The notes under the pieces: model-generated
Told to the model about the DNA's origin: nothing
Seen by the model: the letters and a program-made list of their open reading frames with translations, nothing else
Databases searched by the model: none
NCBI GenBank assembly: GCA_943736015.1
Contig: OX031070.1
Coordinates: forward strand, 25,565,673-25,629,672
Reading direction: 5' to 3'
DNA length: 64,000 bases
Origin: Tridacna crocea
Lineage: Eukaryota > Mollusca > Bivalvia > Cardiida > Cardiidae
Shown here: positions 1-64,000 of the stretch, in pieces
Layout of the letters: each line of letters begins with the position of its first letter
Position numbering within the stretch: the stretch's first letter is position 1
Translations under genes and position numbers: made by a program

Positions 1-19
1 TTGAGAAATTTAATGTTTC

Positions 20-240
20 TTAACTCTTAACCAGACGAAACAATCTTAGCTATGTCCAAATTGAAAGCATTTGCAGACAACAATATCAATGTGACACAAA
101 TTTTTGTTTGAAAGGGTAGAAAAAATTGTGGAAAAAGGACAGAATGCTTTTACCAGTACTTTCTTTTGTCAGACAATGTTTTCAAAAGGCTAGCTTCTTT
201 CCCAAGGTCGTTCAAAGTCCAGATTGTGTGGTAAGAGGTT
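20..240 (-). repeat. THP-A copy, degraded
   Basis: Minus orientation. The palindrome is worn (GGACAGAATGCTTTTACCAG) and the right terminus has lost its TTAA. Confidence 0.6.
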
Positions 241-364
241 TCTTTAACTCTCTGGTAACTCCTATCAGACCAAAAATTGTCATACATCTAAATTCATTTT
301 TGAAAAGAATTAAAGCAGTATACAAGAAGTCATTAGGAATCCTCTTTGCTCAGCAAAAAGATTG

Positions 365-549
365 TACACTTGTGCAGACGACAAAATAAAAGTGACTGAA
401 AAATTAAAATTTGATTTGGGAAGGGTAAAGAACAATGTGGGAAAAGGAGAAAATGCTGGTTACCAGCATTTTCTCCTTTTCTCACAGTGTTTTCAAAAGG
501 CTTCTTTCACAGGGTCGTTAAAAGTCGGGATTGTGTGGTGAAGGGTTAA
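365..549 (-). repeat. THP-A copy, left end missing
   Basis: Palindrome intact; right terminus GAAGGGTTAA. Ends 27 bp from CD109-like exon 14. Confidence 0.75.
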
Positions 550-575
550 ACACAGAATAACGGGCTCAATCTTAC

Positions 576-725
576 ATCTCCTTGCTCGATGTCATTTCCA
601 GTAGCCATGAGTAGTACACTTTGGTCCACAGCCAGGATATTGACCAATGATTGTGGGTTGGTTGTAACATCAAGTCCAATTTTTTCACCTGGTTCAGCCT
701 TAGTTTTGTTGAACTTCAAAGAAAC
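576..725 (-). CDS. CD109/TEP-like exon 14 (last exon in window; AVDQSVLLM)
   Basis: 50 complete codons: VSLKFNKTKAEPGEKIGLDV through LAVDQSVLLM to GD. Donor GTAAGA at 575. The acceptor CCAAAG lies 13 bp from the terminus of an AACAAGAG-type repeat (739-1811), whose CTCTTGTT complement forms much of the pyrimidine tract. Confidence 0.9.
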
Positions 726-3700
726 CTTTGGAAAATGAAACAAGAGCGGCAAATTGTCGCAAGATACGCCCGTCTTACCCCAAGTTGTAAAGCTGGGGCA
801 TGCACCGGACAAAATTCAAGTATGAAAAACGACAAAGGGCAATAACTCAAAAATTAAGCAAGCAGGAGTTGTGATTTCTGTGCACTGCACTCCCCATCGA
901 GTCTATCCACCCATGAAATTTCATAACCCTAGCTAGTACAGTTTTGGAGATATGCTTCGGACAAAAATCAAGTATGAAAAACGACAAAGGGCAATAACTC
1001 AAAAATTAAGCAAGCAAGAGTTATGATTCCTGTGTACTGCACTCCCCCTCGGTGAGATCTATCCACCCATGAAATTTCATAACCCTAGCTACTATTGTTT
1101 TGGAGATATTCACCGGACAAAATTCAAGTATAAAAAACGACAAAGGGCAATAACTGAAAAATTAAGAAAGCAAGAGTTATGATTCTTGTGCACTGCACTC
1201 CTCCTCAGTAAGATGTATCCACCCATGAAATTTCATAACCCTAGCTACTATAGTTTTGGAGATATGCTCCAGACAAAATTCAAGTATGAAAAACAACAAA
1301 GGGCAATAACTCAAAAATTAAGCAAGCAAGAGTTATGATTCTTGTGCACTGCACTCCCCCTAAATGAGATCTATCCACCCATGAAATTTCATAACCCTAG
1401 CTAGTATAGTTTTGGAGATATGCTCCGGACAAAATTCAAGTATGAAAAACAACAAAGGGCAATAACTCAAAAATTAAGCAAGCAAGAGTTATGATTCCTG
1501 TGCACTGCACTCTGCCTCGATGAGATCTATCCACCCATGAAATTTCATAACCGTAGCTAGTATAGTTTTGGAGATATGCTCCGGACAAAATTCAAGTATG
1601 AAAAACAACAAAGGGCAATAACTCAAAAATTAAGCAAGCAAGAGTTATGATTCCTGTGCACTGCACTCCGCCTCGATGAGATCTATCCACCCATGAAATT
1701 TCATAACCCTAGCTTGTATAGTTTTGGAGATATGCTCCGGACAAAGAACTGGATGCCGCCCGCCCACCACGGGTGATCCCATAATACGTCCCGTCTTCGA
1801 CGGGCGTATAAAAAATCTTTAAAGTCTGTATGGTTCATAACAGGACAAAAAGATTTCAGGTCTTTACAAACTGAAAGTACTTGCATACAACATATAAAAT
1901 GTGGCCAATGTCTTCTTTTGCTACAATGTTTTCAAAAACCTATTCTCTCTCAGTGATGACTTGCCTTTGCCAAGGTAAAACATTGTGGGAAATGGAGAAA
2001 ATGATCTTCAGCCATACTTACTCAAAAGCTTCCTTTCTTAGATTCTTTCAATTCTTTACCAAACGACAAAATTTTGGACTAGTCCAAATTGAAAGCATTT
2101 GCAGATGACAAAATTAAAGTGACTGAAAATTTGAAGTTTGTTTTGTTAGGGGTAGAAAACATTGTCGTCAAAAGTAGGGACTGTGTGGTAATCGGTTAAA
2201 ACATGTGATAATTTGGTAAAGGGTTAAAAGAGTAATACCCCTGGACTTCTAAGCCCCTCTCTATACACTTTTGCAGACAGTGTAGACCAAGATCAAAAGT
2301 GTAAAGAATGTGCTGTATGATTTTGAGTGTCCAATACAGAAAGATACTTTCTGCAAATAGAAAAGATGTAATCCCAATGTATGGGTTAATTTTCACTATT
2401 GGCTGGAAATATTCAGTTAAATCATTAGACAGATTTGTTTTTTCTTAACCCATTATCACTCAATGACATCTTTTAATGCTCCTGGGGAAGAAACCTTTTG
2501 AAAACATTGTGGGAAAAGGAGAAAATGCTGGTAACCAGCATTTTCTCCTTTTCCCACAAAGTTTTCTACCCTATCAAAGCCAAATTGCACCATTTGAACC
2601 ACTTTGAAATTGTTGTCTGCAAATGCTTTCAATTTGGATAGGTCTAAAATTTTGCTGTGTGGTAATGGGTTAAACAATCAAGTGTTTAAACAACCCTAAT
2701 GAAGAAGGCTTTTGATAAAATCATGTGGAAAACAAGAACTTGCTTGTAACCGCTTATGCTACCTAACCTGAACACATAACTTGGTCAAAATTACCTTGTT
2801 TTTAAACATATTTGCTCCATGGTAGATGTTGAAATACATGGAGTCTGCATTCCAGTCCTGTAGTTCACCAAAATAGTACACAACTATCTGAGCATACGGG
2901 TCCATTTCCTCTGTAACAGTTATGGTCAGATTTGTTGACTTGACTGGTAGACTGCTGGAGATTGGGATCTCTCCAAATGTTACAATTCTGTTGCTAGCTA
3001 GAACCTGAAGAAACAGAGATATAGACAGGAATTGCTAGGATGACATGCATTGTTTATCAGCTTGGTTTGGTCAGTATCTTGCAACAAAAATTTAGCTCAA
3101 CACAAAAGGCCTACTGGTTCTTCCTAAACTACATATGTACACTGTTATAATTTCTATGTATGTTTGGCTTTTTAACCCTCTTCCGCATTGCAAAAGTTTT
3201 AAAAAGACCTAATTGAAAAGCATAATTATGCAGATAACAAATCAAAAGTGACCAAAAAAATTGAAATTTATCTCTGAAGGTGTTGCAAACCTTGAGAGAA
3301 AAGGACAAAGTACTGGTTTCCAGCACTTTCTTCTTTTACAAAATATGTTTTCAAAAGAATCCTTCACGGTTTCGTGTGGTACAGGTTAATTGTTAAAAAA
3401 CATAACGACAAAATGTGAATCTGGTCAGGATGAACAATGTAACCTTTTATTAATATGCTTTCAAATACAATTCAAAATGTGTAATACAAAAATAGCACAA
3501 AAAGGGATCATCTGAGCCAATCCTTCAGTAAGTCAGTGAGCTTAATTATAATGAGTCATGCTCTGGCAAAATGGGGTCTAACGCATCTGTGGGAATACCC
3601 ACTGGGGTTCGATTTAATTTAGAATCATTGCATGTATTTAACCTAATAAATAACATGGTAATCAAGGCAAAATAGACTCACTTTGTTACAGACGGTTGTA

Positions 3701-6700
3701 ATTCTTATCACGAACGTCATTGGCTCCATGATTGAATGTTATAAATCAGAATACTGCATTTTACCAAGCAAGTCATCATAAAATGATGGATCCATAAACT
3801 CATTTTCTATTGTGATAGCCTGAATCATGAGGTACTCTCATCATTTAACCCTTTACCTGATATGCCAATTTGAGGCTCTTCCATTTCAGCAGAAAATAAA
3901 GATATGATGTCAAAAATATGGACAAATGAGGATACAAATATCTGATTGAGTGGAAAACATTGTGAAAAAGGAGAAATTGCTTGTTATGAGCAATTTCTCC
4001 TTTTCCCACAATGTTTTCAAAAGCTGTCTGTTTTTAATACATCAAAATGTGTACCTATGGAGTAAAGGGTAAACATGCAGAAAATTGACCAATCCAAGAA
4101 AGGCTTTGATTCAGGTCACCTTGCGTAGATTGCACAAGCACATATCATATGGGCTGGTACTTTCTGCAGAAGCATTAAGCCTCTTTTCACAGAGCATGGC
4201 TCTAATGTAATGGGTTAATGCTTTAAGCTTAACCCTTTACTCAATAGATACTCATCTCTATGCATTGCTTGTAGGAGCCTTTGGAAAACATTGTGGCAAA
4301 AGGTGAAATTGCTCGTGAAGAGCAATTTCACTTTTTGTCACAATGTTTTCTATGCTATTAAAAGGTGTCATATACACATAAGAAATGGCTTCATCCTTGC
4401 TGTTATTTAGGATCAATTAGAGATACCATAGAAATGCCTTATGGGGTAAAGGGTTGACAACAAAGTTTAAGACTTTTCTATTTAAAGCACAAAATGTCAT
4501 GTGACCCTAATAGCAGGATTGATTGCTGGCAGAGTAGAAAACATAGGAATAGGAGTAAATTCTGGTTATCAGTATTTTCCCCTTTTCTCACAATGTTTTC
4601 AAAAGCCTTTGTCCTCATGCTCATATAAATATGTGTTTAATAATTGATTGGGAAAAGGATAAAAAACAGGCTTACCATATATGTAAGATTGTACAGCAAC
4701 ACCTGATCAGACTGTATATTGAATACTAGGTCTTCCCCGATCTGTAAAAAATACATTTACTGTAAGTTTTATTGTCATAATGTTTCTTAGAATGATATAT
4801 TATCTCTTTACCAAACGACAAAATTTTGGACTAGCCCAAATTGAAAGCATTTGCAGACGACAAAATTACCTGCATTTTCTCCTTTTCCCACAATTTTTTC
4901 TAAAGGCCTTTTTCTCAGGGTCGTTAAAAGACAGGGTTGTGTGGGTAAAGAGTTATCTAAAGCTGCAGGTAACTCAAAATAATACTGATACTGATACTGG
5001 AAGTTTTAATTTTCATCAAGTTTAATCCATTTACTTTAACCCATAACCACACAATCCCTACTTTTGACACCCCTGAGAAAGAAGCCTTTTGAAAACACTG
5101 TGGGAAAAGGAGAAAATGCTGGTGACCAGCATTTTCTCCTTTTCCCACAGTGTTTTCTACCCTTCCCAGGACAAATTTCAATTTTTCAGTCACCTTGAAT
5201 TTGTTGTCTGCAAATGCTTTCAATTTGGACCAGTCTAAAATGTTGTCATGTGGTAATGGGTTAACCCTCTGCCAAGTTTCAACCATTCTGAGGAAGAAAA
5301 CTTCTGTTAACAAACATTTTCTCTTTTTACAACTGTGTTGTCTACCCTCTCAAGGTTGAAATAAATAGTTTGAGTAACATTAAATTTGTCATGTGCAAAT
5401 ACTTTGGACTGGTCAAAATATATGCTGTGTGTACAGTTAAATCTATCAGTGGTTGTTTCACATTGAATGTAAGAAAGTTTTAACTTAGTTCAAATAATTA
5501 TATTTTATTTTAACCCTTTATCAAATGACAAAATCTTAGACTGGTCTAAAGTGAAAGCACCTGTAGACGACACAATAATTGTAACTCAAAAATTGAAATT
5601 TGTTTCCAGCAGGGTAAAAAACATTGTGGGAAGAGGAGAAAATGCTGGTAACCAGCATTGTCTCCTTTTCCCATAATGTTTTCAAAAGGCTTCTATCTTG
5701 GGTCGTAAAAGCCAGGGATCGTTCGGTAAAGGGTTAAATCGATTGAGAAACAAGTTCTAACAACTTATACTAATCTCTCTCGATTAAAGGGTTTTTTTTT
5801 CTGAAATCATATTTCAAAGTCATGTTGGTAACTTTTTCTTTCTTGCAGCACAGCATGTTTGAAAACATTAAAGCAAACTTAGACAACGCTTGTGACTAGC
5901 ATTAATCCTTTATCATCAATCTCAAGTTTTAATGATCCTGAAGAAGTTGGTTCAGAAACACTGTGGGAAAAGGGGAAATGCCAGTAACCAGTATTTTTTC
6001 CCACTTTTCTCACAATGTTTTCTACCCCTTCCAAATAAGAGTAGAATATAATTTATTGCCTGCAAATGCTTTCAATTCTAAATGGTCTGAAATGTTTTGT
6101 CAGGTAAAAAGTTAACAGAAAAAATGTCTTACCACTGGTGTAGATAGCATGTTGATCTGGATACTGTTGGAAGCTGCAGGGTGTGAGGTTATTCTTGGGA
6201 CATTCAAAACTGTTTTAAAACCTTTGTAGAGAATCTGTAAAGAAAGGGAGTCAAAGTGAAGTTCAGTATGTCTAGTAAAAAATCATAATTATTTTGTCAA
6301 AATAAAGTTTTGTGTGTGTTCAGTTTTCTATGTTCAGATTTGCTAAAATTATACAATGCCAGACAAAAACAGCAGTCTGACACGTGCAAAAACTTATCTA
6401 GATCTGTGACAAGTATACTTACGAAAGAAAAGTTAGTTTTCATCACTTTCAACAATATCTACGTAATATCTCTTTGACAGCTTAGTCATCAGTGGGCAAA
6501 GGAGAAAATAATGGTTCCCAACGTTTTATCTGCATAGATTTCAAATGTGCACTTGAACCAGACCAAATTTGTCATTTGCAAATGATATCAATTTGGACAA
6601 GTTTAAGGTTTTGATGGTAAGGAGTTAATCACTAACCCATGCAGGACTAGTCTATATTTACAGAAATAATCCTGGGCCCGTTTTCACCAACCATTCTTGA

Positions 6701-9700
6701 GATTATTCTTAGTCTTACTCTCAAAGGTTTTCTGTATTTTTAAGTAACACAACTTCTGATTGGCTAAACCGCATGGTTTAGCCAATCAGAAGTTGTGTTA
6801 CTTACAATGTAGAAAATTCTGGAGAACAAGACAAAGAATGTTCTTAAGAATGAATACAGACCCAGGTCTAAAACTTTACCTCAAGGTGAAGGGCCTCAGC
6901 ATATTCTGGAATGTCAAGGTCTAGGTCCAATACACCTGTAGGGGGAGGAGCAAATGTTTGTTCTGGCAGGGCTCTCTCTCTGAGATTATGAGTGTCCTTG
7001 TCATGGAACTGAACATAGGTCAGTAATCTTACATCCTTGGTGGCTGACATCACAGGTCTACCATCAGCTTGTGTCAAAGTCACCTGGAAAAACAAATGAA
7101 AACAGTAATCAGGAAAACCAAGGTGATCCTTTATCATTTACTGAAATTAGATCTTGACAAAAAGGCAAAACTTCAGAACCATCAAAACTGAAAATTTGCA
7201 GGCAACAAAGTAGATGTGGCAAAAATATCGAGAGGTTTGTGAAAAGAGAAAAAAATGCTAAATTAATAACCACTGAACTATCTACTGACTTACCTGTGCC
7301 TTGTAATTTAATCCTGCTTTGAAATAGCTTGGGTTGTCAGAGGCAAACTTCACAATGAATGGTTTTTCATAGAAAATGGTAGATCCACTATCATTTCTGG
7401 TCAAATTATTTATACTCTCTTTCACACTGACTGTGACCTTCAAGTGGTAACCTTGTAGACCTTTCAGTAACGGCACATGGGTGTTTGGATTGACCTCGTT
7501 GGCAATTCTGTCCAGTGGTATTGTGACCTCTACCTCACCATCAATCTGTAGCCAAAAGCATCCGCATAAATAAATTACAGCTTGAAACACCAAACAGTAG
7601 CATTTTTCATAGATTTTTAACTGCAGGATCATTGTAATGGCCAAAACATATTAACTGTCAACTGAAGCATCAGTCCTTGTCGACATATTTTTCGGGACTA
7701 CACTAAAAAAGGCAGTGTACATCAAAACAAGAGGGCCATGATGGCCCTGTATCGCTCCACTGGCTTTTTAACCCTTTACCACACAAATTCAAGTGTTCAT
7801 GACCATGAAAAAGAGGGCTTTCAAAAACAATGAACACTGTCAGGCAGTACAAGCAGGTTAATTCATTAGCATGAAAGGTAAAATCTTTGGAAAAATAAGC
7901 TGAATGATAGAAACCTTACTCTGAATTTATTATTCACCTCATGTGAGCATAACTATTAGCATCAAAATGAATCACACTTGAAAACAGAATATTTTCTATC
8001 AAAAAACTTATTTTCTAGCACCAATCATGTATAAATGTAATTTGATAATCAAGGGAGGTAAATAGTACCAAACTTTATCTTTCATAAAAAGAGTTATTTC
8101 CCTTGATTAATGTTTAAATTGAAGTGATTATATTTTGAAGCCCATGTTAAACTTGTGATCCCTGGATGGAGCCAATTTTGACCCCAGACTTACAATATGA
8201 AACTAGAATGTGTGGTTATAAACACATAGATTTTTGAATCTTGCCCAATAAAAAGCCCTGTAAAACAAGTTTGCCTAATAAAAGGCCCTGTAAAATATGT
8301 GACCCATGAGACAGGTTTATAAAGCCAATGTAAAACTTGTGACCCCTGGGGTGGGGTCAAACTTCATCCCCAAAGTTAAAATTTGGGCCCTCTTGGTAGA
8401 GGCCCATTAGATAAAGCTACATGCAAAATTTGGTAGCCCTAGGCCTTATGGTTATGTACAAGTAGATTATTAAAGTTTCTCTATATAAGCCCATGAAAAA
8501 CTTGTGACCCCCTGTGACGGGGCTAAATTTGACCCCAGGGCTATAATTTGGGCACCCTTGGTAGAGACCCCCTAGATAAAGCTACATGCAAAATTTGATA
8601 GCCCTAGCCCTTATAGCTAGGTGCGAGAAGATTTTGAAAGTATTCCCTACAGAAGCCCATGTAAAATTTGTTACCCCTCGGAGTGGGGCCAAATTTGACC
8701 CCTGGGCTATAAGTTGGACACCCTTGGTAGAGGTCCACTAGATAAAGCTACATGCCGAATTTGGTAGCCCTAGGCCCTATGGCTAGGTAGAAGAAGAATT
8801 TTAAAGTTCTCCCTATATAAGCCCATGTAAAACTTGGTACCCCCGGGGCGGGGCCATTTTTGACCCCTGGGCTATCATTTGGACACTCTTGGTAGAGGTC
8901 CATTAGATAAAACAACATCCCAAATTTGGTAGCCCTAGGCCCTATGCCTAAGTAGAAGAGGAGTTTTAAAGTTCTCCCTAAATAAGCCCATGTAAAACTT
9001 GTGACCCCCGGGGCGGGGCCAATTTTGACCCCAGGGCTATAATTTGAAGAAACTTGGTAGAGGTCCACTAGATAAAGCTACATGCCAAATTTGGTAGCCC
9101 AAGGCCTTACGGTTTCAGACAAGAAGATTTTTAAAGATTTTCAAAATTTTTCAATTTTGTTGCCATGGCAACCAGAGTTTTTGAAGGAATTAAATTCTTT
9201 CAAGAAATTCTGAAGAGGACTATGGCAGGATCATTTCTGTGAAGTTTCATCAAAATTGGATGGGTAGTTTCAGAGAAGAAGATGTTTAAAGAAAAAGTTA
9301 ACGCACGCACGGACGCACGCACGACGGACAACGGGCCATGACATAAGCCCGCTGGCCTTCGGCCAGTGGAGCTAACCAAACTGCACAAAGAGACACGATC
9401 TGATCTTACATGTACACTATCTACTACGAACATATTGGCTTGAAACAACCTAAAACTGCTAAAATTTTTAGGTATTGGGGTGATGTTGTCTGACTGCAAA
9501 TTTGATATTTGTTTTTCTCCTTAACTCTTTCCCAAACAAGCCCTGGTTTTTACGTGTCTGCAGTACAAGTCTTAAGAAAACACTGCGGGAAAAGGAGAAA
9601 TTGCTCATAAGGAGCAATCTCTTCTTTTCCCACAGTGTTTTCTGGCCTATCAGAAAACTTTCTGCCATTCTCATCAAATTCAAAACTGTCATCTGAAAAC

Positions 9701-12700
9701 ACTTTGAGTTTGGAACGGTCTAAAATTTGTCATTTGGGAAAGGGTTAGTATGTGCAGCCAAAAAACTAAATGTAACTCAAATAACAAGAGCTGTCTGTGA
9801 AATGGAAAATAAACAAACATGTTGACAGTGCTGAGGTCACCAGGCTAATTAGTGTCAGAGACCTAACTTACATTGACAGTGGTTTGAAGCATGTCCTCAT
9901 CACCGTGATATTTCCAGGGACTGTACGGGTAGTCCAGGTCAGCCCGCACTAACACTGTGCCTTCTACAGGTTTCCCATAGGTATACCTACAATCAAGCCA
10001 TTGTTTTCTTTAATCATTCAATAGCTAAGCATCACTAGGTATGCAGATTAAGATCAGACTGCCCAAATAGTACAGTTTGATCTTACATCTTTATTGTCCC
10101 ATAATGTGAGATTCTATTGGGAAAAAGTAGTGAATTGCTTTATAATGCTTTTTAATAATAGCCTACACTATTCATAAATTCACTTTGCAGTAAAGAGTTA
10201 ATACGAAATTAATAAAGAACCCCTAAGACTTTTTCTATCAGGAAGCAGACCACTTTTGAAAACATTGTGACAAAAGGAGAAATTGCTTGTTAGCAACTAA
10301 CAATGTATTAAACCTTAATTCATGCAGATGATTCCTCCTGTGACTCAATTGCAACATGACTGGGTTTAACACTGCATTCAACAAGTTTGTTTGAGATGAT
10401 GCTCACCAAGGCGGCCAGCATAAAGTTGAACAAGAGCATCGTAATGTAGGTACTAACTCTCAGATGCAGTAGCTCTTAGTATGATTTGTCAGTAAAAAGT
10501 CAAATCTGTTTTTGGTAGGGTAGAAAACATTGTGAGAAAAGGGGAAAATACTGGTTACTAGCATTCTCTCCTTTTCTCTCATTGTTTTCAAACGGATTTT
10601 TTCTTAGGGACGTTAAAAGTTGGATTGTGCTGCATGTTACTGCATGAGGAAATCAAAATTAGCCCTGATGGAAAGAGTATAACTCAAATGATGAAACTGG
10701 CCTTTGAAATGGTAGAAAACATGGTTCGATAGACGAGGAGACAATGATGGTTTTTGGACACTTTTAAAATCCTTCATCATACGGGTCATTGAAATGCAGG
10801 ACTGTTGGGTAAAGGTTTGAGTACATACAAGAGGTAAGATAAGATTGACTTACGTGGCTTTTACAGTAACTTTGACGTCTTTATCAGAAGTTAAAACATA
10901 TGGGGGCATTTTCAAGTCAACATCGAATTTTGGCAGAACTGAAAATGAAATAAAGTGATGATAAGTGTACACAAAATAATGCCCCGAGTCAGTAATAATT
11001 GCTTGGTTGGTTTTGTTACTCCCCTCTAAGTTTTAGTCTAATAAGAGGTAATGTTGAAATTATGATAATTTTAAACATGTGAGCCATGGCATACTCTGAC
11101 CAAATAGGGCTTAACTCTTTACCAAACGACAAAATTCTAGACTTGTTTAAATTGAAAGCACTTTCAGATGACAAAATAAATGTAAATGAAAACTTGAACT
11201 TTGTTTCCAGCGGGGTAGAAAACATTTTGGGAAAATGAGAAAATGCTGGTTGCCAGCATTTTCTCCTTTTCCCACGACGTTTTCAAAAGGCTTTTATCTC
11301 AGGGTTGTTAAAAGTGGGGATCATGTGGTTCAGGGTTAATGCATCTCAGAGATGAATTATAATATGCAAGTCATCACTTAATTGTGGTGAAGATCAGAAC
11401 ATATGGTTAAATGTATCTTGAAAAATCAGGATTAAATAACTTTTTCATGCATTGAACAACAAAAGAGAAACTTTCTCCTCCCCTCTCACCATGTTTCACT
11501 TAATCATTTCCCATACCCAGAAATTCAGGATCAATGTGGACCCCTCACCCAATATACAGCTTTGTATATCCTTCCTTTATTTGGGGCCAACAAAAGGACA
11601 GAAACCCAATCTTTTCTCTTTTACTAAACAACCCCTCGCTTAATGATTCAAAAGTGCATGGTGGGAAAAAGAGAACATGCTAGTAACAAGAATATTTTCC
11701 TTTCTGCACAATGTCTTCTAATCTTTAACTCATTACCAAACCACAATATTCTAATCTTGTCCAAACTGAAAGCATTTGCAGATGACAAAATAAAAATGAC
11801 TGAAAATTTGAAATTTGTTTTGTGAAGAGTAGAAAACATAGTGGGAAAAGAAAAAATTGATGATTATTAGCATTTTCTCTTTTTCCAACAATGTTTTCCT
11901 AAGGCTTCTTTCTCAGGGTCTTCAAAAGTATAGATTGAGTGGTAATTGGATTACAGACCAATCTGTATAAATAGGAAAGGAAACAACAGTATGTAACACA
12001 ATGATGGAAAAAAAAAAGGGGGGCAGGCAAAGGCACAATTACTAATTGCGGTGGTCTTCAAAGCTGCTTAACATAAATATAAGATGGAGTACTTTAAGGA
12101 GAAACTGGTTCTGTTTGTTTGTGACTTTCATACACACATGATAATACCTACCATACTTTTCAACTTCGAAGATTTTTCTGTGGAAGGACGCCTGAAATAA
12201 TTAGACATTGAACAAGCAATCAATATATTATCTGGTTTACATTCATCAACCTGCCAAACTGTTTTTAACTCATTACCACACGAGAAAATTTTGGACTGGT
12301 CCAAACTGAAAGCATTTGCAGACGACAAAATAAAGGTGATTAAAATATAGAAATTGGTTCTGGGAAGGGTAGAAAACACTGTGGGAAAAGAAAAAAATGC
12401 TGGTTACCAGCATTTTCTCCTTTTCCCATAGTGTTTTCAAAAGGCTTTTTTCTCAGGGGCATCAAAAGTAGGGATTGTGTGCTAATGGGTTAACCCTTTA
12501 CCACATAGTGACAACTTTTAACTGAAGGAGAAGCCTTTTCAAAACAGTGGTAAAAGGAGAAAATGCTGGTAACCAGCATTTTCTCCTTTTCCCACCAAGT
12601 TTTCTACCCTATCAAAGCAAAATTGCACCATTTGAGCTACTTTGAAATTGTCATCTGCAAATGCTTTCAATTTGGATAGGTCTAAAATTTTACTGTGGGG

Positions 12701-15700
12701 TAATGGGTTAAGTAACTATTACTTCTATACAATTAAGAATTTCTCAAAGACAGGAAGCCCTATATACCCTTCACAGGTTAGCTCAGGTATTGTCTGTGTG
12801 ATCCTTTCTTTTATGAGTAGTAGTGAAGCAATCACAAAAGAAGAGGGCCATAAAGTCATCTAGGATTGATGAAGATCAGACTGAAAATGTTGCCTCTAGA
12901 GTACACACAAGATACATGTAATTGTTGATAAACCTACAGCACATGTTACATAACAGACACAGTACTATCACAAAAGCTCACCTTCAACCTCTTTACCAGA
13001 TGCAAACTTTACAGATCTGTTCCAATTGAAAGCATTTGCAGGTGAAAAATTAATTACAACTTAGAAGTTCAGTTTTCTGTTGAAGGATGGATAGCATTGT
13101 AGGAAAAGGAGAAAATGCTGGTTATCAGCATTTTCTCTTTTTCCTACGATGTTCTATAAAGTTTTCTTTCTCAGGACTATTAACTCTTTACCACACAATC
13201 CTTACTTTTAACACTCCTGTGAAAGAAGCCTTTTGAAACAGTGTGGGAAAAGGAGAAAATGCTGGTAACAAGCATTTTATCCTTTTTCCCACAATGTTTT
13301 CTTCCCTTCCTAAAACAAATTTCAATTCTTTTGTCACATTCATTTCATCATCTGGAAACGCTTTTAATTTGGATCAGTCTAAAATTTTGTCATTTGGTTA
13401 AGAGTTAATACACAGAATAGTTAGAAAAACAGACCATTTTTTGTGCCTCAACTATACTAAGAATTCATAAAAAGAAACAATAAGTAAACCGTGAAAAGGC
13501 TGATACAGGTAACTATAGTAATTTCTCCTATTCCCACAATGAAATCTATACTCTTCTATTGACAAATCCCATCATTTGAGCTGAGTTAAAACCGTGATCT
13601 GCAAATGCTTTCAACATCATCATGGAAAAGTCTGAATTCTTTTTATTTGCTAAAAGATTTTATCTTTAACTCCTTACAATAAAACAACATTTTGGACTCA
13701 ACCAAATTCAAAGCATTTGCAGAACACAAATTAAATCAAGATTAAATGATGATTCCTGCTTTTGTTAACTTACAAAAAAGTGTTGGAAAAGAGAAAGAAC
13801 TGGTTACCAGCATTTTCTCCTTTTTCTTTAATCTTTTTAAAAGCCCACCCTTTCTAGATCATTAGAACTTGGGACTATAATTTGTGTGGTAAAGAGTAAA
13901 TTCATGTTGAGGACTCATACACACAAGATGTTTTCAAATGGTCTTTTGCAACTTTTTTCAAGTAAGCTAAAAGTTGGTATTTATACCAGTCACTTACCAT
14001 TGGCACCCTGTTTGTCTCTACCTTGATCACCCAGTCACCCAGGATAGGTTCTGTGTCAAGCAACATCTCGTTTTGTATGATACCATACTGACTGTCAGAA
14101 ATGTTCAGCCATTGCTTCACTTTGTGCCCCTTTGGATCCTTTCGAAAGAAAAAAAAAAAACATATCCGTTATACATGACCTTTAGAGCTGGGTATCGCCA
14201 AGAAAAATGTATCGCGATACTATCACGATATCAGGCGGGCGATACGATACGATATCACGATACTTAATTGATCCAGATATACTTAATGACAGCCTATTAA
14301 AAGAGAGACTGTTTTCATGCCATATGCGCAAACAAGATTTTATAGATAGATCTACATGTTCACACTTACATGTATATTACGCTCTTCAAAAACTTTAGGA
14401 ACCTTTCCTTAAACTGTGCAAACATTTTTGGCAAAATCAATCCAAATGTTTGCTAAAACAAGCAGGTAAGACAATTTGTCTACATGATATTAAGTTTATG
14501 AGGATGTTGTGTTTTGTACTTCAAAAATCAACGGCAATGCAATACCATTTAGAGTTTTTGCTTTATTTAATATCATTCATTTTGGTCCTCTAATTTTAAT
14601 TTCCAAGCAAGTTTTAAAAAAAAAATAGACCTATTTCAAGCATTCGCCGACCACCCCCCCCCCCCCCCGCCCCGGTAGATTTATATTTTCATTTCCTAAA
14701 ACAACAATTTTTTTCACTCATAAACAGAATTTTAGCCCCAAACTTATTGTTTTATTCATAGTTTTTTATAAATTCACTGTTTAACTTCATTATTAAAAAT
14801 GAGAAGATAGTTTGAAGTCACTCTGATCGGCCGATGCCACCCTGATCATTGTAGTGTCATGGGTTTTCACGGCTTTTTGGCGATCTATTTTTTCGTGACA
14901 ATTAATTTTTGGAGAAGTATTATTACATCATTTGACATCAGTTTGCCATTTTGAATAGCAGGTAACTTTAAAATCTGTCACTTTACACTAGATAAGAGTA
15001 TTAACACCTTTATTACGTTGTCATAAATGACTCGCCAGCTTCCTGATCATGAGCGTGTCCTTTGCATTTTATACTGATCGTTTTTAGCCCATATTTCTGC
15101 TGGATGCATGAAAGCTAGGTTATATGAAGCTCTAGATCATAACTTTATGCGTCAGATTGACAATTAGGCAGATACTTTCAGCGTCAAAGACGTCATTTCA
15201 AATTTCTCGGCGTCAAAACTCGCACTACTGTCAACTTCGGAAGACGGTTGCCGATCCGCAGCTCATTCATTTGTTACTTAGAAAGGACAAAGACATTTCA
15301 AACTGAGCTATCTTTCGCTAGCAAATAATCAAATTGCAGCTTATATTCGTCATGTAAATCAAATGACCTTGTTAATGAATGCTTTATTTTATCTTACAGT
15401 CCTTGTGACAAAAATGTTAAGGAGGCAAACCGATCAAAACAGCCGCAACGTTTTGGGCACGAACAAAATATGATAACCTTAAAGTGTTCCGAATTAGCAT
15501 CTATATTTAAAACCGGGAAAACCCTAGGCAAGAGCGAGTGACTAAACATTTCGCCGCAAATTATTCCCCGAATTGCAAAGTTTTATGTATTTCATTGTTT
15601 CTAGGGCGAGTTGTTTGTATGTTCTTGTATGTATAGCAGAGACAAATTGTGCGTATTTTTTTCAATTTCATACACGAATCATGTACACTTAAACATGATC

Positions 15701-18700
15701 ACACACACTGTGCACACGACGTAAATGTATCGCCAAGTATCGATACAATGAGTTAGTATCGCGATATACTATCGCCAGCAAAAATATCACGATGCACCGA
15801 TGCATCGATGATATCGCCCCAGCTCTAATGACCTTCCTCCAACCCTAAAAACATACACTTCTCACAAGTAAATCTGTTTTATTATAGTATATCGTATCAT
15901 CACTAGTGATGATATAGTTTTAGAATGCTTGCCAAAACTACTTTTTCGGGGAGCAGTAGTCGCCGTGCTGTGTGTATGTCCGTTATCATGTGTCCTTCCC
16001 TCCGAAGCCATTTCTCCACAACCCCTGGACCAAATTTCATTAAACTTAATATCTGATCTCCTTGGAACAATGCGCAAATACCTCTTTCCCGGTTTCTCAA
16101 TTTTAGGCTGCATCATGGAAAAAGGGGGCCTCATGTAAAAAATTGTTTTTCACTGATATCTCCTACATTAGTGCTCAATAGTTCATGAAAATTCAAATTT
16201 GTAAAAAATCGTTTCATCATATCTCTTTCCCGGTTTCTCAATTACAGGCTGCGGCCCAGAAAAAAGAGGCTTCAAGTAAAAAATTGTTTTTCTCTAATAT
16301 CTCCTACATCAGTGCTCAAAAGTTCATGAAATTTCAAATCTGAACTCGTTGGAACATTACCCAGATACCTCTTCACCGGTTTCTCAATTTCAGTTTCATA
16401 CATTTTATGACAAGCACTTGTTTGGGGATCATAACCAGCTTCTTTTACCAGTGTTGTCTATATTATTCCAATACCAGATATGTTTTGTATGGTATTACAA
16501 TACCAGCTTCTTTTACCATAGTGTTATCTATATTATTACAATACCAGATACTACTAATTGTGCTACTGTATTATGCTGATTCTCCATTTTTTTTTTTCAT
16601 TTTTCTAAGTGAGGCTTTTGAGTCTTTCAATCAGATTTATGTTGCAGTAATTAGAACGCACTTCAATTGGTAAATCAATGAATGATAATGATAATTACTT
16701 TAAGATACAATTAATGTTAATCATCATTACTTACATAGATGGATATGTTCATAGCACCAGTATAGGGCATCATGCTTGAATATAATCCAAAAATACGATA
16801 TTTCACTGAAAAAAAAGGGACGAGTTAAATGAAGGAAGTCTTTCAAGGCTTACCATATCTAGAAAAGAACAGACAAAGTAAAACATGACCTTTTGCCACA
16901 CAATTCTGGGTTTTGACTATAACCATAAAAAAGAAGGCTTTTGAAAATATCATGGGTAAATATGGCAAATGTCTGTAAGATGCATTTTCTAAAGTTTTCA
17001 CAAGGTTTTTCGACCATTCCAAATACAGAAATCATATTTTGAGCAACATTTAATTTGTTGTCTGCAAATACATTCAATTTGGTTATAACTAAAGTTTTGT
17101 CCTTTGGGTTACCTACTCCGAGATCTCCAGAAATACTCAGAGATGCACTTTAGACTCACATTGCCTTTAACTCCATGCCAAATGACAAAAATGTAGACGT
17201 CCAAATAGTAAGTATTTGACGACAATTTAAATCTGGCTCAAATGATGCAATTGTTCTGGATAGGTTGGAAAACATTGTGGAAAAAGGAGAAAATGCTGGT
17301 AACCAGCATTTTCTCCTTTCTCCATAATGTTTTCAAAATACTTCTTTGTCAGGGTTGTAGCATATAATGAGATGAAACTGGGCATTAACATAAATTCTTC
17401 ATGTTTTCTAATTCTGAATTCTAAGTAGATAAATTCTCTACCTAATATTTAACTGTTTACCAAATGACAAAATTTCTCACTTATCCATGTTGTATGCATT
17501 TGCAAAGGACAAATCTATATTCAAATTATAGAATTTGTGAAACAGTAAAGGGTTAAGTAACTACAACAACATGCTCTAAAATGTTAATGTTCATGTACTG
17601 TATGACATTTCGGCATTTGCCTTCTTCAGGAGTACATGATAAAATAAATTGATATAAACAAACGTGATGTCATAAACGTTACATTACACAGAAAATTGCG
17701 GAAAAAAGGTGAAAATATGCATTAGAAAGTGTGCAATTTAGCGTAAATGAGTAAGACATATTATAAAGCATATCTCGAATTCACCGCAAAAACATCGCAA
17801 CTGCAGCCTGATTCAAGCTGTTGTTACGAGGTCTCTGCAGAAAACAATTGATATATACATATATTTTTTTCTGTGAAACAGTAGAAAACATTGTGGATGG
17901 AAAAGGTTAAAATATACTGGTTACCAGTCTTTTCTCCATTTCCTATTACTTTGATAAAAACCTTCACCATTGGTGAAGTTTTAAATAGGTAAATTCATGG
18001 CTGTCTGCAACATGTAATTCAAAGCAGACAACTCTAAAACTTACATTCGTCAAATACAAGTGAGAAGCAAGTAGCAAATAACAAGCACCTTTCTTATGAC
18101 TGGCTTTTACATTAGGTATTACCGAAACAAATTGACATGAAAATGACCTCTATGCAAAGCATAAATTACCAAAGAATATATAAAGTTTCGTAAGAAATCG
18201 GTCATTTACGAGTATCCTCGTTTGTATTCGGAGATTAGCCTAGGTATAAAATGTTTATCTACCCATCCTTCTACCGAATCAATATTCTGGACGATAGGAA
18301 AAGGCAGCAGACTGCAGATGAATACGGCATTGTTTCGAAACCGCACAGCAGGGTAATTTTTTTGTTGGCTTCTATCTTTTTTTTTAGTAATTATTTTAAG
18401 AAAAAGATGTAATAAATTTGGACACGCCCTACTCGTGCCTATACAATGTTTTCATTAGAAGTCCGAGTTTCATGTATTTGTCTTCTGTCATGTTCGCTAA
18501 AAGATGGCAGACAAAGGTCAGCAGCAAATGAATTCTAGGGCGAAGGAAATCGTTTACAATGTCTCGGAAAGATTTTTCAACAGCGAGGGATCATCAACGT
18601 ATCTCCAGTCAACAGCCGAGGCCACTGGAGTTAGCGCCAGTACAATATGGAGAATTAGAAAAGAAATGAAACAAACAGGAAAATTGCTTTCCCCACAGCG

Positions 18701-21700
18701 ACCACACCAGAGAGGGCCTTACAAGGCTATAGATGACTTTGACAAGTCCGTTATACGAAACAAGATCACGGAATTTTACACAGTGCAGAAACAGTTGCCC
18801 ACGTTGAAGATGCTGCAAACAACTTTGAAAAGGGACATTAACTTTACAGGAAGTGTATCCACACTAAGGAAATTAATACGGGAAATGGGATACAGGTGGA
18901 CAAAAACAAAAGACAATCGAAAAGTTTTAATCGAAAAACCGAACATAGTGAACAAAAGAATTACTTTTTATACAGAGAAAAATGAATTTGAAAAGAGAAA
19001 TCTTCAATTTGTTTATATAGATGAGACTTGGATCGACACAGCATACACGGTAAAGAAGTGCTGGCAAGGTCCCGATACAACTGGGATTATTTCACCCTGC
19101 AACCGTGGACAGCGTATCATTGTTGTAAATGCAGGAACCAAACATGGATTTGTCCCTGGAGCCAGCCTGGTTTACAAAGCTAAGAGTAAAACGGGCGACT
19201 ATCACAACGAAATGGATGGTGCCAACTTCACTAGATGGTTGGAAGAACGGCTGCTTCAGAGACTAGATGAGCCAAGTGTAATTGTGATGGACAATGCGTC
19301 ATATCATTCAATGAAAGTCGACAAATGTCCTACATCTAACAGCAAAAAAGCCGATCTACAGGTTAAAATGTGGTCCCCCATTTCGCGAAATTTCGTCCAA
19401 CAATATAAGCCGAATGCATGTGTTTGCAGTGTAATACTCACTGCTTGAAGATCAAACTAGGACGAAACGTTTGCCGTTTTGGAAGATTTTTATGACACTT
19501 AAAAGTCTATCTGCCTTAAGGGTTATTTATATAAGCGACCTGCACGAGTTTTTAACATTTATTTTGGTGTCGCTGATTTACAAAAAGGTCCATGTTGCAC
19601 TACAAATTATTATTATTATTATTATTATTTTTATTATAACAGTGATAGTATAGCCAGGATAGTAAAAAGGGGGGGGGGGGGGGGGAGGTGAAGACGATTA
19701 AGAAGAAGAAGAAGAAGAAGAAGAAGAACATTAATGATAAAATATACTTCAGTTTATCACAGGAATACTTTAGGTTGTAAAAGCAGAATTTTTATTCCCA
19801 GTTTTTTCTTATACTCATTTTTTATAAGCACAAATTCCTTCTCTATGCCAATTTTTATCTTTTCAATACAGGAATGGTTGAGGAAAGAAAACATTACTTT
19901 CGACATTACCATGTTGCGGCCCCAACTTCTCCAACTTGTACGAATGCACAAGAAAGCCCCAGAGTATGCTATTGACAACCTGATAAAATATTATGGACAT
20001 GAGGTTTTGAGACTTCCACCCTACCACCCAGATTTCAATCCAATTGAGCTTATCTGGAGCCAGTTAAAGTCAACTGTGCGCAGCAGAAATGTTACCTTTA
20101 AGTAAGTAAGAAAATTTATAACAGATGATCGTTCAGAATTTACCATCATAAATAGATATGAATGATTCTAAGCTCACACAAATTATCCTTCTATTTACAG
20201 ATATGATGATGTTCTCCATTTAACAGAGGAAGCCATGGATGAAATAAGACCAGAAAAGTGGAGATCCGCTTGTAATCATGTGGATATGCACATTCAGAAG
20301 TGCAGAGCGAATGATAATTACATAGATAAGCATATAGACTCCTTTTTGATAAATTTGAAGGATGACAGCCAGTCGGATGATGACAGTGCTTGAAACATAT
20401 ATCGATTGAAAATGAGTATTTACCAATGTAATTGTACACATATATTGTAAATAAATGGATGAAATAAATATATACATATGCTGTATATATGAGAGTTGGA
20501 AAAAAATGAATATTTTAGAATAAACAATGAAAAAATATATATATATAAATAAAAATAACATACAATAAATTTTTTTGAAAAATTAATAAATAAAATGAAT
20601 AATTGAAATAAATGAATAAATAAAAAATAATCACGCGTGAGAAAAAAAGAGAAATTCACTTACGGCTCGAACCCACGACCGAAGGAATAATTGAACTCGT
20701 CTGTAGTGTTCCACGCTATCATCTGATATTGTAATTCGTGTGATTTAAAAAAGATTTTATACCGTTTCTTGCTGTTTACGGGTGCTAACGATGAAAGCCG
20801 AAGGTATAAATAGACAATAATTCAAGCGTGTAATTATGGTAATAGAGGTCATTCATTTCATGTCAATTTGTTCTGGTAATACATTGTTTTCAAAAGAGGC
20901 AGCAAGAAGATAAAAGTCAAAATCATCTACAATTTGGTAATACATTGTTTGAAATAATTTTTTTGCTGGCTCTTCACAGATAAAGAAAATTTATCTGTAT
21001 CTTTATACAATGCATACCGTGGATCTTTATACAATTAATGCAGAAATTCCCCAGTTATGAGACAGTTTAAACAGTCCTTACATTCTAACCCAAACATGTA
21101 TGATGTAACCCTGTGTTTTAATGATCCTAAGGAAGTGGGTCTTTAAAAAAAAAACACTGTGGAAAAAGGAGTAAATAATGGTAATTTGCATTTTCTCCTT
21201 AATCTACCTAGTTTTTTATACTCACAAACTCACAAACACTAATTTCATACTTTATTTACTGGTACATTAATTTGTTGTCTGCATATGCCTTGCAAACAGA
21301 CTGGCCTAAATCAGTCATGTTTGACTATTCCTGATGATAAGTGTGTCTGACAAAATATACATTAAACACAGATAAAGACATTAAAGATTGCAGTACAACG
21401 AGTGGAGAAATATCATTGATTATTCTGTTCATTTTCTTTTTAATATTTTCAAACTTTTCTTCTGTGAAGAAATTCAAAAGCTGTCTGAAAGACAAAACGA
21501 CTAGGATTTATTTCTACAGGTCTGCATGATGAGAAATTGAGAATAGATTAGAATGGCCTAACTTCAACCAATCTATGTACATATATGGGAATGCTGTTAG
21601 GTCACAAAAAGAAAAGAAAATGTTATCAAATATAGCTCCTGTTTGGGTTGCTTACTAGGGCCATTTTTCATGTTCATAAAGTAGGTTGTTTCTTCCAATA

Positions 21701-24587
21701 ATGTTAGTGATATTAAAATTTTGTATTTCTCAGACCTTCAAAGTATGCTCAATCTGTCTTTACACACTTTTTTACAATGATCTCCCCACTTTAGAAATGC
21801 CACATGTCACTCTTCTTTGAACCCTTATAGGCTGCATTTCCAATATTACAAGGGGATTCAAACGGGCTACCTGCTAAGCCTTTCCCTTAGCAGTGGAAAC
21901 AATCAAAAGTCACAAGGCAACTTGAAACAAAAAATGTGCAAAATGGTAGTTTTTTGTGCCCATGCTTTATTATGCATCAATTTCATGCAAAGAACACCAG
22001 GGCACAATCTGTGAATGTGAGATGCTTGTTCTGATAGCAGTCAACCACTTATGTGGGAATGTTTTCTCTATAATAGTTCATGATTATTAACAGAACTACC
22101 TTTGGGAACTGGTATTTACATCAAAGAGTATATAAAATTCGATTTAAGGTCTATTTTCAAGCAATCTTTCACTATCTTCAATGGTTTAATAGTTCACAGT
22201 CTTTCACGGTCTTTCACAGTCTTTCAAAAATAATTGGAACCTTAGTTTTAGGCTTAGATTCCAATTCAAAATATTAGATCCAGGTTTCATCGCTTGTAAC
22301 TTTATTCTATAAGGTGGGAATCAAATTTATCATACTTGTAAAGCCAGCTGAACTCTAGTCTGTTTCTGTTGATCAGTGAGCAAATGAGAGACCCATCATC
22401 CGAAGACCTTCTGAAGCCCAAGGAATTCTCATCATATCTCAAAAATACTTGAAGAATGAATGCCTGTTATATCAACTACCTCTTGCATTGTGTATCATGC
22501 AGCTTCACCAATTACTGATTTCATGAAAACACTTTCATCACACCACAGTGAAAATCACTGTTACTTAAATTGTGACCATCTTTTGAGCTCTGGACACATT
22601 ACCAAACTACAACATACTTTAAAATATTCTTTCCATAAACCTTCTTCAAATCAGCATGAATTTTTACAGACACCCAAGCTGTGCCCAAATTTAACAGTAT
22701 ACCCTCTGTTCAGACTAAACTTTAGTTATTTGAAAGCAATAGTTCAATCTGGTGTATAGTTCATATAGTTCATATAGATGTAGAGACCAAATACACTAAG
22801 ATTCCTAGTGTATAAGCAAGGTGCTTCTATAGGTCCTTTTTCATGGTCGTCTTCCTCAGTTAGATAATTTTGGTCTTCTTCGTTAACACTTCCAGATTGC
22901 ACAACACTTAAGTGTATAACTCCACCTGTTATAAAATCTCAGTGCAAGATGCACAAGGAAGTGTATACACTACTAGCTCTATACAAAAAGTTAAGAACTT
23001 TTGTAGTTGCATTAACCCTTTACCACACAATCCTGACTTTTAATGACCCTGTGAAAGAAGCCTTTTGAAAACATTGTAGGAACAGGAGAAAATGCTGATA
23101 ACCAGCATTTTCTCCTTTTCCCACAATGTTTTCCAGCCTTATCAAACCAAATTTCAATTTTTTCGGACATCTATTTTGTCGTCTGCAAATGCTTTCAATT
23201 TGGACCAGTCTAAAATTTTTGTTATTTGGTAAAGAGTTAAATAGTTATTCTATTCTAAAAACAAAAAGTGGCTCTCATATTCCTGTTGTCAAGTTGAGGT
23301 GCTTGTCAATTTGACAGCCATATCATCACTCACCTGTCTGGCCTGGTTTGTAAATTTTTCTATCTGTTTGGATAAAGAATGAAAACTTTTCCTGATGTTT
23401 GTAAGGCACTTGGAATCTCAACCTTGTCTGCCTGAAGAAATACACTCCACTCAGTCCATGTACCAGCAATGTATACTGGGATTGCTGTGGTAAATCAGTA
23501 GGTACACTAAGAGCAAGTAGACCTCCTTTGCCTGAAATAACACAGTGTCATAAATCATATTACATGCTTTGTAATTAATGGCAGTAATGAAGGTCTTAAC
23601 GATTATTAATTGAACAAAAATTTGCATCTCAAACCATGACCACAAGCAATTTAGAAAATTTATAAAACTACATGTGTTTTCACTAAGAAATGAGCGTACA
23701 AGTGGCACAACTAGTGTCATTTCTGTTGTCAAAGCATAACATCTCAGGACAAACTTTTAATAACATACACAAAAGGGCTACATCTCTGATTAATATTAAT
23801 TTTCCTTTTACATCTTGTTATGTACCCCGATATCTTAAACTTTTAAAGTCTCCTCCATGTCCTTGGGCTCTGAAAGTTATCTTTTACAAAGGCCCTTACG
23901 GATGTTCACGCAAGCAAGAAAAGCAAATCCTAGGGGTTTTCCTTCAAATTGGATTAATAGTGTAGACATACTAAGTGTTTGCTTTTGAAACTAACCTTGC
24001 TTGAAAAAATGAGTCAGTGTAGATATCCGATTGTGGGTATCCGAAATCAGGTCCACTTGGATTTCGACGTCATCACTGACGTTATAGAACATGACTGTGA
24101 TCGGTAATGGTTCCCCAGGAATGACTGCCTTCGGTAAAACAACAACATGGGTGCTAGTAAAAAAAAAAACATCGTGCATGTAATTAAACCCTGAACATGC
24201 CTATATTCATTACCTTCTAAGATTTCAAATTCTACCGCTCTGGACAGGACTTCACTCATCAAAACTCGGCCGATTCCGTTCCTACATCCGATTCATTATC
24301 CGAGGTATGCCGAATGACTCTACCTCGTTTTCGACTTTTTAAATCAAAGTACTAATGTATACATGGCAAGGGACTAGTATACCTTACGAGTCAGCCGAAA
24401 CTAAATGAATTTTATAGATCCATGAGTAGATCGATGTGGTCTCTTTCTTGGTATAATGCATTAAACCCCTTTCTGTAAGAGTATGGCTCTTTTCAACTGT
24501 TAAACCTTCAAAGACTTACCCTGGATTGGCCGCCACCGTCGCTGTTACTGCAAAGAGGGTCAATAATTTGACCAACAATGCCTCCAT
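576..24587 (-). CDS. CD109/alpha-2-macroglobulin-family thioester protein (TEP), 5' 14 coding exons, 3' part off the left edge
   Basis: Secreted or membrane-bound innate-immunity / protease-binding protein of the A2M superfamily (family knowledge). Fourteen exons on the minus strand join in phase to 620 codons: 24520-24587, 23996-24153, 23334-23531, 16735-16805, 13998-14138, 12152-12191, 10854-10938, 9872-9986, 7294-7545, 6880-7083, 6133-6234, 4676-4741, 2795-3004, 576-725. All introns show GT-AG. Diagnostic motifs in order: hydrophobic signal peptide (residues 1-20), IQTDRKIYKPGQT opening MG2 (~127), DPKG..QWLN, EVEKYVLPKFDV opening MG3, TYTYGKPVEG opening the next MG domain, and AVDQSVLLM (~606), which in A2M lies just before the bait region. 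Several N-glycosylation sequons (NVS, NIS, NLT). The bait, CUB and GCGEQ thioester parts would lie at negative coordinates, so CD109 versus insect-type TEP cannot be settled. Introns are filled with repeats. Confidence 0.93.
739..1811 (+). repeat. AACAAGAG element family A, about 6 array units
   Basis: 5' end AACAAGAGCGGCAAATTGTC, a short palindrome, then TACGCCCGTC. The core is a ~157-bp tandem unit (GGGCAATAACTC... to ...GGAGATATGCTCCGG). The 3' end is a CCCGT-CTTCG-ACGGG hairpin followed by CGTATAA, whose GACGGGCGTA is the inverse of the 5' TACGCCCGTC. Non-autonomous; possibly related to bivalve pearl-type or Helitron-derived repeats (inference). Confidence 0.8.
1857..2046 (-). repeat. THP-like remnant
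   Basis: Only ACATTGTGGGAAATGGAGAA and a TTCAAAAACC-type flank remain recognisable. Confidence 0.4.
2047..2200 (-). repeat. THP-A copy lacking the whole palindrome
   Basis: GTAGAAAACATTGT runs directly into CGTCAAAAGTAGGG; the hairpin and its right flank are deleted. Confidence 0.75.
2445..2673 (+). repeat. THP-A copy, full length
   Basis: TTAA at both ends. Variant right half with CATTTGAACCACTTTGAAAT, shared with the copies at 12490 and 49564. Confidence 0.85.
2795..3004 (-). CDS. CD109/TEP-like exon 13 (MG5-MG6)
   Basis: 70 complete codons from VLASNRIVTFGEIPISSSLP to YHGANMFKNK. The YAQIVVYYFGELQDWNADSM part matches the A2M segment that ends MG5. Acceptor CTTCAG, donor GTAATT. Confidence 0.9.
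3172..3389 (-). repeat. THP-A copy, diverged
   Basis: TTAA ends kept. The palindrome reads AGTACTGGTTTCCAGCACTT, still self-complementary at the centre. Confidence 0.65.
3845..4072 (+). repeat. THP-C copy (third palindrome version)
   Basis: Palindrome GGAGAAATTGCTTG / TGAGCAATTTCTCC, between A and B types. The right end GTACCTATGGAGTAAAGGG is like B. Confidence 0.65.
4229..4457 (+). repeat. THP-B copy
   Basis: Starts TTAACCCTTTACTCAATAGA. Palindrome GGCAAAAGGTGAAATTGCTC with one arm mutated (CACTTTTTGTC). Confidence 0.8.
4535..4620. repeat. THP palindrome remnant
   Basis: Only the hairpin and short flanks survive (AGTAAATTCTGGTTATCAGT). Confidence 0.5.
4676..4741 (-). CDS. CD109/TEP-like exon 12
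   Basis: 22 complete codons, IGEDLVFNIQSDQVLLYNLT and two more. It pairs with the next exon to give YMVLASNRIV, the A2M beta-strand before the second sequon cluster. Acceptor TTTACAG, donor GTAAGC. Confidence 0.87.
4797..4955 (-). repeat. THP-A copy with one palindrome arm deleted
   Basis: GACAAAATTACC runs into TGCATTTTCTCC: the left arm and its flank are missing. Confidence 0.7.
5036..5264 (+). repeat. THP-A copy, full length
   Basis: Perfect palindrome with centre CTGGTGACCAG. Its right TTAA is shared with the next copy. Confidence 0.85.
5261..5440 (+). repeat. THP-A copy, abutting the previous one
   Basis: Begins in the TTAA that ends the 5036 copy. The left palindrome arm is mostly lost. 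Confidence 0.65.
5510..5737 (-). repeat. THP-A copy, full length
   Basis: TTAACCCTTTATCAAATGAC to GGTAAAGGGTTAA. Confidence 0.8.
5902..6115 (+). repeat. THP-A copy
   Basis: TTAATCCTTTATCATCA to AAAAAGTTAA. Ends 17 bp before CD109-like exon 11. Confidence 0.7.
6133..6234 (-). CDS. CD109/TEP-like exon 11
   Basis: 34 complete codons beginning ILYKGFKTVLNVPRITSHPA. Acceptor TTTACAG, donor GTAAGA. Confidence 0.88.
6478..6628 (+). repeat. THP-A remnant
   Basis: Left end lost; keeps TCATTTGCAAATGATATCAA and GGTAAGGAGTTAA. Confidence 0.55.
6670..6866. repeat. Palindromic MITE, ~197 bp
   Basis: Two long arms meet at GGTTTAGCCAATCAGAAGTT and its complement. The ends are CCTGGGCCCG and GACCCAGG. Lies in the CD109-like intron between exons 10 and 11, 14 bp from the exon 10 donor. 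A diverged relative is at 44680-44830. Confidence 0.75.
6880..7083 (-). CDS. CD109/TEP-like exon 10 (MG4)
   Basis: 68 complete codons, VTLTQADGRPVMSATKDVRL through EYAEALHLE. Acceptor TTTCCAG, donor GTAAAG. A palindromic MITE ends 14 bp downstream of the donor. Confidence 0.9.
7294..7545 (-). CDS. CD109/TEP-like exon 9 (MG3-MG4)
   Basis: 84 complete codons from IDGEVEVTIPLDRI to FKAGLNYKAQ. Contains NLT and NDS sequons. The FIVKFASDNPSYFKAGLNY part is the usual start of MG4 (FKPGLPF in relatives). Confidence 0.9.
7726..9375 (+). repeat. AACAAGAG element family C, about 6 array units
   Basis: 5' AACAAGAGGGCCATGATGGC, a palindrome, then CGCTCCACTGGC. The core ~170-bp unit repeats from ~8138 to 9150 (AAGCCCATGTAAAACTTGTG, GCTACATGCCAAATTTGGTA). 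The 3' end is a CTGGC-CTTCG-GCCAG hairpin then TGGAGCTAA, the inverse of the 5' CTCCACTGGC. A truncated THP start lies at 7767-7850. Located in the CD109-like intron between exons 8 and 9. Confidence 0.78.
9521..9747 (+). repeat. THP copy with mixed palindrome
   Basis: Arms GGAGAAATTGCTCATAA / GGAGCAATCTCTTCTTTTCC combine A-type outer and B-type inner arm sequence. Confidence 0.75.
9872..9986 (-). CDS. CD109/TEP-like exon 8
   Basis: Encodes the conserved YTYGKPVEGTVLVRADLDYP segment and ends in MLQTTVN. Acceptor GATTGTAG, donor GTAAGT, 115 bp. Confidence 0.9.
10495..10632 (-). repeat. THP-A copy, ends eroded
   Basis: Palindrome centre ATACTGGTTACTAGCAT; both termini lost. Confidence 0.6.
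10854..10938 (-). CDS. CD109/TEP-like exon 7 (start of MG3)
   Basis: Encodes VLPKFDVDLKMPPYVLTSDK and onward to VTVKA. Acceptor ATTTTCAG, donor GTAAGT, 85 bp. Confidence 0.9.
11111..11339 (-). repeat. THP-A copy, full length
   Basis: TTAACTCTTTACCAAACGAC to CAGGGTTAA. Centre CTGGTTGCCAG. Confidence 0.82.
11725..11953 (-). repeat. THP-A copy
   Basis: TTAACTCATTACCAAACCAC; the palindrome is partly decayed (AATTGATGATTATTAGCATT). Confidence 0.75.
12152..12191 (-). CDS. CD109/TEP-like exon 6 (40-bp micro-exon)
   Basis: Encodes ASFHRKIFEVEKY plus one base. It joins to the next exon to give the invariant EVEKYVLPKF motif. Acceptor TTTCAG, donor GTAGGT. Short, but phase and motif continuity on both sides leave little doubt. 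Confidence 0.86.
12265..12493 (-). repeat. THP-A copy, full length
   Basis: TTAACTCATTACCACACGAG to CTAATGGGTTAA. Its right TTAA is shared with the next copy, which lies in the opposite orientation. Confidence 0.85.
12490..12711 (+). repeat. THP-A copy abutting the previous one
   Basis: Starts within TTAA 12490-12493. Variant right half with CATTTGAGCTACTTTGAAAT. Confidence 0.82.
12988..13183 (-). repeat. THP-A copy, cut by the next one
   Basis: Covarying arm change: GTAGGAAAAGG at left, CTTTTTCCTAC at right. Right part missing where the 13180 copy begins. Confidence 0.7.
13180..13407 (+). repeat. THP-A copy, full length
   Basis: TTAACTCTTTACCACACAAT to AAGAGTTAA. Confidence 0.82.
13666..13899 (-). 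repeat. THP-D copy
   Basis: Variant with GACTCAACCAAATTCAAAGC and an A-rich left half. Ends ~100 bp from CD109-like exon 5. Confidence 0.65.
13998..14138 (-). CDS. CD109/TEP-like exon 5 (MG2, DPKG..QWLN)
   Basis: 47 in-frame codons starting DPKGHKVKQWLNIS and ending in GDWVIKVETNRVPM, the conserved end of MG2. Acceptor CGAAAG, donor GTAAGT. A hAT-like element (14183-15827) starts only 44 bp upstream of the acceptor. Confidence 0.9.
14183..15827. mobile_element. hAT-like non-autonomous element, 1.6 kb
   Basis: Ends TAGAGCTGGG...CCCAGCTCTA, flanked by the exact 8-bp duplication ATGACCTT (14175-14182 and 15828-15835). Subterminal regions are rich in ATCGCGATAC / TATCGCCA motifs, as in hAT-type ends. 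No transposase-like frame inside. A C run lies at ~14656-14676. It lies in a CD109-like intron 44 bp upstream of exon 5. Confidence 0.85.
15905..16392 (-). repeat. Tandem-array repeat, ~145-bp unit
   Basis: Two and a bit units, each marked by CCCGGTTTCTCAATT, AAAAAATTGTTTTTC, ATATCTCCTACAT and AGTTCATGAAA. On the minus strand the array leads into GGACACATGATAACGGACAT, the kind of end seen in the AACAAGAG group. A short ACTACT...AGTAGT hairpin lies at ~15940-15970. Confidence 0.55.
16436..16552. repeat. Tandem duplication, ~63-bp spacing
   Basis: CAGCTTCTTTTACCA-GTGTT-TCTATATTATT-CAATACCAGATA occurs twice (16436-16486 and 16499-16552), with small differences. Confidence 0.7.
16735..16805 (-). 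CDS. CD109/TEP-like exon 4 (MG2)
   Basis: Completes the valine codon of GQTVKYR and ends in NISIY before DPKG. 71 bp, with phases matching both neighbours. The 6.5-kb intron separating it from exon 3 holds the intact Tc1/mariner-type element. Confidence 0.88.
16888..17112 (+). repeat. THP-A copy, diverged
   Basis: The palindrome has almost gone; TTGTTGTCTGCAAATACATT and the outer ends remain. Confidence 0.55.
17167..17365 (-). repeat. THP-A copy, right end missing
   Basis: Left end TTAACTCCATGCCAAATGAC; palindrome intact. Confidence 0.7.
17450..17556 (-). repeat. THP-A copy, internal deletion
   Basis: About 105 bp: both termini kept, palindrome and right half deleted. Confidence 0.6.
17870..17975. 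repeat. THP palindrome remnant
   Basis: ACTGGTTACCAGT centre with a small insertion in one arm. Confidence 0.5.
18504..19361 (+). CDS. Transposase exon 1
   Basis: 286 codons with the DNA-binding region and the first two catalytic aspartates. Unspliced, the frame runs on only to a stop at 19448. The join KKADLQ-EWLRKENI gives the conserved link in this family. Confidence 0.88.
18504..20393 (+). CDS. Tc1/mariner-superfamily transposase, three exons, 426 aa, open
   Basis: Exons 18504-19361, 19872-20101 and 20201-20393 join in phase to 427 codons including TGA, with GT-AG introns (CAG|GTTAAA...ATACAG|GAATGG; AA|GTAAGT...TTTACAG|ATATG). The N-terminus has two helix-turn-helix-like stretches (TAEATGVSASTIWRIRKEMK, ~37-56; and STLRKLIREMGYRWTK). 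Catalytic residues visible: D173 in VYIDETW, D263 in VIVMDNASYHS, E345 in PPYHPDFNPIELIWSQLK. The D263-E345 gap is 81 residues, against 34-41 in classic Tc1/mariner; this resembles the reported DD82E (Sailor) group, an association made from memory. No stop or frameshift interrupts it, so it may be active. Acidic C-terminus DDSQSDDDSA. AATAAA-like signals at ~20446-20470. Confidence 0.88.
19872..20101 (+). CDS. Transposase exon 2 (catalytic glutamate)
   Basis: EWLRKENITFDITMLRPQLL to RLPPYHPDFNPIELIWSQLK, ending NVTFK. Acceptor TCAATACAG, donor GTAAGT. Confidence 0.9.
20201..20393 (+). CDS. Transposase exon 3
   Basis: YDDVLHLTEEAMDEIRPEKW through HVDMHIQKCRANDNYI to an acidic tail and TGA. 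Acceptor TATTTACAG. Confidence 0.87.
20655..20725 (-). repeat. tRNA-like (SINE head) sequence inside the transposon 3' region
   Basis: On the minus strand it reads GATAGCGTGG... and later GTCGTGGGTTCGAGCC, resembling tRNA A and B boxes. Too diverged to fold as a tRNA; probably a tRNA-derived SINE fragment carried by the element. Confidence 0.4.
21100..21310 (+). repeat. THP-A copy, strongly diverged
   Basis: Keeps AAAACACTGTGGAAAAAGGA and TTGTTGTCTGCATATGC. Confidence 0.5.
21311..23011. other. Intronic stretch without recognised features
   Basis: Part of the CD109-like intron 3. Only short open frames and a small CTTTCACAGT repeat at ~22195-22230. Nothing supportable as a gene. Confidence 0.6.
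23012..23240 (+). repeat. THP-A copy, full length
   Basis: TTAACCCTTTACCACACAAT to TAAAGAGTTAA. Lies ~95 bp downstream of the CD109-like exon 3 donor. Confidence 0.85.
23334..23531 (-). CDS. CD109/TEP-like exon 3 (end of MG1, start of MG2)
   Basis: Contains the A2M signature FIQTDRKIYKPGQT. The exon runs through an internal TTCTTCAG that resembles an acceptor: the longer reading is in phase on both sides and encodes the expected MG1-MG2 link (LHGLSGVYFF-type segment). Donor GTGAGT. Confidence 0.9.
23996..24153 (-). CDS. CD109/TEP-like exon 2 (MG1, first part)
   Basis: Encodes THVVVLPKAVIPGEPLPITV and onward, the first macroglobulin domain, with an NVS sequon. The acceptor is a T-rich run ending in TAG; the donor is GTTAG after a split glycine codon (G|GC). 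Confidence 0.88.
24520..24587 (-). CDS. CD109/TEP-like exon 1 (start codon and signal peptide)
   Basis: ATG at 24587-24585 in an AAAAGATGG context. It encodes 22 codons: a short charged start, a leucine/valine/alanine core and a small-residue AA end, as in a cleavable signal peptide. The donor GTAAG follows a split glycine codon (GG|C). A TTACAG acceptor just upstream at 24609 suggests a 5' UTR intron, so the transcription start probably lies further right. Confidence 0.85.
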
Positions 24588-24715
24588 CTTTTACCAGTTT
24601 GTCCCAACCTGTAATATTAATCATGTGCACATCATGCTTATAAAACTAGTAACATATTGATTGTATCTTTGATATATAATTGTTTATTCAAAATTACCTG
24701 TTGTGCATTTTTTTA

Positions 24716-24900
24716 CCCTTAACATGCTGATCCCGTACGTGTTTTTAGACCTCGAGAAATAAGCCTTATGAAAACATTGTAGAAAAAAAAAAGAAATGGT
24801 GGTAATCATCATTTTCTCTTTTGCATAATGTTTTCCATTTCATCATGTGAGACTAATTGAATTTAACTCTACATCTGCTTTGAACTTGGCCAACTTTTAT
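24716..24900 (+). repeat. THP-A copy, diverged
   Basis: Palindrome centre is GGTGGTAATCATCATT; right end lost. Just upstream of the CD109-like first coding exon. Confidence 0.5.
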
Positions 24901-25187
24901 TTAATCTGTGTCTGATAAAGAGAGAGATCAAACCGGTCCCGTCAGATGCAGATCTGCATAGATACACTACCCACCGCAATTGCTACACCGTCAGCAACCA
25001 TTTTTTTTGCTGGAATAATCGTGGATTTTAAACGTAAAATAACCTCACCAAAGTCAGCATGTTTTTAAAAATTAAATCGAGATGCAAAGCAAAACATCCG
25101 ACAAGGTTTAGTGAATTACCTCATGCAGATAAAAACAGCTGAGCGTACTTTTTTTTTTTTAATCGGCGCAAGCTGTTAATTGATTGT

Positions 25188-25495
25188 ATTGATTGATTAA
25201 TTGATTGGTAATAAATGCCATTTTCATCATCATTTCAGTAATATTGCACCCAGCCATGCTTTCCTTGAGTTTCGCTTACCATTTCTCCGGACATTATTCT
25301 TTTCAATCAACTGGTTGCTTCCCGATCGTCGACACAATGGTCAGAGGTGAGAGAGGAATGAATCCTGCCTCACAATGACTGTCACCAATCTTCGAAGAGA
25401 AATTTATCTGGTTGAGCCTAGAATCGAACCAGCTAGTAGTCCCCTATATACTCTCATGTCCTTTACGCTATATACTGGGCTACTGAGACTCTACC
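25188..25495 (-). repeat. tRNA-derived SINE
   Basis: On the minus strand it starts GTAGCCCAGTATATAGCG..., has a B-box-like GGTTCGATTC, and ends in a TTGATTG-type simple tail (25188-25215). It lies in the intergenic space upstream of the CD109-like gene. Confidence 0.6.
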
Positions 25496-25503
25496 GCAAT
25501 CTC

Positions 25504-25734
25504 TTAACCCTTTGACTAAACAGATCCTGGATTTTTACGACCCAGAGGAAGAAGCCTTCTGAAAACATGGTGGGAAAAGGAGAAAATGCTGGTAACCAGC
25601 ATTTTCTCCTGCTCCCACGATATTTTCTACTCTTCTGAAGTCAAGTTTCAATTTTTGAGTCATGTTTATTTCGTTATCTGCAAATGCTTTCCATTTGGAC
25701 CAGTCTAAAATTTCGTCGTTTGCTAAAGAGTTAA
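25504..25734 (+). repeat. THP-A copy, full length
   Basis: TTAACCCTTTGACTAAACAG to AAAGAGTTAA. One arm altered (TCTCCTGCTCCC). Confidence 0.8.
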
Positions 25735-27471
25735 AGGTGACAGCATCAGTGCATGTACAAGTCGGCCTTCCAGTTTGATTTTCCTCTCGGAAAAAAAAAA
25801 CGCACATTTGTTGCACAAAAATATCGCTTACCAATATTTGTGAAGTGTCCGGGTCTGCCCTTGGTGTTTCCTTTTCGAATCCGCTATCAGAATGACCTAG
25901 CATGGCCATCGCCCAAGGTTTTTATCAGTGCAGGGCCTTTACAACCTTGCCAGCTATCGTGTGACAGAACCACACCTCTGTGCTACATTGCTTAGACGGT
26001 TTCCATTTGTGAGCGAGAAGTTTAATTTGCATTAAAACAAATTTTGACGGATGGCAACGTAAGGAATGTATAAACATTATTTGACCGTTTTGAAAAGCCT
26101 CCGATTTGTAATTTCCGTGATGGGAAACAATCTCATTTCTACCATTCCTTGCTTTTCAGTACACACAAGAACTTAGTCTAAGAGAAGTGTTTAATAGAGA
26201 TAAGATAAAAGATTTAAGATCCTACTCGTACATAAGCGTTCTTTTACCAGGATACTATAAATGGGTTGAAATTTGAGTCTGAAATTAAAACGGGAAAACG
26301 CAACTTTAACAATAATTAGTAGACTTGCGTTTCATGAATTAAATCCAAAACCAGCTCTGTGAAATAGCCAGTAGTTTGGAATGTCTCAAACCGTGAAGAA
26401 ATACATTAATTTCTGTAAGGTGAAGTGTACTTATTTTCTAACAGGAACTGTAGATCCGTTTCAGGAGTCAATCCTATAATGAACTGGTTAAATTCAATCA
26501 TGTTTCGACTGCACCTTAAATTACCTCTATCCACATGTCAGTGTAGGAGACACAGACACTTATTGTTCTCAACAAAAATACGTCGATTTTTGTGTCATTA
26601 TTACGGTCTTTTTCAGCTCTGCTGCACGAAAGTTTGAGGAACTTGGGATGTCGCATTTTCTATCCTTCTACATGGGATTTCATTTACATGTATTTATCAT
26701 TTCAAAGGCAAATTCCTCTGTGGCTTTTTATTAAAATTCTTATAGGGATTGTACCGTATACAGAAAACATTTCAACTCGTACAGTTAGTTGGGTGAGCGA
26801 TCTAGGTCCATTTCGGTTCTCCTGTTTATTGGCTCATAAAACTTAGCAACATTGGAGTTGAAAGAGACCTGGTCGGTCCGGTTAGCGGAAAGACAGGCAT
26901 GGAAAGACAGGCATGGTCAGTCCTTTGTACAGTCGGGAGAGTTACAAAAACTGTGGGATAGTTCTGAGAAAAATTAAGATGTTTGGAAAAGGGAATTGTC
27001 CCCATCATATACAATACTTTAGTAAATTACAGAAACTTCTGTCATGCCTTTTAGTCTTGACGTTTTGTTTTTTTTAAACTAAGCTTACGACTAAAACTCT
27101 AGCTATTGCAGCATTATGAACTACGTTAGCACTCATTTGCCAAGGTCCCCCACCCCCTTTTTTTCACATTCTTGCAGCGCAACCCTATTCGAACGTGAAT
27201 TTGATTAAGTACTACAAACTAGTACAAAGTAAAAATAATTTGCACGCTTAAAATTGATGGTAGGTGGATTTTTAACAGCAGATATTGATCTGGATCTCTT
27301 AAACTTAGTGTCACCGGTTTTAGATATATAACTTTATAAAGTATCAAAAATAATCAGTTTTAAACTACTATCATCCCATCTGCAAAAGTGTAGTTGACGA
27401 AATCGGGTAACTTTGATTAGGTACGGATGTAAGGATAATGTTTACAACTATAAATGAATTGTGGGTGCATG
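25735..27471. other. Intergenic stretch between the CD109-like and LRRC47-like genes
   Basis: No gene found. Short open frames lack motifs. A possible 5' UTR donor of the CD109-like gene at ~25829 (GTAAGC on minus) cannot be proved. Small duplication GGAAAGACAGGCATGG at ~26890-26915. Confidence 0.5.
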
Positions 27472-27700
27472 TTAACCCTTTCCCAGACAATCCCTGGTTT
27501 TTATGAGTCTGGAATAGTAGCTTTTTGAAAACATTGTGAGAAAAGGAGAAAATGCTGGTAACCAGCATTTTCTCCTTTTCCCACAATGTTTTCTACCCTA
27601 TCATTGACAGAAATAATCTTTTAAGCAAGAGTTGAATTGTCGTCTGCAAATGCTTTCAATTTGGTCTAGTCCAAAAGTTTGTTGTTTGGGAAAGGGTTAA
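27472..27700 (+). repeat. THP-A copy, full length
   Basis: TTAACCCTTTCCCAGACAAT to AAAGGGTTAA. Immediately upstream of the triplicated-arm palindrome. Confidence 0.82.
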
Positions 27701-27705
27701 GGTCT

Positions 27706-27872
27706 ACCTTCAGCCTGAAGGTGTCTGCTCCGATGCTATTTTTGTGACTGGTCTTTGCATTCAATGCGAAGACCAGTCACAAAAACAGCATCGGAGCAGA
27801 CACCTTCAGAGCATTCAATGCGAAGACCAGTCACAAAAATAGCATCGGAACAGACACCTTCAGACTGAAGGT
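27706..27872. repeat. Palindrome with a triplicated arm, upstream of the LRRC47-like start
   Basis: One ~60-bp arm (ACCTTCAGCCTGAAGGTGTC to GACTGGTCTT) is followed by its complement and then by a second, directly repeated complement; AATGCGAAGACCAGTCAC occurs twice. It begins just after a THP copy and ends about 140 bp before the ATG, so it lies in the promoter or 5' UTR. Confidence 0.85.
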
Positions 27873-27945
27873 CATGTTTAAGTTATCTGCCAAAATAACT
27901 TTCTTTTGGAAGCATTCGGAATGGTTGCTTTTCTCCGTGTTCGAT

Positions 27946-27955
27946 TTCCGGAAGT
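27946..27955 (+). promoter_or_regulatory. ETS-like motif in the LRRC47-like promoter region
   Basis: TTCCGGAAGT about 56 bp before the start codon, a motif frequent near starts of housekeeping genes in animals. No TATA box was seen. Function is inferred from sequence only. Confidence 0.3.
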
Positions 27956-28010
27956 TTTTCGGATTGAGAATTAAACCGTACCTGTGTAAGGGAAATAACT
28001 CTATTTGAAA

Positions 28011-38523
<10,513 letters not shown>

Positions 38524-38610
38524 TTTATTCTTCATTTATTTGCACATTGAGTTTGTAAATTTCTCCATTTCCCTATTTGAAAATCTACCTTCATCAGAAT
38601 TTAATGACAT

Positions 38611-39000
38611 TTAACTATCTCTCTACCAGACAATTCTGTGTTATAACAACCCTGAGGAAGAAAGCTTGTTTAACTCATTACCGAACGACAATATTCTAGG
38701 CTTGTCCAAAGTGAAAGCTTTTACAGACAATAAAAATGACTAAAAATTGAAATTTGTTTTGTGAAGGTTAGAGAACATTGTGTGGGAAAAGGAGAAAATG
38801 CTGGTTACCAGCATTTTCTCCTTTTCCAGCATTGTTTTCTAAAGGCTTCTTTCTCAGTGTCGTCAAAAGTAGGGATTGTGTGGTAATGGGTTAGACATTG
38901 CGAGAAAAGATGAAAATGCTGCTCACGATGTTTTCTTTGGTACAGCATTCTTCCCTCTCACAATGTTTTCCATCCTATTTTGTAAGAAATTGTCATGAGA
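38611..39000 (+). repeat. THP-A copy split by another THP copy
   Basis: Left part 38611-38672 (ACCCTGAGGAAGAAAGCTTG) and right part from ~38895 (ACATTGCGAGAAAAGATGAA). The 38669 copy lies between them. Confidence 0.6.
38669..38894 (-). repeat. THP-A copy, nested
   Basis: TTAACTCATTACCGAACGAC to GGTAATGGGTTAG. Inserted in the 38611 copy, 88 bp past the LRRC47-like stop region. Confidence 0.78.
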
Positions 39001-39553
39001 TACATAAGCTGTGCTCTCTCAAAAAGGGGCATAATGCATCTGCAAAAAGTGTCCACCCAGGTCAGCTTGCACTGGCTGACTTGGGCCAAAGCTTTTTTAC
39101 TATTTGTCAATTTTCTGCATATCAAAGGACAAGTGTACCTTATGATTCAATCAGTTCTTAGTCAAAAGGGATTTTTTATGGATCGGTCATTATATTTTGA
39201 CTTGCCTGGAATGATGCATCAAAGAACGATACATTAAGCCCCCTTTTGCCAGAGTATGACTCCTATACAATTATTCTGAAGATAAAGAGGGTTTCTGAAA
39301 AAAATGAAATATCAGTGGCAAAAATTAATAAACCTTCAAACACATTTAGGGTTTCAAAACAAGTTTTTATTAGGTGGAGAAAAAATCTTATCACCATCAC
39401 AATAAAATTAGGTATGATCTGTAGTCTGGACAAAATTACCATGCTCCAACATTTCTCTGTGAACATTTAAATAAATAAAGTGTGAAATAAATGCTTTTGA
39501 GTTGTGTTACAAGATTTAATCTAGAATAGGTTTTCAAGATTTGTTCATAAGAA

Positions 39554-40622
39554 AACAAGAGCTTGGCAGAACAGCCCATATACACCCACAGGGGCTTGTC
39601 GGTGAAAAGGGTTAAAATCGAGGAGGCCAACAGAGATCCAAATTTTAAGTCACATGCACAACTACAAATCAGAGATTTACTGTGGTAAGTTTGAATTTAT
39701 TTCAATGGAAAGTGTACAGGGGAGTTGCACACACAAGAAACTGCTGACGGAGCAACAGACGGACAAACAGACAACCAGGGTCATACCGTATAACGGGTTT
39801 TTTTTACTGCTGTAAAAGTTAACGAATTTGAGCTAAAAACATGTGATTTAAATTTTTACGATTTTATTTTTTACTAATTCTAAACATACGTAAAAAATTA
39901 CAGCATTAAAAATATCAGTGCATTGTCCACTCTTTCATTTAAGATTATAAGTGTATTGTTTGTTTTTAATACAGGGTGAAAGAAAAGTGTCACTCTTTGT
40001 TTGGCGTGCGAATAGCGGTAATTGTTTTGACATGCGAATAACTGTTTTAACAGATACCTGGAGGTACATTATCATCTGTCATTACTTTTTTCACTCTGTT
40101 TAGAAAGCCCTCCTTTAGCTCATCGAAATTTTAAAACCTCAGGTTTTGCAGTTGTATAGCCACGTCTTTTCACAAGACCCATTCGTGACATTTTTGAAAC
40201 GGCCCAATGCCGAGTCAAATTCTCATCACCGCCATAATCAACTTGTCGAGTATCATGAAGGTGCCTTGTTTACGTGGTGTCAAAGCATTTTTAATCTGAA
40301 TATTCAGTTCACGTTTAGTATGGATTAGAATTCTCTGTTAGTTTTCAGTTTGGGCACGGAAGCCATGGTTTAAAATATCCAAATAGAGATGACTGATTGA
40401 GAGAAGTCAAATCACACGTAATCAGAACACAAGTAAAAAATTCTTATATTGCGTGTATTTAGGTGCACAGGTATTACATAGTGATAACCCTTTATTTCAT
40501 ATCGATACAATACTACGGTTTTACGCTGTAATTTTTTACGAATCTTTTTGATGCGTAACAATTGGCAGCACATAAAAAAAACCCATTATATGGTAACATA
40601 ATACGACCCTTCGGGCATCTAA
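39554..40622 (+). repeat. AACAAGAG element family D, interrupted copy
   Basis: 5' AACAAGAGCTTGGCAG, then CATATACACCC. A short non-array body contains GGACAAACAGACAACCAG. The 3' end is ACGACC-CTTCG-GGCATCTAA. Split by the 808-bp TA element at 39786-40593. Confidence 0.65.
39786..40593. mobile_element. 808-bp TA-flanked TIR element nested in an AACAAGAG repeat
   Basis: Ends CCGTATAACGGG then a T run and CTGCTG; the right end, complemented, reads CCATATAATGGG then a T run and TGCTG. TA on both sides (39784-39785, 40594-40595). Removing it and one TA restores GGTCATAACATAATACG, the sequence expected in the host repeat. No transposase seen; non-autonomous, probably Tc1/mariner-type. Confidence 0.75.
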
Positions 40623-40755
40623 AAAGAAATAGAAAAAGAAAAAAAAATCAAGCAAACAATGTGAATGTCTCTTTTTAACCTTTAGAGCAGAGAATAATGC
40701 TAACAGGCATTTTCAAAGCTAGAAATGAGACCAAAATCTTGCATTTCTAATGCGC

Positions 40756-40920
40756 TTAACTCTTTTTCAAAACAAAAAAGTTTTACAGCTGACCAAATTC
40801 AAAGTAATTGTCCATGATAGGGTAGAAAACATTGTGGGAAAATGAAAAAAAACTGAATGCCCAGGGTTTTCGAAAGGCTGCTTTTCTCAGGATTGTTAAA
40901 ACTGGGACTGTATAGGATAC
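40756..40920 (-). repeat. THP-D copy, palindrome arm deleted
   Basis: TTAACTCTTTTTCAAAAC...GGAAAATGAAAAAA then CCAGGGTTTTCGAAAGGC. Confidence 0.55.
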
Positions 40921-41240
40921 AGTTGATGTCATACGAGTAGAACCAGCCCCTGCAGTATACCAATTTACTCTCCATAAACATTCAAGGCATACCATTAATT
41001 GGCAGAGAGACTCTGTCTTGTCCAATCGAATGGCTAGATTTTAGGAACCTAGGAACTTAAATTCAGAGTCACTGAGTGGTAGGTGGTCACAGACCCACAT
41101 ACTCTGTCACTAGCAAATGCTAATTTTACCACAGAGACAGTTCATGGATTTAGCCTGACCACTTTTCTGTTGGACTTTCTGACAAAGGCAGCCATGAAAT
41201 GGCAGCACCTTTATTGTTTTAAGAGACTGGAAATACTCTC

Positions 41241-41443
41241 TTAATCCAATACCACACAATTAACAACCATTCCGAAGAAACCTTTTGAAAACATTGAGGA
41301 AAAAGGAGAGCATTTTCTTCATCTCCTGCAATGTTTTCTATTCTATGCAAATCAAATTTCATATTTTCAGTTATGTTTCATTTGTTGTCTGCAAATGCTT
41401 TCAATTTGGACAAATCTTAATTTTGAAGTAAGGTAAGAGTTAT
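41241..41443 (+). repeat. THP-A copy with short palindrome
   Basis: Centre reduced to GGAGAGCATTTTCTTCATCTCC. Confidence 0.6.
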
Positions 41444-41459
41444 AGTTGCTCTATTTTAC

Positions 41460-41610
41460 AACTCTTTACCAATAAACCGGGTTAAAGTTGGGTCCAAATT
41501 GAAAGCATATGCAGACAAGATACATATTGCTTAAATGTGAGCTATCTTTAAAGGGTATAAACATTGTGGGAAAAAGAAAAAAATCCTGGTTATCATAATG
41601 CTTCCACAAA
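41460..41610 (-). repeat. THP-A copy, right half missing
   Basis: CAACTCTTTACCAATAAACC to AAATCCTGGTTATCATAATG; replaced there by an array repeat. Confidence 0.55.
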
Positions 41611-42566
41611 GCGAACAAATTTTGAAAAAGGTCAGTGAAGGAATATTTCTGTGAAACAATTTTCAAATCTGACCAGCTGTTTCAGAGAAGAATTTTCAAG
41701 AATTTCTTCACTTCTATATAGTGCAAGTAGCCCCCATTCACCAGAGCAATGTTTCTCACTGTGACCTTGACCTTTGATGGATTAATCGTGGAATTGATAG
41801 GGATTATTTACAATCCGAGATTAGTATATGTACAGAGTTCTGTGTCGGGTAATCATCTGGACAAGGTTTGGTCTATATATCATTAAATTGAAGGCCAGTG
41901 TGAATTTGACCTTTGATGGATTAATCTCAAAATCAGTAGGGATCATTTAATCTCCAAGACAAATGTCTGTGCCAAATTTGACAAACCTTAGGTCAATTCT
42001 GTGTTTAGTTATCATCCAGACAAGGTTTGGTCTATATAATGTATATCAGCATGTTGGCGGTCACTGTGACCTTGACCAATTGACCTCAAAATCAATAGGG
42101 ATCATCTACACTCGAAGACAAACATCTGTGCCAAATTTGACAAACCTAGGTCAATTCGGCATCTAGTTATGATCTGGACAAGGTTTGGTCTATATATCAA
42201 AATGTTGACGGTCACTGTGACCTCGACCTTTGACCTCAAAATCAATAGAGATCATAAACACTCCGAGATACATGTACATATCTGCCAAATTTGATGAACC
42301 TAGGTCAATTCTGCTTCTAGTTATTATCTGGACAAGGTTTGGTCGATATATCAACATGTTGACAGTCACTGTGACCTTGACCCTTGGCCAACTGACCTCA
42401 AAATCAATAGGGATCATCTACACTCGGAGACGCTTGTCTTTGCCAAATTTGATAAACCTAGGTCAATTCTGTGTCTAGTTATAATCCGGACAAGGTAAGG
42501 TCTACCAACAGATGGATTGACCGACATTAGCAAAGCAATATACTCCCATTTATTGAAAAAGGGCAT
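41605..42566 (+). repeat. Composite tandem-array repeat, ~146-bp unit
   Basis: About 4.5 units of a ~146-bp repeat (CACTGTGACCTTGACC, ATAGGGATCAT, TTTGACAAACCTAGGTCAAT, GGACAAGGTTTGGTCTATAT) from ~41750 to 42500. It ends in CCCATTTATTGAAAAAGGGC then ATAAA, a worn version of the family-B 3' hairpin. The first 150 bp resemble the element at the right edge. Confidence 0.65.
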
Positions 42567-43344
42567 AAAAATCCAAATATTGCTGTTTGAAGGGCATTTT
42601 CAGAAGAAAGATAACTCGTAATTAGATAGTGAGGATACAAGATCAGACTGCACACTCTGGGCAGTCGGATCTTGATATACGGTGTCTGCATAAGGTCAGT
42701 TTATTGTTAGTTGCGCTTTGCAGCCAGAGTCAAGGCAGGAGGTAATGAATAAGTATGAGCAGACTTCTATTGTTTATCCAATTATCACACAAGCTTATTT
42801 TACATACACTGAAGAAAAAACATAGAGATACGTAAATGCAAGAATGGATAATAACTTTCTTGAGTTGTGGATAAAAGACTGAAAACAGTAAGTATGTATT
42901 CCTGACAAAGATAAAGACTTTCCAATTCTGAAAGCATCTTAAGGAGTCAGATTAAATCAGGATTAAATGACAGTATTTGTTTTACAATGGGTGGAAAAAA
43001 TCTTTGTAGGTTTTTTAAATTTTCTATTGATATGATGATCACTGTTTTCTCCTTCTCTACATTTTTCCCTCCATTACATTTTGAACATTTCTCTTAAGGC
43101 AATGCCCTGACTGAAAAGGTAAATTCTTACAATGCTAGATATAAACCTAAATAGCGATTAGCTGGCTTTTACCAGTATGAAAACAAAAGAACACAAAGAT
43201 ATTAAAAACGAAAAGTAAACAACACTGTCTAAGTTTCAAATGCAGAGTCAATTAATGCAGAATTTCCAATTGAACAACAACAGAGATCCTAGGTACATAT
43301 AAATACAAAATTGCTTTTCAAAGCAAAATTTTATTTAGAAAACT
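42567..43344. other. Intergenic stretch, nothing recognised
   Basis: AT-rich sequence between the array repeat and the 237-bp duplication. No frame or repeat family identified beyond possible THP traces around 42780-43080. Confidence 0.5.
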
Positions 43345-43783
43345 AAGGGAAGACAAAAAGTCTTGGTGATATAAATGCATAACCAAAGAACTACATTGGC
43401 AAAGAATATGGTATGGTAATTTTATGCTAATATACTTCAGGTTTATGAGTAAAATGCCTATGAAACAAGTAGCTAGGGTCATGGCTGTATGTTCAAAATT
43501 ATTCTACTTGTGTAATGAACACATTTTGTTCTTGTCAGAGTGTTCCCTACTATTATATGCCCTCTGGTTTTAAAAAGCTGTAAGGGAACACAAAAAGTCT
43601 TGGTAATACAAAATGCCCAACTAACGAAAGATATCAGCAAAGAATATGCCAAGATATTTTCATTCTACTGTATTTCATATTTATGAGAAAAAATCTTGTA
43701 AAAAAAGTAACCAAGGTCATGGCTGTACATTCTAAATTATTCTACTAGAGTAATGAACACATTTTTCTCTCGTCAGAGCAATC
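43345..43783. repeat. Diverged ~237-bp tandem duplication
   Basis: Two copies starting at ~43345 and ~43582. Both carry AAGGGAA.ACAAAAAGTC, GCAAAGAATATG, AAGGTCATGGCTGTA and TAATGAACACATTTT. No reading frame is kept. Confidence 0.6.
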
Positions 43784-43784
43784 C

Positions 43785-44013
43785 TTAACCTTTTACCAAA
43801 CAAGCCCTGGTTTTCACGACCCTGACAAGGAAAGCTTTTGAAAACCTTGTGGGAAAAGGAGAAAGTTCTGGTAACCACCATTTTCTCCTTTTCCCACAAG
43901 ATGTCTTACCCTTTTATAGTCAAATTTCATAAATCGGGACACTTTTAATTTGTCATCTGCAAATGTCTTCAGTATGGACCAGCACAAAATACTGTCGTTT
44001 GGTAAAGAGTTAA
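43785..44013 (+). repeat. THP-A copy, full length
   Basis: TTAACCTTTTACCAAACAAG to TAAAGAGTTAA. Covarying outer arm: CCTTGTGGG / CCCACAAG. Confidence 0.8.
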
Positions 44014-44162
44014 TGTTTAACATCCTCTGCTTCTAAAACTATATCAAAATTGCATATGAAATATTAAGGTGTGAGAGAAGTTTCAAACCCAAAATCTTTT
44101 CCATGCAGACAATGATACATCTCGGCATTCTCGGGAGAAGTTTTACAAACTACAAAGGGCCA

Positions 44163-44391
44163 TTAACCCATTACCACACAATCCCTACTTTTGACGCCCC
44201 TGAGAAAGAAGCCTTTTGAAAACACTGTGGGAAAAGGAGAAAATGCTGGTAACCAGCATTTTCTCCTTTTTCCACAGTGTTTTCTACCCTTTTCAGAACA
44301 AATTTCTATTTTTCAGTCACCTTTATTTTGTCGTCTGCAAATGCTTTCAATTTGGACCAGTCCAAAATTGTCTCGTGTGGTAATGAGTTAA
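44163..44391 (+). repeat. THP-A element, full-length reference copy
   Basis: Model copy of the commonest repeat. It starts TTAACCCATTACCACACAAT and ends TAATGAGTTAA, so the TIR is about 13 bp (TTAAC.C.TTACCA). The centre is a ~66-bp palindrome: AAAACACTGTGGGAAAAGG, AGAAAATGCTGG|TAACCAGCATTTTCT, then the complement. The right half holds TGTCGTCTGCAAATGC and AATTTGGACCAGTC. TTAA is duplicated, as shown by nested copies (49564, 62608). Plus orientation means the ACACAATCC side is on the left. No coding capacity; mobilised in trans, perhaps by a piggyBac-like or other TTAA-specific transposase (inference). Confidence 0.88.
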
Positions 44392-44395
44392 TGCT

Positions 44396-44620
44396 TTAAC
44401 TCTTTACCACACATCCGGACTAGACAACACTAAGAATGAAACCCTTTGAAAACTTTGTAGGAAAAAGAGAAAATGCTGGTAACCAGCATTTTCTCGTTTT
44501 CTTACAATGTTTTCTACCCTTCCCAAAGCAAATTATAATTTTTTACTAATGTTTAATTTGTCATCTGCAAATGCTTTCAATTTGGATATGTCTAAAATTG
44601 TTTGTTTGGTAAAGAGTTAA
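44396..44620 (+). repeat. THP-A copy, full length
   Basis: Only 4 bp separate it from the reference copy. Arms GTAGGAAAAAGAGAA / TTCTCGTTTTCTTAC differ from consensus, mostly still paired. Confidence 0.8.
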
Positions 44621-44679
44621 CTCTTGCTCTACATGTGGATAGATTAGAGAATTCTCCAAAATTGTGAAATATGTCCATG

Positions 44680-44830
44680 TTCACTATCCTATCTTAGTAT
44701 TATTCTGAGTTAAATTCTAGATTTAGCATGTAACACAACTTTTGATTGGCTAAATCACTTAGTTATGTGAATAAGAAAATGTGATACTTTCAAATTCAGA
44801 AGAATCTTGGGAATAACAATCTTTTAAAGA
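44680..44830. repeat. Diverged relative of the palindromic MITE at 6670
   Basis: Shares ACACAACTTTTGATTGGCTAA and the outer CTTAGTATTATTCTGA / TCTTGGGAATAA blocks, but the second arm is degraded. Confidence 0.5.
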
Positions 44831-45252
44831 AAGGCTGGACAGAGTATAACAAGATCAATAAATTTATGGTCGGATTTAGAACCTTTTCTATCCAAGCATT
44901 GGTGTCACTCTGGCCAAAACAGCTTATAAATTGAAAATTCACACCTTCTCAGCACCTAATGCACAATTGTACTAATCGGTTTCTGAAACTATACAAAAAC
45001 TGGTCTGAGAAATTTTTATCAAATCACTGAAGTGGAAAGATTCAATAGGAGGCAACATAACAAGAAAATAAAGCAAATTCATATTATGCAAACACAGCAC
45101 TTAAAAAAAAGATATTTTCTTTCCATTGGAAAATCCTATTTTCTCATGAAAAGACCATCATGGAGGCTGATGGGATATATTCACATCATTAAGCACTTTG
45201 AATGGTCAAGATTTCACTAAATCTGTAAAAGCAAAGTTATCAAAATAAACAC

Positions 45253-45481
45253 TTAACCCTTTCCCAAACAATCCCTGGTTTTTACGACCCTGAGATAGAA
45301 GCCTTCTGGAAACATTGAGGGAAAAGGAGAAAATGCTGGTAAACAGCATTTTCTCCTTTTCCCACAATGTTTTCTACCCTTCACAAAACAAATTTCAAAT
45401 TTTCAGTCACTTTCATTTTGTCGTCTGCAAATGCTTTCAATTTGGACCAGTCTAAAATTTTGTTGTTTGATATTGGGTTAA
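45253..45481 (+). repeat. THP-A copy, full length
   Basis: TTAACCCTTTCCCAAACAAT to ATTGGGTTAA. Centre CTGGTAAACAG. Confidence 0.84.
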
Positions 45482-45529
45482 CAAACTACCTCCTGCTGGT
45501 GGAGCTATTTTAACATGTAAGCAGTCTAT

Positions 45530-45612
45530 CATATAAACATTTTGACAAGGGGAGGAATTGCTCATACTGAGCAGTTCCTGTTTTTTGTCTCAATGGTTCA
45601 ACATGTATCCAA
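45530..45612. repeat. THP-B palindrome remnant
   Basis: GGAGGAATTGCTCATACTGAGCAGTTCC. Confidence 0.45.
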
Positions 45613-45681
45613 TTTCAGTCCATGTTGATGATCTCTATTTAACCAAGTTAATTTTACAGTTGCCAGCTGTAAACTTGTTTT

Positions 45682-45905
45682 AGGAGTGTTTACCACATGA
45701 CCAAATTTTAGCCTGGTCTAAATTGGAAGCATCTGCATAGGAAAAATTAGTTTGTACTCAAAACATGAAATTTGTCTTTCACAGAGAAGAAAATATGGTG
45801 GGCAAATGAGAAAATGCTGATGACCAGCACTTTTCCTTTTCCCTAACTGTTTTCAAAAGGCTTCCTAGGGGTTGTTTAAAGCTGCAATTGTATGGTACAA
45901 GGGCA
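45682..45905 (-). repeat. THP-A copy, diverged
   Basis: Termini mutated; centre AATGCTGATGACCAGCACTT. Lies 50 bp beyond the TTD14-like stop. Confidence 0.6.
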
Positions 45906-45954
45906 AAACTAAATTAGGTCAGGAACATTGAAAAAAAAAAGCTGTGGCCCAATT

Positions 45955-46213
45955 TCAGTGACCAATAATCCCATTTCCATTTGTCTCTGGTGGTGAACTA
46001 TTCACGACTCCATTGGTATGCCCATTCGACTGAGTACCAACAACCTTGGTTGGACTACCAAGACTTTTGGATACTAGGTTATCTTTCCTTGACAAGTTGA
46101 ACATGGAATATTCTGGTTCATCGGTAACTTCTTTCTGAATGTCAAGAAAATCTGGTAATTCGAGATCCTCTGTTTTGGTGGTGTAAGTTTCTAGCAGTAC
46201 AAGCCCAGCACAT
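45955..46213 (-). CDS. TTD14-like terminal coding exon
   Basis: [20 protein letters not shown] then [20 protein letters not shown], followed by a ~45-residue low-complexity tail rich in Ser, Asn and Gly, ending at TGA 45955-45957. Acceptor CTTTCAG. Confidence 0.9.
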
Positions 46214-49200
46214 CTGAAAGTACACAACTTTTCCTTTGCCCACCATGTTTATGATATCTTTAACCCATTACCACACAATCCCTACTTTTGACACCCCTGA
46301 GAAAGAAACCTTTTGAAAACACTGTTGGAAAAGGAGAAAATGCTGGTAACCAGCATTTTCTCCTTTTCCAACAGTATTTTCTACCCTCCCCAAAACAAGT
46401 TTCAATTTTTCAGTCACATTTATTTTGTTGTCTGCAAATGCTTTCAATTTGGACCAGTCTAAAATTTACTTGTGTGGTAAAGAGTTAATTCCTTATCAAA
46501 CAACAAATAAAGAGTGGTTCATTTTGTACGCAGTTGCAGATGACATTACAAATGTGGCCGTATAGTGGAATTTGTCTTTGAAAGAGCAGAAAACATTGTG
46601 AGAAAAGGAGAAAATGTTGTTAACAAGCATTTTATCCTTTTCACTTAATGTTTTCAAAAAGCAGTTTTCTCAGGTTTATTAACCCTTTACCCCAAAAGGC
46701 ATTTCTATGGTATCTCTAATTGTCCCTTAATAACAGTAAGGATGAAACCGTTTCTTATGTGTATATGACACCTTTGATAGCATAGAAAACATTGTGACAA
46801 AAGGTGAAATTGCTCGTCAAGAGCAATTTCCCCTTTTGCCACAATGTTTTCCAAAGGCTTCTACAAGCAGTGGGTAGAAATGAGTATCTATGGAGTAAAG
46901 GGTGAAGACCTGAATTTGTGCAACACTGGGTAAAATTTTGGAAAAGGAAATGTTTCTACCAAATAGCTTTTTTTTCTTTCATGTGTTGTTCTTTGTAAGG
47001 TGCAAACATTATTTCAGTTATATCTCAGCATCTAGAGCACCTTTCCATGTGTTCCTAGTGCTTCTTGTCCAGTACTCAGTACAATAATCTTCTTAAAACA
47101 CTGGCTACTTTCCCACATAACCATAATTGAAACAACGATTGGCAGAGAGGGAGGAATGAATTCCATAACAGTGACTACTCAATCGTGTAGAATAACTCTT
47201 TACCTCACAATCCCCACTTTTATTGACCCTGTGAAAGAAGCCTTTAGAAAACAATGTGGGAAAAGGAGAAAATGCTGGTTACCAGCATTTTCTCCTTTCC
47301 CACAAAGTTTTTCTTCTCTTCCCAAAACAAATTTCAAATTTTCTGTTGCATTTATCTTGTTGCAAATGTGTTCAGTTTGAGCTAGTCTAAAACTGGTGAA
47401 GAGAATAAAGATTCAAACCATTTACTTCACAATTTTAAGCCCTGTACATCACAAACGGAGCCACTAGGCTATTGCTGAAACATTGAACTGTTTGGAAGAG
47501 GGTAAAAAAGAGTTTACATCCACATGTCTCATGTTTATCTATTTCTAAATAGGGCACCCTAGCATGGAATCCTGTTATATTGCTTTTATATTGCTTTTCA
47601 TCACCAAAAAATGTATGGATATTGAAGATGCAGCTATTCCATCATCAACTGGCCAATAGATACTGGTTCCCTGCATTTCCACCCAGGTCAGCTTGCACAG
47701 ATTATGGAGGCTGAATTGGGTCAAACAAGAGATGTTTGTAAAACATGTATGCCCCCCTAATGGCATCCAATGTGATCATAAACTCTTACAATCAAAGTGT
47801 AAAAAGGAACAAAGGGTAATTACTCAAAAATTATTAATGATAAATTAACAATTCTTGGGCACTGCACTTCCAATTTATGTGAACTATCAACTTTTAAAGT
47901 TTTATGATTTTACCTCACATACTTTTTGAGTTATGCTCTGGAAAAAAAATAAGTATAAAAATCAACAAAGGGCAGTAATTGCAAAAATATAATGGGCAGA
48001 GTTACGGTTCTTGTGCAGTGCACTTCTCCTGAATAAGATCTATCCACATATAAAGTTTCAAGATGATACCTGAAAAACCTTTTGAGTTATGCTCTGGAAA
48101 AAAATTAAGTATGAAAATCAGCAAAGGGCAATAACTCCAAAAATATAATGGGTAGAGTTATGGTTCTTGTGCACTGCACTTCTCCTTAATAAGATTAATC
48201 CACCTATGAGGTTTCAAGGTGATACCTGAAATACTTTTTGAGTTATGCTCCAGACAAAAATTAACTATGAAAATCAACAAAGGGCAATAACTCCAAAAAT
48301 ATGATGGGCAGAGTTATGGTTCTTGTGCACTGCACTTCTCCTTAATGAGATCTATCCACCTATGTAGTTTCAAGATGATCCGTGAAATAATTTTTGAGTT
48401 ATGCTCTGGACAAAAATTAAGTCTGAAAATCAACAAAGGGCAATAACTCCAAAAATATGATGGGCAGAGTTATGGTTCTTGTGCACTGCACTTCTCCATA
48501 ATAAGATCTATTCACATATGAGGTTTCAAGGTGATACCTAAAATACTTTTAGAGTTATGCTACAGACAAAAATTAAATATGAAAATCAACAAAGGGCAAT
48601 AACTCCAAAAATATGATTGGCAGAGTTATGGTGCTTGTGCACTGCACTTCTCCTTAATGACATCTATCTACCTATGAAGTTTCAAGGTGATACCTAAAAT
48701 ACTTCTTGAGTTATGCTCCAGACAAAAATTAAGTATTAAAATCAACAAAGGGCAATAACTCCAAAAATATGCTGGGCAGAAATATGGTCTTTGTACACCG
48801 CACTTCTCCTTAATGAGATCTATCCACCTATGTAGTTTCAAGATGATCCGTGAAATAGTTTTTGAGTTATGCTCCGGACAAAAATTAAGTCTGAAAATCA
48901 ACAAAGGGCAATAACTCCAAAAATATGATGGGCAGAGTTATGGTTCTTGTGCACTGCACTTCTCCTTAATGAGATCTATCCACCTATGAAGTTTCAAGAT
49001 GATACCTGAAATACTTTTTGAGTTATGCTCCGGACAAACGTGGTCTACGGACCGACGGACCAACCGACCGACAAGTGTAAAGCAATATACCCCCATTTCT
49101 TCGAAAGGGGGGCATAAATATTTTGTAGATGCATTAAGCACCACCTTTTTCAGAAGGTATGCCTCAAGCATAATTACTGTGAATATTCAAAGGGTTAACC

Positions 49201-52200
49201 AAAAACACTTATTTACAAGGAACTTAAATCCTAGACTGAATTCCTTGAACTACTTACTTCTTTGGGCACTCGTTTGTGTAAATGTCCATCTGAAAGTATT
49301 GATCTTTCCACAGGAAACATCTTCTCTGTTTGAATATTGTTGCATTGTTGTCGTCCTTTTGCATCAGTAATATCTTTCAGAGAGAAAAGTTTTCACATTT
49401 TAAACCTATACTATTCAATCCCAAGTTTTAATAACCCTGTTGGAAAAGGCTCATGAATACATAGTGGGACAAGCAAAGATTATTGGCGACCTACATTTTA
49501 CCATTTCCAACAATGATTTCTGCTTTACCTAAAATAAGCCCTGTTCTCTGAGTCACCTGCAATTTAACCCTTTACCGCACAATGATGACTTTTAGCACCA
49601 CTGAGGAAGAAGCCTTTCAAAAACATTGTGGGAACAGGAGAAAATGCTGGTAACCAGCATTTTCTCCTTTTCCCACAAAGTTTTCTGCCCTATCAAAGCA
49701 AAATTTGAGCCACTTTAAAACTGCCGTTTGCAAATGCTTTCAATTGGGATAGGTCTAAAATTTTGCTGTGTAGTAACGGGTTAATGTCTGCAAATGCTAT
49801 CTATCTGGAGGAGTCTAAAATTCTGTCATTTGGTAAAGAGGTAATCCCAAAAATCTCAAAACTGGGGCATAATAAAAATCAGCATTTTCTCTTTTACCCA
49901 TGGCTTTTTCTACCCATTCAAAGATCAACTCCGTCATTTGAGCAAAATTTGATTTGTTGATACTAGCTAAAAAAAATGTTAACAGCCTCGCACATTGTAG
50001 GCATCTGTAAATGAGAAATCAAACATGGCTTGATAGATTGTCAATGAAAGGGCAGAAGATACTGTGGGAAAAGAAGAACAAGAGCTTTCCATATACGCCC
50101 AAAAGGGCTTGTCAATGAAATCAATTAAAATCGAGAACACCTCAAGAGATCCAAAAATGAAGAGCCACACGAGATATATTGTGATAAGTTTGAACTTATT
50201 CTGATGGAAACTGTTGCAAAGATGGACGGATGGTCAGACAGACAGACTGAACATTCTCTCCATCTTGCAGGAGACCAATACTTGCGTAAGCAGTAAAGGT
50301 TTATTCATATACTAGTATAAGAGTTCACTCTTTACAAAATAACACTTTTGGACTGGAACAAATTCAAAGCATCTACAGACAACAAATTAAATTTTTCTAA
50401 TATGGTGATTTTTGACTTAGAGAGGGTAGAAAATATTGTGGGAAAAGGAGCAAATGCCGGCTTCTTTCTCAGAGATGTTAAAAGTCCAGACTGTGTGTTA
50501 AAGAATTAATGCAATACAGTGTCATTTACTACTGCTTCAGAGAGATCAACTCTGCTCTGTGAAAAGCTGGTTTAATGCTTCTGTTAAAGGTATCAACCAA
50601 GACATGGGTCCAGACTTTTTGCTAGAGGTAAACTTTCTGCATGTCAGAGGACCATTCTGCATCATGACTCAGCTTGTATTCAAACAGAAATGATCCATAT
50701 TATACATTGGCTTGGTATCAAGCATCAGGAAGATGCATTAACTCATTACCAAACGACAATCATCATAAGACTTGTTCAAATTGAAAGCATTTGCAGACGA
50801 CAAAATAAAAGTGACTGAACATTTGAAATTCGTTTTGTGAAGGGTGGAAAACATTGTGGGAAAAGGAGAAAATGCTGGTTACCAGCATTTTCTCTTTTTC
50901 CCACGATGTTTTCTAAAGGCTTCTTTCTTAGGAGCGTCAAAAGTAGGGATTGTGTGGTAATGGGTTAAACTACCTTTTCCTAGACCACTGCTTATGAATC
51001 TTCTCAGGACAGAAAAAATACTTCATGTATCATTACAAAGAGCTCCAGATAAGAGGGAGTGATGGTATTCTAAATCCATTCTATTTCTTTGAAACCCTAT
51101 GTTGTAGGTGCTCATTCAAATCCTCTCGCAATGATTCTAATGAGTACCCATAACATAGGGTTTAGTGGAGAATGATTAATATTCTCAATTTTGACATCAA
51201 AATCACTCTCTGTCTGGATCTCTGTTACTCATACCTCAACTTACATTATAATCTTTGATGTTAATGGGCATTTTAACCTCAACACTTTGATTATTAATCT
51301 CAGGCCTTCTTATAGTGTGTGTGTATGTCCAAACACCTAACAATATAATACAAAACAACATGTCAAACATAAAAAACAACAGTAACTCAAAGATATAAAA
51401 TTCAACTGCAATACAACAGTATCATTATGATGTATACAACTGTTTGTCGAACAACACCATGTGTAAACTCTTTACCACATAAACTACAGTTTTAATCCTT
51501 TACCATGCAATCCCGACTTCTAACGACCCTGACAAAGAAGCCATTTAGAAAACATTGTACCCAGCATTTTCTCCTTTTCCCACTAGGTTTTCTACCCTTT
51601 CAACAACAAATCTCAATTTTGAAATGCATTTATTTTGTCATCTGCAAATGCTTTCATTTTAGACTGAAGAAAATGCTGGTAAAAACCATTCTCTCCTTTT
51701 CTCAGAGTGTTTTCTATCATTTCCAAGACAATAATCATCTGAGCTACTTTATTTTGTCTGCAAATACTTCTGAATTGGTATTTTTGAAAATTTTAAAGTT
51801 TGGTAAAGAGTTGACCAACATAAAACATGAACAAGTCTTGAATTGTAAAACATGGACAAAATCTTAAATGTGCAAAGGCAACCTTGAAAAAGGAAAGAAA
51901 TCAGTGCCTTCCTGTCTCAACACTGCAATAAAAACTGCAAAAAAAAAAACAACACAACAAACAAGACAAAAAAGACCCATAAAACACTGCTCTTTTATAC
52001 TTTAAAGTTAATGACAATCTACTGTAACTGAGACTTTTCTCACTGATATGCAATGAAGTTGTCAGTACATGTTAATAGATTTATTTACAGATTATTTTAA
52101 TAGAAAACTATCAGAATATTTGCTTCATAATTATGTCTTTCAAACTTGCTATGGGTCATAAAATGAAAGAAACGCAAAGGCTATCAATGATGTGAATTCC

Positions 52201-55200
52201 TTGAATGTGTATTTGTCACAGCAGAAGTAGCTGTTAAGAGTAGGGTGTTCTCTCTCCACAAAATTTACAATTCAACTCTACAAATTTTGATAAAGAATAA
52301 CATTCAATTGGCCATAACAGTGAGCAATATTGTTAACCTTAGTATGCTCACAATATGTGCTTTTCCTCCTCATAGGGAAGCTTCCAACTAAGTTTAACCC
52401 ATTACCACACAATCCCTAACTTTTGACGCCCTGAGAAAGAAGCCTTTAAAAACATTGTGGGAAAAGGAGAAAATGCTGGTAACCAGCATTTTCTCCTTTT
52501 TCCAAAATGTTTTCTTTTCGTCACAATACAAATTTCAAATTTTCAGTCACTTTTATTTTGTTGTCTGCAAATGCTTTTGTTTTGGACAAGCCAAGAGTTA
52601 ACAGAGTTCAATCTCATAGTTGCTGAAAAACAGAGGGGAACCCAAATTCGGTTGGTAAATTTCAAACTGCTATAACTCTGGCAAAAATTATCTAACCAGA
52701 ATATGCTTTCAATGAGTGCACATGCACCTTACAGCAAAGCTTTCAATATAGTTTCATTGAGTTCCATTAAGCAGCTGCCAAGAAATAATGGAAAGAAATT
52801 TTGCTTTGCAGGTTTCATATGGGTCTAAAATTGTGCTCATGTATACTTACATTGTAGTCTTTGACATTTATTTGCATTCTTAATTCAACACTTTGTTTAT
52901 TAATTTCTGGTCGTCTTATTGTATGAGTGTACGTCCAAATCTCTGAAGCATAATTATATTTTTTCCTCAGTAATTACATTTTCCAAATGCTTGTGCTACC
53001 ACTGAGTCAGGGGGTCTGCCAATCAAAGTACCTGGACATATTACTCAGACACTAGAGATAAGTTAGGAAACATGTGCAAGTAACCGGACTATGATTTAAT
53101 CATGAAATAATTATTCTAGATAAAATAAGCATGGGAATATTTTGGGAAAAGGCAGTTACGCTTTTTGGACTTAGGTTTTTCAAATTTATAAAGGTGAAAA
53201 GTGAAATACAGGCTTTTCATTTTGAAGTCCGTTGACTTACACCTCTTACACCACTTCCATGTGCTAATGTTACACATGTACATTTAACTCTTTACCAAAC
53301 AACACATTCTTGACTGGACCAAATTCAAGGCATCCACAGACAACAAATTAAATCTTGAGAATATGATATTAGACTTTCATAGGGTAGAAAATATTGTATG
53401 AAAAGGAGAAAATGATGGTTAGCAGAATTTTCTCCTTTTCCAACAATGTTTTCTATGGGTTTTTCTCAGGCTTTTAAAGGTCAGGATTGTGTGGTAAAGA
53501 GTTAATTCATACTCTAAACACTTTTTATCTTTTTATATCTATACAATTTATCTTTTACCATGATGAAAAATAACCTTTTTTCAAAGTTAGAACTCCAGGA
53601 GTTATTGAGTATTAAAGAGGCCATAATACTCATTTTAAGCGAGTTTTAACTCATTTTGTTTTTATTTTATCAAAATATGATCATTCTTATATATCTATGC
53701 AAAATATTGCGCCTGACGGTTGCATGGTTGCTTAGATTACACCTGATAGAAAATGCATTTCGCAGACTTGCGGCCTTCAATGTAAACAGATTGTTTGTTG
53801 CCAGATTTTGAATCGAAGATTTTCGATATCCGTTATACACCCGAGTAGTTTCGTATGATGATCATGCATTCTGTAACGTGACTATATTTGACCTTGGCCT
53901 TGATGCGGTGAATAAAGGAAAATGGTTGCTTCTCTGTTGCAGCCTCTATTTTAAGACGGAGATTGATGCTTATATGTAAGTTAGCCTACACCGTATCCGA
54001 CTCTATGCGGAAACCAACGATAAATTTCCATGAGTCACCGCCATTGTTTACAGCTTCGATCGTCAACCAGTTTTCTTCTGACCAATTTTAGGTTTTTCAC
54101 ACAAACCCCCATGTTTCTTTTTTCATTTACACGATATATGTCAGTAATTTATCCTTGTGTACACAAAGGACAGATTTCTGTACCATTCTATTTTTTCTTT
54201 TTTAAATTTAACAGCGTTTCTGCTCACCGGCTGCAGACAGGCATCTTTAAAACAATTTACACACAGGAGAAAGAAAAAAAATCCTACCATTTTGACCCCT
54301 CCTTCTTAATCTTGCCTGCATTTTCCTACTTGGAGTGACTAAGTAATCATGTACCACAGTGAAGTCTTGATGTTGTGGAAACTTCTGCAAATAAAGACAA
54401 AAAAAACCCTGCCATAATAGTTTCTGAAAAAGTCTATGGTAATACTGAGAAAACTGACCTATCTGATTGACTTATTACCTTACGACAAAATTTTACCTTT
54501 CTCCAAATCGAAAGCATTTGCAGACGACTAAACAAAAGTGACTCAAAATTTGAAATTTGTTTTGTGAAGGGTAGAAAACATTGTGGGAAAAGGAGAAAAT
54601 GCTGGTTACCAGCATTTTCTCCTTTTCCCTCAATGTTTTCAAAAGGCTTCTTTCTCAGGGTCGTCAAAAGTAAGGATTGTGTGGTAATAGGTAAAACTAC
54701 TGCTACACTCTTTCCAAATGATAAGCTTGATGACAACCCTTTTAATTGGAAAAAAAAAAAGCCTGGATGAGTCAGTCAATCAGAAAAGGTGTCCCAAAAG
54801 TCACATGGTTGATGCTTTGAAATAAGGTAATATTAACCAAACTTATCTCTGATAAAAGCACATTATGTGTAAACTCTTGATAACTTGATAACAAAGTTAT
54901 TGCAGGATGAAACAAGAGCGGCAAATTGTCGCAAGATACGCCCGTCTTACCCCAAATTGTAAAGCTGGGGCATGCACCGGACAAAATTCAAGTATGAAAA
55001 AACAACAAAAGGCAATAACACAAAAATTAAGCGAGCAAGAGTTATGATTCCTGTGCACTGCGCTCCCCCTTGATGAGATCTATCCACCCATGAAATTTCA
55101 TAACCCTAGCTAGTATAGTTTTGGAGATATCCTCCGGACAAAATTCAAGTATGAAAAACGACAAAGGGCAATAACTCAAATATTAAGCAAGCTAGAGTTA

Positions 55201-58200
55201 TGATTCCTACGCACTGCACTCCCCCTTGATGAGATCTATCCACCCATGAAATTTCATAACCCTAGCTAGTATAGTTTTGGAGATATGCTCCGGACAAAAT
55301 TCAAGTACGAAAAACAACAAAGGGCAATAACTCAAAAATTAAGCGAGCAAGAGTTATGGTTCCTGCGCACTGCACTCCCCCTCGATGAGATATATCCACC
55401 CATGAAATTTCATAACCCTAGGTAGAATAGTTTTGGAGATATGCTCCGGACAAAGAACTGGACGCCGCCCGCCGACCCGCCCGCCACAGGTGATCCCATA
55501 ATACGTCCCGTCTTCGACGGGCGTATAAAAATATCAACTTGTGAAAAAATATTTTTGTGAGTATACTTTCTGGTTCAATATCTGACAACAGAATTTTCAG
55601 TGGCTGACAGAATTACTTACTTTAAATGACCCTTGGTATGCTGTCCTCACTTCCATACACAAAAGGGGCAACATTTTTGCCCAATCAATCAGAAATGATC
55701 ATATTAACAAGATTTAATATGTTGTCTGAAGGTGCTTTGAATTTGGTCCAGTCCAAAGAATTTGTTGCTTGATAAAGAGTTAAGATAATTAAAACTTAAC
55801 ATTGTGTGGTAAAGGGTTCACAAAGCAAACTAATTCCATTTAACTCATTACCACACAATCCCTACTTTTGACGACCCTCAGAAAGCAGCCTTTAGAAAAC
55901 ACTGTGGGAATAGGAGAAAATGCTGGTAACCAGCATTTTCTCCTTTTCCCACAATGTTTTTTACTCTTCACAAAACACATTTCAAATTTTCAGTCACTTT
56001 CATTTTGTTGTCTGCAAATGCTTTCGATTTGGACAAGCCTAAAATATTGTCATTTGGAAATGAGTTAATGATATAATTATGAACACTGCTGGTATGTTTA
56101 ACCCTTTACTCCATAGATACTCATTTCTACGCATTGCTTGTAGGAGCGTTTGGAAAACATTGTGGCAAAAGGTGAAATTGCTCGTGACGAGCAATTTCAC
56201 CTTTTGCCACCATGTTTTCTATGCTATCAAAAGGTGTTATATACACATAAGAAACATCTTCATCCTTGCTTTTTTTTAGGGTCAATTAGAGATACCATAG
56301 AAATGCCTTATGGGGTAAAGGTTTAATAATATCCATCTCAAAATTTCATACAGCAGTTAGACTTAGTTCTTGTTCCTAATCCACACTAGTAAGAAATTAC
56401 AGTTCTGGTTGGTTGTATTGGTTGTTAGGGTTTAATGCCACTTTAACAGCTAATGTCATATCATGGCGGTCGGTGACACACATGTGTCTCCTGGCTTTCT
56501 CACACCAGTATTAACACAACTTTCTTTCCAAAGTCACTGACTACTTTTCTCAGATCCTTCATCAGAGGTGAGAGGCTACAGTTCTAGACAAAATTTACGA
56601 TCTTTAAATACATCTTTGTATAAAGGAAAAACAATCTAACCACAAATCAGAATTTACGGGTGTTTTACCTCAATTGCTGGCACAACCGATACCAAGAACT
56701 TCCTCTTTTTACTAGCTGAGTGCAACCGGTCTCCTGCATCTATTCCTAATCTATGACACACGGACTGGAATTGAAAAACCAAAAATACTGACACATCAGG
56801 AATGGATATTTTTTCATGAATATGATACATTTGTAATATAGATAGCAACATGGGATACTTTCATTTAGAGTAAAAATAAGATTATACCTGACAAAAGACG
56901 CATTCCTAGTTTGTATTCACGAGAGATCCAAACATTCTTCCAAGTCCGAGTTCCAACACTAAGCATCTAACTTTTCACCAAACAACAAAATTTTAGACTG
57001 GTCCAAATTGAAAGAATTTACAGACGACAAAATAAATGTGAATGAAAAATTTGAATTTGATTTGGAAAGGAGAGAAAACATCGTGGGAAAAGGAGAAAAT
57101 GCTGGTTAACAGCATTTTCTCCTTTTCCCACGATGTTTTCAACAGGCTTCTGTCTAAAGGTCGTCAAAAGTCGGGATTGAGTGGTGAAGGGTTAAATGAG
57201 TGAGAATTGCCACCCATTAGATACTTACAATGAAATTCAAAATTAAAATCAAATTTAGAATGTTTGGTAATTAGAATCTTCCATTTCAATTCTATATTGA
57301 GAAACATGTTAACTCTTCACTAGTCATCCACACTCAGACTTGCCAACATTGTTAGGGATATGAAAAGAACAATTTTGACACCTCACAGACAATTTCTCTT
57401 TGATAATGCACAAAACATTGCTGAAAAGAAGACAAAGCTGGTTCCAGTGTTTACTCCTTTTCCCACACTGTATTCAAAACCATTTTTACCAAAGGGAAGT
57501 AAAAGATGTATAATCAATCAGCAAGAGTTTGTACATACATTTATCATTCTCATTATCTTGTCCTCAAAATCTGAGCTGTTATCAACAACATCAAAATAGG
57601 GATGTCCCACCCAAGCCTGAAATACAAAACAAAAGTAAACATAAAATATTCAAAGTCTTTCCTTTGTTAAAATAATTACTTTGAGTGAATAAGAAATAAT
57701 GATAGGACAATTTATCATTAGTGAAAGCAGAGTTTAGTGTCCCAGTCTGTAGCATACAAGATGAGCAATCTAGGTACATGCACTGACAGATCAATTTGGA
57801 AAAAAGAAGAAAATGTAGTTAAAAATAATTTTCTCATTTTCCCACAATGTTTACTTTCCTTTTAAAGACAAATTCAATTATTTAGTCATTTAACTTTGCC
57901 TTCTAAAAATATTTTCAAACTAGAAAAGTCTAAAAGTTTGTCACATAGTAAAAAGTTACTGAAAGAATCTTTTTTTTTAACTTGTTTTTAACTTAGATTT
58001 AATTTTGTAAAAAAAAACAAGACAAAATTGGACACAATGATCTGCCATGCTCTACCACGGGTGGCAGTCGGGTAACTCTTTCCCATACAATGCCAAATGT
58101 TTTTCCCGCAGGAAAACAAACACAATTCTGAAAACATTGGGAAACAAGAGTTATGCAAAGTAGCACATATATGCTCAAAAGGGCTTGTCAGACAAATGGG

Positions 58201-61200
58201 TTAAAATCTATAAGGCCTGTAGATTTCCAAATTCTCAAGTCAGATCCACAACTATCATCATAGAGATTCACTGTGGTAAGTCTGAACCTATTCCAAAGAA
58301 GGAGTTGAGCCCACAAGAAAATGCCAATGGACGGATGGACAGACGGACAAACAGACAGACAGATGACTGGGGCCATAACATTATACTACCCCTTAGGTGT
58401 ATAAAAAGAAACAAAATGCTGGTCACTAGCATCTTTCACATTTCCCACAATTCTTGTACCATTTTACATACAAATCATGAATTGCTTTAATTTTCGTTCT
58501 AAAATTTTGTCGCCTGTAAGAGGATTTATGATTTGCTTACCTGAGCTGTTATTTTATCCAACGCTACTGCCTCTTCAATGCCCTCATACCTTGTTTTATG
58601 CCCTGCGCAAGTGTAGAAAGCTTCAGCACCATTAGCGGCAGTCACCATGTGGATGATCTGGTTGTACCGATTATCTCGTAAATCCACCTCACTCCAATCA
58701 TTGTCTCTCTTCATTCTTTCCCAGTCTTCTGGTGCCAAATCTAATTATGACAATTATGTCTTTTTCACTTGGAAAAATAAAGTCATTTACATTATAATTC
58801 TTCACCCTTTTCTACACAATCCTGAGTTTAAATGAACCCCAAGGAAAGGACTTTTAGAACATTAACCCTTTACCCCATGAAGTATTTCTATGGTATCTCT
58901 AATTGACCCTAAATAACAGCAAGGATGAAGCCGTTTCTTATGTGTATGTGACACCTTTGGATAGTATAGAAAACACTGTGGCAAAAGGTAAAATTGCTCG
59001 TCACGAGCAATTTCACCTTTTGCCACAATGTTTTCCAAAGGCTCCTACAAGCAATGCGTAGAAATGAGTATTTGTGGAGTAAAGGGTTAAGAGCTCTGTT
59101 TATTTAGTATTTTTTAATGTCCCTTTCAATGTCCATTATTTCAGTAATATCTTGGCAGCAGTTCTCCTACCTAGTTAATTGCAAGACGTCCTTTCAAAGC
59201 AACTGCCTGCTTTCCAAGATAAAGATCAATGACATAATCATAAATGTTTAGCAGGGAGACAGGAAAGGTTCTTGTTGGTTGGCTGATTGTATTAGGGTTG
59301 AACGCCACTTTAACAGCTAAGGTCATATCATGGCGGTCAATGACGCACATGTGTTTCCTGGCTTTCTCACACCAGTACTAACACAACTTTCTTCCATATG
59401 CCACCAACTACTGAGGTAAGAGGCGAAAATACGCCGGAGAGAAATTTTGCCTCAACCGTGTATCGAACTCACAACCACCAGGTCACACGCAACACGCTCA
59501 CCACAGAGCCAAAGGGCAGGCGAAAGATTCTTGTAGCCATAACTATCATTAAACTGAGGAAAGAAAATGGCCATGTTGTGAATTGAAACTGCTATCCCCT
59601 TCAACAGCAGTTTTTACCAACTGACTGTTTAACTCTATACCTAGGTTGGCTTTACCGATCGCCAAAATCGCCATTGGCGATTAAATCTTATTGCTGGCGA
59701 CTAAAAACAAGGAAAGTGCCGATATTGGCGATTGTAAAAAATGTGATCAGAGAAAATGGCCGACTGTCAAATTGTTATCAGGTTTGTATATTGAACACTT
59801 TCCAAACTGTGAAATCGGCCTACGCCAACTTGATTATCATATATACCGGCTATCCTAAGCTCTTAAACCCTTGTATCTCCCTTAACTATCCGATAGACCA
59901 AGACCGGATAAAAGTTGCGCTCTGCCAGTTACCGAGTGCGCTTGTTCTATAAATAGAATACATTCATGTACAATCGCAATTTTTTGGACAGTGTGGTGCT
60001 GAATGAATTATGTACATGAAAGTGAAGTTTTACTTTCGTTTATCGAGTAAATTTGACAGCATCAATGGCGATTTTTCTCAAATACTAAACCTTTTAAGGT
60101 TTGTGTGGCCTTATAAGATTCTTTTCTAATGAAGTCCCTTTTGTAATAATGAATGCTGGGTCTATATTTCGCCAAATGAGTTATAGATGTAACCTGTTAT
60201 CTGATAATTTTCGGAGATCGGCATCTTCGAGAAAGGCAAAGTGTGAAAGGGTATTTCTTAGATCATTTGCAAGACAAAACAGATATTTCGCATTGCATTT
60301 AATCAAAATCATAAATAAATCATAAGTATAAATATCTCTAGCAATGCATGAATTAATGACTGGTATGCAGAAATTGAAAGAGCTGTTGAACTGCCTTTTC
60401 AAAGGTAGAAAACATTGTTGGAAAAAAAAAATGCTGGTTTCCACCTTTTTCCTAGAATTAATAATAGCCTTCTTCCTCAGGATTGTTCAAACTGAGGATA
60501 TGCGATTCCTGGTGTGGTGAAAGGTTAAGCCTGATTAAAATATGCATTTTATTTTCTTTTATGGAACTTTTTGATCATTCACCAGCCTATAAGCACAGGA
60601 ATTTGTAGCTGACTTTCAATACTTGGCTCTCTCATGTATGTAATGAGACCATCAAAAATATCTTAAAAGAACAACGACTTAAATATTATATCAGTGATGC
60701 AAAGCTGTAGATCTAGATTTATATTTACCATACAGGACTCATAGCCATGAAATACTCAGAAATTGACACTAAGTAAAACTTTAAAAGTGATAAGGCTCGG
60801 AGACTGATCCCGGGTTTTGATGGACAAAACTTTTGGCTACTAAAAATTTTTGGCTGGCGCCAACCTAGTATACCCTTGGAAAACATAGTAGGAAAAGGAG
60901 AAAATGCTGGTAAACACTTTTACAGTTAAGTTTCAATTTTTGAGTCATGGTTTTTTTTTTTTCCTATCGTCTGCTAATGCTTCCAATTTGGAACAGTCTG
61001 AAATTTTGTTGTTTGGTAAAGAGTTAACTCATTACCAAACAACAATATTTTAAACTGGTCCAAAGTGAAAGCATTTGCAGACGACAAAATAAAAGTGACT
61101 GAATAATTGAAATTTGTTCTGGGAAGGGTAGAAAACACTGTGGGAAAAGGAGAAAATGCTGGTTACCAGCATTTTCTCCTTTTCCTACAGTGTTTTCAAA

Positions 61201-62408
61201 AGTCTTCTTTTTCAGGGCCGTCTAAAGTAGGGATTGTGTGGTAATGGGTTAAGCCATCATGATAATTTCAGCCGTACTCTAGTACAAGTGACTTAAACCC
61301 TTTCCCAAATAATCCCTGGTTGTTACATCCCTGAGAAAGAAACCTCTTGAAAACATTGTAGGAAAGGGAGAAAATGCTAGTAACCAGCATGTTCTCCTTT
61401 TCCCATAATGCTTTCAACTCTTCCAAGTCGTCAAAATTCAATTTTTGATTCACATTTGTCATCTGCAAATGGTTTCAATTTGGACTAGTCCAAATTCTGT
61501 CGCTTGGGTAAAGGGTTAACTCTTTACCACACAAGAAAATTTTAGACTGGTCCAAATTCAGAGAACTTGCAGACAACAAAATAAAGGTCACTAAAAAATA
61601 GAATTTTGTTCTGGGAAGGACAGAAAACTCTGTGGGAAAAGGAGAAAATGCTGGTTACCAGCATTTTCTCCTTTTCCCATAGTGTTTTCAAAAGGCTTCT
61701 TTCTCAGGGGCGTCAAAAGTAGGGATTGTGTGGTAAAGGGTTAATACATCTCCATGATGCGCTGTATTAACCAAGTCACCACACAATCATGGATCTGTCA
61801 AGTCCATTTTGTCAATCAACTAAATCCTGAGATAGAATGGTGCTTGGGCATGCAGAAAATATACAAATAGCAAGAAATTCTGACCCAGGTAAGCCTGTAT
61901 GATCTGCTCAAGCTGACATGGGTCGATCCTCTTTGCAGATGCATTAACTCTTTACCACTCAAGAATATTTTAGACTGGTCCAAATTGTAAGCATTTGCAG
62001 ACTATAAAATAAAGGTGACTCAAAAATTGAAATTTGGTTGGGGAAGGGTAGAAAACTGGTTACCAGCATTTTCTCCTTTTCCCACAGCGTTTTCAAAAGG
62101 CTTCTTTTTCAGGATCCAAAACATGACATGACTCATTCGTATTTTCCAAGACATTGTCTGTGGCAATCTGCAACAAACAGTACTCCTTGGTGAAGCAGTA
62201 AAGAACATATAACAACTTATGCAATGAATATTAACCCCTTTAAATACATGTTTAAATTTTTTTTCTCATTCATACTTACAAGCTGACCCATCCATTATCC
62301 CACGATCACAGATGATGAGACAGTTTTTCTTGCATGTAGAAGCCAGATCCATGTAGGTGTTTTCTATCTGCATCATGGTTTTAATGAGGTTCTCTTGAAA
62401 CTTGTATG
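45955..62408 (-). CDS. TTD14-like P-loop/CYTH-domain protein, 3' part (start off the right edge)
   Basis: Homologue of Drosophila TRPL translocation defect protein 14, a GTP- and phosphoinositide-binding protein used in membrane trafficking of a TRP channel (family knowledge). Minus-strand exons: 62280-62408, 58541-58740, 57539-57616, 56669-56764, 54288-54384, then either 52851-52942 or 51245-51336, then 49258-49373 and 45955-46213 (stop TGA). All GT-AG, and phases agree throughout. Motifs in order: [14 protein letters not shown] (second half of the nucleotide-binding domain), [40 protein letters not shown], then the CYTH-like region with [56 protein letters not shown] and [20 protein letters not shown]. 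The C-terminal tail is Ser/Asn/Gly-rich. The P-loop exon is not in the window. The alternative exon pair is the notable feature. Confidence 0.88.
46260..46488 (+). repeat. THP-A copy with compensated arm change
   Basis: CTGTTGGAAAAGG at left and CCTTTTCCAACAG at right: the usual G-C step is replaced by T-A on both arms. First of three abutting copies. Confidence 0.86.
46485..46682 (-). repeat. THP copy, middle of a triple
   Basis: Shares TTAA with both neighbours. Centre AATGTTGTTAACAAGCATT. Confidence 0.65.
46679..46903 (-). repeat. THP-B copy, third of the triple
   Basis: TTAACCCTTTACCCCAAAAG; centre GCTCGTCAAGAGC. Confidence 0.78.
47191..47408 (+). repeat. THP-A copy, right end shortened
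   Basis: TAACTCTTTACCTCACAATC; the right half lacks ~12 bp at GTTGCAAATG. Confidence 0.7.
47724..49117 (+). repeat. AACAAGAG element family B, about 8 array units
   Basis: 5' AACAAGAGATGTTTGTAAAA, a palindrome (ATGTTTGTAAAACAT), then TATGCCCCCC. Array units of ~156 bp are related to family A (GGGCAATAACTCCAAAAATA, TGTGCACTGCACTTC). The 3' end reads ATTT-CTTCG-AAAGGGGGGCATAA; GGGGGGCATA is the inverse of the 5' TATGCCCCCC. Confidence 0.78.
49258..49373 (-). CDS. TTD14-like exon
   Basis: [20 protein letters not shown] then [19 protein letters not shown]. Acceptor TCTGAAAG, donor GTAAGT splitting a lysine codon. The aromatic/charged FxMDIY block is a CYTH-like strand pair of the family. Confidence 0.9.
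49405..49843 (+). repeat. THP-A copy split by a younger THP copy
   Basis: Left part to TGCAATTTAA (49567); right part from TTAATGTCTGCAAATGC (49781). Removing the insert and one TTAA restores a normal right half. Confidence 0.75.
49564..49784 (+). repeat. THP-A copy, nested, with proven TTAA duplication
   Basis: Bounded by TTAA 49564-49567 and 49781-49784, both matching the single TTAA expected in the host copy. Confidence 0.85.
50077..50260 (+). repeat. AACAAGAG element family D, 3' end eroded
   Basis: AACAAGAGCTTTCCATATAC then GGGCTTGTCAATGAAAT, matching the other D copies. Its left flank is the left half of a minus-strand THP copy cut inside the palindrome arm (GTGGGAAAAGAAG). Confidence 0.6.
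50326..50509 (-). repeat. THP-D copy with right arm deleted
   Basis: GGAGCAAATGCCGG runs into CTTCTTTCTCAG. Confidence 0.65.
50738..50968 (-). repeat. THP-A copy, full length
   Basis: TTAACTCATTACCAAACGAC to GTAATGGGTTAA. Confidence 0.84.
51092..51163. repeat. Intronic hairpin next to the TTD14-like alternative exon b
   Basis: AAACCCTATGTTGTAGG... pairs with ...ACATAGGGTTT over 25 bp, 22 matching, with a ~23-bp loop. It lies 80 bp downstream of exon b in gene orientation. Confidence 0.6.
51245..51336 (-). CDS. TTD14-like alternative exon b (mutually exclusive candidate)
   Basis: 92 bp, [20 protein letters not shown] then [11 protein letters not shown]. Acceptor TTGTTAG, donor GTAAGT. The frame is intact and changes are mostly synonymous or conservative, which argues against a decaying duplicate. 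Splicing a to b directly would shift frame and stop after eight codons. Confidence 0.83.
51464..51813 (+). repeat. Two nested THP-A copies
   Basis: Outer copy starts GTAAACTCTTTACCACATAA. An inner copy starts 51493 (TTAATCCTTTACCATGCAAT) and ends near AGACTGA, after which the outer AGAAAATGCTGG resumes. The inner copy has lost one arm. Confidence 0.6.
52394..52601 (+). repeat. THP-A copy, short right end
   Basis: TTAACCCATTACCACACAAT to GCCAAGAGTTAA; ~20 bp missing before the right terminus. Confidence 0.78.
52851..52942 (-). CDS. TTD14-like alternative exon a (mutually exclusive candidate)
   Basis: 92 bp, [20 protein letters not shown] then [11 protein letters not shown]. Acceptor TGCTTCAG, donor GTAAGT. 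Same length and phases as exon b 1.5 kb downstream in the gene; 24 of 31 residues are identical. Confidence 0.85.
53284..53505 (-). repeat. THP-D copy, full length
   Basis: TTAACTCTTTACCAAACAAC to GGTAAAGAGTTAA; centre AATGATGGTTAGCAGAATT. Confidence 0.75.
53506..54287. other. TTD14-like intron stretch, nothing recognised
   Basis: No THP copy. A 102-codon open frame at 54030-54338 overlaps a real exon on the other strand and has no motif. Confidence 0.5.
54288..54384 (-). CDS. TTD14-like exon
   Basis: [20 protein letters not shown] then [12 protein letters not shown] plus one base G. Acceptor TTTGCAG, donor GTAGGA. It ends with one leftover base and so fits either of the two alternative exons that follow. 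Confidence 0.88.
54470..54696 (-). repeat. THP-A copy, termini mutated
   Basis: CTTATTACCTTACGACAAAA; palindrome perfect. Lies ~90 bp upstream of the TTD14-like exon at 54288 in gene orientation. Confidence 0.75.
54911..55528 (+). repeat. AACAAGAG element family A, about 3 array units
   Basis: Shortest family-A copy. The 3' part carries GCCGCCCGCC and the intact CCCGT-CTTCG-ACGGG hairpin, then GCGTATAA. Lies in the TTD14-like intron upstream of exon 54288-54384. Confidence 0.8.
55840..56068 (+). repeat. THP-A copy, full length
   Basis: TTAACTCATTACCACACAAT to AAATGAGTTAA. Confidence 0.84.
56098..56326 (+). repeat. THP-B copy, full length
   Basis: TTAACCCTTTACTCCATAGA to GTAAAGGTTTAA. Palindrome GGCAAAAGGTGAAATTGCTC-GTGAC-GAGCAATTTC. 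Best complete B copy. Confidence 0.85.
56405..56580 (-). repeat. SINE fragment without tRNA head
   Basis: Matches the 59270 copy over CACTTTAACAGCTAA, GTCATATCATGGCGGTC, CATGTGTCTCCTGGCTTTCT. The tRNA-like part is missing. Confidence 0.6.
56669..56764 (-). CDS. TTD14-like exon
   Basis: 32 complete codons, [20 protein letters not shown] then [19 protein letters not shown]-type strands begin the CYTH-like domain. Acceptor ATTCCAG, donor GTAAAA. Confidence 0.88.
56967..57195 (-). repeat. THP-A copy with compensated arm change
   Basis: AACATCGTGGG at left and CCCACGATGTT at right replace the usual ATTGTGGG / CCCACAAT pair. Confidence 0.85.
57309..57505 (+). repeat. THP copy, strongly diverged
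   Basis: TTAACTCTTCACTAGTCATC; only a hint of the palindrome. Ends 34 bp from the TTD14-like exon at 57539. Confidence 0.45.
57539..57616 (-). CDS. TTD14-like exon
   Basis: 26 complete codons, [20 protein letters not shown] then IMRMIN. Acceptor ATTTCAG, donor GTATGT. Confidence 0.88.
57797..57957 (+). repeat. THP copy, left end missing
   Basis: AAATGTAGTTAAAAATAATTTTC centre to GTAAAAAGTTA. Confidence 0.5.
58073..58520 (+). repeat. THP-A copy split by an AACAAGAG family-D element
   Basis: Left part ends GAAAACATTGGGAA; right part resumes AAATGCTGGTCACTAGCA at ~58410. Confidence 0.65.
58143..58404 (+). repeat. AACAAGAG element family D, inside a THP copy
   Basis: AACAAGAGTTATGCAAAGTA to CCCCTTAGGTGTATAA. 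About 260 bp; it splits the THP copy 58073-58520 within its palindrome arm. Confidence 0.65.
58541..58740 (-). CDS. TTD14-like exon
   Basis: Completes the tyrosine codon, then [60 protein letters not shown] and DKITAQ. Acceptor AATTAG, donor GTAAGC. One of the most conserved exons of the family. Confidence 0.92.
58800..58865 (+). repeat. THP-A left fragment
   Basis: TCACCCTTTTCTACACAATC to TTAGAACATTAA, cut where the B copy starts. Confidence 0.5.
58862..59090 (-). repeat. THP-B copy, full length
   Basis: TTAACCCTTTACCCCATGAA to GTAAAGGGTTAA. Centre GCTCGTCACGAGC. Confidence 0.84.
59270..59530 (-). repeat. tRNA-derived SINE
   Basis: On the minus strand: GGCTCTGTGGTGAGCG (A-box region), GAGTTCGATAC (B box), a body with CGCCATGATATGACC, and a tail of CAATCAGCCAACCAAC. 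It lies in a TTD14-like intron and shares its body with 56405-56580. Confidence 0.65.
59641..60868. mobile_element. 1.2-kb TIR element with TSD TATAC, inserted in a THP copy
   Basis: Ends CTAGGTTGGC...GCCAACCTAG, flanked by TATAC (59636-59640 and 60869-60873). Subterminal GGCGATT / GGCGACT repeats at the left end. No transposase recognised; the 92-codon open frame at 59674-59952 has no recognisable motif. It interrupts a plus-strand THP copy and itself contains a degenerate THP copy (60372-60529). Confidence 0.75.
60372..60529 (-). repeat. THP copy inside the TATAC-flanked element
   Basis: GTAGAAAACATTGTTGGAAA; right arm decayed; right end GTGAAAGGTTAA. Confidence 0.55.
60869..61027 (+). repeat. 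THP-A copy, right part (left part at 59629-59640)
   Basis: Resumes after the TATAC-flanked element. The right palindrome arm is missing and a T run replaces part of the right half. Confidence 0.6.
61024..61252 (-). repeat. THP-A copy, full length, sharing TTAA with the previous copy
   Basis: TTAACTCATTACCAAACAAC to GTAATGGGTTAA. Confidence 0.84.
61293..61519 (+). repeat. THP-A copy
   Basis: TTAAACCCTTTCCCAAATAA to TAAAGGGTTAA. One arm carries CATGTTCTCC. Confidence 0.8.
61516..61744 (-). repeat. THP-A copy abutting the previous one
   Basis: TTAACTCTTTACCACACAAG to GTAAAGGGTTAA. A tail-to-tail pair with one shared TTAA. Confidence 0.84.
61944..62116 (-). repeat. THP-A copy with left arm deleted, right end cut
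   Basis: GGGTAGAAAA runs into CTGGTTACCAGC. Confidence 0.65.
62280..62408 (-). CDS. TTD14-like exon (nucleotide-binding domain)
   Basis: [20 protein letters not shown] then [22 protein letters not shown]-x-MD is the family's conserved motif. Acceptor ATTACAG, donor GTAAGT after a split tyrosine codon. First TTD14 exon visible in the window. Confidence 0.88.
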
Positions 62409-62427
62409 CTGTAATATTTCATAAAAT

Positions 62428-62877
62428 TTAACCCTTTGTTGCACAATTCCAAGTTTGAATAACCCTAAGGAAGAAGGCCTTCAAAGACATTGTGGGAAAA
62501 GGAGAAAATGCTGGTCACCAGCATTTTCTCCTTTTTCCACAATGTTTTCTATCCTATGAAAGACAGAAATCATTATTTGAGCTACAATTTGTCATTTGCA
62601 AATGCTTTTAACCCTTTACTCCATAGATACTCATTTCTACGCATTGCTTGTAGGAGCCTTTGGAAAACACTGTGGCAAAAGGTGAAATTGCTCGTCACGA
62701 GCAATTTCAACTTTTACCACGGTGTTTTCTACACTATCAAAAGGTGTCATATACACATATGAAACAGCTTCATCCTTGCTGTTAGTTAGGGTCAGTTAGA
62801 GATACAATAGAAATGCCTTATTGCCTAAAGGGTTAATTTAGCCGAGTCTAAAATTTTGTTGTTTGGTAAAAAGTTAA
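62428..62877 (+). repeat. THP-A copy split by a THP-B copy
   Basis: Left part to GCTTTTAA (62611); right part from TTAATTTAGCCGAGTC (62833) to AAAAGTTAA. Confidence 0.8.
62608..62836 (+). repeat. THP-B copy nested in THP-A, TTAA duplicated
   Basis: TTAA 62608-62611 and 62833-62836 flank it. One arm has mutated (TTTCAACTTTTACCACGG), so it is not fully paired. Confidence 0.84.
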
Positions 62878-62969
62878 GCAATGCATACAGTGTAGCAGAG
62901 TGTCTGTTTTGTAGTCTGATCTTGATCTACATTGGTTGCAACGGCAACTGAAATTGTGAAACATACTCT

Positions 62970-63190
62970 CAACCTTTACCAAACGAAAAAGTTTTAGACT
63001 GGTCCAAATTGAAAGAATTTGCAGACGACAAAATAAATGTAACTAAAAAAAATAAAATTTGTTTCCAGCAGGACAGAAAACATTCTGGGAAAAGGAGAAA
63101 ATGCTGGTTACCAGCATTTTCTCCTTTTCCCACAATGTCTTCAAAAGGCTTCCATCTCAGGGTCATAAAAATATGTTTGGTTCATAATTC
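62970..63190 (-). repeat. THP-A copy, right end lost
   Basis: CTCAACCTTTACCAAACGAA; palindrome intact. Confidence 0.72.
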
Positions 63191-63279
63191 AAACCTTTAT
63201 TTATGTTTATACACAATTTTCTGAAAAAGTACATGCATTTATAAATATATACTGTAATTTATGCTGATTATCCATCTTT

Positions 63280-63505
63280 TTAACCCATTACCACACAAAC
63301 CTTACTTTTGATGCCCCTGAGAAAGAAGCCTTTTGAAAACACTGTTGAAAAAGGAGAAAATGCTGGTAACCAGCATTGTCTCCTTTTCCAACAGTGTTTT
63401 CTACCCTTCCCAGAACAAATTTCTAAATTTTTGTCACCTTTGTCATCTAAAAATGCTTTCTATTTGGACCAGTCTAAATATTTCTCGTGTGAAAAGAAGA
63501 GTTAA
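63280..63505 (+). repeat. THP-A copy, full length
   Basis: Related to the 46260 copy: the right arm has CCAACAGTG. The left arm reads GTTGAAAAAGG, partly uncompensated. Confidence 0.82.
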
Positions 63506-63605
63506 ATCCCACTTTCCCTAACCATTGCCAAAATCAATTTTACATGAACGAGCACAATGATGTGACCTTTGTGGTATGAAAATATTTAGATTCCAGTAGG
63601 TAAAT

Positions 63606-64000
63606 AACAAGAGGGCCAAGATGGCCCTGGATCGCTCACCTGAATTTTTGAGATGACCATAGTCTATTTTTTTTTTTAGGTATTCAAACATTGGAACCAA
63701 ATTTATAATTTTGCCAAGCAATTTTCAAAAGGTCACCTGTAAAAATCATTTCGAAATCTGACCATCAGTTTCAAAAAGAAGAGTTTTTAAGAATTCTTCA
63801 TTTCTGTATAAGAGCAAGTAGCCCCCATCCATGAGAGCCATGTTTCTTGATGGATCAAAATTTACAAACAAGTTTTGAAAAGGGTCACCCAAGGAACATC
63901 TCTCTGAAATAATTTCAAAATCTGACCAGGGGTTTCAGAGAAAGAGAATTTTAAAGAATTTCATCATGTCCATATAGTGCAAGTAGCCCCCATTCACAAG
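63606..64000 (+). repeat. AACAAGAG element family C relative, 5' part, runs off the right edge
   Basis: Begins AACAAGAGGGCCAAGATGGC, a palindrome, then CTGGATCGCTCACCTG. It continues with segments (CAAAATCTGACCAGGGGTTT, GTGCAAGTAGCCCCCATTCA) also present at 41605-41760. Confidence 0.7.

Follow-up and report, generated by a model that had tools for sequence, protein, structure and literature searches.

Exon layout and identity of the gene

The window, a 64,000-nucleotide stretch of Tridacna crocea contig OX031070.1, carries on its minus strand a gene whose product we take to resemble the TTD14 proteins of insects and nematodes. Exon a (62280..62408) is the first exon found within the window; it has an open frame with AG/GT borders, and the match to the AAA_28 family begins here. 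Exon b (58541..58740), placed by frame and Pfam match, forms part of AAA_28 and is followed by exons c (57539..57616) and d (56693..56764), both open in frame and bordered by AG/GT. Exons e (54288..54384) and g (49258..49373), placed by frame and splice sites, adjoin on the upstream and downstream sides, respectively, a pair of homologous exons termed fA (52851..52942) and fB (51245..51336). By these coordinates, the intron between fA and fB measures 1514 nt. Exon h (45955..46213), taken as the last, is open to a TGA with either fA or fB. When the peptides of the remaining seven exons were searched against the window by tblastn, none had a second copy below E 0.3.

The Pfam AAA_28 matches (E 3.6e-9 and 4.1e-9; 37.5 and 37.3 bits, cut-off 27) span only positions 58–163 of the 164-position profile. 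The LIICDRG motif of exon a is Walker-B-like and fits the hhhhDxG form of Walker B in Drosophila TTD14, described as a P-loop NTPase with a CYTH-like domain (PMC4624897). On these grounds the name TTD14 fits the gene. The TTD14-like label given by an earlier note is thus consistent with the AAA_28 match and LIICDRG, but a search of the window's minus-strand frames turned up no P-loop (Walker A) motif, and no CYTH family appeared among the listed matches of any of four Pfam queries with either isoform at E up to 10 (most matches above 0.1 lie outside the list). The placement of fA and fB in a predicted CYTH-like domain follows from coordinates transferred by hand from Drosophila TTD14 (PMC4624897). 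Isoform B (the form containing fB) had no match in PDB or NCBIfam, and its match to a PHROGs phage head family (E 0.031) was taken as chance. Relatives were sought with the 306-residue isoform B protein, excluding the C-terminal tail, and with an alignment of the two exons. None was found in viral_contigs (no pattern match in one search, 48 in another) or genome_contigs (25 and 17 pattern matches), collections of viruses, bacteria and archaea that say little about animals.

Two homologous exons with identical phases

Both fA and fB are 92 nt long, enter in phase 1 and exit in phase 0. The acceptor of fA reads ...cttcag and its donor gtaagtata; those of fB read ...tgttag and gtaagttga. The coordinates, length, phases and AG/GT borders claimed for the pair by the earlier note are exact. 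The exons agree at 69/92 nucleotides and, as that note had also counted, at 24 of 31 residues when the split junction codon is included; this codon encodes E in the fA join and G in the fB join. Four of the seven residue differences are mild (I/V, L/V, V/I and R/K), and three are larger (E/G, K/N and Q/P). The two peptides match each other at E 1e-15 (tblastn, window), and the next best match elsewhere in the window lies at E 0.09 for fB and 0.18 for fA; their similarity is far beyond chance. The 3′ splice site of fA is pyrimidine-poor (8/22), and that of fB is U-rich, with 14/22 pyrimidines. Such a weak tract is not peculiar to fA: exons a, b and h have similarly few pyrimidines (10, 8 and 9 of 22).

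The reading frame distinguishes the four possible combinations. Exon e joined to either fA or fB and then to g yields a single frame from exon a through the TGA in exon h. When both exons are included, a TAA ends the frame once eight codons of fB have been read; this stop lies 181 nt ahead of the g/h junction, and joint use is therefore penalized by the reading frame. With neither exon, the frame shifts and ends at a stop in exon h (46144); because this stop falls in exon h, the message probably escapes decay, and the frame alone would leave the double-skip product unsilenced. These computed joins bear out the claims that either exon fits between 54288-54384 and 49258-49373 and that joint inclusion meets a stop after eight codons. 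Frame arithmetic, combined with the selection on both copies described below, strongly supports the phase-based mutual exclusion proposed in the earlier note, as far as a genomic sequence can. A further GT within the fA donor, four bases in, could arithmetically restore joint inclusion in frame; every GTAAGT donor has such a GT.

Two other routes to exclusion were ruled out. The 1514-nt intron is not too short, which excludes crowding, and comparison with the U12 donor consensus leaves no U2/U12 incompatibility, since both donors are GTAAGT, of U2 type.

Age of the duplication and selection on both copies

Between fA and fB, synonymous sites differ at 14/16.7 and are saturated, and nonsynonymous sites differ at 7/73.3 (binomial P 1.7e-6, equal rates assumed). 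The match stops at the splice signals, six bases into the donors: in the 50 bases adjoining each side, the two exons agree at 15/50 and 17/50 positions, splice signals included. Wider flanks gave many blastn matches, of which the one at 100% is an overlap of the compared stretches by construction and the remainder were read as dispersed repeat copies; the introns adjoining fA and fB have no similarity besides these repeats. Saturated synonymous but unsaturated nonsynonymous sites, together with dissimilar introns, therefore indicate that the duplication is old and that both copies are under selection at the protein level. A recent tandem duplication or an assembly artefact is ruled out by the saturated synonymous sites and the diverged flanks. 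The frame loss on double skipping, the saturation of synonymous sites and the arrest of similarity at the splice signals add to what the earlier note described.

Weighing of the alternatives

It is most unlikely that one of the exons is a copy now dead, or close to it, and rarely spliced in. Such a copy would account for the pyrimidine-poor 3′ splice site of fA, although the tracts of exons a, b and h are similar, and both exons are known here from genomic sequence alone. The retention of 24/31 residues despite saturated synonymous sites is, however, unexpected for a dead copy. In a simulation of neutral drift (5000 copies per source exon, fA or fB; a pass being at least 24/30 residues kept and no stop), about 2.5% of copies look as good at 0.2 changes per site, but only 0.04% and 0.12% (for the two source exons) pass at 0.3, and none in 5000 per exon at 0.6. 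The same constraint weighs on a second possibility, which we consider quite unlikely, that the pair serves as an on/off control in which a joint fA + fB message, targeted for decay, reduces the amount of protein, with the difference between the two forms being of little consequence. The position of the joint-inclusion stop and the mildness of four of the seven residue differences agree with such a control; yet a decay exon would need no conserved protein, and both copies are constrained.

A choice enforced by competing repeat stems, of the docking/selector type, is in turn very unlikely. Here, a copy in the fA–fB intron would pair upstream, looping out fA, or downstream, looping out fB. Segment 52391-52590 can indeed pair with 50771-50971 around fB (202 nt, 90%) and segment 52394-52596 with 53308-53505 around fA (203 nt, 74%), so that the two stems have their middle arm in common. 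Duplicated exons of similar length would thus be accompanied by possible competing stems, as they are at Dscam exon 6 and in other docking/selector clusters (PMC6071210); unlike in Dscam, the stems are made of a common repeat. We rate this reading low because inverted repeat pairs flank all seven internal exons tested (5/5 without the pair itself), and exons g and d score close to fB. Within the window the repeat core matches at 30 places on one strand and at 29 on the opposite strand, many of them paired as the arms of a single copy, and two copies are predicted to fold on themselves into stems of 32–33 nt with 1 nt between the arms.

The explanation that best accommodates the evidence is that fA and fB arose by an old tandem duplication of one exon and have been retained as a mutually exclusive pair in a TTD14-like gene (AAA_28 P-loop plus predicted CYTH-like), and we hold it to be highly probable. 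Two protein forms with slight differences are very probably produced from the gene. Exon e would be spliced to g by way of either fA or fB, and the resulting proteins would differ at seven residues within one 31-residue segment; messages with both exons would be cleared by nonsense-mediated decay. As the earlier note proposed, the swap may tune lipid or nucleotide binding.

Candidate regulatory motifs

Four flanks of the pair were scanned for nine splice-factor patterns against 500 single-base shuffles, and matches with a shuffle P under 0.1 were considered. A UGUUGU-rich stretch upstream of fB (51337..51636, minus strand; 5 TGTTGT and 12 TGTT) is a candidate CELF-type region. Only two of 2548 300-nt segments on the minus strand, and none of 2548 on the plus strand, contain five TGTTGT; both overlap this stretch, and the intron before fB holds the densest UGUUGU cluster of the window. 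The UGUU richness may simply reflect the fB pyrimidine tract. Two TGCATG motifs on the minus strand, both in the fA–fB intron, are candidate RBFOX sites: one lies ~125 nt downstream of fA (52721..52726), and the other, within a diverged repeat copy, 173 nt upstream of fB (51504..51509). A third occurs in the e–fA intron (53868). For the other seven exons, TGCATG is present in 1/14 flanks, upstream of exon c. Given the density of TGCATG in the window, its occurrence in both chosen flanks has a chance of ~1%. The CELF/RBFOX motif evidence is drawn from a single sequence and was selected out of nine patterns in four flanks. The scan also returned TCTT/CTCT/TTCT downstream of fA (9 versus 4.49 in shuffles, P 0.048) and YCAY downstream of fB (9 versus 3.79, P 0.004), which stand outside the present argument.

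These motifs suggest a possible switch, put forward tentatively and with the odds against it. With its U-rich 3′ splice site, fB would be the default exon and fA a weak, regulated one. A CELF-type protein bound to the UGUUGU cluster would repress fB, RBFOX on the UGCAUG motifs of the fA–fB intron would help fA, and fA would then be the nerve-biased form.

Comparison with known exon pairs

The vertebrate U2AF1 exons Ab/3 are likewise tandem-duplicated, change seven residues and have splice signals of unequal strength (PMC5224494). There, signal strength fails to predict simply which exon is used; messages with both or neither exon contain stop codons, and decay lowers their level (PMC5224494). 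Unlike U2AF1, an unrelated gene, the T. crocea pair is known solely from genomic DNA, and its double skip stops in the last exon found and is thus no expected decay target.

The C. elegans unc-32 exons 7a/7b offer a second parallel (PMC3585155). The first exon is weak and the second default, as may hold for fA and fB. A UUGUUGUGUUGU element lies in intron 7a, by its name between the two exons, and UGCAUG takes part (PMC3585155); UGUUGU and UGCAUG are both present in the T. crocea gene. In contrast, the important UGCAUG of unc-32 lies in intron 7b, after the second exon, whereas two lie between the exons here, and binding was shown in unc-32 (PMC3585155) but is predicted from motifs for the present gene. 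A more far-reaching proposal is that the pair is an old, lineage-wide CELF/RBFOX switch with the weak/default logic of unc-32, acting in a phosphoinositide- and GTP-binding trafficking protein to give a nerve or photoreceptor form alongside a general one, the two having different membrane-lipid preferences or partners; we regard this as doubtful.

In Drosophila TTD14, isoforms A and B differ at the 3′ end and C has one more exon; unlike for the present gene, no alternative internal exon pair is named in the available part of that report (PMC4624897).

Significance

Mutually exclusive exons are a familiar arrangement, and the gene that carries them here is new as far as the literature found. 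In agreement with the earlier note, which was aware of no report for this gene, our search retrieved no account of such an exon pair in TTD14 within a coverage that mostly excludes subscription papers. The likely fly relative of the protein works in membrane traffic. If the pair is used, a little-studied trafficking protein would have two tuned versions, and the residues at the seven variable positions would mark a functionally important stretch of its C-terminal domain. Since the saturation at synonymous sites implies that the duplication is old, the pair is expected across a wide group of animals. The layout of the motifs bears on whether the CELF/RBFOX exon switch of nematodes may serve another phylum.

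Exon structure of the TTD14-like gene

The TTD14-like gene lies on the minus strand and comprises exon a (62280–62408), which holds LIICDRG, exons b (58541–58740), c (57539–57616), d (56693–56764), e (54288–54384) and g (49258–49373), and exon h (45955–46213, stop included), which appears to be the last exon. Two homologous 92-nt exons, fA (52851–52942) and fB (51245–51336), are located between e and g and are read as mutually exclusive. All nine acceptors end in AG, all eight donors begin with GT, and a single open frame runs from exon a to a TGA in exon h using fA or fB alike. The pair is equal in length, phases and splice-site types, and its members share 69 of 92 nucleotides and, once translated, 24 of 31 residues; the coordinates in the earlier note were exact, and the likeness it described (same length, same phases, 24/31 residues) holds on recount. 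A scan of the window for two Walker-A-like patterns, covering all three minus-strand reading frames and blind to a motif split by an intron, gave no match; the window therefore probably lacks the 5′ part of the gene.

Frame consequences of splicing

Because fA and fB both measure 92 nt, exactly one of them fits the frame. Joint inclusion creates a TAA from base 25 of fB, confirming the stop that the earlier note had claimed for this product, 181 nt upstream of the g/h junction. A stop that far ahead of the last junction marks a message for decay by the usual rule, which makes the predicted fA+fB message a decay target. When both exons are skipped, the reading frame ends within exon h, in a TGA at its base 70 (46144); since this stop sits in the apparent last exon, the double-skipped message should escape clearance. 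The frame thus penalises both errors, and a message-level penalty is predicted for joint inclusion only. The fA donor (52847–52850) contains another GT, four bases in, whose use would make fA(+4) and fB readable together in frame, but it is probably without meaning, as all GTAAGT donors have such a GT.

The nearest functional parallel, U2AF1 exons Ab and 3, likewise differs at seven residues, and there too each of the two wrong products contains a stop (excerpts of PMC5224494). Excerpts of PMC4624897, which judging by its title deals with this gene, list 3′-end isoforms of the Drosophila gene and one with an extra exon, and no alternative pair. In the literature searched, seven papers contain the word TTD14, and the full name "TRPL translocation defect" occurs only in PMC4624897 and PMC8396179; PMC10627254, on Drosophila transcripts, may mention the gene, and the remaining four matches for the word look unrelated by title. 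A search for mutually exclusive exons in molluscs, in a collection with most subscription papers outside, placed TTD14 in no title or abstract start among the 20 of 36 matches listed. In the Manila clam, such exons are among the least represented splicing events (PMC9803972, in part).

Selection and age of the two copies

Eighteen of the 30 whole codons differ between fA and fB, 12 of them silently, and the differences at codon positions 1, 2 and 3 number 4, 2 and 15. By the Nei-Gojobori method, they occupy 14 of 16.7 synonymous and 7 of 73.3 nonsynonymous sites (P = 1.7e-6 for so many silent changes under equal rates). Neutral drift was simulated with 5000 copies, each exon serving as source, a copy passing if it stayed free of stops and kept at least 24 of 30 residues. 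At 0.2 changes per site ~2.5% of copies passed, at 0.3 only 0.04% and 0.12% (two source exons), and at 0.6 none; the saturated silent sites argue against a distance as small as 0.2. The adjoining 50 bases match at 15 positions upstream and 17 downstream, splice signals counted in, and the introns farther out have copies of a dispersed repeat in common. Silent-site saturation, protein constraint and unlike flanks together indicate that the duplication is old and that both copies were retained for their protein sequence.

Possible control of exon choice

Neither crowding nor incompatible spliceosomes explains the exclusion, given the 1514-nt spacing between fA and fB and a GTAAGT donor on both. 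At the 3′ splice sites, pyrimidines fill 8 of 22 positions ahead of fA and 14 of 22 ahead of fB; the counts for a, b and h are about as low as that for fA (10, 8 and 9 of 22), so fA is not distinguished by its poor tract alone. Exon signals and exon use are not in simple agreement in U2AF1 (PMC5224494, in part), which cautions against concluding from the tract of fB alone that it is the default exon.

The 300 nt upstream of fB contain five TGTTGT and 12 TGTT, versus 0 and 1 upstream of fA, and flanks of the other seven exons carry 0 or 1 TGTTGT each. Scanning both strands of the whole 64 kb in 300-nt windows at 25-nt steps, we found at least five TGTTGT in 2 of 2548 windows on the minus strand, both overlapping the region upstream of fB, and in none of 2548 on the plus strand. 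TGCATG occurs ~125 nt downstream of fA and again 173 nt upstream of fB, a coincidence with a chance of ~0.011 at the minus-strand density of the window (24 copies). However, a third copy lies in the e–fA intron (53868), the remaining seven exons have one copy among their 14 flanks (upstream of c), and the copy ahead of fB sits within a diverged repeat copy.

In C. elegans unc-32, as excerpted from PMC3585155, the splice sites of exon 7a are weak, and non-neuronal cells use 7b; UNC-75, a CELF protein, represses 7b by binding UUGUUGUGUUGU in intron 7a, and exon 7a is aided by UNC-75 and by RBFOX proteins, the latter acting through UGCAUG in intron 7b. The layout is similar to that of fA/fB, not identical: the UGCAUG of unc-32 follows the second exon, whereas here two copies lie in the fA–fB intron. 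By analogy, CELF/RBFOX-type control might act on the fA/fB choice through the TGTTGT cluster and TGCATG, a possible but rather doubtful reading that we take as a lead.

Repeat stems could in principle act as another selector. Copies of a palindromic repeat could form one stem enclosing fB (202 nt, 90%) and another enclosing fA (203 nt, 74%) with a common middle arm, a layout with the topology known from docking/selector systems (PMC6071210, in part). Yet inverted pairs flank all seven internal exons under the same test, d and g scoring close to fB, and the 25 of 48 inverted pairs listed include at least two copies that form hairpins of their own; the stems are therefore treated as unspecific.

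Other features of the window

The MITE-like palindromic repeat (~200–230 nt) is found window-wide, for example at 50771–50971, 52391–52596 and 49563–49698. Across the 64 kb, its 14-base core GAGAAAATGCTGGT matches 30 times on one strand and 29 times on the opposite one, many of these matches being two arms of a single copy, and two copies contain near-perfect hairpins of 32–33 nt. Repeats of ~150 bases around TTTTGTCCGGAGCATA, identified by eye, lie in tandem at ~47.9–49.1 kb (47900–49100) and again at 55.0–55.5 kb (55000–55520), with related peptides near 36 kb (35993–36520). Two separate open stretches of the plus strand (18501–19445 and 19692–20102, the latter beginning with a low-complexity run) match DDE_3 transposase and look like an interrupted transposon copy. 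A long plus-strand frame at 30778–31650 has strong leucine-rich repeat matches; together with 38203–38520, which has no Pfam match, we presume it may be an LRRC47-like gene. On the minus strand, 2762–3034 matches the alpha-2-macroglobulin bait region (E 6e-6), and 6871–7137, 7285–7650 and 23329–23547, without Pfam matches, are presumably of the same thioester-protein family.

The alternative segment in the protein

The predicted isoforms A (with fA) and B (with fB) match Pfam AAA_28 above cut-off (E 3.6e-9 and 4.1e-9, respectively) over profile positions 58–163 of 164. None of four Pfam queries with isoforms A and B returned a CYTH family, and isoform B, as sole query, had no match in NCBIfam or PDB. 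Drosophila TTD14 is described in excerpts of PMC4624897 as having a P-loop domain (res. 65–167) with Walker B (hhhhDxG, res. 152–158), weak PX likeness (res. 254–320) and a CYTH domain (res. 279–437), and as binding GTP and PtdIns(3)P. Matching LIICDRG to residues 152–158 by hand, with no gaps assumed, places the alternative segment (fragment residues 192–222, by hand) at ~314–344 of the Drosophila protein, an estimate, not an alignment. By this estimate, the segment falls within the CYTH range and overlaps the end of the PX-like stretch. It carries seven differences between fA and fB (E/G, I/V, K/N, L/V, R/K, Q/P and V/I), which, as a conjecture, may affect GTP or PtdIns(3)P binding.
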